Positions 1-64,000 of a stretch of 64,000 nt of DNA are shown here, in pieces. The DNA comes from Spirochaetales bacterium. Lineage in GTDB: Bacteria > Spirochaetota > Leptospiria > Leptospirales > Leptonemataceae. A program made the translations under genes and the position numbers. Position 1 is the first letter of the stretch, and each line of letters opens with the position of its first letter. The stretch is from assembly GCA_015075425.1 (NCBI GenBank), contig JABTUL010000001.1, positions 744,001 to 808,000 of the forward strand, read 5' to 3'. The notes under the pieces were generated by a model. The model was not told the origin of the DNA and made no database searches. It was given only the letters and a program-made list of their open reading frames with translations.

Positions 1-1028
1 TAACGGTAGTAAAAAATCCCATATTCGTGACCGCCAATGTATTCCTGGACGATGGTGTCGGGATTCGTTTCTGCCAGATAGGCTTCTACCTGTGCCCGGT
101 TTCTGGCGATGAGAACGCCGTTCCCTCGCTCACCGCTATCGGGTTTGAGCACAATCGGAAAAGTTAACGATTGGCGGCGCATGAACTTTTGGACAAGAAT
201 CATTCCTTCTTCTGGAATCGTGCCCTGTCGAATCGTAATGAAGGGGGCGACATTGCCGGAGTTGTGCGGGGAGGGCATCAACCCGCGTAGTATTGCAGAC
301 TTTGATTCGCCCCGAATTCCGGAGGCAAAGATTGCCGGGTTTGCAGCGGTGAATGCCGCGAAGCAGCGGTGTCGAAGGGCCAAATAAACCAGGTAACCTG
401 CTACGGGAATGTATAAGACCCACATGGGCCAGAATTCCCAGCGCAATAAGCGCTGCCAGCGGGAGTACAGCAGTCGCCTGCCTCGCCAGCTACTCAGAGA
501 AAGCGCCAGCCTGGAGAGAAGCCAGATGCATAGAATGAGTCCGGCCATACTGACAAATCTTACCAGCGGCGGCGTCTCCTGAAAGCGTTCCAGAAGATAG
601 GAGCCGGAAAGAAACGAGACAATCACCAGAAGCGGTGTCCATAGCAAAGCCGCGACAAGAAGCAGGGCTGCAAACCGATGGACCGGCATGCGCAGGACTC
701 CCGCAGCCACATAGGTGGGCAATCGAGTCCCTGGCAGAAACCGACTTAAAATCACCATCGCCGGTCCCTTCTGTTCAATCCAGCGCTTGCCGCGGGCGAG
801 CGTCTCAGCCGTTAGCAGGTGTCTCCCCAGACGGGTCTTCGTGAAGAGTCCGCCGCCCGCATAACCTGCCCAGTAGAGCAAAAGATCCCCGGTGACAATG
901 CCCAGATACGCTGCCGCTGTTGCAGCCGGCAGACCCATCTGTGCGCGTGCGGCCAGATGGCCGGCAGCAATGCAAGCGAGGTCTTCGCTAAAAAAAGTAA
1001 ATAAGGCAATACCAAAAAATTCTGCCAC
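1..1028 (-). CDS. DedA-family membrane protein fused to an ATP-grasp domain (C-terminus beyond window)
   Basis: The frame reads from a GTG at 1028 to the window edge, giving 342 codons without a stop. Residues 1-190 look like a DedA/SNARE-associated membrane protein: several hydrophobic segments and the motif SRFLPGTRLPTYVAAG, which matches the DedA signature with conserved Arg, Pro, Arg and Ala-Gly. After another hydrophobic segment (about residue 225) the chain becomes soluble and contains FPIVLKPDSGERGNGV and IVQEYIGGHEYGI, typical of the ATP-binding half of ATP-grasp carboxylate-amine ligases. DedA proteins are linked to lipid-carrier or phospholipid flipping; ATP-grasp enzymes join carboxylates to amines or thiols. 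The fusion suggests a membrane-tethered ligase, but the substrate is unknown. The start lies 10 bases after the stop of the DinB-like gene, so the two are probably cotranscribed. Start codon choice is moderate; domain calls are firm. Confidence 0.8.
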   Translation of the reverse strand, partial: MAEFFGIALFTFFSEDLACIAAGHLAARAQMGLPAATAAAYLGIVTGDLLLYWAGYAGGGLFTKTRLGRHLLTAETLARGKRWIEQKGPAMVILSRFLPGTRLPTYVAAGVLRMPVHRFAALLLVAALLWTPLLVIVSFLSGSYLLERFQETPPLVRFVSMAGLILCIWLLSRLALSLSSWRGRRLLYSRWQRLLRWEFWPMWVLYIPVAGYLVYLALRHRCFAAFTAANPAIFASGIRGESKSAILRGLMPSPHNSGNVAPFITIRQGTIPEEGMILVQKFMRRQSLTFPIVLKPDSGERGNGVLIARNRAQVEAYLAETNPDTIVQEYIGGHEYGIFYYR

Positions 1029-1037
1029 GTTGCCCTG

Positions 1038-1556
1038 TCAGTTCAGCACTGCAGCCTGTCCTTCGTGATGATAGATTGTCGATGGCGCGAAGCCAAAATG
1101 GCGCGGTGTGGAAATGCCATTGAGTCTCATAATGACAGCAATCAAAGCGTAGTGATGGATGGTGTGGCTGATCTGAAACGTAAGCTCCCGGCTGATTGTA
1201 GAACGCACCGGTGTCAGACCTTCAACGGGATTTACGTTCTGAATAATTTTGATTTCTCGATCCTCCTGGCCCAACTCCCGGAGCCGGGCCAGGATTTCCC
1301 TGATGGCGGCAGATGCTTCGGTTTGACTTGTTTCAATACTTGATGTTCTATCGCGTTGATCGTAGTTGATCATGCCGGAGGGCAGGTCCTTCAAGAAAGC
1401 CTGGTAGTGCTGGACGATATGACGAAAATGTCCGCCTGGACTTGATCCGTAAGTCTCCGCCTCTGACAAACCGTAGAGTGGAACAGGAAGGATCTCTAAG
1501 ATTTCCTGTCCTTGCTCCAGCAGAAAGCGATTTTGCCCGATAAGTTTCCTTATCAT
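1038..1556 (-). CDS. DinB-superfamily protein
   Basis: A 172-residue protein with the DinB four-helix-bundle pattern: an N-terminal helix, a first metal-type histidine pair in GGHFRHIVQHY (about residues 41-51) and a second in QISHTIHHYALI (about 129-140). In the DinB/YfiT family three histidines bind a divalent metal, and members include thiol transferases and many proteins without known function. Here the spacing and both His clusters are kept, so metal binding is likely. It is followed 10 bases later by the DedA/ATP-grasp fusion and lies downstream of a decayed region, so it may head a two-gene unit. The exact reaction cannot be inferred. Confidence 0.75.
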   Translation of the reverse strand: MIRKLIGQNRFLLEQGQEILEILPVPLYGLSEAETYGSSPGGHFRHIVQHYQAFLKDLPSGMINYDQRDRTSSIETSQTEASAAIREILARLRELGQEDREIKIIQNVNPVEGLTPVRSTISRELTFQISHTIHHYALIAVIMRLNGISTPRHFGFAPSTIYHHEGQAAVLN

Positions 1557-1755
1557 TTCTCAAGGCGCTCTTTGATCTGCAATGACACCCGGGGAGTCTT
1601 CATGCGAATTAGTGCCGGGCCGGGTGGAATTCTTACAAAAAAAGGAGCTTCGCGGCTCAGGAGACCGAGCCTGGATAAGGAAACTCCGATAGATAAGCTG
1701 TATCTCTGGACACGCAAGCCCGGAATTGTCTTTTGAGCTGGCCCGCGCAGCTTTT

Positions 1756-2060
1756 TTACTCGATCCCGGCGGCTTTGAGCTCCTCCAGGGTCAGCCCGGT
1801 GTCTTCGGCAATAATTTCAAGGTTCAGGCCGCGTCCGCGCATGCGGCGCGCTGTCTCGAGCTTGCCTTCGAGTTTGCCTTCGAGTTTGCCTTCGAGTTTG
1901 CCTTCGAGTTTGCCTTCGAGTTTGCCTTCAAGCTTGCCCCTGAGTTCGCATTCCGCCCTGATTTTTTCAGGTAGGGCCTGACCAGGTCCGTGATGTCCGC
2001 TTCCATGGCTGTTGGCATAATACCCTCGTGCATGTGCGAACGTCGGGAAACAGAAAATCG
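1756..2060 (-). pseudogene. remnant of an Rpn/PD-(D/E)XK transposase-like protein (C-terminal end, frameshifted)
   Basis: In one minus frame, ending with TAA at 1758-1756, the DNA encodes repeated EGKL units followed by an ending that includes RGRGLNLEIIAEDTGLTLEE. This is the usual C-terminus of Rpn-family recombination-promoting nucleases (PDDEXK transposase-like family): a Lys-Glu-Gly repeat, then a short helix-turn-helix-like tail. Further upstream the matching frame shifts: EADITDLVRPYLK is in a different frame, joined at a run of six A residues (minus strand, near 1965). Adding one A would give a continuous reading. No nuclease core with catalytic Asp/Glu residues is found upstream, so only the tail survives. 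It is probably a dead fragment; the 5' boundary is approximate. Confidence 0.5.
1858..1938. repeat. 12-bp tandem repeat coding for EGKL units
   Basis: Six near-perfect copies of the 12-base unit gagtttgccttc run from 1858 to 1929, with a degraded partial copy to 1938. On the minus strand each copy encodes Glu-Gly-Lys-Leu. The repeat lies in the tail of the Rpn-like remnant, where such repeats are typical and vary in copy number. Confidence 0.85.
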
Positions 2061-2131
2061 GGTCGTCCCAAAAGATCAGGCTGACGCCACACCGCGCTGT
2101 AGCGAAAATGACGCGAGAAGACGCCGGCCCA

Positions 2132-2776
2132 TCAAAAATGATAGGACAAACCGGCCCGGACCTCCTGGTGTTCCCGTAGATAGCCGGATTTTAGTGTGGT
2201 CTCTGCACTCATTTCCAGGGCCCAACTGCTACTGAAAAGAAGACCCATGCCGACTTCCCCCGAAGTGATCCGCACGTTCTGCCCGGCGCCATAGAGGCGG
2301 TCAAATCCCCGCAGAATCAAGGTGAAACGATCGTGCAGAACGAAGCGCAATCCTGCCTGCAACTCCAGGCCGGCCCGCCACTGTGCTCGGAAATGATCGC
2401 CGCGTTCTGCCATTGCGAGTGCCAGTGTGAACAATGTGCCATCGATATCTGCGATCTGAAAACTCCAGGCGACCCCAGGTCCGCCTTTAGCGTAGGCCAT
2501 CAGTGCATGTTTGCCTTCAGCCACTTCTGTATCCACCGATGCCGTAAACTGCGTAGTGGTAGAAAGACCTATGAGTGATTTGGGCAAAGAAGGAGACAGC
2601 ATGGGTGCCTCTTTGCTGCGGGGCGTGAATTTGAAGAGCAGTGTATGGCCAAAGGCAGAGGCCGGTTCGGATAAATCGGCCGTAACAAAAATGGCACTTA
2701 CAATGGGAGTTGCGCCAAATTGTTTACGAAATGCAATGTATTTGCTACAATAAGCCGACTGGAAATGGCAAATTTA
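2132..2776 (-). pseudogene. C-terminal fragment of an outer-membrane beta-barrel protein
   Basis: The minus frame is open from just after a TAA near 2779 to the stop at 2132. From the only ATG (2602) it gives 156 residues, but the open frame continues upstream with barrel-like sequence (for example FGATPIVSAIFVTADLS) and no ATG, GTG or TTG. The product shows alternating hydrophobic and polar residues and ends in RAGLSYHF, the aromatic C-terminal residue typical of barrels recognised by BamA. No signal peptide is encoded. This looks like the last third of an outer-membrane protein whose 5' part has been lost or frameshifted. It sits beside the Rpn-like remnant, so the whole 1.6-2.85 kb stretch seems to be a decayed patch. 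Confidence 0.55.
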
Positions 2777-2879
2777 CCGGCGAAAAAAAGGGAACACCCC
2801 GGAATCCGACTCGGCGTGCCAGCTTTTCATCTTCGCGTACGTCGGCTGCGATCTGACCAGCCTTTGCTCTGGCTCTTGA

Positions 2880-3332
2880 TTAGCGCACCAACCGATCGTC
2901 CTGCGTGCGCAGTCCGGTCCGCTCTGCCAGCAATTTCAGGAAGCCTGCTTTGTCTGCTGGCGAAATCATGATACGCCCGGTAAAGCCCGGGCCGGTCACG
3001 ATTTCGAGCCGATCCAGAGAAAGGGCGGGCGAACTGAGCGGATTCTTCGTGGGCCGCACTTCCTGGATGGTCATAAGTTTCATGCGCTGCCGGACCAGTC
3101 CGTGCCTGACGATGAGTTCATCGCTGGAAATGCTATAACGCATGGGAAAGATCAGACCTGCATAGAGGAGCACAATGAGTGTAGAACCCAGCCCGGCGGC
3201 CCAGTGGTAGTTTCCCTGGAGAATGACGAGAGCGGTGGAACCAAAAACAACGAGGGGTAAAAGGATGAGGATGGCACCAAGCCACCAGTCGATTCGCGAC
3301 GGAAAGGAAACCATGTCAGTTGAGTCGTTCAT
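2880..3332 (-). CDS. bacterial PH-domain (bPH_6 / YyaB-like) membrane protein
   Basis: A 150-residue protein with two adjacent membrane segments near residues 15-60, followed by a soluble domain containing QEVRPTKNPLSSPALSLDRL. That string is the hallmark of the bPH_6 (former DUF1200) pleckstrin-homology-like domain found in B. subtilis YyaB and relatives. The domain probably lies on the cytoplasmic face; no binding partner is known for the family. The start overlaps the end of uvrC by 17 bases on the same strand, so the two genes are cotranscribed, although a role in repair is not implied. Confidence 0.8.
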   Translation of the reverse strand: MNDSTDMVSFPSRIDWWLGAILILLPLVVFGSTALVILQGNYHWAAGLGSTLIVLLYAGLIFPMRYSISSDELIVRHGLVRQRMKLMTIQEVRPTKNPLSSPALSLDRLEIVTGPGFTGRIMISPADKAGFLKLLAERTGLRTQDDRLVR

Positions 3333-5181
3333 GTGAGATGTCTGCCGGATCGTCCGGTGATGTCAAGCTTCTGGCTTTGAGAATCCGTTCGGCAAGGCTG
3401 CGGTGGATGCCCGGGATGGCCCGTAAATCGGCAAGGGTCAGTTCATCCAGGCTGCGCTCTTTCAGAGCGGAAAGAATGGACCTGAGTTTTTGCGGTCCCA
3501 GGCCCTCGATATTTTTCAGGGAATGAGAAGCCATGGATTGATCCCGCAATTTCCGCTGGTAGGTAATGGCAAAGCGGTGGGCTTCGTCTCGCATCTGGCG
3601 CAGAAGGCGCAGTGCCGGCCGATTGGGATCAAGGCGCAGAGGTTCCTTTTTTCCCGGTAGATAAATTTCCTCGAATTTTTTGGCCAATCCGATCATGTGT
3701 AAACGGCCCTTTTCTGTTGCTGGCTTCAGCTCAAAAGCAGCACTCAGGGCAGCCCCGAGCTGCGCGGGTCCGCCATCAATCACGTACAGATCGGCTGCGG
3801 CGACTTTGCCGGAGTACACGGCGGATAGGCGACGGTGGATCACTTCTCGAATGGAGAGCGGGTCATCAATGCCCTCTACCTGGCGGATGCGATAGCGCCG
3901 GTAGCTTTGCTTGTGTGGTATGCCTTCGCGAAAAACAATCCCGGAGGCCACCGTAAAGCTCCCCGACGTGTGCGAAACATCGTAGCATTCCAGCAACCGC
4001 GGAATCTCGGGCAGGCTGAGAATTTCTTTGAGGTCAGAGAGGGCGCGCTCGCGACTGCGAAACTCCTGACTTTGCATCCGCTCCCTTAGCAGAGAACGAG
4101 CATTCTCCCGGGCCATGTCAAAAAGCTTACGATGCTCTGCCAGGCGGATTTTCTTGATCCGCGTTTTCTGGCCCCGGAAATCCGACAGGAGGTTCTGTAA
4201 ATCATCGGTCTCTTTAAGAGAGACGGGAATGAAGATATTTTCGGGAGGGGGGCTGGCGGGACTGTATGTATCACGTAGTATGGCACTGTAAAGTTCCTCT
4301 TCTGTGGCATCAGCGATTGCGGCCAGGGGGAAAGCCCGCCGCCCCAGCAGAATACCACCACGAACTTCAAAGAGCACCAGCTGACCTTCCTGGCCATCCA
4401 GAGTCTGCGCCAGAAGATCAAAATCGCCGCTACCAATATGCATGACAGATTGTGAGCTTAAAGTTTCACGGAGCTGGTAGAGCATGTCACGATACAGAGC
4501 CGCACGTTCGAATTGCAATTGGGCGCTATACGCGGCGATACGCTCACCGATCAACTGTTCCAGAATTTCGTGTTTCCCTTCCAGAAAAAGGAGGATGGTG
4601 GTGATCAGCTCCTGGTATTCTTCCACACTGACATTGCCCTGGCAGGGTCCCAGGCAACGCTTGATGTGAAAATTCATACACGGTCGGGCCGGTTGTTTGA
4701 GGGGCAGTTTGAGTGGTGTTTTGCGAATGGGAAAAATCTTATGAATCAGGGCCAGCAGTCTGCGTGCCGATTTCACATCGGTGTAAGGTCCAAAAATCCT
4801 GTGCGCGGAGTGTACTTTGCGGGTCAAATAGACCATCGGATAGGGCTCTCCGGTAGATACGCATATATAGGGATAGCGCTTGTCGTCTTTTAAGCGGATG
4901 TTGTAGCGGGGTGTGAATTTCTTGATGAGATTGGCTTCAAGGAGCAGGGCCTCCACGACATTGCCGGTCTGGATCCATTCCAGATCATCCACTTCCTGCA
5001 TTAAGTGAAAGGTTTTGCGGTCCCCATCATGGGAAAGATAACTTCTGAGCCGGGAACGGAGGTTGCGCGCCTTGCCGATGTAGAGGACCGAACCCTGCTT
5101 CTTCCACAAGTAGCAGCCCGGCCCCGTCGGTGCTCGGGATATGCGTTCTTTAAAAGGATCGATTGCCATCATGGGATACAA
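3316..5181 (-). CDS. uvrC: UvrABC system protein C (excinuclease subunit C)
   Basis: UvrC makes both incisions around a UvrB-marked DNA lesion in nucleotide excision repair. The 621-residue product has normal family length and order: GIY-YIG nuclease (GCY at 22-24, YIG at 34-36, for the 3' incision), a cysteine-rich stretch RPCMNFHIKRCLGPC, a UVR helical pair that contacts UvrB, an RNase H-like domain with LECYDVSHTSG and LYVIDGGPAQL supplying the acidic residues for the 5' incision, and two C-terminal helix-hairpin-helix motifs (IEGLGPQK, IPGIHRS). The start may be the Met at residue 4 or 5. A strong hairpin (5217-5246) lies just upstream of the start. The PH-domain gene overlaps the 3' end. 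Confidence 0.97.
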   Translation of the reverse strand: MYPMMAIDPFKERISRAPTGPGCYLWKKQGSVLYIGKARNLRSRLRSYLSHDGDRKTFHLMQEVDDLEWIQTGNVVEALLLEANLIKKFTPRYNIRLKDDKRYPYICVSTGEPYPMVYLTRKVHSAHRIFGPYTDVKSARRLLALIHKIFPIRKTPLKLPLKQPARPCMNFHIKRCLGPCQGNVSVEEYQELITTILLFLEGKHEILEQLIGERIAAYSAQLQFERAALYRDMLYQLRETLSSQSVMHIGSGDFDLLAQTLDGQEGQLVLFEVRGGILLGRRAFPLAAIADATEEELYSAILRDTYSPASPPPENIFIPVSLKETDDLQNLLSDFRGQKTRIKKIRLAEHRKLFDMARENARSLLRERMQSQEFRSRERALSDLKEILSLPEIPRLLECYDVSHTSGSFTVASGIVFREGIPHKQSYRRYRIRQVEGIDDPLSIREVIHRRLSAVYSGKVAAADLYVIDGGPAQLGAALSAAFELKPATEKGRLHMIGLAKKFEEIYLPGKKEPLRLDPNRPALRLLRQMRDEAHRFAITYQRKLRDQSMASHSLKNIEGLGPQKLRSILSALKERSLDELTLADLRAIPGIHRSLAERILKARSLTSPDDPADISHERLN

Positions 5182-5216
5182 GAAAATGCCTTCAATGCCC
5201 GGTCCGCTCTCCGCTT

Positions 5217-5260
5217 CCTGGAAAAATTCGCTCGAATTTTTCCAGGGCCGCTTTTTTTTT
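5217..5260 (+). terminator. 14-bp perfect hairpin with nine-T tract in the uvrC / ATPase divergent gap
   Basis: Bases 5217-5230 and 5233-5246 form a perfect inverted repeat (CCTGGAAAAATTCG against CGAATTTTTCCAGG) with a two-base centre, followed after gccgc by nine T residues at 5252-5260. On the plus strand this resembles an intrinsic terminator, yet no plus-strand gene ends here; it lies in the likely leader of the ATPase gene (start 5300). It could be an attenuator, a boundary element stopping antisense transcription out of uvrC, or a palindromic operator shared by both genes. The structure is certain; the role is inferred. Confidence 0.6.
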
Positions 5261-5299
5261 GCCTGTCCCCGTCATGGGAATCAAGGAAGTCGGCCCGCA

Positions 5300-5953
5300 T
5301 TGATAGAAGAAACAAAAAAACAGAATGTCATCACAGTCCGCATCTTTGATCTCTTCAGCGGTGGCCAGAACGATATTCGCCAGGGAATCAAGGACATCAC
5401 CACAACTCTGGATAAAAGCGATCTCATGGGTCCGCTCTATACCATCACGCATGAACTGACGGTCAACGGCCTGAAGGCTGTGTACAAGCGCATTTTCTAT
5501 GAACGTTTTATCAGTGAAATCGGGCTCGACGATGTAGGTTATGAACAATGGTTGATGCTTTTTAAGACGGAAATCGAAGAACACAATGCGGAAAATTTTG
5601 CCCGGGTGGTCCGGGAAATGGGCACAGAAATAGAGGTTCATATTCGCCTTGGGGCCCGTAAGCTAAGAATTGCCGTGGTCAATGAGGGCACTCCCTCCGG
5701 GGTAGAGCTGGAGCGGTTGCGAAGGTCCATCCTGCGTTCTCAGGCAATAACGGATCTCGGGGAATTGATAGAGATGCAGGACGAGTCCGGACAGGGAGAG
5801 GGGGCAAGCCTGGGCCTGCCCCTCATCATCTTGAGCCTGCGTCGGCTGGGAGTGGGTCCGGGCGGTTTTCGGGTGGGGGTCCGGCGGGGTTACACAGTGG
5901 CTTCTTTTGTGGTGCCGCGGGTAAAACTTGAAAACTATGATTCTGACACCTAA
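5300..5953 (+). CDS. histidine-kinase-like ATPase (probable partner-switching regulator)
   Basis: A 217-residue protein. A TTG at 5300 is chosen because AAGGAAG ends about 10 bases before it; longer readings would run through the hairpin at 5217-5260. The sequence YTITHELTVNGLKAVYKR resembles the N-box of GHKL/HATPase domains, and the C-terminal half has a glycine-rich stretch (GEGASLGLPLIILSLRRLG) like the ATP lid. Anti-sigma-factor kinases of the SpoIIAB/RsbW type have this fold and phosphorylate STAS antagonists; a STAS gene follows 49 bases downstream, supporting that role. Other N-box positions are divergent, so catalysis is not certain. A SpoIIE-type phosphatase is encoded nearby on the other strand. 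Confidence 0.7.
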   Translation: MIEETKKQNVITVRIFDLFSGGQNDIRQGIKDITTTLDKSDLMGPLYTITHELTVNGLKAVYKRIFYERFISEIGLDDVGYEQWLMLFKTEIEEHNAENFARVVREMGTEIEVHIRLGARKLRIAVVNEGTPSGVELERLRRSILRSQAITDLGELIEMQDESGQGEGASLGLPLIILSLRRLGVGPGGFRVGVRRGYTVASFVVPRVKLENYDSDT

Positions 5954-6002
5954 AATCATTGACATGACCACACCGAACAAATTGATGCAGGAGAGGGACT
6001 AA

Positions 6003-6326
6003 ATGGAGTTGAGTGTAAGATCTAAAGACAAACACAAGATCATAGCCATCAAAGGTGAAGTGGATCTTTACAGTGTGGGGCAGCTCAAGAAAGATATCAT
6101 GAGCCATATTGATGATACCGTAACCAGCCTGGTCATTGATATGACAGAGCTCAGCCACATGGACTCCTCCGGCATTGCGCTCATGGCCCAGTTGCAAAAG
6201 AAAATGAAATCCGTAAACGGATCATTCTGCTTTCTGAACATCAACCAGGATGTCATGAATGTGCTCAAGCTGGCTGCTCTCGATAAGTTCTTTAAGATAT
6301 ACAATTCAGAAGCTGAAATAGCTTAG
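6003..6326 (+). CDS. STAS-domain anti-sigma factor antagonist
   Basis: A 107-residue single-domain STAS protein of the SpoIIAA/RsbV type. The motif ELSHMDSSGIALMAQ holds the conserved Asp-Ser-Ser-Gly, whose Ser is phosphorylated by the cognate kinase and dephosphorylated by a PP2C-type phosphatase, switching partner binding. AGGAGAGG is placed about six bases before the ATG. It follows the kinase-like ATPase gene and converges on the phosphatase-headed operon at 6337-10622, so kinase, antagonist and phosphatase are all within about 5 kb. No sigma factor gene is in the window, so the final target is unknown. Confidence 0.93.
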   Translation: MELSVRSKDKHKIIAIKGEVDLYSVGQLKKDIMSHIDDTVTSLVIDMTELSHMDSSGIALMAQLQKKMKSVNGSFCFLNINQDVMNVLKLAALDKFFKIYNSEAEIA

Positions 6327-6336
6327 AAATGCATCC

Positions 6337-7281
6337 TTAGAATCGCCAGGTGATGGCCAGTCCCACGGTTGCTCCGGATCGGCTGGACGATGGATAATGA
6401 TCGGGTCCCAGGAACAGAATTGCGCCTGGCTGTGAGGTCTTATCCCGGCCCGTTCCGTAAAAGGCATCAAACAGGTGATAGCCGTAGATGAGCCCGCCAA
6501 GACCGGCAGCGATCAGTTGATTTTGCTGATGTCTTTGAAAGGCGGCCTCAAAGGAGGGATCATTGAATAGCATAAAGGTCATTGATGAACTGGCTGCCTG
6601 GTTGACCGCGCTCGCCTGAAGGTATTCCGCAAAGCCCATCGCGGCCACACCTCCCAGAGATCCCAGAATCAGACTGCCTTTGAGTGTTTCTCCACGGTCG
6701 AATTGGGGGAGTCCCGGCACAAACTGGCGAAAGCTAAAGGGGGAGGGACTCCGGTAACTGCCGCTTTGAATCTCTGCTTCCGGCACCAGCCGTGTTTGCC
6801 CGCTATCGGTTTCCATTTCAATGGCGTCGCCCGTCCGTCTGGTGATGCGGCCCTTGATCTCTCCCCCGGAAGTCTGCAAACTCAAATTCAGGCCAATACC
6901 GAGCACGGGTACGACAACCTGCCCCGGTTGCTTGTTAAAGGAGAGTCGTTTGATGGCTCCCAGAGGAAACGTCCGGGCTTCTGTGTTGCCGCGCCCTTTG
7001 CCTATCAGGACTTCTTCGACGGAAAGTTTATGCAAAATACCGGCACAGATTTCGAGGATGGCACCCTGGGGTGTGTAGCAAACGGCAATGCCTGAGTAGC
7101 CCATTTCGATTTTGCGAATATCATCTGAAGGGATCTGCTGTGTCCCCGTAGCTGTCCGGATCGTAACGACTTCCTCTACCGATTCGATAAAGCCCTCGAG
7201 TTCACTGCCATTCTTCAAATAGAGAATGTCTGCAAGGAGAGCCTGTGCGCCCAGCAGAAAGAACAAAAAGACAAATCTCAT
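6337..7281 (-). CDS. exported protein of unknown function, barrel-like C-terminus
   Basis: A 314-residue protein with a Sec-type signal peptide (hydrophobic residues 3-17, cleavage likely after QALLA). The N-terminal mature part contains ILYLKNGSELEGFIESVEE and a second similar unit GEIKGRITRRTGDAIEME, small beta-rich modules resembling the SH3/Sm-like repeats seen in spirochaete envelope proteins. A glycine-rich hydrophobic stretch near residues 200-225 and a second near 255-275 follow, and the chain ends in GLAITWRF with a terminal Phe. It overlaps the stop of the TPR gene by one base (TGATG), so it is translationally coupled and is the last gene of the SpoIIE-phosphatase operon. No family is recognised. 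Confidence 0.75.
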   Translation of the reverse strand: MRFVFLFFLLGAQALLADILYLKNGSELEGFIESVEEVVTIRTATGTQQIPSDDIRKIEMGYSGIAVCYTPQGAILEICAGILHKLSVEEVLIGKGRGNTEARTFPLGAIKRLSFNKQPGQVVVPVLGIGLNLSLQTSGGEIKGRITRRTGDAIEMETDSGQTRLVPEAEIQSGSYRSPSPFSFRQFVPGLPQFDRGETLKGSLILGSLGGVAAMGFAEYLQASAVNQAASSSMTFMLFNDPSFEAAFQRHQQNQLIAAGLGGLIYGYHLFDAFYGTGRDKTSQPGAILFLGPDHYPSSSRSGATVGLAITWRF

Positions 7282-9104
7282 CAGCGCTTCCGCGGGACAG
7301 CAGCTTTGAGATCGGTATACGCATAATCCTTTTTGCCCGGTCGAGTGCTGAGCCCTGATTTCGAAATATCTAAAGTGGCTGCGGCTTCTGCCATTTCATC
7401 GTTGGCTGCATACAGTTCAATGGTTTGTTCTGGAAGAATTCCGATTCGTCGAATTCTTTCTGGTGGGAAGGTGATCGTGCCGCGGTGGCCGTTCAGGATG
7501 ATGTCCCCGTTCTGAAAAAAAAGCGATCGGGCATAGCTGATGCGTCCCGAATCGAGTTCCACGCGTAAGGGAAAATCCACGTTCTCTCCAAAAGCAATGT
7601 CCGCTGATTTGAAATCCCCGCGCTCGATGATCTCTTCTCCGGTGAAGAGAACCACACGCGCCGTTTCTTCCTCAAAAACGATGCTCCGGGCACTCCGACT
7701 ATTGCTCCAGCCGATTTTCAGATGAATTTCGAGATTGTCATTTACCGGAGGAAGACTGATTTCTTTTAACATGCTGAAAGGCAATCGGATCGATACCTGG
7801 CCGGAGCTGACATGGATGGAGCTGCGGCTGCGAACGGCCTGATGACCCTGGATTTTACGACCGTCCAGGAACACGATCTGCAGGCGATAGTTGCTATCAA
7901 TGGGCCTGAGCTCAAGACGTCTGCGTTCCTCCTGTTTTTCTTCCACGGCTTTCTTTTCGATCACAATGCTCTGTACTGCCGCCGTTTCAACTTTCAAAGT
8001 CTGCTCGAGTTCTGTTTTTAATTCGTTGAGCGTGGCCACCGTTTCTTCGCTGACGTCCGTGCTACCTTTTTCAATTTTTTCGATGACTGTGGGACTCAGT
8101 TGCAGCTGGGCGCTCTCCTGGATATCTTTGAGAATGACGGTGTCCCCCAGTTCCTGCGCTTTTTCTTCTGCGTAGGTTTTGAGTTCTTCGCCACCATCAT
8201 AAAAGTTTCCGATCATGAGCAGGCGACGGTTTGCCTGGCGGGCCAGATCCTGTCCCCCGGGTTGATTCATGAGCGCCATATACTCTTGAACCGCTTTACC
8301 CGTTTGCCCGGTCTCTTCAAAGCTGCGGGCCATATTGAAATTGTCACGGATGTTTTTGCCCGTGGCCTTTTCGTAAGCTTTTAAACTCTCGCTGAACTGA
8401 CCGGCTGCAAAGTAGGCGCGAGCCCGTTCCAGATCGGTGGTGTATTGTTTTTCGATTTTCTCTTTTTTCTGCAGGCTTTCCCGTAATATTTCTATGAGTA
8501 TTGTGGCATTGGTTTCATAGTGTGAGCCCGGAAATTCCTTCTGGACCAGTTCGAGTTTCTCAAGGGCCTTTGCTGTTTCGCCAAATAGAGCCAGACAAAA
8601 ACCCCCGTGCAACAGAATAAAGGCGTAGTTCTCATCGCCCAGAGAGGCAAAGCGTTCTTCCAGTTCTTCGTATTTAGCGGCGGCAACATCGTATTTGCGA
8701 GTACGCTCCATATAGAAGGCATACTGCAAGACCAGCAGGGCATCCTCCTCTTCTTCCAGGCGCAGGAAAGGTTTGAAGGCCAGACCCCGAACCGCATTCA
8801 CAAGGCCGAGTCCGATCCGTTCCGCTGCAGAAAGGCGTAGTTTTTGACGATTCTCCTCATTGAAGTTGAGGACACTTGATTCCAGGACTTTCAAACGCAT
8901 TTCTGTCGCCGTATCATCGGACTGTAGCAGCATCTGACGGAACCGGGCCCGGAGCATACGTGAAGAGAGCTCATAGTTTAGCAATTGCTCGCGGGCCAGT
9001 AGCAGTCTGAGCTGCAGAATCTTGGTTTGAACGATGGAATGAGAACTGTAAACAAACAGTCCCAGTATCCCAAGGATCAGGAAAATGTTACGGCTGCGGG
9101 CCAC
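7281..9104 (-). CDS. membrane-anchored TPR protein
   Basis: A 607-residue protein starting with GTG directly after the TGA of the phosphatase gene. Residues 6-22 form a membrane anchor, so most of the protein is probably periplasmic. Residues 115-310 contain degenerate tetratricopeptide helices (for example KYDVAAAKYEELEERFASLG and AYFAAGQFSESLKAYEKA), a charged helical linker covers about 350-400, and the C-terminal 200 residues are beta-rich with RLQIVFLDGRKIQGHQ, resembling the small beta module of the next gene product. Tight spacing with the upstream SpoIIE-type phosphatase and the downstream exported protein suggests a common envelope-related function. Confidence 0.8.
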   Translation of the reverse strand: MARSRNIFLILGILGLFVYSSHSIVQTKILQLRLLLAREQLLNYELSSRMLRARFRQMLLQSDDTATEMRLKVLESSVLNFNEENRQKLRLSAAERIGLGLVNAVRGLAFKPFLRLEEEEDALLVLQYAFYMERTRKYDVAAAKYEELEERFASLGDENYAFILLHGGFCLALFGETAKALEKLELVQKEFPGSHYETNATILIEILRESLQKKEKIEKQYTTDLERARAYFAAGQFSESLKAYEKATGKNIRDNFNMARSFEETGQTGKAVQEYMALMNQPGGQDLARQANRRLLMIGNFYDGGEELKTYAEEKAQELGDTVILKDIQESAQLQLSPTVIEKIEKGSTDVSEETVATLNELKTELEQTLKVETAAVQSIVIEKKAVEEKQEERRRLELRPIDSNYRLQIVFLDGRKIQGHQAVRSRSSIHVSSGQVSIRLPFSMLKEISLPPVNDNLEIHLKIGWSNSRSARSIVFEEETARVVLFTGEEIIERGDFKSADIAFGENVDFPLRVELDSGRISYARSLFFQNGDIILNGHRGTITFPPERIRRIGILPEQTIELYAANDEMAEAAATLDISKSGLSTRPGKKDYAYTDLKAAVPRKR

Positions 9105-10622
9105 TCAGGGAAGCTCCAGAAGCATGATGCTGACGTCGTCTTTGTACTCTGTTACATAGCTAACAAAAGTAGACGACAGAATTTCCAGCTGCTCCTGGGG
9201 GGAATGAGAAATTTCTGAGCGCAGAATTTCTTTTACCCGGTCCAGGCCAAAATCCTCACCCAGGCCGTTACGGGTTTCCACCAGACCATCAGAGTATATG
9301 AGCAGCCGGTCACCCGGCCGCGTTTTGATACCTTTGCCCGGGTATTCGACCTCATCCATCATTCCCAGCGGTGGGCCGCACTTTTCCAGTTCCAGAATTT
9401 CTCCGCTGGAAGGCCGTATATACAGTGGCGCATTGTGGCCGGCATTTGAGTAGTACAGCGTTCTGGTTTTGTCGTCCAGGATGAAAAAGACCGCTGTGGC
9501 AAAGAAGTTGGCCTGCAGGCGCTCCATGATGCGATTGTTGAGGTCGGTGAGGATGGACCACGGCTTGATTGACCGGGCAACGGCATCGTGCAGGGACATA
9601 ACCGTAATCGTTGTGATCAGGGCGGCGGATACGCCATGGCCGGAAGCATCGGCAAAAAAGAGGGCCCGGTAACGCGATCCAAATTGATAAAAATGATAAA
9701 CATCTCCGGAAACCTCGCGTAATGGCCGGAAAAACATGGCCAGTTGATCCTCGAAAGGTTGCTTCTCCGGCAAGAAAAGTTCCTGGACTTCTTTGCCAAT
9801 TTCCAGTTCCTGCTGGATCTCTGTGTTCAGGCGCGTGATGGTTTCGATTGTTTCTTCGATCTTTCCGGCCATGGAATTGAAGGCCTCGCCCAGGTCGTCA
9901 AGCTCATCCGAGCGCTGCATTTTCCAGTCCGCTCGTGCCTTGAGGTTTCCGTCAGCCATAAGATCACTGGCCGTGCGCAGCTTTTCCACGCGCACAAAGA
10001 TCAAGCGATACACAAAAATACCAAAGAGGATATGAAAAAGTACCATCCAGACCACGGCTAAGGCAATCTGTTTGTAAAGATCGGTCTGACGTTCCTGGAT
10101 GGCGCGAATGGAGAGAGCAGTATAAATGTAGAGTTCGGATTTGTCTGTACTCTGTACGGGAGCCATGAACTCCAGACGGAAGTCCTCTGTATTGAGTTCC
10201 AGGTTGTAGGGCTTGCGCAGGATTGAGCCTTCGATTCCCAGCTCCAGGGTTTTGCGTAGAATTTCTTCCGGAACGGTCCGCTCGAAGGGGCTGTCCCCTT
10301 CCTGAAAAATCACCTCACCATTGCGGGCAAAGATAACAAAGCCGCTCACGCCGCTGGCTTTCAGGGTGGCATTGAGCTCTTCGTAAGCAGGATCCTTCTT
10401 TTTGCTGATGGGACTGCGACCCAGTGTCTGGACCACATCACTGGCAAGATTGGAGGCATTGAACTTGAAGTTGGAGAGAAGCAGATCCGTCTGGTTTTCA
10501 AAGATCATGACGGAGGCAAAGACGATATTGATCAGGGCCAGTGCCGTATAGAACAGACCGATCTGGACCCGGAGGGAACGGGAAACGGCCACGCGATTGC
10601 GGATCTTATCAAGGAAGGACAT
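9105..10622 (-). CDS. HAMP-SpoIIE (PP2C) serine phosphatase, RsbU-like
   Basis: A 505-residue membrane phosphatase. A transmembrane helix near residues 20-40 and another near 190-210 flank a periplasmic sensor domain; a HAMP linker follows (ASDLMADGNLKARADW), then a PP2C/SpoIIE catalytic domain from about residue 285. Metal-binding motifs are intact: LREVSGDVYHF, ADASGHGVSAALI, IYSDGLVETRNG and KDDVSIMLLEL. Such enzymes remove phosphate from STAS antagonists in partner-switching pathways, here plausibly the STAS protein at 6003-6326. The periplasmic domain would sense an envelope or external cue. It heads a three-gene operon whose genes touch each other. Confidence 0.93.
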   Translation of the reverse strand: MSFLDKIRNRVAVSRSLRVQIGLFYTALALINIVFASVMIFENQTDLLLSNFKFNASNLASDVVQTLGRSPISKKKDPAYEELNATLKASGVSGFVIFARNGEVIFQEGDSPFERTVPEEILRKTLELGIEGSILRKPYNLELNTEDFRLEFMAPVQSTDKSELYIYTALSIRAIQERQTDLYKQIALAVVWMVLFHILFGIFVYRLIFVRVEKLRTASDLMADGNLKARADWKMQRSDELDDLGEAFNSMAGKIEETIETITRLNTEIQQELEIGKEVQELFLPEKQPFEDQLAMFFRPLREVSGDVYHFYQFGSRYRALFFADASGHGVSAALITTITVMSLHDAVARSIKPWSILTDLNNRIMERLQANFFATAVFFILDDKTRTLYYSNAGHNAPLYIRPSSGEILELEKCGPPLGMMDEVEYPGKGIKTRPGDRLLIYSDGLVETRNGLGEDFGLDRVKEILRSEISHSPQEQLEILSSTFVSYVTEYKDDVSIMLLELP

Positions 10623-10679
10623 GGGTGCTCATTACAGTTTCGATCCCCCCGGGCCCTGAATTGACCCGGCCCGCCAAAA

Positions 10680-12698
10680 TCACAGACTTTCCAGCCGTTT
10701 CTGAAGCGCCGAGCGCAAGTCCGGGATTTCCGGCCCGGGCCGGGAAAGATTTTCCAGATAGTCCAGCGTGGAGGTAAGCCACTCCCGGGAAGACTCATTT
10801 TCTCTGGCAATGAATACCCGGCGCTGGTTTTGCAGGGCACGGATCTCCGTGTAGCGGCCTTCTTGATCGTAAAACAAGAGGTCGCCCAGGGCATCGGAGG
10901 AAAGTTTGGGATCCGGGAGATGTTTTAAGACTTCATCCAGCCAGATAAAGCCCTTGTGAGTTTCCTCCACAGCCTGAATGGTCTCTTCCACTCTGGGGGG
11001 AATTTTGCGGACCTTTTGCCGGGGCCCCACGATCACCCCGCGACGTCCGGTCAGGGCTCCGACCTCACTAAAATCCTCTGCTCTTCTTTCCTTTCTTTTC
11101 TCCTGACCAAACAGGGCCAGGAAAAAGTCCAGGATCCGCTGGAAGAATCCGCCCCTTGCCTTTTTTTCTTTTTTGCGCTTTTCTGCCTCAAGAGTGTTCT
11201 CCCATTCTTTGATGGCCCGCGAAAGCTCCAACTGCTCTTTTTGTAGAGTGGGATTGTCCGTCGCAATTCGGGCAAAGTCATAGATGCCGCCGGGATGTCC
11301 GCTTTCGCGGGCCATCACGTGCAAAAAACTGCGACGATTTCTGGCGGAGATGAAGGCCCGGGGCAGGTTGGCGCGGTAAAGGATATAAAGGCCGGCACTT
11401 AAATCGGATCTGCGCTCGGGAGTCTTGAGTACTTCTGGATGAGCCATCAGCCGCTCGATCACCGCTTCATAAAGATCGTCTTCATTGCTGTACATCCGGG
11501 TAATCGATTTATTTACTGTAAAATTATCCTTACTGAATAGGACTGGTTCAAAGCGCATATTCATCCGCGACAGTGCTTCTTGCAAAAGAATTTCCACCAA
11601 TCCGTTGACCCGAATTTTGCCCAGCTTCCTTTGCTCGCGGATGATCCCCTCAAAAGCATCGGCAAAAGGGAAGTTGCTGGAAGCGGCAGCAAATCTGGCT
11701 TCAATCGAGGGGTGGCTACGAATGGTCTTCAGATAACGTTCGTCCTGAGATATGCCCCGCCGCTCAATCCATCCTGCCTCATCTGCGGGCAAGGCCTCCA
11801 GTAATATTTTTCGTGCGAGTTGAACAAACAGCAGGTGTATCCATTCCAGCTCGCTGCGGATTTCGCGCAAATTGCCCTCTTTCATTTCCACCAGACTCAG
11901 TGCAGCGGGCCGCACAAGGGACCAGTCGGGCAGAATGGAAAGGAGAGGCGGCTGTCCGGCACGTCGATCCAGGGCAAGCCGACATTTTGGACTGAATGCA
12001 CTGCGGTCCGAAAGTTCTGTGATGAGATCCGCAACCGGCCCACGCAGGCCGGAAAGGAGCGGGGCACAGAGTTCCGTCCGTGCTCCGGTGCCATCCAGAA
12101 TGCTTTCGAAGGACAGGAAGCTCAGGCGGGAAAGTTGCGCCACAAGTCCACTTTCTTCATTCCCATCGGGGTGTAACTGCGAACCAATGTGTCGGGCCAG
12201 TTCCCCTTTTTCCTCCATTGCATACAGATCATCGTCGCGATCCGCAATCCATTCGAGAACTGCACACAGGCTGCCGTGGATGCAACCGCGGATGACTTTT
12301 GCCACCTGGTCTGCTTTGAGAGAGGCAGGCCGAATGAGCACAGGAGTGCGCGTGAGGCGACGCGTCTGCACATTGTAGTCCAGGTACTCAAATTCGGCAG
12401 CCACGCGACGTTCTGCCAGGAATCGGGCATCGGCACTTCTCAGGAATTGCAATTGATCGACACGAATCAATGCCCGGTGGGAACCGTTAAACAAAAAGAA
12501 GTGTTCCACACCTTTTTCAATCGTGGCAATATCGCGCATGGCCAGGGGATTGAACTGTGCCATGGCATTTCTCAGATCCCCCTCGTCGATGAGATCGGGC
12601 TGTTCCGGCAGAGTCAGACCCGGTGCCCCGGGAGTTGCCTTCAGGGAAAGGAGGTCTTCTTCATCGTCCGGTTCTGTTCTTTCTTCTGTATCGATCAT
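10680..12698 (-). CDS. large conserved-looking protein of unknown function
   Basis: A 672-residue protein with no recognised domain. The N-terminus is acidic (residues 1-20), the middle is mixed alpha/beta without signal peptide, and a strongly basic amphipathic stretch lies near residues 500-550 (RILDFFLALFGQEKRKERR), which might touch membrane or nucleic acid. The C-terminal part is helical and charged. The ATG is only about six bases downstream of the 3' end of rnpB with no clear ribosome-binding site, so either the message includes RNase P RNA or the true start is internal (a Met lies near residue 45). The phosphatase operon begins 57 bases after its stop. Function cannot be assigned. Confidence 0.75.
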   Translation of the reverse strand: MIDTEERTEPDDEEDLLSLKATPGAPGLTLPEQPDLIDEGDLRNAMAQFNPLAMRDIATIEKGVEHFFLFNGSHRALIRVDQLQFLRSADARFLAERRVAAEFEYLDYNVQTRRLTRTPVLIRPASLKADQVAKVIRGCIHGSLCAVLEWIADRDDDLYAMEEKGELARHIGSQLHPDGNEESGLVAQLSRLSFLSFESILDGTGARTELCAPLLSGLRGPVADLITELSDRSAFSPKCRLALDRRAGQPPLLSILPDWSLVRPAALSLVEMKEGNLREIRSELEWIHLLFVQLARKILLEALPADEAGWIERRGISQDERYLKTIRSHPSIEARFAAASSNFPFADAFEGIIREQRKLGKIRVNGLVEILLQEALSRMNMRFEPVLFSKDNFTVNKSITRMYSNEDDLYEAVIERLMAHPEVLKTPERRSDLSAGLYILYRANLPRAFISARNRRSFLHVMARESGHPGGIYDFARIATDNPTLQKEQLELSRAIKEWENTLEAEKRKKEKKARGGFFQRILDFFLALFGQEKRKERRAEDFSEVGALTGRRGVIVGPRQKVRKIPPRVEETIQAVEETHKGFIWLDEVLKHLPDPKLSSDALGDLLFYDQEGRYTEIRALQNQRRVFIARENESSREWLTSTLDYLENLSRPGPEIPDLRSALQKRLESL

Positions 12699-12704
12699 AT
12701 ATTA

Positions 12705-13078
12705 GGTGGCGGATGCACCTGTAAGCCGGATTCTGTCGTGGACCACCATTTGTCTTGATCGACCTCTTACGAGGCCGATTCTTCGCTTCCTACCCGCAAC
12801 CATTGGTCGGGCCGACCCGTTGCCTATTTGGAATTGCACCGAAGAGGGTTTGCCCTGCCCCGAACATTGCTGGTCGGGCGGTGGGCTCTTACCCCACCAT
12901 TTCACCCTTGCCGGCGCGAAAATCCGCTCCGGCGGTATTCTTTCTGTTGCACTTTCCGTCAGCCCCAGGTTCCGAAAAACCAGAGACCGCCCGGGCATTA
13001 CCCGGTCTTCTGCCCTGTGGTGTCCGGACTTTCCTCACTTCCCCGAAGGGACCGCGCGGTGATCCGGTGCATCCGCCG
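12705..13078 (-). ncRNA. rnpB: RNase P RNA, bacterial type A
   Basis: Read on the minus strand, the segment holds the universally conserved P4-region core GAGGAAAGTCCGGACACCA near 13040-13022 and its partner ACAGAATCCGGCTTACAG near the 3' end. The ends pair: 13077-13066 (GGCGGATGCACC) is complementary to 12719-12708, forming helix P1 of 12 base pairs. The roughly 374-nt length is normal for type A. The RNA is the catalytic part of the ribonucleoprotein that trims tRNA 5' leaders. The gene lies between trkH and a large unknown gene; no terminator is seen after it. Boundaries are set by P1 and may be off by a few bases. Confidence 0.96.
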
Positions 13079-13118
13079 GGTAAAGGAGTCGCAGACCGAT
13101 TTTCCCGGCCAGCGCTTT

Positions 13119-14576
13119 TCAGGCTTTCCAGTAAGATGGGGAGAAAATTATGAGAATCGTAAAAAGTTCCAGCCTGCCAAGGAGCATGAGGACGGAGAGC
13201 ACCCATTTGCCCACATCCGGGATCAGGGCATAGTTGTTGAAGCCACCGACAACACCAATTCCCGGACCCATAGACCCGAGGGTGGCTGCTACCGATCCCA
13301 TTGCTGACGCAAAATCGAGTCCCATAAGGGACATAAGCAGGCTGCCATTAAGAAAGATCACGATATAAAGCACAAAAAAGGCCAGAATGTTATGGAGCAC
13401 CTGCTGGGGTACCGCCCTTTGATTGTAGCGAACGGGGATGACCGCTCGCGGGTGGAGCATCTTACGAAATTCGAGCAGGCCATTTTTGCTCAGAATCAGC
13501 AGCCGAACCATTTTGATGGCCCCGGTGGTGGATCCGGCGCATGCACCCGTAAAAAGCAGAACAAAAAAGACAAAGCGAGTAAAGGGCGCAAAGGATTCGT
13601 AATCGGCGGTGACATACCCGGTGGAGGTGATAATGGAAATGACCTGGAAGGCACCATCCCGGAACGATCGCTCGACACTCAGGTTTGAAAAGAGCAGTAC
13701 TGTTGTACTCACAAAAAGGATATTCACGAAAACCACAAAGGCGTAGAATTTGAACTCCTCATCGCGTGAGTATGCGGAAAATCGACCCTTGATCAGGGCG
13801 TGGTAGTGCAGGGAAAAGTTGACCCCGGCCAGAAACATAAACACCATTACCACGTACTGTGCTGCCGGGGAGAAAGCCGCCATGCTGGCATTTCTTGTGG
13901 AAAACCCGCCTGTGCCCATGGTGCTCATCGCATGGCACAGAGCGTCAAAGAGATTCATATCGCACAGAAGCAGTGCCAGAGTATGCAGAACGGTCAAAAA
14001 AACATAAGCTGCCCACAGTCGCTTGGCCGTGCCTGCTACTTGCGGATGAACTTTGTCTTTGGTGGGGCCGGTGATTTCAGCCGTAAAGAGTTCTGACCCG
14101 CCTACACCCAGGAGAGGCAAAATCGCCAGAGAGAAGACGATCACTCCCATACCGCCCAGCCAGTGGGTCATGCTGCGCCAGAAGAGCAGTCCGTGGGGGA
14201 GGACTTCAACATCCGTGAGAACACTGGCTCCCGTTGTGGTGAAACCAGACACCGTCTCAAAAAAAGCATCGGTGAAAGACGGTATGGACCCGTGGATCAT
14301 GAATGGCAAACTACCAATGACGGAGATCAGGACCCAGCTCAGGGTAACAGAAAGGTAGCTTTCTCTTTTGCGCAGTTCCTTGTAGTCCAGAGAGGGTCCG
14401 CAGATCAAAAGAATTCCAAGGCCAATCATAATGCTGATCAGTCCGGAAGAAAGCAAAGAAAATATATCGTTACCGCCGTGGTAGAGACTGAAGGGGATAC
14501 CGAGTGGAATGATCAGCCCCATGATGAGCAAGAGGAGTCCCTGCAGATGGGCAATGAGCCGTATGTTTATGGTCAT
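13119..14576 (-). CDS. trkH: Trk/Ktr-type potassium transporter membrane subunit
   Basis: A 485-residue integral membrane protein with the four pore-loop pattern of the TrkH/KtrB superfamily. Selectivity-filter loops are recognisable at SGFTTTGAS, STMGTGGFSTRN, ITSTGYVTAD and LGSMGPGIG, each with the filter glycine. TrkH mediates K+ uptake and is gated by the nucleotide-binding TrkA ring. Its ATG overlaps the TGA of trkA by four bases, so trkA-trkH are one coupled unit. The length matches the usual 480-485 residues. The stop lies about 40 bases before the rnpB 5' end, so rnpB may be reached by readthrough or have its own promoter there. Confidence 0.96.
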   Translation of the reverse strand: MTINIRLIAHLQGLLLLIMGLIIPLGIPFSLYHGGNDIFSLLSSGLISIMIGLGILLICGPSLDYKELRKRESYLSVTLSWVLISVIGSLPFMIHGSIPSFTDAFFETVSGFTTTGASVLTDVEVLPHGLLFWRSMTHWLGGMGVIVFSLAILPLLGVGGSELFTAEITGPTKDKVHPQVAGTAKRLWAAYVFLTVLHTLALLLCDMNLFDALCHAMSTMGTGGFSTRNASMAAFSPAAQYVVMVFMFLAGVNFSLHYHALIKGRFSAYSRDEEFKFYAFVVFVNILFVSTTVLLFSNLSVERSFRDGAFQVISIITSTGYVTADYESFAPFTRFVFFVLLFTGACAGSTTGAIKMVRLLILSKNGLLEFRKMLHPRAVIPVRYNQRAVPQQVLHNILAFFVLYIVIFLNGSLLMSLMGLDFASAMGSVAATLGSMGPGIGVVGGFNNYALIPDVGKWVLSVLMLLGRLELFTILIIFSPSYWKA

Positions 14577-15919
14577 CGAGCCTGGAAGAATCCTTCCGTT
14601 TTCTTTAAGACTTCGGGCAGGGCAAAAACAACGACCCGGTCCCCTGGCAGGATTTGTGTATCTCCAACGGCAATGAAGGCATCATCACCCCGAACAACGC
14701 CGCCGACAATGGCCCCGCCCGGAAATTTCACGTCACGAATCTTCTTGCGGGTAATGGTGGCTCCCTCGGGGACTTCAAACTCCAGCACCTCTGCATCCAT
14801 GCCGTGAATGCTGGTTAAGGCGATGATATCACTGGAGCGCACCAGTCGGGCAATGTAGTTGGCACCAATGATCTTCTTGTTGATGAGTGCATTGATCCCT
14901 ACGGTTTGGGTCAGGTGGTAGTATTCGGCATTTTCTACGTAAGCCATGGTTTTCTTCACTCCCAGCTCACGGGCCATCAGACAGCTGATGATGTTTGTCT
15001 CCGCATCCTGGGTAACGGCCACAAAGACATCCATCCCGCTGATCCCTTCCTCCGCGAGCAGGGTGGCATCCCGGCCATCACCGGAAATGATTAAGGCACG
15101 CTCGAATTTTTCCGCCAGTTCCAGCGCTTTGGCAGGATTGTGGTCGATCAGTTTTACATTGAAACGGTTTTGCAGCATGGTGGCCACGGCCCGGCCTATT
15201 TTGCCTCCACCCAGAATCATGATATTATTAAATTTAATATTGTGTTTTCCGGAAAGACGCAAAACGGTTTTGAGTCCTTCCTGTCTGGTGATGACAATGA
15301 TTTGATCGGCTGTGCGTAAGCGTAAATCACGGGACGGGATGAATGTCCGGTGGCCCCGTTTGATGAGAACAATCCGAAAATCAATATCCGTGATTCCTTT
15401 CATTACATCCTGCAGCGTGTGGCCCAGGATGGGCGCATCATCCATGAGCTTGAGGCCGATCAGGGTCAGTTTCCCGTCTTCAAAATCATGAATGTCCGTG
15501 GCCGCCGATCTTTCAATAAGCTTTACAATTTCCTGGGCGGCCAACTCCTCCGGATAGATAGTGTGATCAATGCCGATTTCTTTAAAGTCAAATGGCATGT
15601 TTGCATCCACAAACTCATGATTGCTCACGCGGGCCAGTGTCTGTCGTGCCCCAAGCTTACGGGCCATAATGGTAGAACAAATATTTACCACTTCATTGCT
15701 GGTGACGCCCAGGAATAGATCTGCCTGACTCACTGCTGCTTCGCTCAAGACCTTAAAGGAAGTGGCCGTGCCCGCTATGGTCAGGACTTCTGCGGCCGCA
15801 CCGAGCAATTGCAGGCGCTGCTCATCAATGTCGATCACGGTGATGTGGTGGTTGTCGCGGGCCAGTTCGCGAGCCAGGTGAAAACCCATGTCTCCCGCTC
15901 CGGCAATGATGATGCGCAT
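14573..15919 (-). CDS. trkA: Trk system regulatory subunit TrkA
   Basis: A 448-residue cytoplasmic protein with two tandem RCK units, as in full-length TrkA. The first Rossmann motif is IIIAGAGDMGFHLARELA at the N-terminus and the second is IMILGGGKIGRAVATML near residue 235; each is followed by a C-terminal RCK_C subdomain (the last near 370-448, ending GDRVVVFALPEV). TrkA binds NAD(H) and ATP and forms the ring that gates TrkH. Gene order trkA-trkH with a four-base overlap fits. The HD-GYP-like gene lies four bases upstream on the same strand, suggesting a three-gene operon. Confidence 0.96.
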   Translation of the reverse strand: MRIIIAGAGDMGFHLARELARDNHHITVIDIDEQRLQLLGAAAEVLTIAGTATSFKVLSEAAVSQADLFLGVTSNEVVNICSTIMARKLGARQTLARVSNHEFVDANMPFDFKEIGIDHTIYPEELAAQEIVKLIERSAATDIHDFEDGKLTLIGLKLMDDAPILGHTLQDVMKGITDIDFRIVLIKRGHRTFIPSRDLRLRTADQIIVITRQEGLKTVLRLSGKHNIKFNNIMILGGGKIGRAVATMLQNRFNVKLIDHNPAKALELAEKFERALIISGDGRDATLLAEEGISGMDVFVAVTQDAETNIISCLMARELGVKKTMAYVENAEYYHLTQTVGINALINKKIIGANYIARLVRSSDIIALTSIHGMDAEVLEFEVPEGATITRKKIRDVKFPGGAIVGGVVRGDDAFIAVGDTQILPGDRVVVFALPEVLKKTEGFFQAR

Positions 15920-15922
15920 CCT

Positions 15923-17353
15923 TCAATGCCTCCGGGTCAATTCCATGAGAGCGCCATGCAAATCGGCATCAAACTCAGGATTCACGTAATAGACTATGTG
16001 CCGCGAATCGTCTTTGGCCAGTTCATAGTGCGCCAGCCGGCGATCCGGTTTGATCGATGTGAGGTCAAAGCCGGCGATATGAAATTTAGGCTCGGTCCGG
16101 AGGACCGGTGAGAGTGTAGCCAGTCTGTTGATGCCGGGCTTGCTCTGGTAGCGAGTTGCATTGGTGATCTGACAGGCCTCGAAAAAGAAGCGTTCATCGC
16201 GGGTGCGTGCGCCCACAATGATAAAATCTCTCTCTGAGAGGATCTTCTGGTTGTCGCAGAGGCTGATGCTGACATAATCCAGAAATTCACGAACAATGCG
16301 CGAGGTATAAGTAAAGAACGAGTTGTTGATGATCATTTCCACGGCGCGCCTGGGGGAGTAGGCCGGCCGCCAGGGAACATCAGATGTCAGGCTGGCGAAT
16401 TCACTGGCCAGGGCCAGGATATTCAGATCTTCTTCATAGGGCGGGTCAATATCCAGAATACTCAGCTGGCGAGAGATATCGTCTGCCAGGTGCTGGCGCC
16501 CAGGTTCATTGCGGTATTGTTCGGCAAGCATGGTAAGCCGACCTCGCAAAAAGCGAGTTTCCGGGTAGTTATTGCCTTTCATGCCATCGCGAAGCGGTCG
16601 GTGGTGGCAGAGAACATTGTGTTTGATGGTCTCACTGATGCCCGGATCGTGGGCGAGCATCATGTAGGACATGAGCGGGTGCTGGCGGATCATACGCATC
16701 TCTTCAGCGGTCAGCGGCGTGTGATCGGGAATTTTGATTTTGGTATTGCCGATGTCGCAAAGCATGGCGCTGGTCATGAGAATTCCGGTCATCTCCTGAA
16801 TGCGTATTCTGTCACGATAGCTCTGAGCGGCGAGGCCTCTTGTTTTCATGGCCATGGCCACAACCGTTCTTTTCACGGCGAGTTGCACCTGGTAGGAGCT
16901 CTCCTGACTGCCCATAAGATCGATAATGTTCACAAGACCGGTCATCGCTTCCGGTTGACTTTCAAAATTGTTCCAGACTTCCGTGAGTTGTCCGGACAGA
17001 CGCCGTGTCTGTACTGCCGTCACCGAGGATTGTTTGAGCTGGTCGAAGAGTTCGCGGGTGTTGCGAGTGAGCTCCTCTGCTGTTTGCTCGGTAAGAAGTT
17101 TTACGTCGGAAAGGCCATCAGGAACCTCTCGCGATTCTTTGGCAAGCCCCAGAGTGTGGGCATCGTCCACATCATAGTAGATGCCCTGTTCCACAAAACG
17201 CAGCAAGCGCTCGATTTCTGCATCTGATGCACCTTCCTTACTGTAGATCAGGATCTGCCCATCTTTGTTGTAAAAATGGACCGGGATCTTATGATCACTG
17301 CGGAACCGGGCGATGACTTCTTCATTGAAGTCGAAGGGAACAAATTTACTCAT
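15923..17353 (-). CDS. degenerate HD-GYP-domain protein
   Basis: A 476-residue cytoplasmic protein. An N-terminal region (about 1-85) resembles the PilZ-like or accessory domain found ahead of HD-GYP modules in spirochaetes; the central part follows the HD-GYP layout (LCDIGNTKIKIPDH, then MIRQHPLMSYMML, then CHHRPLRDGMKGNNYP). In active cyclic-di-GMP phosphodiesterases these read HDIGK and HHExxDGxGYP. Here the first metal His is Cys and GYP has become NYP, so hydrolysis is doubtful and a ligand-binding role is possible. It is the first gene of the run with trkA and trkH, which raises the idea of nucleotide-linked control of potassium uptake. Confidence 0.75.
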   Translation of the reverse strand: MSKFVPFDFNEEVIARFRSDHKIPVHFYNKDGQILIYSKEGASDAEIERLLRFVEQGIYYDVDDAHTLGLAKESREVPDGLSDVKLLTEQTAEELTRNTRELFDQLKQSSVTAVQTRRLSGQLTEVWNNFESQPEAMTGLVNIIDLMGSQESSYQVQLAVKRTVVAMAMKTRGLAAQSYRDRIRIQEMTGILMTSAMLCDIGNTKIKIPDHTPLTAEEMRMIRQHPLMSYMMLAHDPGISETIKHNVLCHHRPLRDGMKGNNYPETRFLRGRLTMLAEQYRNEPGRQHLADDISRQLSILDIDPPYEEDLNILALASEFASLTSDVPWRPAYSPRRAVEMIINNSFFTYTSRIVREFLDYVSISLCDNQKILSERDFIIVGARTRDERFFFEACQITNATRYQSKPGINRLATLSPVLRTEPKFHIAGFDLTSIKPDRRLAHYELAKDDSRHIVYYVNPEFDADLHGALMELTRRH

Positions 17354-17439
17354 AGGTCAGGGTGAAGCGATCTTCACTTTTTTCCTCTCGAGTTTCAGCT
17401 AAAATTGACGACGATTCCCTACAATTTTTTTTTGCCTCC

Positions 17440-18690
17440 ATGGCAGAAATTCCAGAAATTACCCCGATTGGCTCTCTACCTCCCGCTGGAGTCGTTCCAC
17501 GCAAAATGCATGCGCAACTGATTCGTCCCGCCCGCTACGGAGAACCCGAGCAAGCATTCCAGTCAGAAGAGATACCGGTGCCGGAGATCAAGAGTGATGA
17601 AGTGCTGGTTGCAGTGATGGCTGCCGGTGTGAACTACAACAATGTGTGGGCCGCCATGGGTTATCCGGTGGATGTTATCGCTGCGCGCAATAAAAAGGGA
17701 GAACCGGAAGAATTTCATATTGGTGGCTCGGATGCATCAGGGATCGTTTACAGAGTCGGAGCTGATGTTAAAAATGTCAAAGTAGGTGATGAGGTTGTGC
17801 TCCACTGCGGGATATGGGACCGGACGGACCCCTGGGTTCTTTCCGGAAAGGATCCCATGTTTGCCCCCTCACAGCTCATCTGGGGTTATGAAACCAATTG
17901 GGGTAGCTTTGCTCAGTTCTGCAAGGTGCAGGACCATCAATGTTTACCCAAGCCTCCGGGCCTTTCCTGGGAGGAAGCGGCCGCTTACATGCTCGTGGGC
18001 GCAACGGCTTACCGGATGCTACACCACTGGACGCCCAATACCGTGCAGCCCGGTGATGTGGTGCTCATCTGGGGCGGGGCCGGCGGTCTCGGGGCCATGG
18101 CCATCCAGATTGTAAAAGCGGCGGGGGGAATTCCCATTGCAATCGTCAGCGAAGATGATAAAGTCGATTTTTGTAAGCGGCTGGGCGCGGCCGGAGTGAT
18201 CAATCGCAAGCGGTTCAATCACTGGGGCGCCCTTACCAGTGAAATCAACAAGCCGGAAGAATTTGCCCGCTGGACTAAGGCTGCACGTGAGTTTGGTAAG
18301 GCTATCTGGGACATTGCCGGAAAAGGGAACAACCCGCGTATCGTCTTTGAGCATCCCGGTGAAACTACCATTCCCACGTCTATGTTTGTCTGCGAAACGG
18401 GAGGGATGGTTGTCATTTGCGCGGGAACCACCGGTTTCAATGCTACGGTAGATCTGCGCTATCTATGGATGCGTCAGAAACGCCTGCAGGGCTCACACTT
18501 TGCCAATGATGAAAACGCTGCCGGCTTCAATCAACTGGTAATGGATGGCAAAATCGATCCCTGTTTGTCGCGGACCTTTCGCTACGAAGAAACGGGGCTC
18601 TGCCATCAGATTATGAAGCGCAACGAACATCCTCCAGGAAATATGTCTATCCTCGTGGGTGCGAGCGCCCCGGGGCAGGGTCGGAAGTAA
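17440..18690 (+). CDS. ccr: crotonyl-CoA carboxylase/reductase
   Basis: Ccr reductively carboxylates crotonyl-CoA to ethylmalonyl-CoA with NADPH and CO2, in the ethylmalonyl-CoA pathway or for making extender units. The 416-residue product is a zinc-free MDR enzyme with the family signatures: [16 protein letters not shown] near the N-terminus, [11 protein letters not shown] (residues 61-71), [26 protein letters not shown], a Rossmann motif [15 protein letters not shown] and [13 protein letters not shown] near the C-terminus. The ATG at 17440 is preferred because the family N-terminus begins there; an upstream GTG at 17362 would add 26 unusual residues. It is divergent from the HD-GYP-like gene. 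No other ethylmalonyl-CoA pathway genes are in the window. Confidence 0.9.
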
Positions 18691-18710
18691 AGAGCCCGGG
18701 CGCAGCTTAA

Positions 18711-20678
18711 GTGCAGTATTTCTTTCGCCTGCTGCGCTACTCCCTGCGCTATCGGGCGCGCTTCTTTTCCGGCGTGGCCCTTTCCTTTATCGTGGCCCTT
18801 TTCAACGGAGTGAGTTTAACGGCTTTTGTTCCGCTTTTTGATGCCCTGGGCGACCGCAGGCCGGTTTTTTCCATCCAGTTCAGTCCCGAAGAGCGGCGCA
18901 TTTTACAGAAATCGCTTCAGAGTCGTGGTCTGGCCCTGGTTGTGCCGGCGGCCCCCGGTCGTATAGAAACAGCCCTCGCTTTGACGTTCCTCAATGCCAC
19001 CTACAAGCAGCAGGGCGATCAGCTCAAACTGGTGGAACGTTTCTATCTACGCACACTGATCCGCGGGAAATTGCGGATCAATGCGGCTGGCCTTTCACCG
19101 GTCAAGGTTGTCTATACTGCCTGTGCTGTTGTCCTGCCCGTATATCTACTCAAACTGATCCTGCTTCTCTTCTGCGTACGCCTGATTGCGGGCACGGGTT
19201 ACATGGCTGTTCGTGACCTGCGTGAGGATCTCTACCGGAAGTCCCAGGAATTGCCGCTGAGCTACTATTACCGGGAGAAGACGGGATTTCTCATGAGCCG
19301 TTTGATCAATGATGTGGAGATCGTGTCTGCGGTGATTTCCAGCAATTTGCGCGATGCAATTACCAATATCTTTTACTTGCTGGTCCATGTTCTGCTTCTG
19401 GCCTACCTTTCCTGGAAATTGCTGCTGGTCTCAATCATCACCGTGCCCTTTATCCTGGCACCCGTAACTCTCTTCTCGCGCAAGATCCGCAAATCAACAG
19501 ACCGCAGCCAGAATCTCCTGGGAGAAATGAATGCACATCTTAATGAAACGATTCAGGGGATCCGGGTTATCAAATCGCTGGGTGCGGAAGATATAGAAAA
19601 AGAAAAATTTGAAAGAATCAATTATCGTCTGTACTGGCGACGATTCAAGCAGGAATTCTACCTCAAGGCCGGACCTAATCTGGTGGAATTGACGTCTGCA
19701 CTGGTAACGGTGGGCGTGATTGCTCTGGGGGCTCTTTTTATTGATCAGAGCAATTTCACCGTGGGTGAGTTCATGGCTTTCCTGTTCATACTGCTTTTCA
19801 TCGTACGTCCTCTGATTCAACTCTCCGGTATGGTGAGTAAAGTTGCTCAAGCGATTGCTGCCGGAGAGCGGATTTTTGGCTTAATGGATACCCCCATGGA
19901 AGCGCGGGATCCGGACCAGCCGGTGCAACCACAGCCATTGCGCCGGGAAATCCGTTTTGAAAACGTGACTTTTTCCTATCCAGGCCTTGATACAGCTGTG
20001 CTTCATAGCATCAATCTCACGGTCCCCGCCGGCTCCATGGTTGCTCTGGTGGGTGAAAGCGGAGCCGGCAAATCCACACTTATGGATTTACTGGCACGCT
20101 TTTTTGAAATACAGGAAGGTCGGATCACTATTGACGGGGAAGACATCAGAAATTTCACCTTCAAGGATCATCGATCGCGGATCGGAATCGTGACCCAGGA
20201 GATTTTTCTTTTTTACGGGTCGATCTATGAAAACATTGCTTATGGCCGGCCGGACATTCCGCGTAGAGAAGTCATCAAAGCTGCCCGCCTGGCCCATGCC
20301 CATGATTTCATCATGGCCTTTCCAGATGGTTACGATACCATTGTGGGAGAGCGCGGCGCTTCGCTGTCCGGTGGGCAGCGTCAGCGTATCGCCATCGCCC
20401 GTTCGTTACTTCGCGATCCAGAAATTCTGATTCTGGATGAAGCCACGTCCGCCCTGGACTCGGAGAGTGAGCGGCTGGTTCAGGAGGCGCTGAGCCGACT
20501 GTTCCGCAACCGAACCACTTTTGTAATTGCCCACAGACTCTCTACTATAGAAGAGGCTGATATCATAGTTGTTCTGTCCGGCGGGCGGATTATCGATCAG
20601 GGTACCCATGCTGATTTGATGCTCAGGGAGGGTCTGTACGCCAGGCTACAGGAAATCAGTCGGATCAGTGAAGGTTAG
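18711..20678 (+). CDS. MsbA-like ABC exporter (fused permease-ATPase)
   Basis: A 655-residue half-transporter from a GTG start. The N-terminal part has about six membrane helices, with a loop of some 90 residues between helices 1 and 2 that most MsbA proteins lack, making it longer than the usual 580. The ATPase domain begins near residue 410, with Walker A GESGAGKST (about 448), signature LSGGQRQRIAIARSLL (about 550), Walker B ILILDEATSALD and the switch His in VIAHRLSTI. It likely flips a lipid such as lipid A core, or another amphiphile, across the inner membrane as a homodimer. It follows ccr by 20 bases and the receiver-domain gene begins right after its stop. Confidence 0.93.
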   Translation: MQYFFRLLRYSLRYRARFFSGVALSFIVALFNGVSLTAFVPLFDALGDRRPVFSIQFSPEERRILQKSLQSRGLALVVPAAPGRIETALALTFLNATYKQQGDQLKLVERFYLRTLIRGKLRINAAGLSPVKVVYTACAVVLPVYLLKLILLLFCVRLIAGTGYMAVRDLREDLYRKSQELPLSYYYREKTGFLMSRLINDVEIVSAVISSNLRDAITNIFYLLVHVLLLAYLSWKLLLVSIITVPFILAPVTLFSRKIRKSTDRSQNLLGEMNAHLNETIQGIRVIKSLGAEDIEKEKFERINYRLYWRRFKQEFYLKAGPNLVELTSALVTVGVIALGALFIDQSNFTVGEFMAFLFILLFIVRPLIQLSGMVSKVAQAIAAGERIFGLMDTPMEARDPDQPVQPQPLRREIRFENVTFSYPGLDTAVLHSINLTVPAGSMVALVGESGAGKSTLMDLLARFFEIQEGRITIDGEDIRNFTFKDHRSRIGIVTQEIFLFYGSIYENIAYGRPDIPRREVIKAARLAHAHDFIMAFPDGYDTIVGERGASLSGGQRQRIAIARSLLRDPEILILDEATSALDSESERLVQEALSRLFRNRTTFVIAHRLSTIEEADIIVVLSGGRIIDQGTHADLMLREGLYARLQEISRISEG

Positions 20679-20679
20679 C

Positions 20680-21093
20680 ATGAAAGAGTTGTTGCTCGTC
20701 GATGATAATGATCGCTACGCCCGGATACTGGAAAATTATTTTGCAAAGCACGGATATCGTTCCACCCGGGCCGTCTACGGCCACGAAGCCCTGCGGATCA
20801 TTCAGGAAAAAGGGGTGGATGCTTTTGATCTGGTGGTCACGGACATTACCATGGAATCACAGCTGGCCGGGATTTCTATGCTGCGTAAAATGCATGCGAT
20901 GGGGCTGCGGGCGCCCATCATTGTTGCCAGCACCGGATTTGACGTGATTCTGGCCAAAACGCTGGGCCGCTGGTGGCTGCGTCGCTACGGCGTGACCTTT
21001 CTTGTGCCCAAGACCACTGTCCTTGCGGAAAACCTGCTTTTTTACCCCGTTGATGGTTCTTTGCCGCAGAGCGATTTTGAAGTGAAAAAATGA
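20680..21093 (+). CDS. stand-alone response-regulator receiver domain protein
   Basis: A 137-residue protein consisting of one CheY-like receiver: acidic pair in LLLVDDNDR (Asp 8-9), phospho-acceptor region LVVTDITME with Asp near residue 50, Thr-type switch region VASTGFD and the conserved Lys in FLVPKTTV. No output domain is present. Single-domain receivers act by protein contact, often in chemotaxis or phosphorelays; no partner kinase is nearby. The ATG one base after the ABC exporter stop is chosen; an overlapping GTG at 20668 is possible. The position suggests cotranscription with the exporter. Confidence 0.85.
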   Translation: MKELLLVDDNDRYARILENYFAKHGYRSTRAVYGHEALRIIQEKGVDAFDLVVTDITMESQLAGISMLRKMHAMGLRAPIIVASTGFDVILAKTLGRWWLRRYGVTFLVPKTTVLAENLLFYPVDGSLPQSDFEVKK

Positions 21094-21176
21094 ACCGGAT
21101 TCTTACCTTTGTGGTCCAACCATAAAGTGTTTGTCAGGGGAGCGTGGATGCTTGATGTATGCAGGGTTTGTATGCT

Positions 21177-22256
21177 ATGAAAGCTCAAAGCCTTTTTTTT
21201 CTGGCCCTTCTCCTTATTTCCTGCGGTCCAAGCATTCCCATCCGCTTTGCTCGCTACCCGGCCGGTAACTACGGCAATCGATTGCAGCAGGTCCTGGCCG
21301 GACAAAAGAATATCGGTATCGTAGCGCCGGAACCGGGCGATGGATATACTGCACTCATTTCCCGGGATCTGGATTTTTCAGAAATCGCTGAAGGCGAGGT
21401 GCAGAAGGCCATGACCGGACGTGGCTATTACAATTTTATTGATTTGAAGCATCGCAAGGCCCGACTGCGGGAACTGGTCCGCACACAGACCGGCCTTACC
21501 TCCGTGTCCAAAATGATCGGTCAGGAAACAGCGGTGGATGCCCTGCTCGTTGTGGTCATGGACCGTGAGCCCAAAATGGAATGCAAGATTGAAGGTGTAA
21601 CGGATGGCGCGCAGGTGGCTGTGGAGGCGCTCAAGCTGGGTGTGGATATCTACGCCCGCAGCCAGGGTCACAATCTGGGAATCGATACAGATATGGGCAA
21701 TACGCGCCGGCCCACCGGTGTTCTTTATATGACCCTTTTCCTGCAGGGGAAGATTGTAAATGTGGAAACCGGTGAGAGTGTGGCCTACAGTGTCGCCAAA
21801 CCATACCGTCAGGTGAACACGGTCGGAAATACTCGCTGTCCGGGTGCGCTCAAGGCTTTTGATTTTTCGGTTAAGGCAGCGGCCCGGGAAATTTCTGAAT
21901 TTCTTTCGCCGCGGGTGGAAATCCACAAAGTCGCTCTGGAAAAATCTGTCGATGAGCTGGAGGGCCCAACGGCCAAAATTGTGAAAGCCTACCTGAAAGA
22001 AGGGCTTCGTTTTGCCAGAGACGATGATCTGGATTCAGCGGCCGAGCAATGGGAAGAGGCCCTTTCCCGGTCGTCCGGACAGTCGGCCGCCGCTCTCTGG
22101 AACCTGGGAGCCTATCACTGGTATCGCGGTAATTTTTCTGATGCTCATGACTATTTTCGCCGCGCCATGCGCACGGGCGGGCCTGACTGGCTGAGCGGCA
22201 AAAAACGTGATACCTACTCTCTCTTTAAGAGGGAGATGAACGCTCCGGAAGACTAA
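21177..22256 (+). CDS. LipL41-family TPR lipoprotein
   Basis: A 359-residue lipoprotein: signal peptide with lipobox LLISC (acylated Cys 16). The mature protein follows the order of Leptospira LipL41 as recalled: YYNFIDLKHRK, a TQTGL motif, AVDALLVV, an EC-containing segment, RRPTGVLYMTL, VNVETGE, VGNTRCPGAL, and EFLSPRV before a C-terminal pair of TPR helices (ALWNLGAYHWYRGNFSDAHD). LipL41 is an abundant outer-membrane-associated, inner-leaflet lipoprotein that forms oligomers and has been reported to bind haem. In Leptospira the chaperone gene lep follows lipL41; here dGTPase follows instead. Function in this organism is not known. An upstream ATG at 21159 is less likely. Confidence 0.82.
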   Translation: MKAQSLFFLALLLISCGPSIPIRFARYPAGNYGNRLQQVLAGQKNIGIVAPEPGDGYTALISRDLDFSEIAEGEVQKAMTGRGYYNFIDLKHRKARLRELVRTQTGLTSVSKMIGQETAVDALLVVVMDREPKMECKIEGVTDGAQVAVEALKLGVDIYARSQGHNLGIDTDMGNTRRPTGVLYMTLFLQGKIVNVETGESVAYSVAKPYRQVNTVGNTRCPGALKAFDFSVKAAAREISEFLSPRVEIHKVALEKSVDELEGPTAKIVKAYLKEGLRFARDDDLDSAAEQWEEALSRSSGQSAAALWNLGAYHWYRGNFSDAHDYFRRAMRTGGPDWLSGKKRDTYSLFKREMNAPED

Positions 22257-22257
22257 T

Positions 22258-23421
22258 TTGAATCTCCTGGAAAGGGAAGATGCTCTACTTCTGCCCTGCG
22301 CCTTGCATTACACCGAACACGGTGGGCGAGACTATCCGGAGGAGGAGACCTCACGGACACCCTTTGCCCGGGACCGCGATAGAATCATTCATTCCCGTGC
22401 CTTCAGACGCCTGGGCTATAAAACTCAAGTGTTTGTGAATTCGCAGGGTGACAACTACCGCACACGCCTCACCCACAGCATGGAAGTAAGCCAGGTGGCT
22501 CGCTCTGTGGCCAGGGCTCTGGGCCTCAATCAAGATTATGCAGAATGTCTGGCCCTGGCCCATGATCTGGGCCACCCCCCTTTTGGTCATGCCGGTCAGG
22601 ATGTTTTGCATATGCTCATGCAGGAGCATGGTGGTTTCGAGCACAACTGCCAGAGCTTGCGGATCGTATCGCGCCTGGAAGAGCGCTACATGCATTTTGA
22701 AGGACTCAATCTTTGTCGGGCCACACTCAAAGGGATGCTCAAGCACCCACGGGTCTATGATTGTGATACGCAATTGCATGACATACTGGCGGAGCGAAAG
22801 TCCGGGGCGCCCGCTCTTGAGGCCCGCCTGGTGGATCTGTGTGATCAGCTCACCTATACCTATCATGATCTGGACGATGGGCTGGATGCGGGAATTCTGG
22901 ATTTCGATGAGGTGCGTGAACTGCCGGCCTGGGAGGTAGAGGAAAAGCTGGCCCGCCGGGATGCAGCCTTTGCCAGGTCCCGGCGACCGGTCCAGATTCG
23001 TGTCATTCTCCGCCAGCTTCTGGGGCGCTGGATCGGGGATTTGACAGAAACTACAGGGGAGTGGATCCGGACCGTTGGCCCGGGTTCCGTCCAGGATGTC
23101 TATGCCCTCCCTCCAGAACGCTATCCGGTCCGGCTGAGCCCGACGACAGAGGAGTCCGTACAGGAGATACGAAAGTTTTTATTCAGTAAATTGTATCGTC
23201 ATAGCAGTGTTCTGAAGATGTCTCGTAGAGGAGAGAATATTTTGCGTGAACTTTTCAGCGAGTATCTGGCCCGACCGGGCATGCTTTCAGAAAGATCAGC
23301 CATGCAGCTGAATTCTCACGGACTTGAGCGAGTCGTTTGTGATTATATAGCCGGAATGACCGACCGCTTTGCTTTAAAAGAGTATGCCTACCTGAGCGGG
23401 ATGGATCAGGCCGTACTGTAG
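22258..23421 (+). CDS. dgt: deoxyguanosinetriphosphate triphosphohydrolase-like HD protein
   Basis: A 387-residue HD-superfamily enzyme that cleaves dNTPs (classically dGTP) to the nucleoside and tripolyphosphate, controlling dNTP pools. Key motifs: FARDRDRIIHSRAFRRLGYK at the N-terminus, THSMEVSQVARSVA, and the metal-binding ALAHDLGHPPFGHAG near residue 100, followed by FEHNCQSLRI. The start is a TTG one base after the lipoprotein stop, with GGAAG a few bases upstream. The length corresponds to the type-2 dNTPase subfamily. It converges on the DAHP synthase gene, with stops adjacent. Confidence 0.92.
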   Translation: MNLLEREDALLLPCALHYTEHGGRDYPEEETSRTPFARDRDRIIHSRAFRRLGYKTQVFVNSQGDNYRTRLTHSMEVSQVARSVARALGLNQDYAECLALAHDLGHPPFGHAGQDVLHMLMQEHGGFEHNCQSLRIVSRLEERYMHFEGLNLCRATLKGMLKHPRVYDCDTQLHDILAERKSGAPALEARLVDLCDQLTYTYHDLDDGLDAGILDFDEVRELPAWEVEEKLARRDAAFARSRRPVQIRVILRQLLGRWIGDLTETTGEWIRTVGPGSVQDVYALPPERYPVRLSPTTEESVQEIRKFLFSKLYRHSSVLKMSRRGENILRELFSEYLARPGMLSERSAMQLNSHGLERVVCDYIAGMTDRFALKEYAYLSGMDQAVL

Positions 23422-24462
23422 TCAGCTCAGGTACTTGCCGCGAAAGGCTACCATCTGCCTGGCATCACCAATCAGGTTGCGCAGCACGTCAGGCGTGATG
23501 GCCTGCTTGGGATCATCGCCTATGCCGCTTTTGGGATTGCAATGCGTTTCAATGCACAATCCATCCGCGCCATAGGCGACAGCCGCCAGGGCGCACTGCG
23601 GGACAAAACGTGACTTACCGACAGAATGCGAAGGGTCCACAACCACGCCGGCCCAGGTTTTCTGTTTGAGGAGCGGTGTGATGCTTTCATCGGGATGGTT
23701 TCGATAGCCATCAAGGGCCGGAACAGTGCCCCGCGGACAGAGAAGAACATTGGGATTCCCGCAGCTGACGATGTATTCAGCGGCGCATACAAATTCATCG
23801 AGGGTACCCATGTGCATCCCGCGTTTGAGCAGGACGATGATGCCCGTATGGGCGGTCAGTTCCCCGATTTTCTTGAGCAGCGAATAGTTAAGGGCATTGC
23901 GCGTCCCCACCTGGATCATGTCCACCCCGGCTTCCACAGCGATACGCAGTTGCTCTTCATCCATGATTTCCGTATTCACCGGCAAACCGGTGCGCGAGCG
24001 GGCCTCCAGCAGAATTTTGATCGCATCGGCATTGCCCTGGTAGGAATGCGGGCTGGTTCGTGGTTTCCAGACGCCGCCGCGCAGCACATCAGCGCCGGCC
24101 TCTTTTACGCCGGCCGCTGTCTCATAGAAATAAGAAGGATTTTTAGGATCAATGGTACACTGCCCGGCAATAAAAAGAAAATCCTTACCGATCGTTTTTC
24201 CCGCTATGTGAATTTCATGTCGTGCCAGTTCCGAAGCCAGATCCATCAGCTTGTATGGAGACTGGATCGTATCTACCCGGGAGATGTAATCCAGGCCTTC
24301 CAGGCGATTGATCATGAGCTCCTCACGTTCATCGCCGTGGATGGCGTAGATGGTGCGGGTGCGGCCCTTTATGGCTTTGAGTATGCAGTTGAATTCCGCC
24401 AGGATATTCTCTACTTCGCGGACCTGCTCATCGGTAAAGTGTTCATGCTTGGGTATGATCAT
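23422..24462 (-). CDS. aroF: 3-deoxy-7-phosphoheptulonate (DAHP) synthase, type I-beta (AroF/AroG-like)
   Basis: Condenses phosphoenolpyruvate and erythrose-4-phosphate, the first step of the shikimate pathway. The 346-residue protein has an N-terminal ferredoxin-like regulatory domain (about 1-75, containing RTRTIYAIHGDE), as in Thermotoga DAHP synthase, and a TIM barrel with LRGGVWKPRTSPHSYQG, IQVGTRNALNYSLL, VLLKRGMHMGTLDEF, VVVDPSHSVGKSRFV and IETHCNP. Metal and substrate residues (Cys in AGQCTID, His, Glu, Asp) are kept, though the usual AGPCSVE reads AGQCTID and several loops differ, so it is a divergent member. The gene begins two bases after the DUF115 stop on the same strand. Confidence 0.87.
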   Translation of the reverse strand: MIIPKHEHFTDEQVREVENILAEFNCILKAIKGRTRTIYAIHGDEREELMINRLEGLDYISRVDTIQSPYKLMDLASELARHEIHIAGKTIGKDFLFIAGQCTIDPKNPSYFYETAAGVKEAGADVLRGGVWKPRTSPHSYQGNADAIKILLEARSRTGLPVNTEIMDEEQLRIAVEAGVDMIQVGTRNALNYSLLKKIGELTAHTGIIVLLKRGMHMGTLDEFVCAAEYIVSCGNPNVLLCPRGTVPALDGYRNHPDESITPLLKQKTWAGVVVDPSHSVGKSRFVPQCALAAVAYGADGLCIETHCNPKSGIGDDPKQAITPDVLRNLIGDARQMVAFRGKYLS

Positions 24463-24464
24463 AA

Positions 24465-25739
24465 CTAATTTCTGCCAGGATTTTTGTTCTTCCGAATGTC
24501 GGCAACTTGATAATACTTTTCCAGCTGGAAAAGCGGCGGGCCGTCCGGGATTTTGAGCAGCGAATCCCGGTAGATCTGCGAGGAGATCTCCTCTGTCTCC
24601 CAGCGGATGCCTGCCGGTCCGTCGGAAGACACGGAGAGATCCGTACCTGTAATATTCATGTTATGCTGGAGAAAGTTACGCAATTCATCGGAATGCTTTA
24701 AATAGGCCGGTTGCTTCTCGCGTTCCGTGCGCCTGGTTTGCAGACGATTGTAGAGGGCATAACCGGTATCAGGTACGTGGCTTTCTTGCGTGGCAGTAAA
24801 ATGCGTTCCGGCCAGGGCCACCCGGCGCCCCCTGGCCAGATTTACCAGGGCCAGAAAAAGACCGCTGATGTTTCCTCCGCTCCAGTTCAGTTCCGGGAGT
24901 GCCGTCGCGGCAAGAGCGAGTTGATCCCAGCTGAAACTGGATCGATAGTAGAGCACCTCAGAAAAAAAATCCGGGAGCAAGGGATGCCCGCCGACCCACG
25001 TGAGTACAGGAATGGGAATTTTCTTTTGGGGTAGGGCTTGCAGATGAAAGGCAGTGCCGCGGCCACCATCAATGGACAGAACCAGATCCGGTTCGATTTG
25101 TCGGCGCAAGAGGAAAGGGAGGGCGGTGTCAGCTGCAATGTAGCAGCAATCCTCCCGGGGCGGCAGCGGACGCAGATCCTCCAGCACCTGCGGTCCGGCA
25201 CCTAAAAATACAGGTAATCCCTTCAAGGCAATGTTTCTCAAAAATGTCAGAGCAGGCCGGGTGGTATGGTGCAGAGCGTTTCGATACCAGGTGCGCTCAA
25301 AGTGCAGCCTGGTGCGGGCACTTCCGTCACCGCGCAGCAGGGAAGGCAAAAGGGCAGGCAGTCCGGGAAAGAGTCGGCTGTAGGCCGGGCCAAAACGGAT
25401 TGCGATGGTGCCCCCTTTTTCTTTCAGCAGTCTGATCAGGCTTTCGATGGTGGATGTGTAACGTTCGCGGATTTGCACAAAATCTGGATGTTTTTCCATG
25501 ATCCGGGCCACGGCCGGGATGGGTTCAAAAAAGAGCACATCAGGTCGATTGCGCAGGAAGGGAAGGGCGTGGCCCGCGCCGGGACCGACAAATAGAACGG
25601 GGCCTGCGGGCAGATCTGCACAGAAGCGTTCCGCCTCTGTGTCGGGACTGCGGGGTGAATGCAGATAGCCCTGAGGGGTACGGAGAACCGGCTGGCCTTT
25701 TACGTTTTCTGTGCGGATCGGGAGTTCAAAAAAGCTCAA
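24465..25739 (-). CDS. DUF115 (MptE-like) motility accessory protein
   Basis: A 424-residue protein of the DUF115 / 6-hydroxymethylpterin-diphosphokinase MptE-like family. The N-terminal half has VLFVGPGAGHALPFL, the central part GLPVFLGAGPQVLEDL, then CYIAADTALPFLL and DLVLSIDGGRGT, the typical family signature. In Campylobacter and other flagellated bacteria related Maf proteins modify flagellins with nonulosonic acids; in spirochaetes homologues are common near motility genes. The sugar donor and target here are unknown. It lies between the omega-subunit-like gene and the DAHP synthase gene on the same strand. Confidence 0.83.
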   Translation of the reverse strand: MSFFELPIRTENVKGQPVLRTPQGYLHSPRSPDTEAERFCADLPAGPVLFVGPGAGHALPFLRNRPDVLFFEPIPAVARIMEKHPDFVQIRERYTSTIESLIRLLKEKGGTIAIRFGPAYSRLFPGLPALLPSLLRGDGSARTRLHFERTWYRNALHHTTRPALTFLRNIALKGLPVFLGAGPQVLEDLRPLPPREDCCYIAADTALPFLLRRQIEPDLVLSIDGGRGTAFHLQALPQKKIPIPVLTWVGGHPLLPDFFSEVLYYRSSFSWDQLALAATALPELNWSGGNISGLFLALVNLARGRRVALAGTHFTATQESHVPDTGYALYNRLQTRRTEREKQPAYLKHSDELRNFLQHNMNITGTDLSVSSDGPAGIRWETEEISSQIYRDSLLKIPDGPPLFQLEKYYQVADIRKNKNPGRN

Positions 25740-25759
25740 TCCTGTATGAGGCCTGAAGC

Positions 25760-26233
25760 TTACTCTTCTTCCTCTTCCTCATCATCTGAATCGAGGTCTT
25801 CACTTTCCTCTTCCTCTTCTTCCTCACGGGAGGCTGTTTCCTCTTCCTCTCGATCGAATTCATCAAATTCCGAGTCTTCCAGAGCCTTCTCCGGTTCTGT
25901 TTCTCCGATTTCTTCCAGGTCTCCTTCTTCCTCGGCGACGGCCGGAGCAATGGAGTCCGCTGACTTGAACATATTGTTCAGGGCCAGTCGAGCTTTGCTG
26001 CTTTTGAGTTCCTCATCCAGGGCGGTGCGCTGCTCATCAGAAATGTAGTCGTAACGGATCAACCCGTCCGACAAAGCGTAGAGCGCCTGGATGGCTGGCT
26101 TGCGGCTGCGGTATTTACGGGGAACATTGATCTGCTCCAGCAGGTCAATGGCCTCAAAGGCGGCTACAGTGGTAGCATACTTGCTTTCCCGGGTCAGATC
26201 AAGAAGCTTGGTAATATCGAAGTCTTTTGCCAT
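25760..26233 (-). CDS. rpoZ: probable RNA polymerase omega subunit with long acidic tail
   Basis: A 157-residue protein. Residues 1-75 follow the omega-subunit pattern: a start like DITKLLDLTRESKYATTVAA, where omega has NRYELVLVAA, then a helix and KPAIQALYALSDGLIRYD matching the usual KPVTIALREIAxGKI segment. Omega helps assemble the beta-prime subunit and carries one site for ppGpp in some bacteria. From about residue 100 the chain is almost all Glu, Asp and Ser, a tail of some 55 residues absent from ordinary omega. The assignment rests on pattern only. Upstream a TTGACC/AAAAAT pair on the minus strand could be its promoter. Confidence 0.6.
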   Translation of the reverse strand: MAKDFDITKLLDLTRESKYATTVAAFEAIDLLEQINVPRKYRSRKPAIQALYALSDGLIRYDYISDEQRTALDEELKSSKARLALNNMFKSADSIAPAVAEEEGDLEEIGETEPEKALEDSEFDEFDREEEETASREEEEEEESEDLDSDDEEEEEE

Positions 26234-26277
26234 GAACCTGCCAGCCTGTGAATCCCCCCCTGCCTGTCAAGACTTGA

Positions 26278-26306
26278 ATTTTTACTTTCCTCCGGTAGGC
26301 GGTCAA
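26278..26306 (-). promoter_or_regulatory. possible sigma70-type promoter for the omega-like gene
   Basis: On the minus strand TTGACC (26306-26301) is followed after 17 bases by AAAAAT (26283-26278), about 45 bases before the ATG at 26233. The -35 matches consensus in five of six positions and the -10 in four of six. It lies in the short divergent gap with the diguanylate cyclase gene. Pattern only. Confidence 0.35.
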
Positions 26307-26319
26307 ACTCCGTAGAACT

Positions 26320-27321
26320 ATGGATCCTCGCGATGTCGAAATCCAGCGACTCCGAAGGTTGCTGGAAGCATATGAACGCCTCAGTGACTTCAGCCATCGC
26401 GAGCTTCTGGACGCGCAGACTACCATTCAAGCACATGAGACACTCTCTGATATGAGCCGGGATGAGATTCTGGCTCTCCATGAAAAACTTTCCCGTCTTG
26501 AGTCCCGCGACGCCAGCGTGGAGGCGCGGATCCGTCATATTCTCTCTGAAGATAGTCGCAATGAAGAAAAAATTCTCTCTGATCTGGATCTGGTTCGCAA
26601 GAAATCCCACGAGGGTTTCTACGTAGATTTTTTCCGGGTGCTGACCCAGCATTCTTTCAGTCAGGCAGAGGCGGTGCAGCACTGGCAGGGAATCCACAAG
26701 CATGCTATAGAGATTTCGCAGCTTCTGGGACGACCGGTTGGGTTTCGCGTGGCTATGCTTGATTATTTTGTTAATAAAAACAAGATACTCAATAATCCGA
26801 TGATCATTGAAATCAACATGTTCGATGAAGTCCTGATGAATACCATGACTGATGAGTTGACCGGTCTGTACAATCGCCGCTATTTTGAAATAGCCTTCCG
26901 TCGCGAAGTCAACCGGGCTCGCCGGCATGGTGAAAATCTATGCCTTTTGATCATTGATGTGGACGATTTCAAGCTATACAACGATGAGCACGGTCATCAG
27001 GCGGCTGACGGTGTTTTGCGCAAGCTGGGTGAACTCTTTCTGGCCACGTTCCGGGTTGAAGACTCTTGCTGCCGCTACGGTGGAGAGGAATTTGTGGTGA
27101 TCCTGCCGGCTACGCGTACAGCTCAGGCAATGGTCGTGGGAGACCGGTTCATCAGAGCAGCGGCCGCCCTTGCCTATTCCAGTCCGCCGGTTACCCTTTC
27201 CGCGGGCCTGGCCGAGCATCCAGTTCATGCTATGGATGGTGCGGAGCTGTTTCGTCTGGCCGATGCCGCCCTGTACCGGGCCAAGCGCGCGGGGAAAAAT
27301 CAGATTTGTATTTGCGAATAA
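26320..27321 (+). CDS. diguanylate cyclase (GGDEF domain)
   Basis: A 333-residue cytoplasmic protein. Residues 1-100 form a coiled coil (LRRLLEAYERLSDFSHREL), followed by a helical region and a GGDEF domain from about residue 175: TDELTGLYNRRYFEIAF, DVDDFKLYNDEHGHQAAD, the active-site GGEEF near residue 255, and a C-terminal ADAALYRAKRAGKNQ. The inhibitory I-site RVED lies exactly five residues before GGEEF, so the enzyme should make cyclic di-GMP and be feedback-inhibited. The coiled coil probably drives dimerisation needed for activity. It is divergent from the omega-like gene. A degenerate HD-GYP protein is encoded about 9 kb away. Confidence 0.94.
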   Translation: MDPRDVEIQRLRRLLEAYERLSDFSHRELLDAQTTIQAHETLSDMSRDEILALHEKLSRLESRDASVEARIRHILSEDSRNEEKILSDLDLVRKKSHEGFYVDFFRVLTQHSFSQAEAVQHWQGIHKHAIEISQLLGRPVGFRVAMLDYFVNKNKILNNPMIIEINMFDEVLMNTMTDELTGLYNRRYFEIAFRREVNRARRHGENLCLLIIDVDDFKLYNDEHGHQAADGVLRKLGELFLATFRVEDSCCRYGGEEFVVILPATRTAQAMVVGDRFIRAAAALAYSSPPVTLSAGLAEHPVHAMDGAELFRLADAALYRAKRAGKNQICICE

Positions 27322-27423
27322 CCGGGCCCGGCGGGCGCCCGCTGACACCGGGAATAGGCTTGCGCCCTCCCGGGCTTTCAAAAAAAAGACACTGTCCTCT
27401 TCGCGATCGTCCTAAGGAAGGTT

Positions 27424-28098
27424 ATGATGAAACATTTATTTGTGATTATTCTGGGCTGCCTTGTGGCAACCCTCTCCTGCAGCAAAGGAGAAAAAATTGA
27501 AACCATTGGCTCTCATACGGTTACCACTGCCGAATTCGAGGAGTACTACCGCAGCAATTTGAGTCGGACCTCCCGATTTTTCAATATTGAGAAAGCAGAA
27601 CTCGAGCGCAAAATCTGCCAGCCGGCGGAAGAGGGCTCGCGGGCAGCAGAAGTGATTCGCTCTCTGGCTCCGGAAGAGGCTTACAATAAATACAGAGAAG
27701 CGCAGATTGTTCAGGAAGTTGCCCGCAAAGAAAATTTCGACTCTGATGCGGATATTAAAAAGATCATTCAAATGGTGCAGATGGAGACGCTGGCCCATCT
27801 CTACGTAAATTCTAAGATTATGGAACGCATGCAGGTCTCTGCTGAAAAGAAAAAAGAGAAATGTGACGAATTGCGTAAAGCGCAACCCAACCGCTATGGA
27901 CCTCTTCCGCTCGAGCAATGTCTGGAACTGGCTGAACTTCAGATTAAATCTCAAATGATGGAACTGGAGTATCCCCGTATTGTAAGTGAAATAAAAGAAA
28001 GCGTGGCCATCGAGCGTCACATGGACACAAAGAAAAAAGAAGAATATTTACGTAACCTGCCGGATTATCGCAAAATCATGGATGCCTGCCCTAAATAG
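27424..28098 (+). CDS. lipoprotein with SurA/PrsA-like N-terminal helical domain
   Basis: A 224-residue lipoprotein: signal peptide with lipobox ATLSC (Cys 19), preceded by AAGGAAGG about five bases from the start. The mature part has TIGSHTVTTAEFEEYYR, resembling the first strand-helix unit of SurA/PrsA chaperones, then charged helices (EAQIVQEVARKENFDSDADI) typical of that N-domain; no PPIase domain follows. A chaperone-like role in the envelope is plausible but not shown. It lies 102 bases downstream of the diguanylate cyclase and converges on the next minus gene, overlapping it by eight bases. Confidence 0.75.
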   Translation: MMKHLFVIILGCLVATLSCSKGEKIETIGSHTVTTAEFEEYYRSNLSRTSRFFNIEKAELERKICQPAEEGSRAAEVIRSLAPEEAYNKYREAQIVQEVARKENFDSDADIKKIIQMVQMETLAHLYVNSKIMERMQVSAEKKKEKCDELRKAQPNRYGPLPLEQCLELAELQIKSQMMELEYPRIVSEIKESVAIERHMDTKKKEEYLRNLPDYRKIMDACPK

Positions 28099-29218
28099 GG
28101 GGGCAGTCGGGTAAAAGCCTGCTCTTTAAGGGATGCAGGCAATCGGCGGAGCGGTGGGCGCCCAGGGCGCTCAGGATTCTCTTGCGCAGAGCGGTCATCC
28201 GTTCATCGGGCCTTCCCGGGTAGCTGTCCAGTTCTTCCAGTGCCGCGCGATAGTCGCGCTGCGTGAATAATAGAAAGGCAGTCTCTGTGGCCGCATCGCC
28301 TGCCAGTGCCGGATCCTTCCTGGCGGCCGAGTAGTATTCCAGAGCAAGGTCCAGGTCCTTTTTTTCCTTTTTACTCTGAAAACGCCGGCCATGCAGAAAG
28401 GCCAGATTCAGAAAAGCCATACCGCGTTCGCCGCGGGTTAGATACAGCCTTCGATTGAAAACGCGGATTGCCTCCTCCAGTGTGAAGCAGTCCAGTTGCA
28501 GATCCCGGCAGTCCGTACGGCTGGCATTGCGTCCGCTGTAATGATAGAGAGCCAGTTCATACTCGGGCAATTGTGATAAGCGTTCCAGAAGCAGTGTTTC
28601 CCGGGCGGCTGCGGAAAGGCCGGCCATGTCCTTTTCCAGCCCCGCCCGCAGGCGATCTTCCTGAAATTGGGCGTAGTCCCCCCAGGCAAAGATTCCCAGC
28701 TGACCCTGGCAGACGGCAGCCGACAACTCCGCAATCCGGGCGGGGAGGTAAAGGGTCTGGCCTTTTTCATCAGGAATGGTATAAGAGAAAGCCATGGCCG
28801 AAAGCGCGGACTTCAGGGCTGCGAGAACGATCGGCTGTTTTTCAGCAAAGTAGCTATCCGGTGTGGTCAGAACGGGTTTGTCCCGGGTGCCCAGGTTCCA
28901 TTCGCGGGCCTGTTCCAGCCAGTGGGGCCGGTAGAGCTCCCTCGTGACCGGTATACCGGTCCGACAGGCTTTGATCATCAAATCCAGTCGTACCTTTTCC
29001 TGCTCGAGCAAGTCCCTGGATGCGCGATAGTGTCTGGCGGCTTCCTCAGGCTTTTGCTCAAAATGGTCCGGTGTAGAGGAAAAGAGCCGGGAAAAAAAAA
29101 CGAGCATGTCGTTACGGGCAGTGAATAGAAGAAAACCGCCAAGGATCCAGGCCAGGAGGACAAGGCTGAGTGCCCCACCGTGTTTGAAAACTTGCCTGAG
29201 AATCAGCCGGAAGAACAC
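28091..29218 (-). CDS. membrane-anchored protein of unknown function with TPR-like helices
   Basis: A 375-residue protein from a GTG start, with one strong membrane segment at residues 15-33 (SLVLLAWILGGFLLF). The remainder is helical and probably periplasmic; toward the C-terminus a run of helix pairs (MAFLNLAFLHGRRFQSKKEK, LALEYYSAARKDPALAGDAA, FLLFTQRDYRAALEELDSYP) has the spacing of tetratricopeptide repeats. No catalytic motif is seen. The 5' end overlaps that of the next plus-strand gene by 39 bases, which is unusual; one of the two starts may be wrong. Function unknown. Confidence 0.65.
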   Translation of the reverse strand: MFFRLILRQVFKHGGALSLVLLAWILGGFLLFTARNDMLVFFSRLFSSTPDHFEQKPEEAARHYRASRDLLEQEKVRLDLMIKACRTGIPVTRELYRPHWLEQAREWNLGTRDKPVLTTPDSYFAEKQPIVLAALKSALSAMAFSYTIPDEKGQTLYLPARIAELSAAVCQGQLGIFAWGDYAQFQEDRLRAGLEKDMAGLSAAARETLLLERLSQLPEYELALYHYSGRNASRTDCRDLQLDCFTLEEAIRVFNRRLYLTRGERGMAFLNLAFLHGRRFQSKKEKKDLDLALEYYSAARKDPALAGDAATETAFLLFTQRDYRAALEELDSYPGRPDERMTALRKRILSALGAHRSADCLHPLKSRLLPDCPPI

Positions 29219-29560
29219 ATTTCATTAACGGATTTAGAAGCAAAAATTCTAAGGTTGTGCCCTTTCATTCTTGCCGAAAAGATGACTATGAAGGCAGCTC
29301 TGGCTCCACGTCCGGAAGTTTTACCCTCCAGTCACATGCAGTGGTTTCTGGGGGAGATGGATCGATTGGCAGAAGATGTCAATGATCGGGAAATCATCCG
29401 CCGTTTCCAGCTTTTTGCCGCGCGCACGGACTACGACTTTTCCCTGCAAACGGTCCAGGAGATCCGCCAGGGGAAGGGCGTGCAGGAGGAAATCATTCCG
29501 GAACCACTCCTGCCATTTTACCGGCATTATCTCTACATGCTGAAACGAAAAAATAGGTGA
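29180..29560 (+). CDS. small soluble protein of unknown function
   Basis: A 126-residue protein from a GTG at 29180, or 92 residues if the ATG at 29282 is used. It is charged and helical, without signal peptide or membrane segment, and ends LYMLKRKNR. Nothing in it matches a family I know. Codon use looks normal for the window, which supports real coding. It overlaps head-to-head with the minus-strand gene ending at 28091, so the shorter start would remove the conflict. The 33-residue basic ORF begins 31 bases after its stop. Confidence 0.5.
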   Translation: MFENLPENQPEEHISLTDLEAKILRLCPFILAEKMTMKAALAPRPEVLPSSHMQWFLGEMDRLAEDVNDREIIRRFQLFAARTDYDFSLQTVQEIRQGKGVQEEIIPEPLLPFYRHYLYMLKRKNR

Positions 29561-29591
29561 CAGGCCACCGCTCTGTCCGCTGCCATGAGTC

Positions 29592-29693
29592 ATGGCCCAC
29601 TCCAAACGCAAGAATGTCACCCGCAAACACATTAAGAATCGAGAGCGCCTGAAACGGCTCAAGAAAGCTGCCATTCAGGCGAGCAAGGGCTGA
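29592..29693 (+). CDS. very basic 33-residue ORF
   Basis: ATG at 29592 to TGA at 29691-29693. The peptide is about half Lys/Arg (starts MAHSKRKNVTRKHIKNRERL) and has no hydrophobic segment; it could bind nucleic acid or a ribosome, as small Lys/Arg-rich proteins often do. No strong ribosome-binding site is visible. Its stop codon overlaps the apparent start of the TPR protein, suggesting coupling. Length makes chance hard to exclude, but the compositional bias and position argue for a real gene. Confidence 0.45.
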   Translation: MAHSKRKNVTRKHIKNRERLKRLKKAAIQASKG

Positions 29694-31570
29694 TTGCCCG
29701 GCGCGTCGCTATACTGTGTTCAGTCTTTCTGACGCTGTCTTTTATTCATCCGGAAGTCTCTTTAAGGGAAGCTTACTACCATCAATCTACCGGTGATCAC
29801 TTTGCGGCTCTTCGTAATTTTGACCGCTGCATTGAGCAGGGGCTGGTCAGTTCCCATCTGCTTTTAAGATACGCTCATAGCCTCAAAGAGCTGGGCAGGC
29901 CCGCAGAAGCCCTGGAGCGGGGATTTCAAGCTTATGGCCACAGTCAGGACGTAGAGACTACCGTATCGCTTGCCGCTTTATTTCGTAATACAGATAAGCA
30001 TAAGGTAGCCATCCCCTTTTTGAAAGAGGCCCTGGAGCGATTTCCCGAAGAAGTCGCCCTGCATTTCTATCTGGCTGAACAACTCTATGAAACCAAAGAA
30101 TGGCCCCGCTCGCGTCTGCATTTTCTGTACGTTCTGCATCATTACGACCAGGCCGGCTGGCGGGGCAGCGTTTTTCGTAACATTGCGCTGTGGCGGCTGA
30201 CCAATATCTTTTTTACGGAAGGAAAACTGGATGCGGCGCGGACCTATCTGGAAGACTATTTGCGGCACAATCCTGCATCGCATTCCGGTCGGGCCTTTCT
30301 TGCCCTGAGAATCCTGTATCCTCTGGGCCGCTTCAAGGAGAGCCAGCAGGAGTTGCAGACTCTCGTTCGCGATGAGGAGCACTGGCAAAAAGATGAGAAT
30401 TTCCAGCCCGTGGAAGTTTTTGCCCGACTGGGTGCGCTGCTCCTTTTACACGGAGATCCGGCAGCCATGAGTTTTCTCGATCGAGCGCTGGCAATCAAAC
30501 CGGAGCTGGCAGATGTTCAGGGTCTGCGCCATTTTGCTCGCCGTGAAATGCGTGAGGCTCTAAAGTCTCTCTGGCCGGTCATCCGTGCCGGTGATAAGGA
30601 TCTTTTACTGCGCCTCCATATGATTATTGCTCTGGAGGCCGTGGACAACAAGGCAGAGGTTCTGGCCCAGGAATACCGGTCGCTGGCTCAGCGTTTTGAA
30701 TCTGTCGGGGACTATGAGCGGGCCTACGCGCTTTTTGAGCATTCCAACAACCTGGAGTATAGCCAGGAGGTCCGCTTTGATCTGGCTCGCCTTGAGCGTA
30801 AGCGTAAGAAACCGGCTGAGGCGCTGCAAATTCTGCGGCATCTAAGACCGGGAAATAGCTTACAGAAGTACATGCTGAGGCTGGAGCAACTCGAAGTTCG
30901 TTTGCTGGATCAAAATGATTCCACAGCACTGACAGAACTGGAGCAGTTGACTTTTGTGTCTTTAGAAAAAGAGGAGCTGGCGCAGGTGGAATACGGTCGG
31001 GCTATGCTCGCAGCTCGCTGGCATTTGCAGCAGGGTGCATCCCTGGCTGGTCTTCTGGCAGTGGAGCGGGCACTGCAATGGAAGGACACGCCACAGGTGC
31101 GGTTTTTTCGTTCTTTTTTCCTGTACGATCTGGATCGTAAAGAAGAGCAACTGGTAGAGCTGCGTGGTCTTGTTGCTCGCGGAGCCGATTGGCCGGACCT
31201 TTCCAATGCTCTGGGCTATACTTTGCTTGAATTGGGTCATTTTTCTGCGGCCCGTCCTTTTATTGAAAAAGCGCTATCCGCCGAACCCACCAGTGCGGCC
31301 TACCAGGACAGCATGGGCTGGCTTTATTTCAAAGAGGGCCAGTGGAATCAGTCGATGTTCCATTTGCAACTCGCCCGGGCCTTATCCGGAAAACGGCAGA
31401 ACCCGGAGATTTTGCTCCACCTTGCCGATGTGCACATTGCCCGTCAGGACCTGCGTCTGGCCCTTGCCCGCCTGGAAGATGCGCGCAGACGGGATGCAGA
31501 GGAAAAAGGTCGCCTGGCTGCGAACATTGGCGAAAGGATTAAGATGCTCGAGATTCTGGGTGTGGAGTGA
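29693..31570 (+). CDS. exported TPR protein with a non-standard start codon
   Basis: The frame is open from a TAA near 29633 to the TGA at 31568. A clear signal peptide, RRVAILCSVFLTLSFIHP, lies at the very beginning, but no ATG, GTG or TTG precedes it; only CTG at 29690 or ATT at 29693, both overlapping the TGA of the 33-residue ORF, can begin it. From ATT the product has 625 residues. Many helix pairs with TPR spacing follow (for example LLLRYAHSLKELGRPAEALE, ALGYTLLELGHFSAARPFIE, DSMGWLYFKEGQWNQSMFHL). It is probably a periplasmic scaffold. A first usable TTG at 30020 would delete the signal peptide and first repeats. A sequencing error is an alternative. The 3' end overlaps the O-antigen ligase gene by 32 bases. 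Confidence 0.75.
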   Translation: MARRVAILCSVFLTLSFIHPEVSLREAYYHQSTGDHFAALRNFDRCIEQGLVSSHLLLRYAHSLKELGRPAEALERGFQAYGHSQDVETTVSLAALFRNTDKHKVAIPFLKEALERFPEEVALHFYLAEQLYETKEWPRSRLHFLYVLHHYDQAGWRGSVFRNIALWRLTNIFFTEGKLDAARTYLEDYLRHNPASHSGRAFLALRILYPLGRFKESQQELQTLVRDEEHWQKDENFQPVEVFARLGALLLLHGDPAAMSFLDRALAIKPELADVQGLRHFARREMREALKSLWPVIRAGDKDLLLRLHMIIALEAVDNKAEVLAQEYRSLAQRFESVGDYERAYALFEHSNNLEYSQEVRFDLARLERKRKKPAEALQILRHLRPGNSLQKYMLRLEQLEVRLLDQNDSTALTELEQLTFVSLEKEELAQVEYGRAMLAARWHLQQGASLAGLLAVERALQWKDTPQVRFFRSFFLYDLDRKEEQLVELRGLVARGADWPDLSNALGYTLLELGHFSAARPFIEKALSAEPTSAAYQDSMGWLYFKEGQWNQSMFHLQLARALSGKRQNPEILLHLADVHIARQDLRLALARLEDARRRDAEEKGRLAANIGERIKMLEILGVE

Positions 31571-32762
31571 TCTTAAGTGCGGCAAGTCCGGGCAGGAGCC
31601 AGAAAATCAAGCTGACTTCATCGTCCAGTAAGTAGCACTGAAAAAGTCCGGCCACAAAAAGACAGAGAGCCCCGGCAAAGACGCTCTGACCGCTAAAGAA
31701 AAGATAAAATACAGAGGCTACCAGGGAGAGAAACGCAATACCGGCAAACAATCCGCCTGTGCTCAGGAAATGGAGTAAATCATTGTGTGCATGATTTACT
31801 GGAGTGTTTTGAATCGTGAAAGCGTTTTGTGGTAAAGAAAGCAAAAGATCAGCCTTATAGGCGGCGAAGTGACGGGGGAATTGACCGCTGCCCGTTCCCA
31901 GCAGAAAATGCTCTTCCCAGATATCCAGTGCGCCGCTGTAGATCACCGCGCGGTAGGCATCGGTATGGCGCAGGAAGGAAGGCCATCCGTCGGTCGTGAA
32001 AAATAAAAACATGAATAGAATAGCTACCAGAGCCAGGGCAACAGGCAGGAGTTTCTTGTGTGCACGCAGGAAGAAAAGAAAAGGCAAGCAAAAAAGAGCG
32101 GCTGCCGTGGCCCGACTTCCAGAAGCGAGAATCAGTAAAGAAGTCAGGAGTAGCAGGAAAAGTTTGCTAAAAAAAATAGAATCTTTCTTGCCCTGTGGCA
32201 GGATGAAGGGCAGATACAAAAGGAGCAACCCCGTGTAGGTCAGGCGGGTGTTCATAAAACCAACGGGTCTGTAGATCGGGATGATTCCCTGGTAAAGTGG
32301 ATGCTGGGGACGATTCCCGGCATGAAAAGTAAATCCTTCCCCGGTGAGAAGGCGTGCCAGACGGACTTCGGTGAAGAGGGCCACAGTCCCGGAGGCCAGA
32401 AGAATGGTCCCGAAGAGCAAAAATCCGCCGCGAAGAATCGCAAGCTCACTGGACTTTGCATGGCGGACAAAATCCAGAAATGCAATTCCCGCGATTACAA
32501 AGGAGAGATCCATGAGTTCGACGGGCAGGACAGGCAAAAAATGGTAAAGGGTGCCTGGAACGAAACACAGGTACAGCACGAGCCCGCTCAAAAGCTGGGG
32601 GTGCAGGAGGGTTCTGCGGGCGTTCGACTGCCGGAGGTTTTTGCACTTTCCCCCGATCCAGAAGCAGAAAGAAAGAAAGAGCAGTGCCTGGGAAAGGGAT
32701 ACAGAAAGGGCGGCAGCGGCCAGGGTGGCCGCAAAGGATGCCGCTGTAAGCCGGCCGATCAC
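31539..32762 (-). CDS. O-antigen ligase/polymerase (WaaL/Wzy-type) membrane protein
   Basis: A 407-residue protein with about eleven membrane helices and one large periplasmic loop near residues 265-330. The loop carries NHAHNDLLHFLSTGGL, the Wzy_C-family motif with the His important in WaaL ligases, and SGSRAT earlier matches the conserved Arg region. Such enzymes join or polymerise undecaprenyl-linked glycans in the periplasm, for example O-antigen to lipid A core. Specificity cannot be read from sequence. It is the last gene of the TonB-ExbBD operon, overlapping the preceding lipoprotein gene by four bases, and converges on the TPR gene. Confidence 0.83.
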   Translation of the reverse strand: MIGRLTAASFAATLAAAALSVSLSQALLFLSFCFWIGGKCKNLRQSNARRTLLHPQLLSGLVLYLCFVPGTLYHFLPVLPVELMDLSFVIAGIAFLDFVRHAKSSELAILRGGFLLFGTILLASGTVALFTEVRLARLLTGEGFTFHAGNRPQHPLYQGIIPIYRPVGFMNTRLTYTGLLLLYLPFILPQGKKDSIFFSKLFLLLLTSLLILASGSRATAAALFCLPFLFFLRAHKKLLPVALALVAILFMFLFFTTDGWPSFLRHTDAYRAVIYSGALDIWEEHFLLGTGSGQFPRHFAAYKADLLLSLPQNAFTIQNTPVNHAHNDLLHFLSTGGLFAGIAFLSLVASVFYLFFSGQSVFAGALCLFVAGLFQCYLLDDEVSLIFWLLPGLAALKITPHPESRAS

Positions 32763-33451
32763 GAAGAAAACAGGTCGCTCAGGTTTTTCGTCAGTTCTTT
32801 CAGGAGCTCTTCACGCAGATCGAGCGCGGCATTCTTGATCAGCGGCCCATAAAGTTCCTGCTCTTCCTTGAGGCTTCTGGCCTCTGGCCGCGCAATGATG
32901 CGCGTACGACTCAGGCCCAGGGAATAAACCGCGCCGCGATGGCGATCGTATACAACCAGTTTCAATTCTGTCTTTAAACGTACCGGTAAAAAGATCAGCT
33001 TTGTGAGGGAATGGTCCACAAGAATCGTGAACGCCGCTTCCGCAGGATGGAGCTGCAAGAAACGTTGCAGCAGTTTCGCCTCTTCCTTTGTGGCTACAAC
33101 GGGCAGGGCATCAGGGTTCGAGTAAAAATCTTCTCGCAAGGGAAAGCTACCCGAACGGACCATTTGTGAGGCAAGAATCTCTTGTTCCGGGAGCAGCGCC
33201 ACGTGGCTCTCAATCTTTTCCCGGATTTTCTGTTTGAGGATTGCCGTGTCATCAAGGGGAATTCGCAGGGTCCAGCGTCTGCGCTGACTGAAACTAACAG
33301 CCACGTTACGTTCGACAAAGGTAAAAAGGGCTGCACTTTTCAGGCCGGAGAGGTTTTTCACCGGTTTGCGGATCACCGGAGCATGCACGGGCGCAAAGCA
33401 AGAGCCCAGAAAGAGAATCAATCCAGGGTAAAGGAGATGACGGTTGTCCAT
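32759..33451 (-). CDS. lipoprotein of unknown function
   Basis: A 230-residue protein with signal peptide and lipobox FLGSC (Cys 18). The mature part is mixed alpha/beta with AALFTFVERNVAVSFSQRRR and AFTILVDHSLTKLIFLPVRL; the last third is helical and charged. It resembles the small lipoproteins that accompany TonB systems in Leptospirales only in position. The start overlaps tonB by 34 bases and the end overlaps the O-antigen ligase by four, so it is firmly in the operon. No domain is recognised. Confidence 0.7.
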   Translation of the reverse strand: MDNRHLLYPGLILFLGSCFAPVHAPVIRKPVKNLSGLKSAALFTFVERNVAVSFSQRRRWTLRIPLDDTAILKQKIREKIESHVALLPEQEILASQMVRSGSFPLREDFYSNPDALPVVATKEEAKLLQRFLQLHPAEAAFTILVDHSLTKLIFLPVRLKTELKLVVYDRHRGAVYSLGLSRTRIIARPEARSLKEEQELYGPLIKNAALDLREELLKELTKNLSDLFSS

Positions 33452-34041
33452 CGAAAATCCACCGGTTGTCCGTTGTTCTGGTAGGGCGCGCTGCGCAGGC
33501 GGGCCTTCTGTAAATACAGGCGGCGCAGCGCGGCGATGAAATCCTGCTCGAACGGTTTGTGCGCATTGCCCGGGCTGCGGATTTCTTTGACCTTCAAATC
33601 GCGGATACGACCCGTCTTATCTATGTAGAGTTCTACCCGCGCGGTGACCGTTCCAATGCTGGATCGACGCGCGGCAGCCGGATAGTCATTGCGACTGACA
33701 TTCACCTCAAGGGATGCATCGTAACGCTGATCAAAATCGAAAGCCGGGTCCGCGGCATTGTTCCAGTTCACCCGCGATTCTTCTGTCAGTGCGTCTTTCT
33801 CTATGATTTGATCGGAGAGGTCCTGGGTTTTGACCACTTCATCGGTTTGAACCTGCTGGAATTCGACAAAGCTGAGTTCAGAAATCCGGGGCGGAGCTGA
33901 CGGTCCCGTGGTTGCGCCAAACCAGAGGAAAGCCAGGCGCATGGCAAGGTCGGAAACTGCGATAAGAAAAAGGAGCAGAAAAAATCCGAGTCCAATCCAG
34001 TTGCGCGCCGGCCATTCGTCGATTGAAAGGAGCTGATTCAT
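33418..34041 (-). CDS. tonB: TonB-family energy transducer
   Basis: A 207-residue protein with one N-terminal membrane helix (about 14-40), a short periplasmic linker and a C-terminal TonB domain: NDYPAAARRSSIGTVTARVEL and YIDKTGRIRDLKVKEIRSPG match the TonB_C pattern of paired strands and helix. TonB uses the ExbB-ExbD motor to drive outer-membrane receptors for iron complexes or other nutrients. It follows two exbD genes and overlaps the second by four bases. The linker has few prolines, unlike the proline-rich classical TonB. No TonB-dependent receptor gene is in the window. Confidence 0.88.
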   Translation of the reverse strand: MNQLLSIDEWPARNWIGLGFFLLLFLIAVSDLAMRLAFLWFGATTGPSAPPRISELSFVEFQQVQTDEVVKTQDLSDQIIEKDALTEESRVNWNNAADPAFDFDQRYDASLEVNVSRNDYPAAARRSSIGTVTARVELYIDKTGRIRDLKVKEIRSPGNAHKPFEQDFIAALRRLYLQKARLRSAPYQNNGQPVDFRWTTVISFTLD

Positions 34042-34451
34042 TCGGTCCTGCGCGTGGTGATGATCAGGTTTTTGACCCCGGCTGTTTTGAGTTCTTCGAT
34101 CACCTGGTTTAAGAAACGATAGGGGAGACTCCTGTCGATGTTCAGATAGACTTTGATCGCTCCAGGAGACCCGCTGGCCTCTCTCTGGATCTCGCCGGCC
34201 AGGGAGTTAAGAGCCACTTCCTGGTTGAAGAAGAAGGCCCGTCCGCGAGAGGCCAGATCCCCATCCAGGTAAATGATCAATGGGAAGGGGCTCTGCTGGC
34301 TTTCTGCCCGGACGCGGGCCAGATCGACATCACGAGGTTTTTGATCTGTCACCAGGGTTGTGGCCATATAAAAAATAAGAAGTAAAAAAGCAATGTCTCC
34401 CATAGCGGCCAGCGGGAGCAAAGTTTGTTTGCGACGACTTCGTAAATTCAT
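34038..34451 (-). CDS. exbD: ExbD/TolR-family biopolymer transporter (second copy)
   Basis: A 137-residue protein with one N-terminal membrane helix (GDIAFLLLIFYMATTLV) holding the conserved Asp of the proton path, and a periplasmic domain ending in VIEELKTAGVKNLIITTRRT, the usual ExbD C-terminal helix-strand. It works with ExbB as part of the proton-driven motor that energises TonB. It lies between another exbD gene (overlap four bases) and tonB (overlap four bases). Two different ExbD subunits in one operon are known in several bacteria and may form heterodimers. Confidence 0.93.
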   Translation of the reverse strand: MNLRSRRKQTLLPLAAMGDIAFLLLIFYMATTLVTDQKPRDVDLARVRAESQQSPFPLIIYLDGDLASRGRAFFFNQEVALNSLAGEIQREASGSPGAIKVYLNIDRSLPYRFLNQVIEELKTAGVKNLIITTRRTE

Positions 34452-34855
34452 GGATCCATCCCCACGCTGATACGCTTTATTCCGGCGTTCTCAATGGACT
34501 TGACCAGCACAGGCAGTAACTCACTGCGAGCCTGGCCGCTGATCCGGACGATAGCCACCAGCTCTTTATTTTTTGCGAAGGCCTCTTTGAGTTCGCGTTC
34601 CAGGGCGGGTAGTTCCGTTTTGCGGTTGGCATACAGAATTTCACTACGAGCATTGACGGAGATCTTAAAAAGATTTTCCTTCAGCAGTTGCATGGGCGGA
34701 GCATCTTTGACCGGCAGGGGCAGGCTGACCCCGTGGAATTCGAGGAGAGCGCTGGCCGCCAGAAAGAAAACGATCAAAAGAAAGGCAATATCAGCCGTGC
34801 TGGCAAGGTTGATTTCTGCCGGATCGCGCTGGCGTCTATTCTTGATTTTCAGCAT
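34448..34855 (-). CDS. exbD: ExbD/TolR-family biopolymer transporter (first copy)
   Basis: A 135-residue protein from the ATG at 34855; a longer reading from 35011 runs inside exbB and is not credible. It has the basic N-terminus, membrane helix with conserved Asp (STADIAFLLIVFFLAASAL) and a periplasmic domain with VAIVRISGQARSELLPVLVK, as in ExbD. GCAGGG precedes the ATG inside the end of exbB. It is the first of two ExbD paralogues of the TonB motor operon and is clearly diverged from the second. Confidence 0.93.
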   Translation of the reverse strand: MLKIKNRRQRDPAEINLASTADIAFLLIVFFLAASALLEFHGVSLPLPVKDAPPMQLLKENLFKISVNARSEILYANRKTELPALERELKEAFAKNKELVAIVRISGQARSELLPVLVKSIENAGIKRISVGMDP

Positions 34856-35831
34856 TCTGGACCCTGCGGGTACTTTTTGGCCTGTTACCTGCCACCTGAG
34901 AAGGGCGCTGCAGGAGACTCTGGATATGGGCCGTTGCCCGTTCCAGTTCCACGCTGAAATGATCCGTAATATAAGTAAATAGATAGTAAAGCATGTAGGC
35001 CGGGATGGCAATGAGAAGACCGGCGGCGGTGGTAATCAGGGCTTCCTCGACGCCACCGGCCAGATCGCGGGCGGTGGGTGCGGCTTTCTCCACGAACTGG
35101 AGGAAACTGGCACGCATCCCCACAACAGTACCAAAAAAACCCAGCAAAGGTGCCAGGTTGCCCAGATTGGAGATGAGGCCCAGTCCGCGTTCGAGCTTTC
35201 CCAGTTCCACGCTGCCCGTGGTTTCCACGCCGCGCACGAATCCCTGGGCTCCATCGCCTTCGCGCAGACCCTGGAGTAAGATGCGCGAAATGAGTCGGGG
35301 ATCACCTTTCAAATAGGCCTCAAGGTCGGCGGGATCTTTTTCTTCAATATCGCGAAAGAAGTCCCGGGTTCGTAAATTTTGCTTATGGAAGGCATAACCG
35401 CGTTCCAGGCCCAGCGCACAGATGATGGTGGCAATCAGGCCCAGTCCGACCATGGTCCAGCCGCCGCGCACGATCAGGCCAAAGAGACTTTCCTTCCCGG
35501 AGGAGGATGTTTCCTGAGCGGCCGATGATTCCTCAGTGCCTGTCGCTTCCGGTCCGGGTGCTCCGGTTGGAACTGGTCCTGTAGCGGGAGCCTGGGCTGC
35601 CGGAGGAGCAGGTTGCGTCTCCGGAGCAGCCGGAGTTTTGACAGCGGGAGCCGGAGCAACTGGATTTTTGACAGCCGGAGGTTGTGCCACCGGAGCTTTT
35701 GTGGCCGGGGCCGGAACTGGAGCCGGAGTTTTTACCGGAGGCGTCTGCCCGATGGCGGGGGCCAGGAAAAATAAAAAGGCGATGCTACAAAAAAGACGGA
35801 AGGCGAATGATTTTTTCTTTCTAAGAGGCAT
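34836..35831 (-). CDS. exbB: ExbB/MotA/TolQ-family proton channel with Pro/Ala-rich leader domain
   Basis: A 331-residue protein from the ATG at 35831, preceded by GGAAAAT. It has a signal peptide (to about residue 28, APAIGQ), then a stretch of some 75 residues made almost only of Pro, Ala, Thr and Val, then the ExbB core: a membrane helix near residue 118, and the two helices typical of the MotA/TolQ/ExbB domain (LAPLLGFFGTVVGM and EALITTAAGLLIAIPAYMLYY). It forms the pentameric proton channel that powers TonB with ExbD. The Pro/Ala-rich periplasmic extension is long compared with E. coli ExbB. First gene of the minus operon running to 31539. Confidence 0.92.
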   Translation of the reverse strand: MPLRKKKSFAFRLFCSIAFLFFLAPAIGQTPPVKTPAPVPAPATKAPVAQPPAVKNPVAPAPAVKTPAAPETQPAPPAAQAPATGPVPTGAPGPEATGTEESSAAQETSSSGKESLFGLIVRGGWTMVGLGLIATIICALGLERGYAFHKQNLRTRDFFRDIEEKDPADLEAYLKGDPRLISRILLQGLREGDGAQGFVRGVETTGSVELGKLERGLGLISNLGNLAPLLGFFGTVVGMRASFLQFVEKAAPTARDLAGGVEEALITTAAGLLIAIPAYMLYYLFTYITDHFSVELERATAHIQSLLQRPSQVAGNRPKSTRRVQNAENQE

Positions 35832-35883
35832 ATTTTCCAGGTTTCTCGCTTGTCGGGCCGTGTAAAGAAAATTGGACTGCAGC

Positions 35884-36078
35884 ATGCTGGTAAACGGTGA
35901 TTCCCTGACCTTGCAGTCGGGTTGGACGCTGCTCGATTTGCTCGCCTACCTGAACATTAAGCCGCAGACGGTAGCCATTGAATACAATGGCGAAATTCCG
36001 GAGCGCAGTCGCTGGGGGCAGATTGAGCTCAAGGAGGCGGACCGTATTGAGGTGATTCACTTTGTTGGCGGAGGCTGA
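35884..36078 (+). CDS. thiS: sulfur carrier protein ThiS
   Basis: A 64-residue beta-grasp protein ending in VIHFVGGG, whose C-terminal Gly-Gly is thiocarboxylated to supply sulfur for the thiamine thiazole ring. The pattern MLVNGDSLTLQSG and DLLAYLNIKPQTVAIEYNGE is typical. The ATG at 35884 is preferred; a TTG at 35872 would add four residues. The usual end is GG; here one more Gly follows. thiE overlaps its end by 17 bases. The divergent exbB start lies about 50 bases away. No thiG or thiF is in the window. Confidence 0.9.
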   Translation: MLVNGDSLTLQSGWTLLDLLAYLNIKPQTVAIEYNGEIPERSRWGQIELKEADRIEVIHFVGGG

Positions 36079-36715
36079 ATTTTTCCAGTCGCCGGTTTAC
36101 CCGATTCTGGATCTTGCCGTGTGCGAAGCGCGCCGTCAGGCACCACTGGAGTTATTGCAGTTGTGGGAGGATCTGGGCCTTACTTTTTACCAACTGCGGG
36201 CCAAGAACCTTTCCATGGAAGATTACCTTCAGCTGGCCCTGAAACTCGCAGGGCAGAGCCCTCTGCGACTCATCGTTAATGATCATTATTCCCTGCTGGA
36301 AGCCCATCCTTTTGCTGGCTGCCATCTGGGCCAGAGTGACCGATTGCATTCGGGTGTGCTGCCAGGAAAAGGTTTTCTGGGCCTGTCCACCCACAATGTG
36401 GAGGAATTCCAGACAGCTATGGCAGAGGGCTGGTCTTACGTGGCCCTTGGTCCGTGCTTTGCCGGCGGAATCGGTAAGAAAGAGCAGATGGAGCCCCTCC
36501 TTTCCCGCGAAACCTTAAATATCTGTCTGGACCTTGCCCATAGAGGCGGCAGCCCACCGGTCGTTTTGATTGGCGGACTGCAGGCGGACAACTATCCTAT
36601 GCACCCGGCTCTGCCCGTGCCGGCTGGCATCGCTGCCGCTCTCGAGAGAGGCGGGCTAAAGCGTCTGATAAAAAAAGTTGAAGAGGCGCGGGCACTGTAC
36701 AGGATGGAGACATAA
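36062..36715 (+). CDS. thiE: thiamine-phosphate synthase-like protein
   Basis: A 217-residue TIM-barrel protein from a TTG start inside the end of thiS. ThiE joins the pyrimidine and thiazole halves into thiamine phosphate. Signatures: FYQLRAKNLSMEDY (usual VQLRxK), LIVNDHYSLLEA (usual VNDxxDLA), GCHLGQSDRL (usual HLGQxD), GLSTHNVEEF (usual GxSxH) and YVALGPCFAGG (usual YxGxGPxxxT). Several residues differ from classical ThiE, for example the Thr of the GPxxxT site, so a divergent or TenI-like role is possible. Its stop overlaps the next start (TAATG). Confidence 0.82.
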   Translation: MLAEAEFFQSPVYPILDLAVCEARRQAPLELLQLWEDLGLTFYQLRAKNLSMEDYLQLALKLAGQSPLRLIVNDHYSLLEAHPFAGCHLGQSDRLHSGVLPGKGFLGLSTHNVEEFQTAMAEGWSYVALGPCFAGGIGKKEQMEPLLSRETLNICLDLAHRGGSPPVVLIGGLQADNYPMHPALPVPAGIAAALERGGLKRLIKKVEEARALYRMET

Positions 36716-37548
36716 TGTCGCTCCCCGAGCAGAATGAATACATATCAGCGCGCGATGATCGCGACTACCTGCTGGAGTACAAGTCCATCGACATCAGCAG
36801 GCTCAGTCGACTCACATTGCTTGATGTACCGGTGGATAATGTAAGCCGCGATGAGGCTGTTGCCTGTATCCTTGATTTGATTGAGAAAAAGCAGGGGCCG
36901 CACCATGTGCTTTTTATCGATCCCATCAAACTCATGCGCATCCGTCCGGGAAAAAAGTTGCGCTTCATTGCAGAACAGGCGCGTTTGATTCTGGCTGATG
37001 GTGCCGGCATTGTCTGGGCCAGTGAGAAAACGGTCGCACCCCTGAAAGAAAGAATTCCTATGATTTCTTTCATTATGGACATTGTTCGCCTGGCCACATC
37101 CAAACAACTGACCATCTATTTGCTGGGTTCGCGGACGGATCATCTGGAAAAGGTGTTTTTCAATCTGCAAAGATCATTCAATGGTATTCGTATCATAGGC
37201 CGGCAGGGCGGTCACTTTGAAGAAAATAGAGAAGCCCTGGTGAAGGAAGCGTTGCGCAAATCAGCTCCGGATATCATTCTTCTGGGGATGGGGTTCCCGC
37301 AACAAGAAATCTGGATCAAGAACAACTGGGCCTATCTCTCACAGTCTATTGTTATTGGTGTTGATGGAGCTTTTGATCAGCTATCGGGTGAGGAAAAAAA
37401 GGCGCCGGACTGGTGGCAGCTTCGTGGACTCGCCTGGCTCTGGCGCACCATCAGTCGCCCGTGGCTTGCCGGTCGCTTCTGGGCTACCATACATTTTGTT
37501 CTACTGGTCTGGTGGCGATCGTTTAAAGCTCGAAAGCGTCAGCGCTGA
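36715..37548 (+). CDS. WecG/TagA/CpsF-family glycosyltransferase
   Basis: A 277-residue GT26-family enzyme. Recognisable segments are LDVPVDNVSRDEAV, ILADGAGIVWASE with the catalytic-type Asp, IYLLGSRTDHLEKVF, PDIILLGMGFPQQEIWI and IGVDGAFDQLSGEEKKAPDWW. The family adds N-acetylmannosamine or related sugars to lipid-linked glycans on the inner face of the membrane; WecG and TagA are known examples. The C-terminal basic-hydrophobic stretch would give membrane attachment. It is coupled to thiE, which seems unrelated; a role in surface glycan together with the nearby O-antigen ligase is an inference. The end overlaps the repeat/TPR gene by 48 bases. Confidence 0.9.
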   Translation: MSLPEQNEYISARDDRDYLLEYKSIDISRLSRLTLLDVPVDNVSRDEAVACILDLIEKKQGPHHVLFIDPIKLMRIRPGKKLRFIAEQARLILADGAGIVWASEKTVAPLKERIPMISFIMDIVRLATSKQLTIYLLGSRTDHLEKVFFNLQRSFNGIRIIGRQGGHFEENREALVKEALRKSAPDIILLGMGFPQQEIWIKNNWAYLSQSIVIGVDGAFDQLSGEEKKAPDWWQLRGLAWLWRTISRPWLAGRFWATIHFVLLVWWRSFKARKRQR

Positions 37549-40500
37549 ATCGTCTTCCATTATGGGCGCCACCCAGTCGTCAAGGAGGGGTTCTCTTTCC
37601 AGGGAACGGAAAGCCAGCTGCACATTCGCACGTGCGATTTCATGATCCTGACCGATGCGTCGGGCTGCCTCTATGGCACTCCAGTAGTGCTTGAGGCTCT
37701 CCTGCTCGAGCTGCTTCCGTAGAGCCGGATCGCGGCTTGCGTAGGTTTCTTTTTCATAATTGGCACCCAGATTGTTGAGCACAGCAGCGAGGCTCAGAAA
37801 GGTCTGACGGTGGCGGGCATCATCGGGATCGGGATTGGGAATGGTCAGGGATCGATCCGTATACTCTTGTTTAAGTTTAAGATAATTACCCAGTGCCGAG
37901 CGCAGTTGTCCGGTATAAAAGTAGGCATTGGCCAGGCCGTGGACCAGATGGTTGTCTTTATAAGAATAGGATGGATCCATTTCTTCCCAGTGTGAGAGTG
38001 CGTTTTCGAAATCCGAGGAAGTGTAATCAATCCAGCCCAGGTAGTAGCGAATGTGTGCGGCCGCTTCTGTATCTTTAATGTTCTCATGCAAAGCTCGCTG
38101 GAAACAATTGGCCGCCTGGCGCAGGTCGCGTCGCCGGGCCAGCATTTCCGGCGTTTCCACTCCCCGGGATCGATCGGGATAGATTCGATCCGCCGGAAAT
38201 CCTTCTGCCCCTTCAGGGATGCCCGCACTGGAACGATACACGAGGCTGCCCAGATTGTAGAAAATCAGCGCTGGATCGCCACTCATCAGAGTTTCATCTT
38301 CCGGTCGTAAACCATAAGTGCGTTGAAAGCGTTCGTAAACACGTCGGGCTTCAATAAAATATTCCGTGGCCTTTTCGTAATCATGGATGCGCCGGTAGTG
38401 CTCGCCCATGGCATTGACGGCAAGATAGTGGCGATGATCAAATCGGAAGGCATTTTCGAATTGCTTCAGAGCACGAGTCGCTTCTTTGCGTTTCATCAAA
38501 AAGCGCCCGCGCTGGTAAAAGCCTTCGCCGTAAGAGTCCCCTTTGATGGTTTCACCGTCGCGTGATTGTTCGGTCAGGAAGATACGTTCGATGAGATAGT
38601 TTGCATTGTCAGCAATGTCCATCCCGCTCTGTACATCGACGGGATCGATCTGGTATTTGATGCGCAGATCATCCGCTTCCAGATCTATGTAGAAAGCAGC
38701 CAGCTTTGCCAGTGTGTAAATGGGCAGTTCATCTTCCAGGCCCAGTTGACGGACCAGCCGGTGTCTGGCGATCACCAGTCGCGGATCGCTCTGCTTTCTC
38801 CAGATTTCAATATAGGTGTTGAGGAGACCGGCATGCCCACCCACATCCAGGGGTTCTTTTTCCAGTATCCGATTGAATTCACTTGCCGCAGAAGCGTGTT
38901 CATCGTTGCGGTAGTAGACATCGCCGATGCCAGCGATAGCATCTACGTCGTCTGGACGATTCATGAGAGTAAGAATCAAACGATAGTAATCAACACCCAG
39001 TCCATCGTTCTTGTATTCATCGATACGCGGCTGTGCGGTGACGGCCTCCGGGATGCTACAGATATTTCCCGTGGTGAGCGGAGGAAACGTACCCCGATCC
39101 TGTTCAGTCAGAGTGCGGGAATGAAAACGTCCCAGACTGATGAGTGTTGTATGATCGAGTTTTTCATCGCGCAGTCGACTGACTGTATAGGCGCCAGGCG
39201 TCACCAGCCTTCGTTCCAGGCGAGATTGATCGGTGAAGCGCGGTTGTTTTTCTTTATAGATCCAATCTTCCGGAGATGGCCAGCGCGATCCCTCAAGCAT
39301 TCGAATGAGCGGGGCCCGCCTGCCCGGTACATTCCAGGCAAGCTCAGGCCGTGGCGGTTCCTCCCTGCCGTAGGGCGGGTCCACTTCACCAAAGAGTTTC
39401 ACAAAAGCTTGATCCGGATACCCGGCCTGCATATAGGCAATGCCATATTTGTTCAAGTATTCCAGGTTGTGTTCGCCACCGTCAGAGCCCAGTGCCTTCT
39501 TATAGAGTTCTTCTGCCGCTTTGCGGTGTTCTTCGCGGGCGACGGGTTCGGCGTCGCGGGCCAGGCGCAGTTCGCTCAATCCCCTTTCATACAGCGATCG
39601 GGTAGAATAGTAACGGTACAGAGTGAGTCCACCAAGGAGCAGGGAAATGCCAAGCACACCGGCCCCCACGCCGGCCAGAACCAGACGTGCTTTCCGTCGG
39701 CGTGCTGCCAGCTCTTCCGGGCTCTGGCCATCCGCATAGATGATGCGCACGCCATCTTTGCGAATATCAGAGGGAGCGATTTCGGGCCGGTATCCCAGCC
39801 GCGTCTCCAGAAAATCCGCGATGGTGGCTGCCTCAGCACTGTCGGCCACCATATTCATGAGCAGTCGCTGGTCCGGAGCTGTTATTTTTTCATTAACAAT
39901 TGCATCAATGACACTTTTCTTTATACCGGGCGGGTAGTCCAGCAGCGACTGGCGGATGTTGGCCAGTTCCTCATCCGTAAACTCTTCGCCAATGCCCTGG
40001 TTGAGACGTGCCTGGTCGGCCATGGCGGCCAGATCATCGGCGGCCATACTTGAGCCAAAGTCCCCTCCTGCTGCGTCTGAATCCCCGAGGAAGTCCGACC
40101 CGGAGAAGTCGTCATTGGCCGTAAAATCGGGACTTGCCGTAGTCTCCGGAGTAGAGAAGTCGCCGCCAAAGTCATCGGTTGTCGTGAAGTCACCGGTGGC
40201 GGCGAAATCATCGGTTGGTGCAAAGTCAGCGGTGGCGGCGAAATCATCGGTTGGTGCAAAGTCAGCGGTGGCGGCGAAATCATCGGTTGGTGCAAAGTCA
40301 GCGGTGGCGGCAAAATCATCGGTTGGTGCAAAGTCAGCGGTGGCGGCAAAATCATCGGTTGGTGCAAAGTCAGCGGTGGCGGCGAAATCATCGGTTGGTG
40401 CAAAGTCAGCGGTGGCGGCGAAATCATCGGTTGGTGCAAAGTCAGCGGTGGCGGCGAAATCATCGGTTGGCGCGAAGTCAGCGGAGGCCGCAAAATCATC

Positions 40501-41208
40501 GGTCGCCGACGCTTCGCCGAATCCGCTCGCATCAAAGTCGGAGGAGGGCGTATCCGTGCCCAGGTCAAAGTCGGAGGAGGGCGTATCCGTGCCCAGGTCA
40601 AAGTCGGAGGAGGGCGTATCCGTGCCCAGGTCAAAGTCGGAGGAGGGCGTATCCGTGCCCAGGTCAAAGTCGGAGGTAGGCGTATCCGTGCCCAGGTCAA
40701 AGTCGGAGGTAGGCGTATCCGTGCCCAGGTCAAAGTCGGAAGTAGGCGTATCCGTGCCCAGGTCAAAGTCGGAAGTAGGCGTATCTGTGCCCGGATCAAA
40801 GTCGGAGGTGGGCGTATCCGTGCCCAGGTCAAAGTCGGAGGAGGGCGTATCTGTGCCCGGGTCAAAGTCGGAGGAGGGCGTTTCCGTGCCCAGGTCAAAG
40901 TCGGAGGTAGGCGTATCCGTGCCCGGATCAAAGTCGAAAGTGGGCGTATCCGTGCCCAGGTCAAAGTCTGCTGCGGGCGTTTCTGGGCCCGGATCAAAGT
41001 CTGCTGCGGGCGTTTCCGGCGGCGCAGTCTCCACTACGGGCGGCTCTGTGGCCGCATCTTCAGGCAGGGGTCCGCGGAGTTCTGTTAGATCTGACCTGAG
41101 CTGACGGGCCATCGGTTTGAAAAGGTCTGGCGGTGGCTCGCTGAGCGTACCGATCAGATCCGTAATCAAGGCCTGGTCTTCAGGCGAGTATGAAGAAGGG
41201 TCTGCCAT
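37501..41208 (-). CDS. giant repeat/TPR membrane protein
   Basis: A 1235-residue protein. The N-terminal part (about 1-460) is very acidic and repetitive: about 14 units of an 11-residue repeat (type DFDLGTDTPTS) followed by eight units of a 12-residue repeat (ADFAPTDDFAAT). A helical domain (about 400-490, containing FTDEELANIRQSLLDYPPGI) and a basic stretch then lead to one membrane helix near residue 510 (VLAGVGAGVLGISLLLGGL). The remaining 700 residues contain many TPR-like helix pairs (ALKQFENAFRFDHRHYLAVN, GLANAYFYTGQLRSALGNYL). The acidic repeats would be cytoplasmic and the TPR part periplasmic. It probably acts as a trans-membrane scaffold. No family is recognised for the whole chain. 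Divergent from the glycogen-binding-like gene. Confidence 0.85.
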   Translation of the reverse strand: MADPSSYSPEDQALITDLIGTLSEPPPDLFKPMARQLRSDLTELRGPLPEDAATEPPVVETAPPETPAADFDPGPETPAADFDLGTDTPTFDFDPGTDTPTSDFDLGTETPSSDFDPGTDTPSSDFDLGTDTPTSDFDPGTDTPTSDFDLGTDTPTSDFDLGTDTPTSDFDLGTDTPTSDFDLGTDTPSSDFDLGTDTPSSDFDLGTDTPSSDFDLGTDTPSSDFDASGFGEASATDDFAASADFAPTDDFAATADFAPTDDFAATADFAPTDDFAATADFAPTDDFAATADFAPTDDFAATADFAPTDDFAATADFAPTDDFAATADFAPTDDFAATGDFTTTDDFGGDFSTPETTASPDFTANDDFSGSDFLGDSDAAGGDFGSSMAADDLAAMADQARLNQGIGEEFTDEELANIRQSLLDYPPGIKKSVIDAIVNEKITAPDQRLLMNMVADSAEAATIADFLETRLGYRPEIAPSDIRKDGVRIIYADGQSPEELAARRRKARLVLAGVGAGVLGISLLLGGLTLYRYYSTRSLYERGLSELRLARDAEPVAREEHRKAAEELYKKALGSDGGEHNLEYLNKYGIAYMQAGYPDQAFVKLFGEVDPPYGREEPPRPELAWNVPGRRAPLIRMLEGSRWPSPEDWIYKEKQPRFTDQSRLERRLVTPGAYTVSRLRDEKLDHTTLISLGRFHSRTLTEQDRGTFPPLTTGNICSIPEAVTAQPRIDEYKNDGLGVDYYRLILTLMNRPDDVDAIAGIGDVYYRNDEHASAASEFNRILEKEPLDVGGHAGLLNTYIEIWRKQSDPRLVIARHRLVRQLGLEDELPIYTLAKLAAFYIDLEADDLRIKYQIDPVDVQSGMDIADNANYLIERIFLTEQSRDGETIKGDSYGEGFYQRGRFLMKRKEATRALKQFENAFRFDHRHYLAVNAMGEHYRRIHDYEKATEYFIEARRVYERFQRTYGLRPEDETLMSGDPALIFYNLGSLVYRSSAGIPEGAEGFPADRIYPDRSRGVETPEMLARRRDLRQAANCFQRALHENIKDTEAAAHIRYYLGWIDYTSSDFENALSHWEEMDPSYSYKDNHLVHGLANAYFYTGQLRSALGNYLKLKQEYTDRSLTIPNPDPDDARHRQTFLSLAAVLNNLGANYEKETYASRDPALRKQLEQESLKHYWSAIEAARRIGQDHEIARANVQLAFRSLEREPLLDDWVAPIMEDDSALTLSSFKRSPPDQ
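40196..40502. repeat. 36-bp tandem repeat, eight copies
   Basis: Eight copies with start points 36 bases apart (first ggttggtgc at 40215, last at 40467) encode ADFAPTDDFAAT on the minus strand. Copies are almost identical, with a few third-base changes (gcgaaa/gcaaaa), and the last is more diverged. This implies recent expansion and likely copy-number variation between strains. Confidence 0.9.
40535..41010. repeat. 33-bp tandem repeat, about 14 copies
   Basis: About 14 in-frame units of 33 bases encode DFDLGTDTPTS-type repeats on the minus strand. Copies alternate between DFDL and DFDP and between TS and SS; those nearest 40540-40700 are the most uniform. Because the unit is a multiple of three and lacks stops in several frames, it also creates long spurious ORFs on both strands. 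Confidence 0.9.
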
Positions 41209-41255
41209 AAAAAAAAACCAGGATGGTCCGTTGAAATTATCGACAAATTATCCAG

Positions 41256-42059
41256 ATGGCTCTCTGGAAAGTCTTTGCTCTCATCCTCCTGCTCTGGCCC
41301 GTCTGGCTACAGAGCGAAAACACGGCCTATAGTTCTGCCCTGCTCCCTTCAAAGCCGCAGTCGGAACGAATCTATTCCATGCAGGTGCTCCGTTCTTTGC
41401 GCCGGGCCGTGCCACCGCGCTATGTGCGGATCCTGGACTGGCAGGCCTATGGTGCCGGTCAGCCCGTTTTGAAAAAGGGCATTCTTTTTACTTATGCAGC
41501 CTACCAGGCCCGCAGGGTGTTTCTGGCCGGTGATTTTAACAACTGGCAGCCCCTGGCGCTTGAACGCAGTCGCGGCGGTGTTTTCTATACCGTCCTCTCT
41601 CCCCGGGAGATTGAAAAAGGGCAGCGCATCGACCGCTATCGCTATAAATTTCGCGTTGACGGTCTCTGGGTGGCGGATCCAGAGAATCGTACCTACGAGG
41701 ACGATGGTATGGGCGGAACTCTGTCCGTGTATTATCTCGAGGGAGAGGATGTTAATAAACAAACAACGGTTCGTATTCTCCGGGAAGATCGTCCAGGACA
41801 GGAGAAACTGGTTGAATTCTCCGTATACAAGCCCGGGGCGAGCAACATTTCTCTCGTAGGCAGCTTCAATCGCTGGAACCCCGAGCATGATATCCTGGAT
41901 AAGGGTGAGGATGGAGTGTTCCGATTGCGACTGCGGCTGGGATCGGGGGAATATCTTTACCGTCTGGTGGTCGATGGCGTCTGGCAACTGGATCCGTACA
42001 ATCCCGAGACCCGCAGTTGTGAGGGACGTGAACTCTGTTCCTATATTAAGATCAATTAA
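41256..42059 (+). CDS. exported protein with two glycogen-binding (CBM48/AMPK-beta-like) domains
   Basis: A 267-residue protein with a signal peptide (hydrophobic residues 5-17). Two E-set carbohydrate-binding-like modules follow: one near residues 75-160 (RRVFLAGDFNNWQPLALER, DRYRYKFRVDGLWVADPEN) and one near 185-260 (NISLVGSFNRWNPEHDI, YLYRLVVDGVWQLDPYNPE). The F-N-x-W and VDG-W-DP motifs are those of AMPK glycogen-binding domains and isoamylase N-domains. Without a catalytic domain it may bind glycan in the periplasm or simply use the fold as a scaffold. It starts 47 bases from the divergent repeat/TPR gene. The M23 peptidase follows after a hairpin. Confidence 0.87.
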   Translation: MALWKVFALILLLWPVWLQSENTAYSSALLPSKPQSERIYSMQVLRSLRRAVPPRYVRILDWQAYGAGQPVLKKGILFTYAAYQARRVFLAGDFNNWQPLALERSRGGVFYTVLSPREIEKGQRIDRYRYKFRVDGLWVADPENRTYEDDGMGGTLSVYYLEGEDVNKQTTVRILREDRPGQEKLVEFSVYKPGASNISLVGSFNRWNPEHDILDKGEDGVFRLRLRLGSGEYLYRLVVDGVWQLDPYNPETRSCEGRELCSYIKIN

Positions 42060-42072
42060 ATTTTTTTCAGAG

Positions 42073-42099
42073 CGGAGTCGATTTTTTGAATCGACTCCG
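42073..42099. other. perfect 11-bp hairpin between two plus genes
   Basis: Bases 42073-42083 (cggagtcgatt) pair with 42089-42099, with a five-base loop. No T tract follows on the plus strand (seven T residues precede it), so it is not a classical terminator there. It lies between the glycogen-binding-like gene and the M23 peptidase gene and may stabilise mRNA ends or terminate weakly. Confidence 0.6.
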
Positions 42100-42124
42100 G
42101 ACCTGTATTCTGCGGGCGTGATGC

Positions 42125-43768
42125 ATGAATCGGTTTGTCTGCCTGTGCGCTATTTTGTGTCTGCCGCTTTCCGGGCGCGATTTTTTGCATCCCATTGAGC
42201 CCGTTCATATTTCCGGTAGCTTCGCCGAGTATCGCAAATACGGGCGTTACCATCATGGCCTGGACTACAAGACGTTCAATCGCCTGGCTGTGCCGGTACG
42301 TATGCCTGCAGACGGCACGCTGGAGAGGATGCAGATCTCTGATCTGGGCTATGGTAATGCTCTCTGGGTGCGATCGGGGGCGGATCTTTTTACCTTTGCC
42401 CATTTGCAGGATTTTGCCTGCGGCACCATGGAGCTTGAGCATTTCAGTCAGGCTTATCTCTTGCTTACAGGCCAGAAAACTTTATCCATGCATCTGCCAG
42501 GGCTTTTTCGTTACAAACAGGGCGAATGTCTGGCCCGTAGTGGAGAATCCGGCACGGGGGCTCCGCATCTTCATTTTGAAATCCTGCGCGATGGCAGCTA
42601 CATCAATCCGCTTGCCGAGCCCGGTCTGGAGATTGAGGACAGAACCCATCCCATTTTTCAGAATCTTTACTTTGAAGGTAAGGCCGTAAAAAAAGCGGCA
42701 GTTCAAAGTTGCGGACCGGGCTGTTACACTCTGCCGGAAAAATTTTCCATTCCCGGAGCGGGGAAATTGCTGATCGGTCTGTATGATACCATGGCGGCAC
42801 GCAATCGCAACGGGATTTACAGCCTGAGGCTCGAGACCGCAAACCGAATGCTCTTTGAAAGAAAGCTCAGTCGCATCCGTCCGGAAGAATTTGCCCGCGC
42901 CGGGGAGGTCTATCATGTGGCCCGTACTGCCATTGGACAGGAATATGTGTACTTACTTTATGGGAGTACGACACCTCAAGTAGAGCCCGGGGCTGAGTAC
43001 AGCGTCAGTGCCTGTGATCATTCGGGCAACTGCTCCCGAATGACCTTCCATACCGTGGCGGGCCCTGTGGAAAGGGAGCAGGGTGGCTTTACGACGCTTT
43101 CTGCGGGTCAGGTTTTACGGTGCAGTACAGACAACGCCTGGATGAGCCTGGCTGCCACCGATCGCAGTTTGTTTGGCGATGCCGTTTTGAATTTTCAACC
43201 GGCGCTGGTGGAAGATCTTCCCATGACAGGGCCGATGTTTGCCCGCAGTGGTTCTGGATTTCGTTTGCAGACCAGGGATACTTTTTTTCGTGATGGCCTG
43301 CAAGGGGAGGCTGTCTTTCCCGTCGCGGAAAAAGCTGCGCTTTACTATTACGATGAGGCACTGGCCGCCTGGAGGCTTCTGGCGCGTCCCTATAAAACCG
43401 ATGCCACCCGGGCCTACTACAATTTTATCTTCCGCGCAGAAGGATTTCTATCACAGCTGAGCGACATGGCCCCACCGGAGACGCTACCTTCCTTTCTCTG
43501 GCAACGGCCGGACCTGCCCGGGAGAATTGTGCGTGAACTGGCTTTGCGGGACCAGGGCAGCGGAATCAATGAAGCGAGCATTCAGGTAACTCTGGATGGG
43601 CTACCCTTGAACGCACAGTACATTGCCGACCGCTACGTGTTAAGATTGGAGATAGCTCCGCAGATCATTCATCCGGAAGGCTCATTGTTGGCAGTGCAAT
43701 TCAGTGATCACGCGGGGAACAGGTCCGGGGTTTATACAGAAATCCTGGAGAATGAAATCCAGCAGTGA
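42125..43768 (+). CDS. exported M23-family (LytM-type) peptidase
   Basis: A 547-residue protein with a short signal peptide (to about residue 17). The peptidase domain occupies about residues 25-160: the zinc site HHGLDYK provides His and Asp, and GAPHLHFEI provides the second His pair, in the usual order for lysostaphin/LytM endopeptidases acting on peptidoglycan cross-bridges. The C-terminal 350 residues are beta-rich with Ig-like units (YSVSACDHSGNCSRMTFH and LLAVQFSDHAGNRSG), probably binding or spacing modules. All catalytic residues seem present. It overlaps the GDPD-like gene by four bases. Confidence 0.9.
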   Translation: MNRFVCLCAILCLPLSGRDFLHPIEPVHISGSFAEYRKYGRYHHGLDYKTFNRLAVPVRMPADGTLERMQISDLGYGNALWVRSGADLFTFAHLQDFACGTMELEHFSQAYLLLTGQKTLSMHLPGLFRYKQGECLARSGESGTGAPHLHFEILRDGSYINPLAEPGLEIEDRTHPIFQNLYFEGKAVKKAAVQSCGPGCYTLPEKFSIPGAGKLLIGLYDTMAARNRNGIYSLRLETANRMLFERKLSRIRPEEFARAGEVYHVARTAIGQEYVYLLYGSTTPQVEPGAEYSVSACDHSGNCSRMTFHTVAGPVEREQGGFTTLSAGQVLRCSTDNAWMSLAATDRSLFGDAVLNFQPALVEDLPMTGPMFARSGSGFRLQTRDTFFRDGLQGEAVFPVAEKAALYYYDEALAAWRLLARPYKTDATRAYYNFIFRAEGFLSQLSDMAPPETLPSFLWQRPDLPGRIVRELALRDQGSGINEASIQVTLDGLPLNAQYIADRYVLRLEIAPQIIHPEGSLLAVQFSDHAGNRSGVYTEILENEIQQ

Positions 43769-44703
43769 AAAAATATACAATTGTTCGTAGTGTTCACCAG
43801 ACGGGTTCCTTTTTAAAAGAAGAGTGGGATTTCTTGAGTGCGTTTGTCGATTCCCCCGGTCAGCCATTCTTCATGGGGCATCGGCTGGGTGATTACCGCC
43901 ACTATCCCATGCATTTCCGCAAGGAAAAGGAAATACGTCGCTACAAATCCGTTGTGCAGCTGATGCGCGAAGCTTTTCTCTACTTCGGGTTGACCGGTGT
44001 TGAATTTGATATCCGCCTTTTTTTGCGCGGCGATGAGACCATCTACATCACGCACGATCCGCTGGGTTATCCGGAAGAAGCGGGCAGCCTCGCTCGCGAA
44101 TATTTACAGGCCGCCACACTTGAGTTACTTCTGGATACTTATATAAAAGAAAAATTTTATGAAATGGGCCCACTGGGCATTGAGCTCAAATCACAGCCGA
44201 TTTTCCGCGGGGAGCGTGGCTACTTCAGTCACGATATGCAGTATATGGGCCGCATGATTTCAGCGCTCAAGAGTTTGCTGGATCGAATGGTGGGCCGCAG
44301 TCGCCTGGCAAAGAAGATCCGCCCCCGTTTGCTATTTGCCAGCTTTGATCTTTTGACCCTTGAGCGCCTGGCTGAGGCTCTCGGTCCCGAATACTCCTGC
44401 TATCTTATCCTGACCGCAGAAGATAAACTGCTGGGTGGCCTGGGAAAAATGGTTTACCACAACGACCCTTTGTGGCAGAAGCAGAAAGATCGTATCGCCC
44501 GTGCCGATTTTTTGCGCGGCGTATGGTTTGACCCGGCCTTTATGGCCCGGCCGGCCCAAACGCTCGGTCTTTTTTCTGCGCGGCGCCAGAGGCCACTTGA
44601 AATCTATCTTTCTACTTACTACAGCGGTCGCGATCTCCTCCGTGAGCGGCTATCCCGGGGGCCGCGCTTCCCGATTCACGGTCTTTTCTTCGAGCTGGAT
44701 TGA
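43765..44703 (+). CDS. glycerophosphodiester phosphodiesterase-like TIM-barrel protein
   Basis: A 312-residue protein. The motifs MGHRLGDY (usual HRG), GVEFDIRLFLRGDETIYITHDP (split: E-x-D, then the D-x-x-x-x-H-D pattern) and GIELKSQP (usual ExK) follow the order of the GDPD family, which cleaves glycerophosphodiesters to glycerol-3-phosphate. The first motif deviates and the C-terminal barrel part is divergent (LLFASFDLLTLERLAEALG is typical). No signal peptide is visible, so it acts in the cytoplasm. It is coupled to the M23 peptidase gene by a four-base overlap. A terminator follows the stop. Confidence 0.77.
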   Translation: MKKYTIVRSVHQTGSFLKEEWDFLSAFVDSPGQPFFMGHRLGDYRHYPMHFRKEKEIRRYKSVVQLMREAFLYFGLTGVEFDIRLFLRGDETIYITHDPLGYPEEAGSLAREYLQAATLELLLDTYIKEKFYEMGPLGIELKSQPIFRGERGYFSHDMQYMGRMISALKSLLDRMVGRSRLAKKIRPRLLFASFDLLTLERLAEALGPEYSCYLILTAEDKLLGGLGKMVYHNDPLWQKQKDRIARADFLRGVWFDPAFMARPAQTLGLFSARRQRPLEIYLSTYYSGRDLLRERLSRGPRFPIHGLFFELD

Positions 44704-44716
44704 ATGTTTCGCCGGC

Positions 44717-44739
44717 CACCGGTTCAGCCGGTGATTTTT
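44717..44739 (+). terminator. intrinsic terminator after the GDPD-like gene
   Basis: CACCGG (44717-44722), loop TTCAG, CCGGTG (44728-44733), then ATTTTT. A six-base GC-rich stem and short T tract 14 bases after the GDPD-like stop fit rho-independent termination of the plus-strand operon. It overlaps the last codons of the minus-strand ThDP enzyme. Confidence 0.6.
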
Positions 44740-46457
44740 CTGGTAAGTGCCCGCAGGATGAAGCGCGCTTTTTCTCGCAGGGGAAAACGCCCCAGATTGG
44801 CTTTAACCACTCCCTGAGTAAAGCGGGTGCGCCGCGAATAGTCAATGTTTACATCAACTATCACCGGTTGGTTCCCGGCCGACAGCTCACGGGCCCGGGC
44901 AATTACCTCATCGATAGAATCATTGGTGGGCATGGACAGAAAATGCGCTCCGGTGGCATGGGCAATGCCATCAAGCTTAATCTTACCAAGGACAGTGCAG
45001 GTCTTGCGATTGTAGGGAATTTCCTGGCCCTGTGATATCTGGGAAAGTTCTCCATCGTGAAAGACGTAGTAGACGATTCCCAGTCCATAGCTTGTGGCTG
45101 TGAGAATTTCCATGCAGGTCATGAGAAAGGCTCCATCACCAACGATGGCTGCCACCTCGCGCTCCGGGTGGGCGAGTCTGGTACCGATCGCTGCCGGAAC
45201 GGCATAGCCCATGCAGTTGAAATCCGTAGGAGATAAAAAACACTTACTTTCATGCACAGGAAAAAGTTCTTCGGTAAGGAATGTGTGATTCCCATCGTCA
45301 ACAACTAAAATGCCGTTATCCGGGAAATCCCGGCGCAGGGACTGAAAGAAGCGAGCCGGGTTGACGCGATCTTTGCTGTCATGCGCCAGCCAGCTTTCCA
45401 GATATTGCTGGCGAGCTTTCGCGATCACAGCGGCTTTTCCGTTATTTTTTCTTTGCCAGCCAGCATCTTTTACTGCCTGCAGTAGCAGGGAAAGTGCCTT
45501 TGCGGCATCGGACTTTATGGCCACGGTTGCTGGATAATTCTTATGAAATACATCTGGATTGATGTCGATGTGGATGAGCTTCTCAGGCACTTTCATGGAA
45601 AAACTTCCGGTGGGAATTTCCGCAAAGCGCGTGCCCACAGCAATCAAGCAATCGCAGTCGGCAAAGGCCACATCGGCTGCGGGCACAGAATACATACCGT
45701 AGCCCATGCCCGCAAAGAGCGGGTGGTTGCCCGGAAAAACGCTCAGTCCCTGTAGAGTGGTGGCCACCGGGGCCTCCAGCTCCTCTGCCAGGGCAATGCT
45801 TTCTTTGACGGCATCGCGAGCACCCCAGCCCAGAAAGAGACCCACCCTGTTTGCCTGGCAGATCTGGCGGGCTGCCCTGGCGATGAGATCCGGGTCCGGG
45901 CCATTTGTTTTTACTTCCCTTTCCGGGCCAGGCGGAAGGCCGGGAGTGTTACCCGTAAAGAGCAGGATGTTCACAGGGATTTCCACAAAAACGGGGCCCG
46001 GCTCACCAGCGCGGGCCAGTTCAAAAGCGGCAAAGAGAGTGGGCACGATGTCCTTATGGTCTGTGATTTTGTAGTATTTCTTTACTGCTCCACCAACAAG
46101 TTTTTCCTGATCGATCATATGCAACTGGTAATGCCGGCCGCTATCTGTGCGCACACCGCCAGAGATGATGAGCATGGGGATACCATCCAGAAAAGCTTCG
46201 GCAATGCCGGACAGAGCGTGCGTTGCTCCGGCCGCGGGCACAATTACCAGTGTCCCGATCTGTCCGGTGGTTCTGCTGATGGCATCAGCCATGAAGGCAG
46301 CACCCCCTTCATGGGTCACAAGGATGGGTTCAATCCATTCCGATTTTCCCAACTCATCATACAGTTCGGTGTTGTGGACCCCTGGAATTCCAAAAGTGAA
46401 TCGAACTCCCATGGCCTCCAGGACATGGACCACCAGTTGCGCCCCTGTTTTTTGCAT
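44724..46457 (-). CDS. ThDP-dependent enzyme, acetolactate-synthase/decarboxylase superfamily (copy 1)
   Basis: A 577-residue protein with the three-domain layout of the POX/ALS family: Pyr domain (FTFGIPGVHNTELYDEL; catalytic Glu in VTHEGGAAFMADA), central domain (GLFLGWGARDAVKES), and PP domain with GDGAFLMTCMEILTA. In the cofactor motif the position after GDG normally held by Asn (F-N-D-G) is His (YVFHDGELSQ), so metal binding may differ. The substrate is likely a 2-oxo acid; product class (decarboxylation or ligation) cannot be told. AGGAG precedes the ATG by seven bases. It follows the FAD dehydrogenase gene by 54 bases on the same strand, and a second, unlike ThDP enzyme is encoded at 50132. 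Confidence 0.87.
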   Translation of the reverse strand: MQKTGAQLVVHVLEAMGVRFTFGIPGVHNTELYDELGKSEWIEPILVTHEGGAAFMADAISRTTGQIGTLVIVPAAGATHALSGIAEAFLDGIPMLIISGGVRTDSGRHYQLHMIDQEKLVGGAVKKYYKITDHKDIVPTLFAAFELARAGEPGPVFVEIPVNILLFTGNTPGLPPGPEREVKTNGPDPDLIARAARQICQANRVGLFLGWGARDAVKESIALAEELEAPVATTLQGLSVFPGNHPLFAGMGYGMYSVPAADVAFADCDCLIAVGTRFAEIPTGSFSMKVPEKLIHIDINPDVFHKNYPATVAIKSDAAKALSLLLQAVKDAGWQRKNNGKAAVIAKARQQYLESWLAHDSKDRVNPARFFQSLRRDFPDNGILVVDDGNHTFLTEELFPVHESKCFLSPTDFNCMGYAVPAAIGTRLAHPEREVAAIVGDGAFLMTCMEILTATSYGLGIVYYVFHDGELSQISQGQEIPYNRKTCTVLGKIKLDGIAHATGAHFLSMPTNDSIDEVIARARELSAGNQPVIVDVNIDYSRRTRFTQGVVKANLGRFPLREKARFILRALTRKITG

Positions 46458-46511
46458 GATCGTCTCCTGTGTTCTGCCTTCAGGCGGAATTTCTTCTGGA
46501 ATTTTAATAAA

Positions 46512-48149
46512 CTACGAAATGGTCCTGCCCGTAATGGCCGCTGCTGCCCGGCGTCCGGTAAGGATGCAACCGCCAAGGAACGTGCCCTCCAGCGCCGCTT
46601 TACCGTGGATTCCCCCGCCGCCAAAACCGGCAGCCTCGCCCACGGCTAAAAGGCCCGCAATGGGTTGGCCGGAACGATCGAGCACCGCACAGTCCAGGTT
46701 CGTTTGAATGCCGCCCAGGCTCTTGCGACTGAGTATGGACTCCCGGATGGCAATCAAAGGCAGGGCGTCTCTGGCAACGATGGGCTGTTTCTTGAGAGTG
46801 CGCAGGCGATCGCCACGGTAGCGGCGCAAATGCTGGATGCGCCGCAGCTGTTCATCGTTCTGGAATGACCCTTTTGTCAGGATGGCCCGGTCATACTTTT
46901 CTATTTCCTGCTTGAGCAGTTCCCCATCCACGCGCAGGGGGGAGGTGGAATCCGTCCGGTTCATTTTTTCAACCAATTCCGGGACACTGGAAGCCACGAT
47001 GAAATCCGGACAGTGCGCACATAAATCGTCTACAAGCTTTTTGTTTCCGCGGAGCAGGGTCCACAAAAAGGCAAATATGCGCCGGTCGCGGATGGCATCA
47101 TTGAATTCCGATCCAGAAACGGCCAGCTCTTTGAGGGCAATTTTGCGGTTGAGAATCTGCCAGGAGTAGCCGCCGGGTTCTTCACAGATGCGATCCACAA
47201 GGTACTTTGTATCATAAGCGGTGATGAGCGGCAAAGGGCCGATGCGCTGGCCGCGAGCATTGACCCACAGCGCCGTTTTGGGGGGAACGAGAGACAGGCC
47301 GTGGTTTTCAAAAAGAGGGCGCGGGTGGCGCACTCCGGCAGCATAGTTCCACATCCGATTCAGGTGGGTGATCCGGGCGCCGGCTGAAGCCGCAACATCG
47401 TGCAGAAGGCCATCGGCTGTGGGGTAGGATCCGTTCAGGATGGTTGCCGGAGGGTTTCCTTGTCCCCAGAACTCACGGACTTTTTCCAGGCTGCCGCCTA
47501 TGCCACCGGAGGCGAGCACAACATGATCCGCCTGGATCTGGAAATCTCCTCCGGCTTCGAACGCTGAATTTTTTTCCGCATTGCCTTCTATAACGCCATT
47601 GCAGCCCGTTATGCGACCATGGCTGGAAAGCAAACCGGTTACTTTATGCAGGAAACGAATTTCCAGATTCTTCCTTGCAGGATGAGACTCGAGCCTTTCC
47701 AGCAGACGATCAACAAGTCGTTTTCCGGTCCCCCATACCATGTGAAAGCGCGGATAGGTATTTCCCGGTCCGAAGAGTCCACGTTCCACCCAGTGCACAA
47801 AAGGAAAGAAACGGATGCCGTGGCCCTGCAGGTAATCATAGACTGAGCTGCGACTGGCCGCCGTGTAGAGTTCAGCCCAGCGGCGCGGCCATTCATCGCT
47901 TTTTTCGAAACAGGCGGTGGCCAGCCAGTCCTTCAGGGCTTGATCGGCACTGTCTGGAATCCCCAATCTTTTCTGTTCGGGAGAACCGGCGATAAAGATT
48001 CCACCAAAGGAATCGCGGGCCAGCCCTCCCAGGCGGAATGAGGGAGAGCGTTCCAGCATGATGATTTTCCGGCCGCTGTCCAGAAGATCCAGAGCGGTGA
48101 CAATGCCGGCCAGTCCAGCCCCGGCGATTACAACCTGTGTTCTTTCCAT
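46512..48149 (-). CDS. KstD-like FAD-binding dehydrogenase
   Basis: A 545-residue flavoprotein of the fumarate reductase/3-ketosteroid-dehydrogenase type. The N-terminal Rossmann motif is VVIAGAGLAGIVTALDLL with the acidic end in IIMLERS; VVLASGGIGGSLEKVREF and the C-terminal GLLAVGEAAGFGGGGIHGKA with ALEGTFLGGCILTGR complete FAD binding. Enzymes of this class insert or remove double bonds in ring or enoyl compounds; ones closest to this layout are mostly annotated only as FAD-binding dehydrogenases. It heads the minus arm of the bidirectional locus, 81 bases from the radical SAM gene start on plus. Confidence 0.87.
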   Translation of the reverse strand: MERTQVVIAGAGLAGIVTALDLLDSGRKIIMLERSPSFRLGGLARDSFGGIFIAGSPEQKRLGIPDSADQALKDWLATACFEKSDEWPRRWAELYTAASRSSVYDYLQGHGIRFFPFVHWVERGLFGPGNTYPRFHMVWGTGKRLVDRLLERLESHPARKNLEIRFLHKVTGLLSSHGRITGCNGVIEGNAEKNSAFEAGGDFQIQADHVVLASGGIGGSLEKVREFWGQGNPPATILNGSYPTADGLLHDVAASAGARITHLNRMWNYAAGVRHPRPLFENHGLSLVPPKTALWVNARGQRIGPLPLITAYDTKYLVDRICEEPGGYSWQILNRKIALKELAVSGSEFNDAIRDRRIFAFLWTLLRGNKKLVDDLCAHCPDFIVASSVPELVEKMNRTDSTSPLRVDGELLKQEIEKYDRAILTKGSFQNDEQLRRIQHLRRYRGDRLRTLKKQPIVARDALPLIAIRESILSRKSLGGIQTNLDCAVLDRSGQPIAGLLAVGEAAGFGGGGIHGKAALEGTFLGGCILTGRRAAAAITGRTIS

Positions 48150-48230
48150 GAGGATCTCCGATTTTTAGATTGCAGACGCATCAAACTGAAATTGATTGCG
48201 GCTACTGACAAGGAAAAAAGCCTGCATCAC

Positions 48231-49424
48231 ATGTTTCGCTTTCCCTGGACTCTGACAGACAACCCGGTCGGCTGGGTGGAAATCACCGACTCCTGCAATA
48301 TTGAGTGCCGGGGCTGCTATCGCCGCCGCCTGGAGGGGCATAAATCCCTGGCGCAGATTGAAGAGGAGATTGGTTTCATGCAGCGCTTCCGCAATGTGGA
48401 CCAGATCAATCTGGCTGGCGGCGAACCCCTTGTTCATCCGGAAATTGTCGAAATTGTGCGTTTGATTCATGCGCGCGGTTTGAAGCCCTGCATCATATCC
48501 AATGGTCAGCGGCTGAAGAAGCCCGGCCTCCTGGAAAGCCTGAAAAAGGCTGGCCTTGAGCACATCAGTTTCCATGTCGACTCCGGCCAGATCCGGCCAG
48601 GCTGGACCGGAAAATCCGAAGAAGAGCTCAACGCTCTGCGTGAGGTGCTGGCGGACAGGATCCACCGGGCCGGAGGAATCAAATGTGGCTTCAACATGAC
48701 CGTGACGCGCAGCAATCTGGATCATGTGCCGCGTATGGTGCGCTGGGCTTTGTCGCAGCGCGGCCGGGTGACCGGGCTGACCTTTATTGTCTTGCGCGGT
48801 GGTGTTCTGCGTGAAGGCTATACGTATCTGGCCCTGGGCCGGCCGGTGCAAATTCCGCCTGATGCTCTGGGTTATCTAACCGATGAAGCCACTCGTGGTG
48901 AGTATGTGTATGCCACGGATGTGCGCGATGTACTGAGGCAAAATTTTCCAGAATACAGCCCGGCAGCCTATCTGGGTGGTAGCGTGCGATCGGAAAGTCT
49001 CAAGTGGATTGTTGCCCAGACAATTTGTAGCGGCAGGCAGATGATCGGTTCGGCAGGGCCGCGGGCCATCGAATTGTTTCAAAGTGCTTATCACTATCTG
49101 TTTGGTCGCTACTCTCTGGGCAGTCGCAGGCCTCTCGGGCACACGGCGCTGGGGATGGCTCTCCTTGACCGGGGAATGGCGCGTGCGTTCTGGCAATGGA
49201 TTCGGCGGGGCCTTATTTTCCGGCCTGTGTATGGACTGGCTATGGCCATTGTCCAGCCACCGGATGAATTGCCCGATGGAACATTTGAAATGTGCGACGG
49301 CTGTCCCGATATGACCTACTTTCAGGGAAAGCTGGTGCACAGTTGTCGCCTGGATGAGTACAGGCAGTTTGGATCATTGCTCAGTCAGGTTCCGCGACAG
49401 ATGACATCGCAGGCCCGTGATTGA
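48231..49424 (+). CDS. radical SAM enzyme (locus copy 1)
   Basis: A 397-residue protein from the ATG at 48231 (a TTG at 48192 would add 13 residues). VEITDSCNIECRGCYRRR holds the CX3CX2C cluster for the radical SAM 4Fe-4S centre, and INLAGGEPLVHPEIVEIV the SAM-binding GGE motif; FNMTVTRSNLDHVPRMV follows. The C-terminal MCDGCPDMTYFQGKLVHSC has further cysteines that could bind an auxiliary cluster. The middle part (about 230-340) is divergent and includes hydrophobic segments. The reaction cannot be inferred. First gene of the plus arm; the amidotransferase-like gene starts 34 bases after it. Confidence 0.87.
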   Translation: MFRFPWTLTDNPVGWVEITDSCNIECRGCYRRRLEGHKSLAQIEEEIGFMQRFRNVDQINLAGGEPLVHPEIVEIVRLIHARGLKPCIISNGQRLKKPGLLESLKKAGLEHISFHVDSGQIRPGWTGKSEEELNALREVLADRIHRAGGIKCGFNMTVTRSNLDHVPRMVRWALSQRGRVTGLTFIVLRGGVLREGYTYLALGRPVQIPPDALGYLTDEATRGEYVYATDVRDVLRQNFPEYSPAAYLGGSVRSESLKWIVAQTICSGRQMIGSAGPRAIELFQSAYHYLFGRYSLGSRRPLGHTALGMALLDRGMARAFWQWIRRGLIFRPVYGLAMAIVQPPDELPDGTFEMCDGCPDMTYFQGKLVHSCRLDEYRQFGSLLSQVPRQMTSQARD

Positions 49425-49458
49425 TGGAATGAATGGAAACTCTGGGAGGGCTGAGGCT

Positions 49459-50139
49459 ATGGAAATCACCGTGTTTACACATGTTCCCTTTGAGGGTCCG
49501 GCCGCGATCGCTCCCTGGGCAGAAAGTCGGGGCCATTCTTTGCGTATTGTGCACCTGTATCGGGGTGATAGGATTCCGGTCCCGTCGGACTGGCTCATAG
49601 TTATGGGCGGACCGATGGGTGCTCTGGATGACGCAAAGTACCCCTGGTTTGGGCCGGAGAAAAAAGCGATCGATCAGGCCATTGCATCGGGCCGCACGGT
49701 AATCGGAGTCTGTCTTGGGGCGCAACTCATAGCTGCTGTGCTCGGGGCCCGTGTCTTTCGCAATGCCGAGCGAGAAATCGGCTGGTTTGACGTGGCATTG
49801 CACCAACCGGCCGCAGGCCGGGTGTTTGGTGATCACGCCAGGCTGCGCGCATTCCACTGGCACGGCGATACCTTTGACCTGCCTGCAGGAGCTGATCTTC
49901 TGGGCAGCACGCCAGGGTGCAAAAACCAGGCTTTCCTGTACCGGGATCGGGTGCTGGGCCTTCAGTTTCATCTTGAGGCCACACGGGAAAGTATAGAGTC
50001 TTTGATCCGCGAATGCCCTGATGATCTTTTAGCCGGCCCCTTTGTGCAGACAGCGGCGGCCATGCTCGATCGGCAACCCGAGCACGCAGCACTTTTTGAA
50101 CTATTGGATAATCTGGAAAAAGGGGAAACAAATGAGTGA
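49459..50139 (+). CDS. class I glutamine amidotransferase-like protein
   Basis: A 226-residue protein from the ATG at 49459, chosen for the strong GGGAGG ahead of it and the family start MEITVFTHVPFEGP; a longer reading from 49417 is less likely. It has LIVMGGPMGALDD, the nucleophile elbow IGVCLGAQLIAA (Cys), and LGLQFHLEATRES with the catalytic His-Glu, so the triad is complete. Such stand-alone domains either supply ammonia from glutamine or cleave gamma-glutamyl amides. Which partner takes ammonia here is open; the epimerase, ThDP enzyme or radical SAM enzymes are candidates by position. It overlaps the next gene by eight bases. Confidence 0.9.
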   Translation: MEITVFTHVPFEGPAAIAPWAESRGHSLRIVHLYRGDRIPVPSDWLIVMGGPMGALDDAKYPWFGPEKKAIDQAIASGRTVIGVCLGAQLIAAVLGARVFRNAEREIGWFDVALHQPAAGRVFGDHARLRAFHWHGDTFDLPAGADLLGSTPGCKNQAFLYRDRVLGLQFHLEATRESIESLIRECPDDLLAGPFVQTAAAMLDRQPEHAALFELLDNLEKGETNE

Positions 50140-51883
50140 ATCGTGGAATGCCGGGAGCGTCGTTGCTCGTATCTTAAAACAGGAAGGAGTGGAGAAGATC
50201 TTCGGGATCATTGATGGCACCTATTTTGGCTTTTACTCGTCTGCCGTAAAAGAAGGAATGCAGCTGATCACGCCGCGCCATGAAACGAGTGCGGCGCATA
50301 TGGCCGGTGCCTACGCGCGGTTGACAGGAAAGCTGGGTGTTTGCATGGCCTCGAATGGCCCGGGAGTGGCCAATATATTGCCGGGCCTTGTGGTGGAAGA
50401 GGGAGAAGGAAATCGTCTGCTGCTGATCACGAGTGCGCGGCGTACGGGGATCATGTACCCGGATCGCGGCGGCACCTACCAGTGCTTTGATCAGGTGGCG
50501 GTAATCGCTAAAATTGCTAAATACAGTGTGGCCGTGCCTTCCTTTGAGCGTACGGCAGAAATCATGCGCTCCGCTTTGCGACACTGCTACAGTGGTCGGC
50601 CCGGCGTGGTCCATGTCGATATCCCAGAAAATATTATGAATACAAAAGTGAAGGCAAGCCCGGATTTGCGCCACCCCGAGCGTTACCGTGTGATGGAGCC
50701 TCTGACGCCCTCGACAGATCAGGTTCGCCGGGCCGCCGATATGCTGTGTGCAGCAAAGCTTCCCATGATCCATGCGGGCAGTGGTGTTTTGCATTCAGGG
50801 GCTTCTCTTCTTTTAGAAGAGGTGGCCGATTTGTTGCATGCTCCGGTCACGACCAGCTGGGCGGCGCGGGGGGCTCTGCGCGAAACCCACGAACTGGCCA
50901 TTCCTATGGTGGATGTAACGCTCAATCATCGGGTGCGAAACGCCGCCGACCTGGTTCTGGTGCTTGGATCGCGCCTCGGAGAAACGGACTGGTGGGGCAA
51001 AGCTCCTTACTGGAAGCACCCCGCCGGACAACAGATGATTCAGGTGGATACGGATGCGTTCATCCTGGGAGCCAATAAGCCGGTGGATCTGGCCATTCAG
51101 GCTGATGTTAAGGTACTGCTTTCTCTACTTGCTCTGGAGCTTCGCAGTCGCAGCCTTGATCAAAATCACCGTCGCAAAGAAATGCAACAATTCAGCAAGT
51201 ACCGGCAGGCCTATCGGGCCCGACTGGATCGAGCCTTACAAAAGGAAAGCCAGCTGGTTCATCCTGCACGGGCGGTCATGGCCTGCCGCGAGACCCTGGG
51301 GGATGAAACCATCCTTGTTGCTGACGGTGGCAATACGGCGATCTGGGCCAATTTTTACTGGCAGGTGCGTACGGCCGGCACCGTGCTTTCCACTTTCAAA
51401 TTTGGTATGCTGGGTGCAGGCGTGGCCCAGGCGCTGGGGGCAGCCGTAGCCCGCCCGGGAAAGCAAGTGTGTTGTATCATTGGCGATGGAGCGATGGGCT
51501 TTCATCCGCAAGAGATCGAAACCGCAGTGCGGCACGGATTAAAGGTTCTGTATGTAGTACTGTGTGATCGCCAGTGGGGCATGGTAAAGATGAACCAGTC
51601 CTTTACCTTGCGCCCGTGGAAAATGCTTCTGTACAAAAGACTGGATCCGGGCGAAACAATTGCTGCGGATCTGGGAGAAATTCGCTTCGATCTGGTGGCC
51701 CGGGCGATGGGGGCGTATGGAGAACGCGTGCAGACTAACTCTGAGCTCCTTCCCGCACTGGAGCGCTGTATCCAGAGTGGCCTTCCGGCAGTTTTGCATG
51801 TCGATGTAGATCCGGTCGCTCATATGTGGGCTCCCGGACTGCGTCACTTCAAAGACATGCATCTGGAACCAGGAAGGCGTTGA
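50132..51883 (+). CDS. ThDP-dependent enzyme, acetolactate-synthase superfamily (copy 2)
   Basis: A 583-residue protein from the ATG at 50132 (GGGGAAACAA upstream), overlapping the amidotransferase gene by eight bases. Pyr domain: IFGIIDGTYFGFYSSAV, catalytic Glu in TPRHETSAAHMAGAYARL; central domain: DLVLVLGSRLGETDWWG; PP domain: IIGDGAMGFHPQEIETAV with VVLCDRQWGMVK where the usual Asn-Asn is Cys-Asp, so Asp would take the metal-ligand place. It differs clearly from copy 1. It probably acts on a 2-oxo acid within the pathway encoded by this locus. The epimerase gene begins one base after its stop. Confidence 0.88.
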   Translation: MSESWNAGSVVARILKQEGVEKIFGIIDGTYFGFYSSAVKEGMQLITPRHETSAAHMAGAYARLTGKLGVCMASNGPGVANILPGLVVEEGEGNRLLLITSARRTGIMYPDRGGTYQCFDQVAVIAKIAKYSVAVPSFERTAEIMRSALRHCYSGRPGVVHVDIPENIMNTKVKASPDLRHPERYRVMEPLTPSTDQVRRAADMLCAAKLPMIHAGSGVLHSGASLLLEEVADLLHAPVTTSWAARGALRETHELAIPMVDVTLNHRVRNAADLVLVLGSRLGETDWWGKAPYWKHPAGQQMIQVDTDAFILGANKPVDLAIQADVKVLLSLLALELRSRSLDQNHRRKEMQQFSKYRQAYRARLDRALQKESQLVHPARAVMACRETLGDETILVADGGNTAIWANFYWQVRTAGTVLSTFKFGMLGAGVAQALGAAVARPGKQVCCIIGDGAMGFHPQEIETAVRHGLKVLYVVLCDRQWGMVKMNQSFTLRPWKMLLYKRLDPGETIAADLGEIRFDLVARAMGAYGERVQTNSELLPALERCIQSGLPAVLHVDVDPVAHMWAPGLRHFKDMHLEPGRR

Positions 51884-51884
51884 T

Positions 51885-52925
51885 ATGCAGAGGGATTCCT
51901 CTGCGCGAACTGGCGCAAAAAATACTGTTGCTCCCGGCCGGATCGTGATTCCGCGCATGCGAGTCCTCATCACCGGAGCCGGTGGTTATGCAGGCAGTCA
52001 ATTGGTACAGTCCCTCTGCACTGATGAAACGATTGATGTCATGGCCACGGATGTGCGCTTCTTAGCAGAGCAGGGTCGCGAAAACCGGCGCGTCTGCGAT
52101 ATCCGCGACCGTGAATCTGTGCAGGAACTGTGGTCAGAGTATCGGCCTGATGCTGTAGTGCACCTGGCCTCGGTTGTGAATCCCGGGAAAGGAAGCAGCC
52201 GTCAGTTTGAGTATGAGGTGGATGTAGGAGGTACAACCAATGTGCTCAATGCCAGCATCCAGACGCATGTGGAACGCTTGATTGTCACTTCGAGTGGTGC
52301 CGCCTACGGTTACCATAAGGATAGTCCCCGACCCCTCAAAGAAACAGATTCCCTGCGGGGGAATTTTGAATTTCCGTACTCCCACCACAAGCGCCTGGTT
52401 GAAGAGCTGCTGGCAGATCATAAGAAAAACGGACTGAAGCCTGACCTTGTCATTTTTCGCGTCGGGACGATCCTTGGCCAGACGACCAGAAATCAGATTA
52501 CAGCGCTCTTTTTGCGGCCACGATTGCCGGCTGTTTGCGGCAGCGACAGCCCCTTTGTATTCATCTGGGACCAGGATGTGATGGCGGCGATTCTGCATGC
52601 GCTGAAAAGAGAGCGGAATTCTTTTGTGGCTCCGGTCGGCATCTACAATCTGGCCGGCGATGGCTATCTGAGTGTTGACGAAATCGCGGCCAGGCTCGGG
52701 AAGAAGGTGCAACGTTTTCCGGCCTGGTTTTTGCGGTTTCTATTTGCCGTGCTCCGCCCTCTGGGACTTTCTCGCTACGGGCCGGAGCAGGTGCGCTTTT
52801 TGCAATACAGGCCGGTACTCGACAATGGAGAATTGAAGAGAACATTTGGATTTCTGCCGCAGATGACCAGCGCGCAGGTTTTTGACTATTACTGTAAACA
52901 CAATGTTTTCCAGAAGAAAACGTGA
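51885..52925 (+). CDS. NAD-dependent epimerase/dehydratase (extended SDR)
   Basis: A 346-residue extended short-chain dehydrogenase. The core starts at MRVLITGAGGYAGSQLVQ (residue 25); AGGAAGG precedes the ATG at 51885, so the 24-residue extension is probably real. It has VVHLASVVNPGKG, SSGAAYGYHKDSPRPLKE, and YSHHK as the catalytic YxxxK, with Ser in TSSGA, so it should be active. Substrates are commonly nucleotide sugars but other hydroxy/oxo groups are possible. It ends with a hydrophobic helix (AWFLRFLFAVLRPLGLS) that could touch the membrane. The truncated SDR gene starts inside its end. Confidence 0.88.
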   Translation: MQRDSSARTGAKNTVAPGRIVIPRMRVLITGAGGYAGSQLVQSLCTDETIDVMATDVRFLAEQGRENRRVCDIRDRESVQELWSEYRPDAVVHLASVVNPGKGSSRQFEYEVDVGGTTNVLNASIQTHVERLIVTSSGAAYGYHKDSPRPLKETDSLRGNFEFPYSHHKRLVEELLADHKKNGLKPDLVIFRVGTILGQTTRNQITALFLRPRLPAVCGSDSPFVFIWDQDVMAAILHALKRERNSFVAPVGIYNLAGDGYLSVDEIAARLGKKVQRFPAWFLRFLFAVLRPLGLSRYGPEQVRFLQYRPVLDNGELKRTFGFLPQMTSAQVFDYYCKHNVFQKKT

Positions 52926-53466
52926 TCTGAGGGGAACCAGGGCTCTGCTTACGGGAGCCTTTGGAAATCTGGGGCGTGCCCTTTCTTTCGAGCTGGCCCG
53001 CCGTGGCTGTGAGGTAATTGGCGTGGATCGCGATCGGGACGCCCTGCGCCTCCTGGGGCAGGAATTCGCTGAGCTGGGTTTTCCTCATAGCCTGGAGGTG
53101 ATCGATCTTGCCGATTCCCGCGCGCTGGGCGAGTTCCTGTCCCGTCAGCTCAACCGGCCACTCGATATTTTGATTTTGAATGCCGGGATAACCCGCATAC
53201 GGTCCTTTTCGCAAACCGATGAGGTCGATTTTCGTTCCGTAATGGAAGTGAATTTTTTTGCTCCCGTACGTCTTGTCAGTGAATGTCTGGATCGATTGCC
53301 GCGAACAAAGGGCTCACTGCTTCCATCGGATGTGGCCAGCCGGGTCGTCGCCGCCCTCGAAGCACGCAAATCTCGCCTGTATCTGCCTCTGCAATCTCTG
53401 GTGGCCCGACTGATCTGGGGATTGTCTCCAGACCTGTATATTTCTTTAATGAAAAGACGCGCTTGA
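52903..53466 (+). CDS. SDR-family protein lacking the catalytic core (internal deletion)
   Basis: A 187-residue protein from the ATG at 52903 (overlap of 23 bases with the epimerase gene). Residues 1-120 follow classical SDRs: ALLTGAFGNLGRALSFELAR (NAD(P)-binding TGxxxxxG), IDLADS, ILNAGITRIR and VMEVNFFAPVRLVSE. At RTKGSLLPSDVASRV the part that normally holds the catalytic Ser, Tyr-x3-Lys and the substrate loop (some 70 residues) is missing in frame, and the normal C-terminus resumes (SRLYLPLQSLVARLIWGLSP). The product may still bind dinucleotide but cannot use the normal catalytic residues. It may be a decaying gene or a binding-only subunit. Confidence 0.75.
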   Translation: MFSRRKRDLRGTRALLTGAFGNLGRALSFELARRGCEVIGVDRDRDALRLLGQEFAELGFPHSLEVIDLADSRALGEFLSRQLNRPLDILILNAGITRIRSFSQTDEVDFRSVMEVNFFAPVRLVSECLDRLPRTKGSLLPSDVASRVVAALEARKSRLYLPLQSLVARLIWGLSPDLYISLMKRRA

Positions 53467-53499
53467 TCCGGTGGAATAGGGACAATCTGGAGGTAGATC

Positions 53500-54684
53500 G
53501 TGTTTGAAGGGATTCCTTTCAGCATTTCCCTGGATCAGGCTGGACGATTCCTGGTGAAAAGTCATCAATTGCCGGAAGCTCCTCTCCTCTATCTGGAGGA
53601 TTATTTACAGGCAGTCAATCGCTACAAGAATGCAGGCAGTGCCAGCGATCCCTTGTTCAGTCTCTATCAACCTCCTCTATTGTCTCATGCCGGGCATCGT
53701 GCGCTCCACCACAGACTCAAGCGTCGCTTTGAGAGGGCACGCATTCCCGCTTCAGCGACCATTGGTATGAGCAGGCACTGTCAATGCCATTGTTTGCATT
53801 GCAGCGCCAGCTATCACATGGCCTCAGCACGCGAAGATTTAACAACAGATCAAATGGTCCAGGCTTTCCGGGAGAGTGTGGACGCTGGTGTAACGACCCT
53901 GATCCTGGTGGGTGGTGAACCGCTGATTCGGCGTGACCTGGAAAAGATTTTAGAAAAAACCAGAACAGACCGGGCCTCCGTGATAGCCTTCAGCAATGGC
54001 GAACTGCTGACAGAGAAACGTGCCAGTTCCCTCAGAGCAGCAGGTCTATTGGGAATTTTTATCTCCCTCGATTCTCCCGAGGAAAAGGAACACAACGAGT
54101 TGCGCGGCCGGCCCGGCCTCTTTGAAAAAGCGATGCGAGCCATAGCTGCCGGCCGGTCCGCCGGTCTTATGATGGGAATTTCCAGTTATTTGACGGACGA
54201 ACGTGTGCAGGCCGGATATGTGGAAAAATTTATGGATCTTGCTGCTGAAACGAAGGCCATGGAAGTGACTTTCTTTGATGCCATTGCTACCGGTCGTCTA
54301 AAGGACGGTCGCCATACTTTCCTTTCCGATTCTGTCCGCCTGGATCTGCATGAACGGGTCCGACGCTTTCAGCGTGATCCTTTGAGCCCGGCTATCTCAG
54401 CACAATCCACGCTTACTTCCCGGCGTGGTAGCGCTTTTTGCTTTGCCGGCAACACCCAGTTTTATCTTTCGAGTAACGGTGCCTTCTGCCCCTGCGACTT
54501 TACTCCACTACATGCCGGCTACTTTCCCGAGTTCAGCATTGCTGCTCTGTGGAAAAAATTAGTCAGTCATCCCTGTTACCGGAAACGTTCCCGGGTATGT
54601 CGGATGCAGGATCCAGGGTTCCGGCGTGCATTCATCGATACGATCCCACATGATGCTGTCCTTCCTTATCCCCTTTCTCCATAA
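53500..54684 (+). CDS. radical SAM enzyme with C-terminal SPASM-like cysteines (locus copy 2)
   Basis: A 394-residue protein from a GTG with GGAGGT six bases upstream. MSRHCQCHCLHCSASYH holds the CX3CX2C cluster at about residues 91-98 and LILVGGEPLIRRDLEKIL the GGE motif; GIFISLDSPEEKEHNELRG is typical of SPASM-type enzymes. Near the C-terminus, FCFAGNTQFYLSSNGAFCPC and later SRVCRM give cysteines for an auxiliary cluster. The N-terminal 85 residues precede the barrel and have no match I know. Such enzymes modify peptides or sugars, or join carbon chains. Last member of the plus arm before trpD, 63 bases away. Confidence 0.88.
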   Translation: MFEGIPFSISLDQAGRFLVKSHQLPEAPLLYLEDYLQAVNRYKNAGSASDPLFSLYQPPLLSHAGHRALHHRLKRRFERARIPASATIGMSRHCQCHCLHCSASYHMASAREDLTTDQMVQAFRESVDAGVTTLILVGGEPLIRRDLEKILEKTRTDRASVIAFSNGELLTEKRASSLRAAGLLGIFISLDSPEEKEHNELRGRPGLFEKAMRAIAAGRSAGLMMGISSYLTDERVQAGYVEKFMDLAAETKAMEVTFFDAIATGRLKDGRHTFLSDSVRLDLHERVRRFQRDPLSPAISAQSTLTSRRGSAFCFAGNTQFYLSSNGAFCPCDFTPLHAGYFPEFSIAALWKKLVSHPCYRKRSRVCRMQDPGFRRAFIDTIPHDAVLPYPLSP

Positions 54685-54747
54685 ATAGCCGGCCGATGCA
54701 TTCTGATTTCTGCTCGCTCTACAGACAGCGCCTGGCATGAGTGGCTC

Positions 54748-55770
54748 ATGCTAACGGCCGTCTTGAAGCAACTCATCGATCGTCAGGATCTGGATGCGGC
54801 AAGCGCCACACAGGCAATGACAGCCATTATGACCGGCGAGGCCGGTGAAGCCATGACCGCAGCGCTGCTTGTGGCTCTGCGCTGCAAAGGCGAGAAAGCC
54901 CATGAGGTAACGGCTTTCGTGCGTTCCATGCGCAAAGCTGCTTTAGTATGGCCTGAGGCTACCGGGGACCTTTGCGATACTTGTGGCACCGGCGGCGATG
55001 GTCGGGGAACCATTAACATCTCCACTCTTTCCGCGCTGCTGCTGGCGAGTTTAGGACACAGCGTTGCCAAGCACGGCAATCGAGCAGTGAGCAGCACGTC
55101 GGGCTCCGCCGATTTGCTCGAAGAACTGGGGCTCAAACTCGATCGCAGTGTGGAGGATGTCATCGTTGATTTGCGCCGCTCCCGCATTTGTTTTTTATTT
55201 GCCCCGCTCTGGCATCCAGCCATGAGGCATGCGGCTCCGGTGCGCCGGTCGCTGGGCATACGAACCGTTTTTAACATGCTTGGACCTCTGACCAACCCGG
55301 CCCCGGTGGCCTATCAGTCCGTGGGAGTCTTTGATCCTGAGTTGCTTGAGCTCATGGCTGAAGTTTTGTGCAGCCTGGACCGGAAGCTTGCCTATGTGAT
55401 TCATTCGCAGGATGGCCTGGATGAGATTTCACCGGAAGTGCCAACTCGCTACATTCGCGTGGAGCAGGGACGGGTGGTAGAAAAGGGGGAACTGCGACCG
55501 GAGGATTTTGGTGTCCGCCCCTTTGCTCTGTCCAGGATTCAGGTGCCGGATAAAAAAGAAGCCTTCAGCCGGGCCCAGGCTCTGATTCGGGGAGCAGGAC
55601 TGGAAGAAGATCGAACCATTGTGGCGATGAATGCGGCACTTCTGCATGGAGGACGGCGCGGACTGTCTTTAAAAGATGCATACGAGGAGTGCCGTTCTGA
55701 ACTGCAAAGCGGGCGGCTGGAAAGTATCCTGAAAAGCTGGATTGAAAGAATCCCCCTCCCATCCAATTAG
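54748..55770 (+). CDS. trpD: anthranilate phosphoribosyltransferase
   Basis: TrpD transfers the phosphoribosyl group of PRPP to anthranilate, the second step of tryptophan synthesis. The 340-residue product has normal length and complete motifs: CDTCGTGGDGRGTINIST (PRPP site), VAKHGNRAVSSTSGSAD, FLFAPLWHPAMRHAAPVR, RTVFNMLGPLTNPA and DGLDEIS. No other trp gene is in the window; it follows the radical SAM gene by 63 bases on the same strand, so it may be part of that transcription unit or have its own promoter. The family also includes enzymes acting on other aromatic or heterocyclic amines, worth keeping in mind given the location. Confidence 0.94.
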   Translation: MLTAVLKQLIDRQDLDAASATQAMTAIMTGEAGEAMTAALLVALRCKGEKAHEVTAFVRSMRKAALVWPEATGDLCDTCGTGGDGRGTINISTLSALLLASLGHSVAKHGNRAVSSTSGSADLLEELGLKLDRSVEDVIVDLRRSRICFLFAPLWHPAMRHAAPVRRSLGIRTVFNMLGPLTNPAPVAYQSVGVFDPELLELMAEVLCSLDRKLAYVIHSQDGLDEISPEVPTRYIRVEQGRVVEKGELRPEDFGVRPFALSRIQVPDKKEAFSRAQALIRGAGLEEDRTIVAMNAALLHGGRRGLSLKDAYEECRSELQSGRLESILKSWIERIPLPSN

Positions 55771-55800
55771 CGCCGCCAGGGCGTGCCCGCTGTTGTTTCA

Positions 55801-55817
55801 GGGGGCCTGCCCCTTTT
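55801..55817 (+). terminator. possible weak terminator after trpD
   Basis: GGGGGCCTGCCCC followed by TTTT lies 31 bases after the trpD stop; the stem is four or five GC pairs with a short loop. Too small to be certain. Confidence 0.3.
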
Positions 55818-55911
55818 GTCCGAGAACGGCGGTACAACAAAAATTCACCTGTCGGGTGCTTTTTAAAAATCCTACAAAAGGCCTCTGCGCGCCAACTGCC
55901 TTCTGGCTTCT

Positions 55912-55941
55912 TTGACTTGTCAGCCTGAGCTTTCTTAGAAC
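55912..55941 (+). promoter_or_regulatory. possible promoter for the yajC-secDF run
   Basis: TTGACT (55912-55917) and TAGAAC (55936-55941), spacing 18. Expected transcription start near 55948 would give only about five leader bases before the ATG at 55953, that is an almost leaderless message. No ribosome-binding site is visible before that ATG, in agreement. Pattern only. Confidence 0.35.
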
Positions 55942-55952
55942 CTTTGTTCCTC

Positions 55953-56336
55953 ATGGATGAAATCTATTCCTTACTCGCTCAGCAATCGGCAAGACCGCAA
56001 GCCGTCATTGAGCAACCCTCAGCAACACCCGCGGCCGCGTCCCCCATGGAGCAGCCCTCATGGTGGCCCATGCTCGGAATTTTTGCTCTCTTTGCCGTAT
56101 TTATGTTTTTCATGAGCCGTTCGCAACGCAAGGAAGAGAAGCGCAAAAAAGAGATGATGGCTGCTTTGAAAAAGGGCGATCAGGTAGTGACCTCGGCAGG
56201 AATCATCGGAACCATCTCCTCTCTCAAAGATGACACCATCATTTTGAATGTGGGAGGCGTAAAAGTAGAATTTCTGGCCTCTGCCATATCCAGCCTGCGA
56301 GCTCCTGGTAAAGGTGAGAAGACGGAAAAAGAATAG
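55953..56336 (+). CDS. yajC: preprotein translocase accessory subunit YajC
   Basis: A 127-residue protein with one membrane helix (MLGIFALFAVFMFFMSRSQRKEEKRKK) and a C-terminal beta domain containing KKGDQVVTSAGIIGTI, the YajC signature, and FLASAISSLR. It joins SecDF in the holo-translocon. An N-terminal extension of about 35 residues rich in Ala, Pro and Gln is longer than in E. coli. The ATG at 55953 is chosen over the TTG at 55944. Order yajC - proline-rich protein - secD - secF is kept in one direction. Confidence 0.95.
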   Translation: MDEIYSLLAQQSARPQAVIEQPSATPAAASPMEQPSWWPMLGIFALFAVFMFFMSRSQRKEEKRKKEMMAALKKGDQVVTSAGIIGTISSLKDDTIILNVGGVKVEFLASAISSLRAPGKGEKTEKE

Positions 56337-56345
56337 GAGTCGATC

Positions 56346-57227
56346 ATGAAGTTGTATCTTTACGGATTTTTACTGTTACTTCTTGCGGGCGGACTGTGGG
56401 CTCAGGAAATTAAAGATATTCCAGAGCCGGCTCCCGTTGAAAAACCGCCCGTCGCAAAACCGCCGCAGGTAAAACCGGCCCGGCCACCGGAAGAGGCACC
56501 GGTCACTCCTCCCGTGGCTCCTGTTCCGGAAAAACCGGCCATGGAAAAGGCTGAAAAGCCGGCTTCACCGGAAGGTCCGGATAGAACAGAAAAACCGGAC
56601 CGGGTAGAGAAAAAAGCGGAAGAACCCCAAAAAGAGCCTGCGGTGATTCGGCTAAAAACAGAAGAGGAGCGCAAAGCCGAGGCGGCCCGGGTTTTGCTGG
56701 AAAGAAAGAAGAGAGAGGAGCGCCGCGTACAGAGACCTGTAGTGAAGCGGGTGGAGACCAGGGAAAGGCCTGCTGCTCCCGTTGGGCCGGCGCAGAGAAT
56801 GCTGGAACGCCCTGTTGTAGCACCGGCCCGACCACCAATGGAGACGCCCGCCGCTCAACCCCCCGTTCTTCCTGCTACTCCCCTCCCGACAGCTGAGGGG
56901 CTGGCCCCCGCAACTGCAATCGCTCCCGCGCTGCCAACAGCAACCGGTCCGCTCGCCGGCATTGCCGACACGCACTACTTGCCCGAGGAACTGCTGATTC
57001 CAGGCCTTAAGGTTACCCACTATACCATAAGCAGTTCCCCCGTCGCCAATCTGGAGCACGGCGTGAAGGAAGGGGAAGTGGAGAAGGAAGGAGAAGGCCT
57101 GTGGGCCTGGGTCCTGGGAAAAATGACCAACTCCCGCACTTTACGGAACATCTTCATTGTGGCCGCCATTATGGCTGTCTTTCTGGTGTATCGCATGCGT
57201 AACACAGGGCAGCGAATCGGCTTATGA
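56346..57227 (+). CDS. proline-rich bitopic membrane protein between yajC and secD
   Basis: A 293-residue protein with a signal peptide (LLLLLAGGLWAQ) and a C-terminal membrane helix near residues 267-285 (IFIVAAIMAVFLVYRM). Between them about 200 residues are dominated by Pro, Glu, Lys and Ala (for example PVEKPPVAKPPQVKPARPPE), then a short folded-looking part (DTHYLPEELLIPGLKVTHYT). It should span the periplasm. AGGAGT precedes the ATG. It overlaps secD by four bases, so it is bound to the Sec operon; a role as accessory part of the translocon is possible but unknown. No family is recognised. Confidence 0.75.
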   Translation: MKLYLYGFLLLLLAGGLWAQEIKDIPEPAPVEKPPVAKPPQVKPARPPEEAPVTPPVAPVPEKPAMEKAEKPASPEGPDRTEKPDRVEKKAEEPQKEPAVIRLKTEEERKAEAARVLLERKKREERRVQRPVVKRVETRERPAAPVGPAQRMLERPVVAPARPPMETPAAQPPVLPATPLPTAEGLAPATAIAPALPTATGPLAGIADTHYLPEELLIPGLKVTHYTISSSPVANLEHGVKEGEVEKEGEGLWAWVLGKMTNSRTLRNIFIVAAIMAVFLVYRMRNTGQRIGL

Positions 57228-59125
57228 ATTTACTACCAAGAACGCTTATCGTTGTTGGCGTGCTGGGTGTTTCCCTTCTGTGTCTATCGCCCAATTTTAC
57301 CAGCAACCGCCTGACGGTTGTGTTTAATGAAACGCGCTGGGCAGGCGATGAGAAGGTAGCCATTCCTCAGGCAGAGATAGATGAATTCATTGCGGACCGT
57401 GAGAACGGTCTTGGGCTTTACTTCCCGGACAATGAGTGTGTGAAGGCTGTGGACAATCCGCGGCAGTGCACGCTCAGTCGACGGTTTTTAACAGAAGCTC
57501 AGGTCAACGAACTGTCTCAGGCTTTCCCGGAATTCATTGATGAGGATCGCACCTTTATCCAGCCTGACGGAATCGAGCGTTTCTTTAGCTTCCTTTCAGA
57601 GAAATCATTTAAAAATTTGAGAATAAAACTGGGCCTGGATCTGCAGGGTGGCATGAGGGCTGTGTTGCGGGCCGATTTCGAGCACTATGCAAAGCGGCTT
57701 CGTGAGAACTATGCACATACTTTGAAAGAGCTGGAAGGAAAGATTGCTGCAGCACCGGTTGCAGAGAAGCCGGCTTTGCAATTACAAAAAGAAGATATCG
57801 AGAGTAAGTTTACCATCAGCGAGGAGCGCAAGGCTGAACTTCTTGCAGAAGCCAAACGGGTCATCGACAAAAGGCTGGCTTCCCAGAACCTGACCGAACC
57901 GGAGGTGCGTGTACAACCCGGCAGTCATTCGATTGCCGTGGATATGCCGGGGGCCGGTAACTCCCAGGAAGTTCTGCGGCGCATAAAAGATACGGTCACC
58001 GTGGAATACCGCATCGTGCAGCAAAATGAGGCTGCGGATCGACTCCGGGAAGAGCGCTTTGATGTTTATTTGCAGCGCCTGCAGGATCTTTATACAGCTG
58101 AGGTGCGCCCTGATCCCCGGGAAATCGAGAGCCTGTTAAAAAAGGTGGCGGAGGAAGCAGAACTGCGGCCGGAAGATGGCCAGCTTTTTCTTTACTGGCG
58201 GCGAGGCCGCAAGGCCAATTCGGCGCTTCTGCCCCGTGAATTCCGCTTGCTGGGTCCGGTGGTCATGGACGGCAATGACATGAGCGATGCTCAGGCCAGT
58301 ATCAACCCGCTGACACCGTACTATCGGATCAGCTTTGTTTTGAATGCGGACGGGGCGACAAAGTTTGCTGACATCACCACAGCCAACCGCGGCAAGCAAC
58401 TGGCCATCCTCTGGGGTGATCGAGTGATGAGTGAACCCAACATCAATGAGCCCATCACCGGCGGTATGGGAGAAATTACCGGTCAATTCGAGCAATCAGA
58501 AGCCGAAGAAGTGGCCAGCGTAATCAAGGAGGGAGCATTGCCCCTGAGTCTTGAAGTGCTGAGCGTGAGTTTTGTTGGCCCTTCACTGGGACTGGACTCT
58601 ATTGCGGCCGGTGTCTATTCCATTCTGGTGGGATTTTTCCTTGTAGTGCTCTTTATGGTTCTTTACTATAAGCTTTCCGGACTTGTTGCCATCAGTGCTC
58701 TGTTTTTCAACGTCGTCCTTATGCTGGCTGTACTCAGCCTGCTGGAATTCACTCTGACTCTGCCCGGGCTTGCCGGCATCATCCTTACTGTGGGCATGGC
58801 GGTGGATGCTAATGTGATCATATTCGAGAAAATGAAGGAAGAAGTGGAGGCGGGTCGTTCGCCGGCTCTGTCCATCGAAAGCGGATATGCCTCGAGTTTC
58901 TGGACCATTCTTGATGCAAACATCACTACCATCATTGCGGCGATCATTCTGTTCTATACCAAGGATGGACCCATTATGGGCTTTGCCATAACACTTTTCT
59001 GGGGACTGGTAGCCTCCATGTTTACCGCTCTTTTTGTGACCCGCTGGATGTATGATATCGTGCAACAATTTCATCGCTTAAAAACATTGTCGATTGGCTG
59101 GACGGTTGAGGAGGGAGGCCGGTGA
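57224..59125 (+). CDS. secD: protein translocase subunit SecD
   Basis: SecD with SecF uses the proton gradient to pull proteins out of the SecYEG channel on the periplasmic side. The 633-residue protein has an N-terminal helix, a large periplasmic P1 region beginning with LRIKLGLDLQGGMRAVL, a second conserved part (TPYYRISFVLNADGATKFAD), and five C-terminal helices with GLAGIILTVGMAVDANVIIF, the RND-type motif with the functional Asp. An insert of about 130 residues before the DLQGG motif makes it longer than many SecDs. Its GTG-started partner secF overlaps by four bases. Confidence 0.96.
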   Translation: MNLLPRTLIVVGVLGVSLLCLSPNFTSNRLTVVFNETRWAGDEKVAIPQAEIDEFIADRENGLGLYFPDNECVKAVDNPRQCTLSRRFLTEAQVNELSQAFPEFIDEDRTFIQPDGIERFFSFLSEKSFKNLRIKLGLDLQGGMRAVLRADFEHYAKRLRENYAHTLKELEGKIAAAPVAEKPALQLQKEDIESKFTISEERKAELLAEAKRVIDKRLASQNLTEPEVRVQPGSHSIAVDMPGAGNSQEVLRRIKDTVTVEYRIVQQNEAADRLREERFDVYLQRLQDLYTAEVRPDPREIESLLKKVAEEAELRPEDGQLFLYWRRGRKANSALLPREFRLLGPVVMDGNDMSDAQASINPLTPYYRISFVLNADGATKFADITTANRGKQLAILWGDRVMSEPNINEPITGGMGEITGQFEQSEAEEVASVIKEGALPLSLEVLSVSFVGPSLGLDSIAAGVYSILVGFFLVVLFMVLYYKLSGLVAISALFFNVVLMLAVLSLLEFTLTLPGLAGIILTVGMAVDANVIIFEKMKEEVEAGRSPALSIESGYASSFWTILDANITTIIAAIILFYTKDGPIMGFAITLFWGLVASMFTALFVTRWMYDIVQQFHRLKTLSIGWTVEEGGR

Positions 59126-60039
59126 GGTTTTCTCGTTTCCGTACACTATTTTTTCTGATTTCTTTGGTTTCCATTATAGCCTGCTATGCGGCGACATTTA
59201 TCTATCACGGTGGTTTTGCCCGCAGCATTGCCTTCAACGGAGGGTTTCGCTTCACCATCCAGTTTGATCCGGATGTCAGCAAGGAATCCCTGGAAGCTCT
59301 GCTCAAAGATAAAGGTTTTGCCGATGCGCAGATACGGCTGGCAAGTTCCCGCCTCAATCAATTTGACCTGGAGTTCGAGCCCGATGTTCTGGAAGGCCGC
59401 ACGCTGGCAGCACCTCCGGCGGAGGACCAGGTCAACGAGCCCGGTCCGGTGGAAATTCTGGAAGCAGAACTTCTTTCCTTTTTACCGATTTCCGGTTCGG
59501 AGTGGATCATTTCCCGGGAGAAGATCTCTGCCAGCTACGGAGAGGAACTGGCAAAGCTGACCTTCTATACCCTGCTTGCCTGCATTATTGTGATTGGTAT
59601 TTACCTTTCTGCTCGCTTTACTTTTCCCTTTGCTCTGGGAGCCTCGCTTGCGCTGCTACATGATGTATTCTTTACCATTGCCTTTATCGGTATCATGCAA
59701 ATCAAGCCCAGCATACCGGTGGTGGCTGCCCTGCTCACTGTAATCGGTTATTCCATCAATGATACCATTGTGATCTTTGACCGTATACGCGATACCCTAC
59801 CGGAGGGTGCATCCATTGTGCCTGATATTACAGATATGGCCATCACGCAGACACTATCGCGCACCATCATTACCTCCCTGGCCACGGTTCTCGTTATCGT
59901 AGCTCTCCTTTTTGGTGGCGCAACCAGCCTGTACGATTTTGCCACAATCATTCTTTTTGGCATCATCGTGGGTACGTACTCTTCAATCTTCATTGCTTCC
60001 CATTTTGTGCAATGGTATGTGGAATGGCGCAATTCCTGA
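59122..60039 (+). CDS. secF: protein translocase subunit SecF
   Basis: A 305-residue partner of SecD, starting with GTG. It has an N-terminal helix, the periplasmic P4-like part with AFNGGFRFTIQFDPDVS (usual GGT/DFxGG), and five further helices with VVAALLTVIGYSINDTIVIFD and DRIRD, the SecF signature, and ITQTLSRTIITSLATVLVI. The residue normally Asp or Glu in the periplasmic start motif is kept. It overlaps secD and the next gene, ribD, whose probable ATG (60017) lies inside its last codons. Confidence 0.95.
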   Translation: MRFSRFRTLFFLISLVSIIACYAATFIYHGGFARSIAFNGGFRFTIQFDPDVSKESLEALLKDKGFADAQIRLASSRLNQFDLEFEPDVLEGRTLAAPPAEDQVNEPGPVEILEAELLSFLPISGSEWIISREKISASYGEELAKLTFYTLLACIIVIGIYLSARFTFPFALGASLALLHDVFFTIAFIGIMQIKPSIPVVAALLTVIGYSINDTIVIFDRIRDTLPEGASIVPDITDMAITQTLSRTIITSLATVLVIVALLFGGATSLYDFATIILFGIIVGTYSSIFIASHFVQWYVEWRNS

Positions 60040-61129
60040 TGATTTTCCCTTAGGCCAGGTTCCCGACCCGGTTGCCCGGCTCCTTTGTCGGGATTCTCTG
60101 CTGGCAATGGGTCTGTCAAAGCCCAACCCGCCGGTTGCCTGCGTGATTGAAACAACACAGGGGCAGTATTTCAGCGGGGGGACGGAGCCGGTTGGTGGTC
60201 GTCATGCGGAAATTGTTGCTCTGGACGCCTACGATGCGAGTGGCTGCCAGGATCCCTTCCAGCTCTACGTTACCCTTGAACCTTGCAGTCGCCAGGGCCG
60301 AACGGGCCCCTGTTCGCAGCGGCTGAAAAAGTACAGGCAGCTAAAAAAAATCGTTTTCTTCCACCGTGACCCGACGCAGCGATCCTTGGAAGACTTGAGC
60401 GCCCTGTGTCCTGTCGAGCGGGTGGACCTCTCCAGTTTTTTTTTGCAGGGATTCCTTCGCCGGGTGAGCCGGCATCGCCCGCGACTTTTCTTTAAGGTTG
60501 CTTGCAGCAAGGACGGCTTTATCGCCCCGCTGCCCCCCCGGCGCTCTCCCATTTCCGGCAGGGAAGCCGGGGCTTTTGTGCAATTGCTCAGATCGCGTAT
60601 GGGTGCTGTTGTGGTTGGCGGGCGAACGATTCAGATCGATCAGCCGCAGCTCAATTATCGCATCCCCCCTTCCTTTGATCTGCCCCGCTACAGTCCGCTG
60701 GAAGGAGAATCGATCTTTTTGCAGAGTATGTTCGAGTATGCCCGGCTTCTCTGTGAGCAGGATGTCAGTTTCCTCCAGCCTTTACGTATAGGTTGCCTCA
60801 ATCCTTCGCGTCCGCCCGCGCCCGATTTTATCCGCAGGCAGAAAAGTCTGCCGGGACCCTTCCTCACTTTTGACTCAAGCCGACCTCCTTTAGAATTTCT
60901 GTCCTACCTGTCAGAACTTGCCTGTAACGACGTTCTCCTTGAAGGAGGTGCCGGCCTTTTCCGGTGGCTGGAGGATTCTCCGGAAAAGGGGGATGTTATT
61001 ATACTTTTGCAATCAAAAGAGGTAAGGATGGGAAGCGGACTGAAGTTACCATCTCTTTTCCAGGCAGAGTCTTATCCGGTTTGCTGCGATCTGGGACAGG
61101 ACCTGCTTTTTTTCCGGGAAATCTCCTGA
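60017..61129 (+). CDS. ribD: RibD-like bifunctional riboflavin deaminase/reductase
   Basis: RibD deaminates the pyrimidine ring and reduces the ribosyl chain in riboflavin synthesis. From the ATG at 60017 it has 370 residues. The deaminase half keeps the zinc site: GGRHAEIVALDAY (His-Ala-Glu) and TLEPCSRQGRTGPCSQ (two Cys), with NPPVACVI for the substrate. The reductase half has FFKVACSKDGFIA, MGAVVVGGRTIQIDQPQLNYR and NDVLLEGGAGLFRWL, but is shorter and more divergent than usual (for instance the GRxxT-type site). The start overlaps secF by 23 bases, so it is cotranscribed with the Sec operon. Whether the reductase half is fully active is uncertain. Confidence 0.88.
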   Translation: MWNGAIPDDFPLGQVPDPVARLLCRDSLLAMGLSKPNPPVACVIETTQGQYFSGGTEPVGGRHAEIVALDAYDASGCQDPFQLYVTLEPCSRQGRTGPCSQRLKKYRQLKKIVFFHRDPTQRSLEDLSALCPVERVDLSSFFLQGFLRRVSRHRPRLFFKVACSKDGFIAPLPPRRSPISGREAGAFVQLLRSRMGAVVVGGRTIQIDQPQLNYRIPPSFDLPRYSPLEGESIFLQSMFEYARLLCEQDVSFLQPLRIGCLNPSRPPAPDFIRRQKSLPGPFLTFDSSRPPLEFLSYLSELACNDVLLEGGAGLFRWLEDSPEKGDVIILLQSKEVRMGSGLKLPSLFQAESYPVCCDLGQDLLFFREIS

Positions 61130-61139
61130 TACGAAAAGG

Positions 61140-62012
61140 TCACAGATGCATATAAATGAGCGCAGCAAAGGTTAAAATCCAGCCGGCGAGAGACAGCTGA
61201 ATCATCCCGTCTTTGAGTAGAATTTCCGTGGGCGAGCCGCTGCGCTTCTCCACAAAGGTGATCTGTAAGTAGCGCATAATTCCGCCAATGACGAAAAAAA
61301 CAGTAAGATAAAGTCGATCGCTGCCCAGGCGGTTCACAACGGCCGGGGAAAGAGTGTACATGATGTATCCTACAATCGTAATCGATGCCCCGAGGACCAT
61401 GGCTGCGTTGAGAAATTCCAGGTTGTAACCATCGATCACGGGCCTTGTGCGTTCTCCTTTCTCGATGAAGATAAGCACATCATCTCTCCTTTTGGCCAGG
61501 GCCAGGAATAGTGCCAGGAGAAAGGTGATGACGACTATCCAGGGAGACAGAGGAATTCCGGTTACAACAGATCCGGCCATGAGCCGCAGCACAAAGCCAA
61601 AAGCGATTGTCATCACATCCAGCACGGCCAGATGTTTGAGCTTGATGGAATAAGCGACGTTGATCAGCAGGTAAAAAAGAAGGAGTAAGGCCAGCCGATA
61701 GGAAAATAGAAAGGAAGCTACAGTTGCCCCGATAAACAGAATCGCTGCAAGCGTGAGAGCCAGATCCGCCCGTACTGTACCGGCCGCCAGCGGACGGTTC
61801 TTTTTTGTGGGATGCTTCCGGTCTTCTTCCCGGTCCATGTAATCATTGAATACGTAGTGAGCGCTTGCTACGGCGGAGAAACACAAAAATGCAACGGTAG
61901 CTTCCAGCAGATGGGTCAGTTCAAAGATCTGTAAGGCAAAGAATACGGGCAGAAATACGAAGAGATTTTTGACGTATTGATGAGGCCGCAGGAGACGAAT
62001 CAAAGCCAGCAT
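61140..62012 (-). CDS. UbiA-family prenyltransferase, decaprenyl-phosphate phosphoribosyltransferase-like
   Basis: A 290-residue membrane protein with about eight helices. RPHQYVKNLFVFLPVFFA at the start, NDYMDREEDRKHPTKKNRPL (first Asp-rich motif, NDxxDxxxD) and YSIKLKHLAVLDVMTIAFGF match UbiA enzymes of the decaprenylphosphate phosphoribosyltransferase type, which move a phosphoribosyl group to a polyprenyl phosphate. The second Asp-rich motif is weaker (KRRDDVLIFIE). In Leptospirales it could serve arabinose-like or ribose-containing glycan synthesis, but this is inference. It lies alone on the minus strand, converging on ribD. Confidence 0.85.
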   Translation of the reverse strand: MLALIRLLRPHQYVKNLFVFLPVFFALQIFELTHLLEATVAFLCFSAVASAHYVFNDYMDREEDRKHPTKKNRPLAAGTVRADLALTLAAILFIGATVASFLFSYRLALLLLFYLLINVAYSIKLKHLAVLDVMTIAFGFVLRLMAGSVVTGIPLSPWIVVITFLLALFLALAKRRDDVLIFIEKGERTRPVIDGYNLEFLNAAMVLGASITIVGYIMYTLSPAVVNRLGSDRLYLTVFFVIGGIMRYLQITFVEKRSGSPTEILLKDGMIQLSLAGWILTFAALIYMHL

Positions 62013-62096
62013 TATCTACCATTTTGGCCGCCCTTTCCTCCGTCAAGGAGCCTGACTTTTTGCTTGATAGGAATTCCTTTATGGAGAGGATCAGTC

Positions 62097-62588
62097 ATGC
62101 GCTGGCCTGTCGCCCTGATATTCCTTTTTTTTGCTTCTGGTTGTCTTGTGCTCCATCAGGTGGACTTGAAGGGACCGGGTACCGTTGAAGGTAAAGATCT
62201 CAACCGACTGCTGCAAGGTCAGATGACCGGGGCTTTTTATCAGGGGGCTCTTCTCTTTGGTCGGCCCGGACAACAGGAATCGGCGGTAGCTCAGGCTGCT
62301 GTTGTGGCCGGCCGATTGTTTAAGGGAATGGTGGGTGTCCGCGATGACGGCCATTATACGCTGCAGAGTGCGCTACAGTGCAGTCGGACCGTTGAGCGGG
62401 GAGGGGCTGTTGTTGTTGCCCGTGTCTTTGATAGCCTGCAGACCTGTCCGCTGTCGCCGGCCGTGTGCGAAATAGAGTCCGGGTCGATATTTCCGGCAGC
62501 CTTTCAATCAGCGTTTCTATTAAAAGAACACAGTTGCGATCTGAAGGAAGCGGGAATGATTCTGGCCGTGGGCGATATTCATTATTGA
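62097..62588 (+). CDS. small lipoprotein of unknown function
   Basis: A 163-residue protein from the ATG at 62097, preceded by GGAGAGGA. The signal peptide ends in the lipobox FFASGC (Cys 16). The mature part begins LVLHQVDLKGPGTVEGKDLN and contains VVVARVFDSLQTCPLSPAVCEIE with two further Cys that may form a disulfide. It resembles TRL-like or small Leptospira lipoproteins in size only. Divergent from the UbiA-family gene. No function can be given. Confidence 0.72.
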   Translation: MRWPVALIFLFFASGCLVLHQVDLKGPGTVEGKDLNRLLQGQMTGAFYQGALLFGRPGQQESAVAQAAVVAGRLFKGMVGVRDDGHYTLQSALQCSRTVERGGAVVVARVFDSLQTCPLSPAVCEIESGSIFPAAFQSAFLLKEHSCDLKEAGMILAVGDIHY

Positions 62589-62686
62589 GATGCTGGTCTT
62601 CGCCTGACAGTTTTTTTCATTCCGATTTGCTCCGGAAAGGGTGGAAAAAAATGTGGCATGCAGATAGGGATCCGGGATACTGAATT

Positions 62687-63481
62687 ATGCGCTGGTCATT
62701 TCTCCAAGACACTACATCTGCTCGTGATCTCTTACTCGATTGCCGCTCTGAAGCGCAGTACGCAGCAGGTACACTTCCTGGGGCCTACGGCGCAGCGCTG
62801 GTCAAAAAACCCATCGGTTCCGGGCCTAAATCGCAGGAATTTCTTAACGGAATGGTTCAGGCCGTGAAGAAGCTGGCGAAGGATAAGGAAACAGTTGTTT
62901 GTTTTGATGAAGGACAGGGGATGTACGCCAGCCGCATGGCCTGGATTTTGCGTTCCGCTGGCTTGAAGAATGCCATGCTCCTGTCCCGGAAGTTCAGTGA
63001 CTTTTCCACTCAGGACTTGAAGGCCGGCCCGGGCCAGATTGAGCCTGAAGGAGCATCCGCGAGAAGCAGTCCCGGGATGATCATGCTTATCAACCATCTG
63101 CAAAAGGAACTGACCCGTGTGCAGCTCATCGATGCGCGTACGCCGGAGGAATATGAAGGGGAGCTACCGCGAATGATCAGTCCGGAACCGGGCAGTATGT
63201 GCGGCCGCATTCCAGGTTCAATCAACTGGGACTGGCGCTCGCTGTACAACCAGGAGGGCGTGCTCCGCGATAAGATGGAGATCATTATGGACATCAAAAG
63301 AATGGGGTTTATGCAGGAACGCCCCACCGTCATCTATGACTTCAATGGCGCTCGTTCCTGTACAATGGCTCTGGTCATGCATTGTTGTGGTTATCGTAAC
63401 ATTTCCGTTTACCTTGGTTCCTGGATGGAATGGCGCAAAAGCAATTTACCCAAGCAAAATTTCCATCCCTGGTTGAATTGA
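62687..63481 (+). CDS. two-domain rhodanese-like protein lacking the usual active-site Cys
   Basis: A 264-residue cytoplasmic protein with two rhodanese modules. The first (about 1-100) begins RDLLLDCRSEAQYAAGTLPG and has VVCFDEGQGMYASRMAWIL; the second (about 140-260) begins VQLIDARTPEEYEGE and IPGSINWDWRSL. In classical thiosulfate sulfurtransferases the second module has a Cys-containing loop of type CxxGxRS; here the same loop reads YDFNGARSC, with Asp at the Cys position and a Cys six residues later. Sulfur transfer by the normal route is therefore doubtful. It lies 98 bases downstream of the lipoprotein gene. Confidence 0.83.
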   Translation: MRWSFLQDTTSARDLLLDCRSEAQYAAGTLPGAYGAALVKKPIGSGPKSQEFLNGMVQAVKKLAKDKETVVCFDEGQGMYASRMAWILRSAGLKNAMLLSRKFSDFSTQDLKAGPGQIEPEGASARSSPGMIMLINHLQKELTRVQLIDARTPEEYEGELPRMISPEPGSMCGRIPGSINWDWRSLYNQEGVLRDKMEIIMDIKRMGFMQERPTVIYDFNGARSCTMALVMHCCGYRNISVYLGSWMEWRKSNLPKQNFHPWLN

Positions 63482-63516
63482 CAGTTTCCGGCCGGGCTGC
63501 ATAAAGGTCGGCACCC

Positions 63517-64000
63517 ATGCGAGTCCTGTGCTACTTTTTGCTCTTAAGCGCGACGGGTGCTCTTTCCGCATCTCCCCTGGGGCCAGGGATGCGTTTCTGG
63601 TACACTCTGGAAACCGAACATTTCCGCATCCACTATCCATCGGGGCAACGGGACGCAGCTGTGCGCCTGGCCCCCCTTGCGGAGAAGACACATAAGCGGC
63701 TTGAAGCACGCTACCGCGGTGGCGGCAAAAAAACCGATGTTGTGCTGGTCTTTGATTCGGATCTGGTCAATGCATTTGCCAGCACAGCGTATGGCCTGGA
63801 TCAAGTGGTTCTCTACCTGAACCATCCGGAACTGGGGCAGTTCTCGCGCTACGATTCGTGGCTTGAGCTTCTTTTTGTGCATGAGTATACGCATATCGTT
63901 ACGACCCGTTACTATGACCTGGGAGATCTCTCGGGGCTGTTTCGGATTCTCTTTGGCATTCCCTGGAACTTCCTGGCTCCGCAGGGATTTATAGAAGGCA
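63517..64000 (+). CDS. exported HExxH metallopeptidase-like protein (3' end beyond window)
   Basis: The frame from ATG 63517 (AAGG nine bases upstream) runs to the window end, giving 161 codons. It has a signal peptide (LCYFLLLSATGALSA), an N-terminal domain with ETEHFRIHYPSGQRDAAVR and the zinc-type motif FVHEYTHIVTTRYYD, as in the peptidase-MA-like family often placed before WD40/TolB propeller domains. The ending PQGFIEG would supply the third zinc ligand (Glu) in that family, but the sequence stops there. The downstream part is unknown. Confidence 0.8.
   Translation, partial: MRVLCYFLLLSATGALSASPLGPGMRFWYTLETEHFRIHYPSGQRDAAVRLAPLAEKTHKRLEARYRGGGKKTDVVLVFDSDLVNAFASTAYGLDQVVLYLNHPELGQFSRYDSWLELLFVHEYTHIVTTRYYDLGDLSGLFRILFGIPWNFLAPQGFIEG

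Follow-up and report, generated by a model that had tools for sequence, protein, structure and literature searches.

Separately inherited gene sets for two ThDP enzymes and two radical SAM enzymes combined at one locus of a spirochaete

At least three gene sets, each inherited on its own in other genomes, are combined in this spirochaete at positions 44724–54684 of the window, the 64 000-nucleotide stretch of DNA that was analysed. With roughly even confidence, the locus is interpreted as a lineage-specific composite of such sets and not as a conserved pathway cluster, probably acting on long-chain lipid substrates. The composite would consist of an FAD-binding dehydrogenase with a first ThDP enzyme, ThDP1 (module A), a second ThDP enzyme, ThDP2, with an epimerase, EPI, and an SDR (module B), two radical SAM enzymes, rSAM1 and rSAM2, each of which is found singly elsewhere, and a generic amidotransferase, GAT.

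All eight open reading frames were found to be open and their domains were recovered in Pfam and NCBIfam searches; the gene list and coordinates of the preliminary description, including the divergent centre, therefore hold (Table 1). The ThDP1 and FAD genes are separated by 54 bases; GAT starts within the end of rSAM1 (8-base overlap) and ThDP2 overlaps GAT by a further 8 bases. EPI may start at 51885 or, more likely, at 51957. Joint regulation had been proposed from this spacing. The close packing was confirmed; a sigma-70 consensus promoter was not found in the 81-base centre, so that the case for joint regulation is that of the spacing itself.

Table 1. Features of the locus and the adjacent trpD gene (window coordinates).
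Feature	Position	Strand	Remarks
ThDP1	44724-46457	-	577 aa; Pfam TPP_enzyme_N/M/C
FAD-binding dehydrogenase	46512-48149	-	545 aa; NF009472 (PRK12834)
Divergent intergenic centre	48150-48230		81 bases
rSAM1	48231-49424	+	ATG at 48231; PF04055 65.9 bits
GAT, class I glutamine amidotransferase domain protein	49417-50139	+	PF00117 60 bits
ThDP2, second ALS-fold ThDP enzyme, module B	50132-51883	+	ATG at 50132
EPI, NAD-dependent epimerase/dehydratase (extended SDR), module B	51957-52925	+	PF01370 93 bits
SDR remnant	52882/52903-53466	+	alignment with 7 intact homologues
rSAM2	53500-54684	+	PF04055 70.2 bits
trpD	54748-55770		TIGR01245 match

The eight-gene set was not found in 296 Spirochaetota or around 80 rSAM1 loci. 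A lack of conserved co-occurrence had been named beforehand as evidence that would refute a joint locus; for the complete set this is largely what was observed, but partial links remain and some of them exceed chance. The FAD and ThDP1 genes are adjacent and co-directional in five relatives (G010, G012, G013, G014 and G024). rSAM2, which exceeds the PF04055 cut-off of 29.5 bits, carries invariant CX3CX2C cysteines (alignment with eight relatives) and has a weakly SPASM-like C-terminal Cys region (PF13186, 18.6 bits, below the cut-off of 21.5), is present but unlinked in G007, G010, G012–G014, G024, G032 and G066. It shares a common phylogenetic profile with the FAD–ThDP1 pair: across the order (29 genomes) the overlap of the rSAM2 and ThDP1 distributions gave a hypergeometric p of 5e-5, or of 0.006 after collapse to genera, and G011, a congener of G012–G014, has neither gene. 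In the EPI tree, the best relatives outside module B adjoin rSAM1 at three loci and lie one gene off at a fourth. In one Gemmatimonadota genome rSAM1 and a ThDP1-like gene (43%) lie ∼4 kb apart, in the order rSAM1–PAP2–aldolase–GMC–ThDP1-like; among the Spirochaetota the two occur together in this genome only. Of 50 genomes from other phyla that carry rSAM1, none had rSAM2 at E ≤ 1e-30, which argues against a general rSAM1–rSAM2 system, although an empty result from a search without a positive control carries little weight.

Module B forms an operon of ThDP2, a sodium/bile-acid-type (SBF) transporter, an epimerase and an SDR in 14 other Spirochaetota. The order ThDP2–SBF–EPI–SDR was seen in four genomes and ThDP2–EPI in further relatives, with EPI after ThDP2 in the relatives examined; ThDP2 orthologues are 50–77% identical. 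In this locus the transporter is missing and the SDR active site is lost: alignment with seven intact relatives revealed a clean in-frame deletion of ∼67–70 residues that removes the catalytic SSVSG and YxxxK segment, and the remnant lacks the catalytic Ser and YxxxK of a classical SDR. The SDR, described earlier as defective, is by this alignment dead, and ThDP2–EPI–SDR appears to be the remnant of a ThDP–transporter–epimerase–SDR operon. Module B may alternatively serve sulfonate catabolism, with TauE and SBF transporters and an Xsc-like ThDP enzyme; the Xsc model score of 239.6 is, however, far under the cut-off of 676. The dead SDR also speaks against a lipid-related or joint reading of the locus, and module B may simply be in decay.

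A decaying module B beside which other genes were inserted, each piece working or dying alone, would make the eight genes accidental neighbours. We regard this account as a serious contender of lower probability, at perhaps a third of the total weight. The restriction of the set to this genome, the unlinked pieces in relatives, the defective SDR with its absent transporter and the solitary rSAM1 of most genomes are in its favour. It fits less well with the tight packing of the plus-strand arm, with its short gaps and overlaps, with open frames and high orthologue identity (ThDP2 77%, rSAM2 55%), or with an rSAM2 profile that matches FAD–ThDP1 and an rSAM1–EPI neighbourhood that recurs.

GAT contains the GxCLGxQ nucleophile motif and HxE and has a homologue in 23 of the 30 genomes of the order; it is a generic class I amidotransferase. 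This weighs against the explanation of the preliminary description, which we consider unlikely: one dedicated cluster in which all eight proteins act in sequence to build an unusual amino sugar, the head group of a lipid or a natural product. The tight packing would suit such a cluster, as would the families for C–C bond formation, radical chemistry, amidation and epimerisation that lie side by side, but the set is not conserved in the genomes and loci searched, the SDR is dead and the locus has no glycosyltransferase, NRPS/PKS or carrier protein. The products guessed at in the preliminary description fared unequally: the amino sugar is without support, a role in lipids is a reasonable conjecture, given the match of the predicted rSAM1 fold to a tetraether lipid synthase (see below), and nothing was found in favour of a nucleotide-like piece supplied through trpD, which scored 353.3 bits against the TrpD equivalog TIGR01245 (cut-off 199) and is an ordinary anthranilate phosphoribosyltransferase.

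ThDP1 has an invariant catalytic Glu (E50) and a GDG motif; its orthologues are 58–62% identical in six Spirochaetota, 53–54% in gammaproteobacteria and 42–44% in Gemmatimonadota. Against the biosynthetic acetolactate synthase (ALS) model TIGR00118 (cut-off 538 bits), ThDP1 scored 320.5 bits and ThDP2 286.0 bits, and an ALS-type protein elsewhere in the genome, ∼31% identical to ThDP1, is the better ALS match. Judged by these scores neither is a standard ALS, so that the second refuting outcome named beforehand, ordinary acetolactate synthases with no connection to the radical SAM genes, was not observed. Ordinary branched-chain metabolism, with the ThDP genes as acetolactate synthases near trpD, is very improbable in spite of the ALS-like fold, the presence of ALS among the best-scoring models and a trpD above its cut-off. 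The FAD protein had been called KstD-like. It scored 508.5 bits against the PRK12834 equivalog (cut-off 476) but fell far below every KstD model, among them NF009478 and NF005882 (51.8 and 39.3 bits; cut-offs 789 and 788), and is assigned on this basis to the PRK12834 family and not to KstD. Its AlphaFold model (pLDDT 64) was too poor for use.

rSAM1 likewise exceeds the PF04055 cut-off and carries CX3CX2C at C22/C26/C29, preceded by 21 residues with no Cys among them. In the family alignment C355-X2-C358-X13-C372 near the C-terminus and M354 are invariant, and Met at 361 is nearly so. The family occurs at full length across many phyla (80 kept matches), mostly as a lone gene, and clustering of the neighbours at the 80 loci gave no universal partner. 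Lipid-type neighbours are present at a few of these loci only: OleC-like, OleD-like and two CrtI-like genes surround the homologue in one genome and a fatty acyl-AMP ligase lies near another. In plasmids, rSAM1 and rSAM2 matched radical SAM proteins over part of their length only, and nothing direct was found in the literature on the rSAM1-type family or on BbmA/CsmA. rSAM1 is a member of an uncharacterised, widespread bacterial radical enzyme family. Its predicted fold matched tetraether lipid synthase (Tes; PDB entry 7TOL) with a Z score of 26.6 over 300 residues (rmsd 3.1), the next best protein reaching Z 17.6. The Tes model NF045702 gave 43.4 bits (cut-off 450), and all 51 family members compared matched it below E 1e-4 (best 2.5e-20). 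The fold alignment spans the region of C355/C358/C372 and M354, the comparison being at the level of the fold and not by residue.

In the composite that we favour, the assembled arms would modify a long-chain or lipid-like substrate. A 5'-deoxyadenosyl radical generated by rSAM1 would abstract hydrogen from an unactivated alkyl carbon, and the resulting carbon radical might be retained or coupled by a putative C-terminal cluster on C355/C358/C372. For ThDP1 the reaction would be either formation of an acyloin-type C–C bond or cleavage of a 2-oxo or 2-hydroxy acid, followed by oxidation of the product by the FAD enzyme. EPI could reduce, oxidise or epimerise a hydroxyl, and rSAM2 would belong to the same physiology as the co-distributed FAD–ThDP1 pair.

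Homologues of tetraether synthase exist in bacteria without known biphytanyl chains (PMC9433317), and it has been proposed that bacterial homologues may make membrane-spanning bacterial lipids (PMC8941075), which are relevant to palaeoclimate proxies. Tentatively, rSAM1 may represent an undescribed, widespread bacterial family of short radical SAM enzymes that resemble tetraether synthase and act on unactivated carbons of bacterial long-chain lipids, either functionalising or joining them; in this organism it would be coupled with FAD–ThDP1 and a repurposed ThDP2–epimerase in a new lipid-tailoring route. A compact Tes relative that is present in many bacterial phyla and has the C-terminal cluster motif alone would be a concrete candidate family for testing, and the locus is an example of separately inherited metabolic modules united at one site.

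Tes (GDGT-MAS; PDB entries 7TOL and 7TOM) is archaeal and links two membrane-lipid chains through their terminal carbons (PMC9433317, PMC8941075). It is the closest fold to rSAM1 over nearly the whole model, both having a radical SAM core and a C-terminal domain, with ∼17% structural identity and a sequence match confined to the core. rSAM1 is ∼130 residues shorter and has neither an N-terminal rubredoxin domain nor a second auxiliary cluster domain; the corresponding Tes sites, rubredoxin C9, C12, C33 and H36 and [4Fe-4S]N C73, C77, C80 and His (PMC9433317), are not found in it. The C-terminal [4Fe-4S] cluster of Tes has a labile Met ligand (PMC9433317, PMC8941075). Apart from EPI, a distant extended SDR (39 bits against the OleD model), the window contains none of the genes seen near one rSAM1 homologue, namely the olefin-synthesis (ole) genes for OleC and OleD and the CrtI-like pair. 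For the PRK12834 family, no ThDP neighbour was found at the two plasmid loci examined, whereas in the relatives of this genome the gene is paired with ThDP1. When plasmids were searched by tblastn (1e-60), neither ThDP1 nor ThDP2 gave a match. The best solved sequence relatives of ThDP1 and/or ThDP2 are BbmA (8X3X), CsmA (8X3Z) and ALS, with which they share the three-domain ThDP fold and the catalytic Glu at low identity and under every NCBIfam cut-off; in the HDGEL motif ThDP1 has an invariant Asp (D468) where ALS has Asn, and its basic C-terminal tail is conserved.

An ORF and domain search of the window (host genome 4.13 Mb, four contigs) recovered all eight ORFs with the domains assigned in the preliminary description, whose observation of the locus as a whole was correct. 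The 3′ and 5′ ends of neighbouring genes overlap by 8 bases at rSAM1/GAT (GAT, class I glutamine amidotransferase domain protein) and at GAT/ThDP2. Joint regulation had been proposed; the close spacing stands, the divergent centre showed no sigma-70 consensus in a simple scan, the promoter-like sites of the region did not exceed those of shuffles, and co-regulation may therefore be proposed from spacing alone. The SDR gene was confirmed as defective by alignment with seven intact relatives, a clean in-frame deletion of ∼67–70 residues having removed SSVSG and YxxxK. A separate ORF elsewhere in the window comprises long arrays of near-identical short units, including DLGTDTPTSDF and ADFAPTDDFAAT, followed by a TPR-like part.

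Features of the window with their coordinates and strands
Feature	Position	Strand	Remark
Divergent centre	48150–48230		between FAD and rSAM1
FAD start	48149	-	borders divergent centre
rSAM1 start ATG	48231	+	borders divergent centre
1235-aa repeat ORF	37501–41208	-	

The reading of the eight genes as a single pathway was weakened by the test proposed with it, conserved co-occurrence in other genomes. ThDP1 was surveyed in 30 genomes of the order and ThDP2 in 296 sampled Spirochaetota. ThDP1 orthologues (59–62%) were found in G010, G012, G013, G014 and G024, with the FAD gene adjoining on the same strand in 5/5; a sixth, in G176, lies on a short contig that shows no FAD gene. ThDP2 orthologues (50–77%) occur in 14 other Spirochaetota and head an operon ThDP2–SBF transporter–EPI–SDR (module B; EPI, NAD-dependent epimerase/dehydratase) in G010, G015, G094 and G159; in other loci EPI comes either immediately behind ThDP2 or with the transporter in between, and a sigma-54 activator and a TauE-type permease lie near several. 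Module B is reduced in the window to ThDP2–EPI plus the SDR remnant, and the window EPI nests within the module-B group of the tree (support 91/99). Two ThDP2–EPI–SDR copies per genome were seen in G016 (L129, L131) and G159 (L188, L189). Orthologues of rSAM2 were found in G007, G010, G012, G013, G014 and G024, and more distant ones in G032 and G066, adjoining other locus genes in none of these eight carriers. The eight-gene arrangement is therefore specific to the host lineage, as far as sampled. Two gammaproteobacterial loci (L176, L177) contain a ThDP1 orthologue (53–54%) near a histidine-decarboxylase-family gene (486 bits versus a cut-off of 305 in L177), and both have an ACT-type protein, a small membrane protein and a polyphosphate-kinase-2-like gene.

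Links exceeding chance are suggested by the rSAM2/ThDP1 profile, EPI beside rSAM1 and the gene order of one locus. With the window genome left out, five genomes of the order carry both rSAM2 and ThDP1 (p = 5e-5 across 29 genomes and 0.006 across 17 genera, indications only, the genomes being related); both are missing from G011, a congener of G012–G014. In the DNA around 80 rSAM1 genes (the best 80 of 108 relatives), EPI matches above 100 bits occurred in only four loci, on the same strand as rSAM1 in all four and directly adjoining it in three (one gene between in L017); in a tree these four cluster apart from the HpnA-like epimerases flanking some of them. The order in L042 (Gemmatimonadota) runs from rSAM1 through a PAP2-family protein, a class II aldolase (opposite strand) and a GMC oxidoreductase to a ThDP1-like protein (43%). 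Counting against a link, ThDP1 and rSAM1 occur together in no sampled Spirochaetota genome except that of the window, and rSAM2 was not found in 50 rSAM1-bearing genomes of other phyla. What remains of interest is chiefly rSAM1, along with the co-distribution of rSAM2 with FAD–ThDP1.

ThDP1 and ThDP2 were rejected as standard acetolactate synthases, scoring 320 and 286 bits, far below the equivalog cut-off of 538; a better ALS-type match, 31% identical to ThDP1, lies elsewhere in the host genome (C2:858986). The FAD protein cleared the PRK12834 equivalog (508.5 versus 476), and KstD was ruled out by score. rSAM2 exceeded the cut-off of no named family. GAT, in which GVCLGAQ and FHLE can be read directly, has homologues in 23/30 genomes of the order and is a generic homologue; trpD, by its score (353 versus 199), is an ordinary TrpD.

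One scan gave 108 rSAM1 relatives, of which the best 80 were taken further. These are near full length (identity about 36–43%) and come from phyla including Myxococcota, Gemmatimonadota, Bacteroidota/Ignavibacteria, KSB1, Elusimicrobia, Actinomycetes, Planctomycetota, Proteobacteria and others; Spirochaetota contributed five more relatives. Across 51 aligned sequences the radical SAM cysteines C22, C26 and C29 are invariant, as are M354, C355, C358 and C372, and M361 is almost so. The gene mostly stands outside any obvious operon, with lipid-type genes near it in some loci, for example L079 (OleC-like, 685 bits to NF006754; OleD-like, 381 bits, below the 580 cut-off) and L066 (fatty acyl-AMP ligase-like, acyl-CoA dehydrogenase-like and B12-binding radical SAM genes). 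The L079 stretch 3894–14065 also holds a dehalogenase-fold hydrolase and two CrtI-like genes around the rSAM1 homologue. Another radical SAM gene, of the B12-binding type in L066, immediately precedes the homologue in L066 and L073, and genes for an acyl-AMP ligase, an acyl-CoA dehydrogenase or an epimerase lie upstream. In L152 (G066) and L153 (G032), both from other Spirochaetota, a nitroreductase-family gene follows rSAM1 and the order farther along is common to both; each genome has its distant rSAM2 elsewhere.

The analysis directly shows the families of the sequences, their motifs, the modularity, the profile and the predicted fold; the mechanism is a proposal. rSAM1 would perform radical chemistry on an alkyl chain, aided by a C-terminal cluster; ThDP1 may form or cleave a C–C bond in acyloin fashion, followed by oxidation by FAD; EPI might carry out NAD(P)-linked chemistry on a hydroxyl, and rSAM2 could belong to the same physiology as FAD–ThDP1.

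The AlphaFold2 model of rSAM1 (pLDDT 91) gave the archaeal tetraether lipid synthase (Tes, GDGT-MAS; 7TOM/7TOL) as its top Foldseek match and aligned with it in VIA-align over 300 residues (Z 26.6, 3.1 Å, span 1–381), the next protein being MoaA (17.6). A PDB profile search likewise placed 7TOL first (3.5e-15), the match being confined to the radical SAM core. GDGT-MAS contains a rubredoxin iron in addition to three [4Fe-4S] clusters; its C-terminal cluster adjoins the lipid channel and has Met439 as a labile ligand (PMC9433317). Because rSAM1 has neither the N-terminal rubredoxin part of GDGT-MAS nor its [4Fe-4S]N part, it is not classed as Tes; judged from the model, it represents a shorter family structurally similar to that enzyme.
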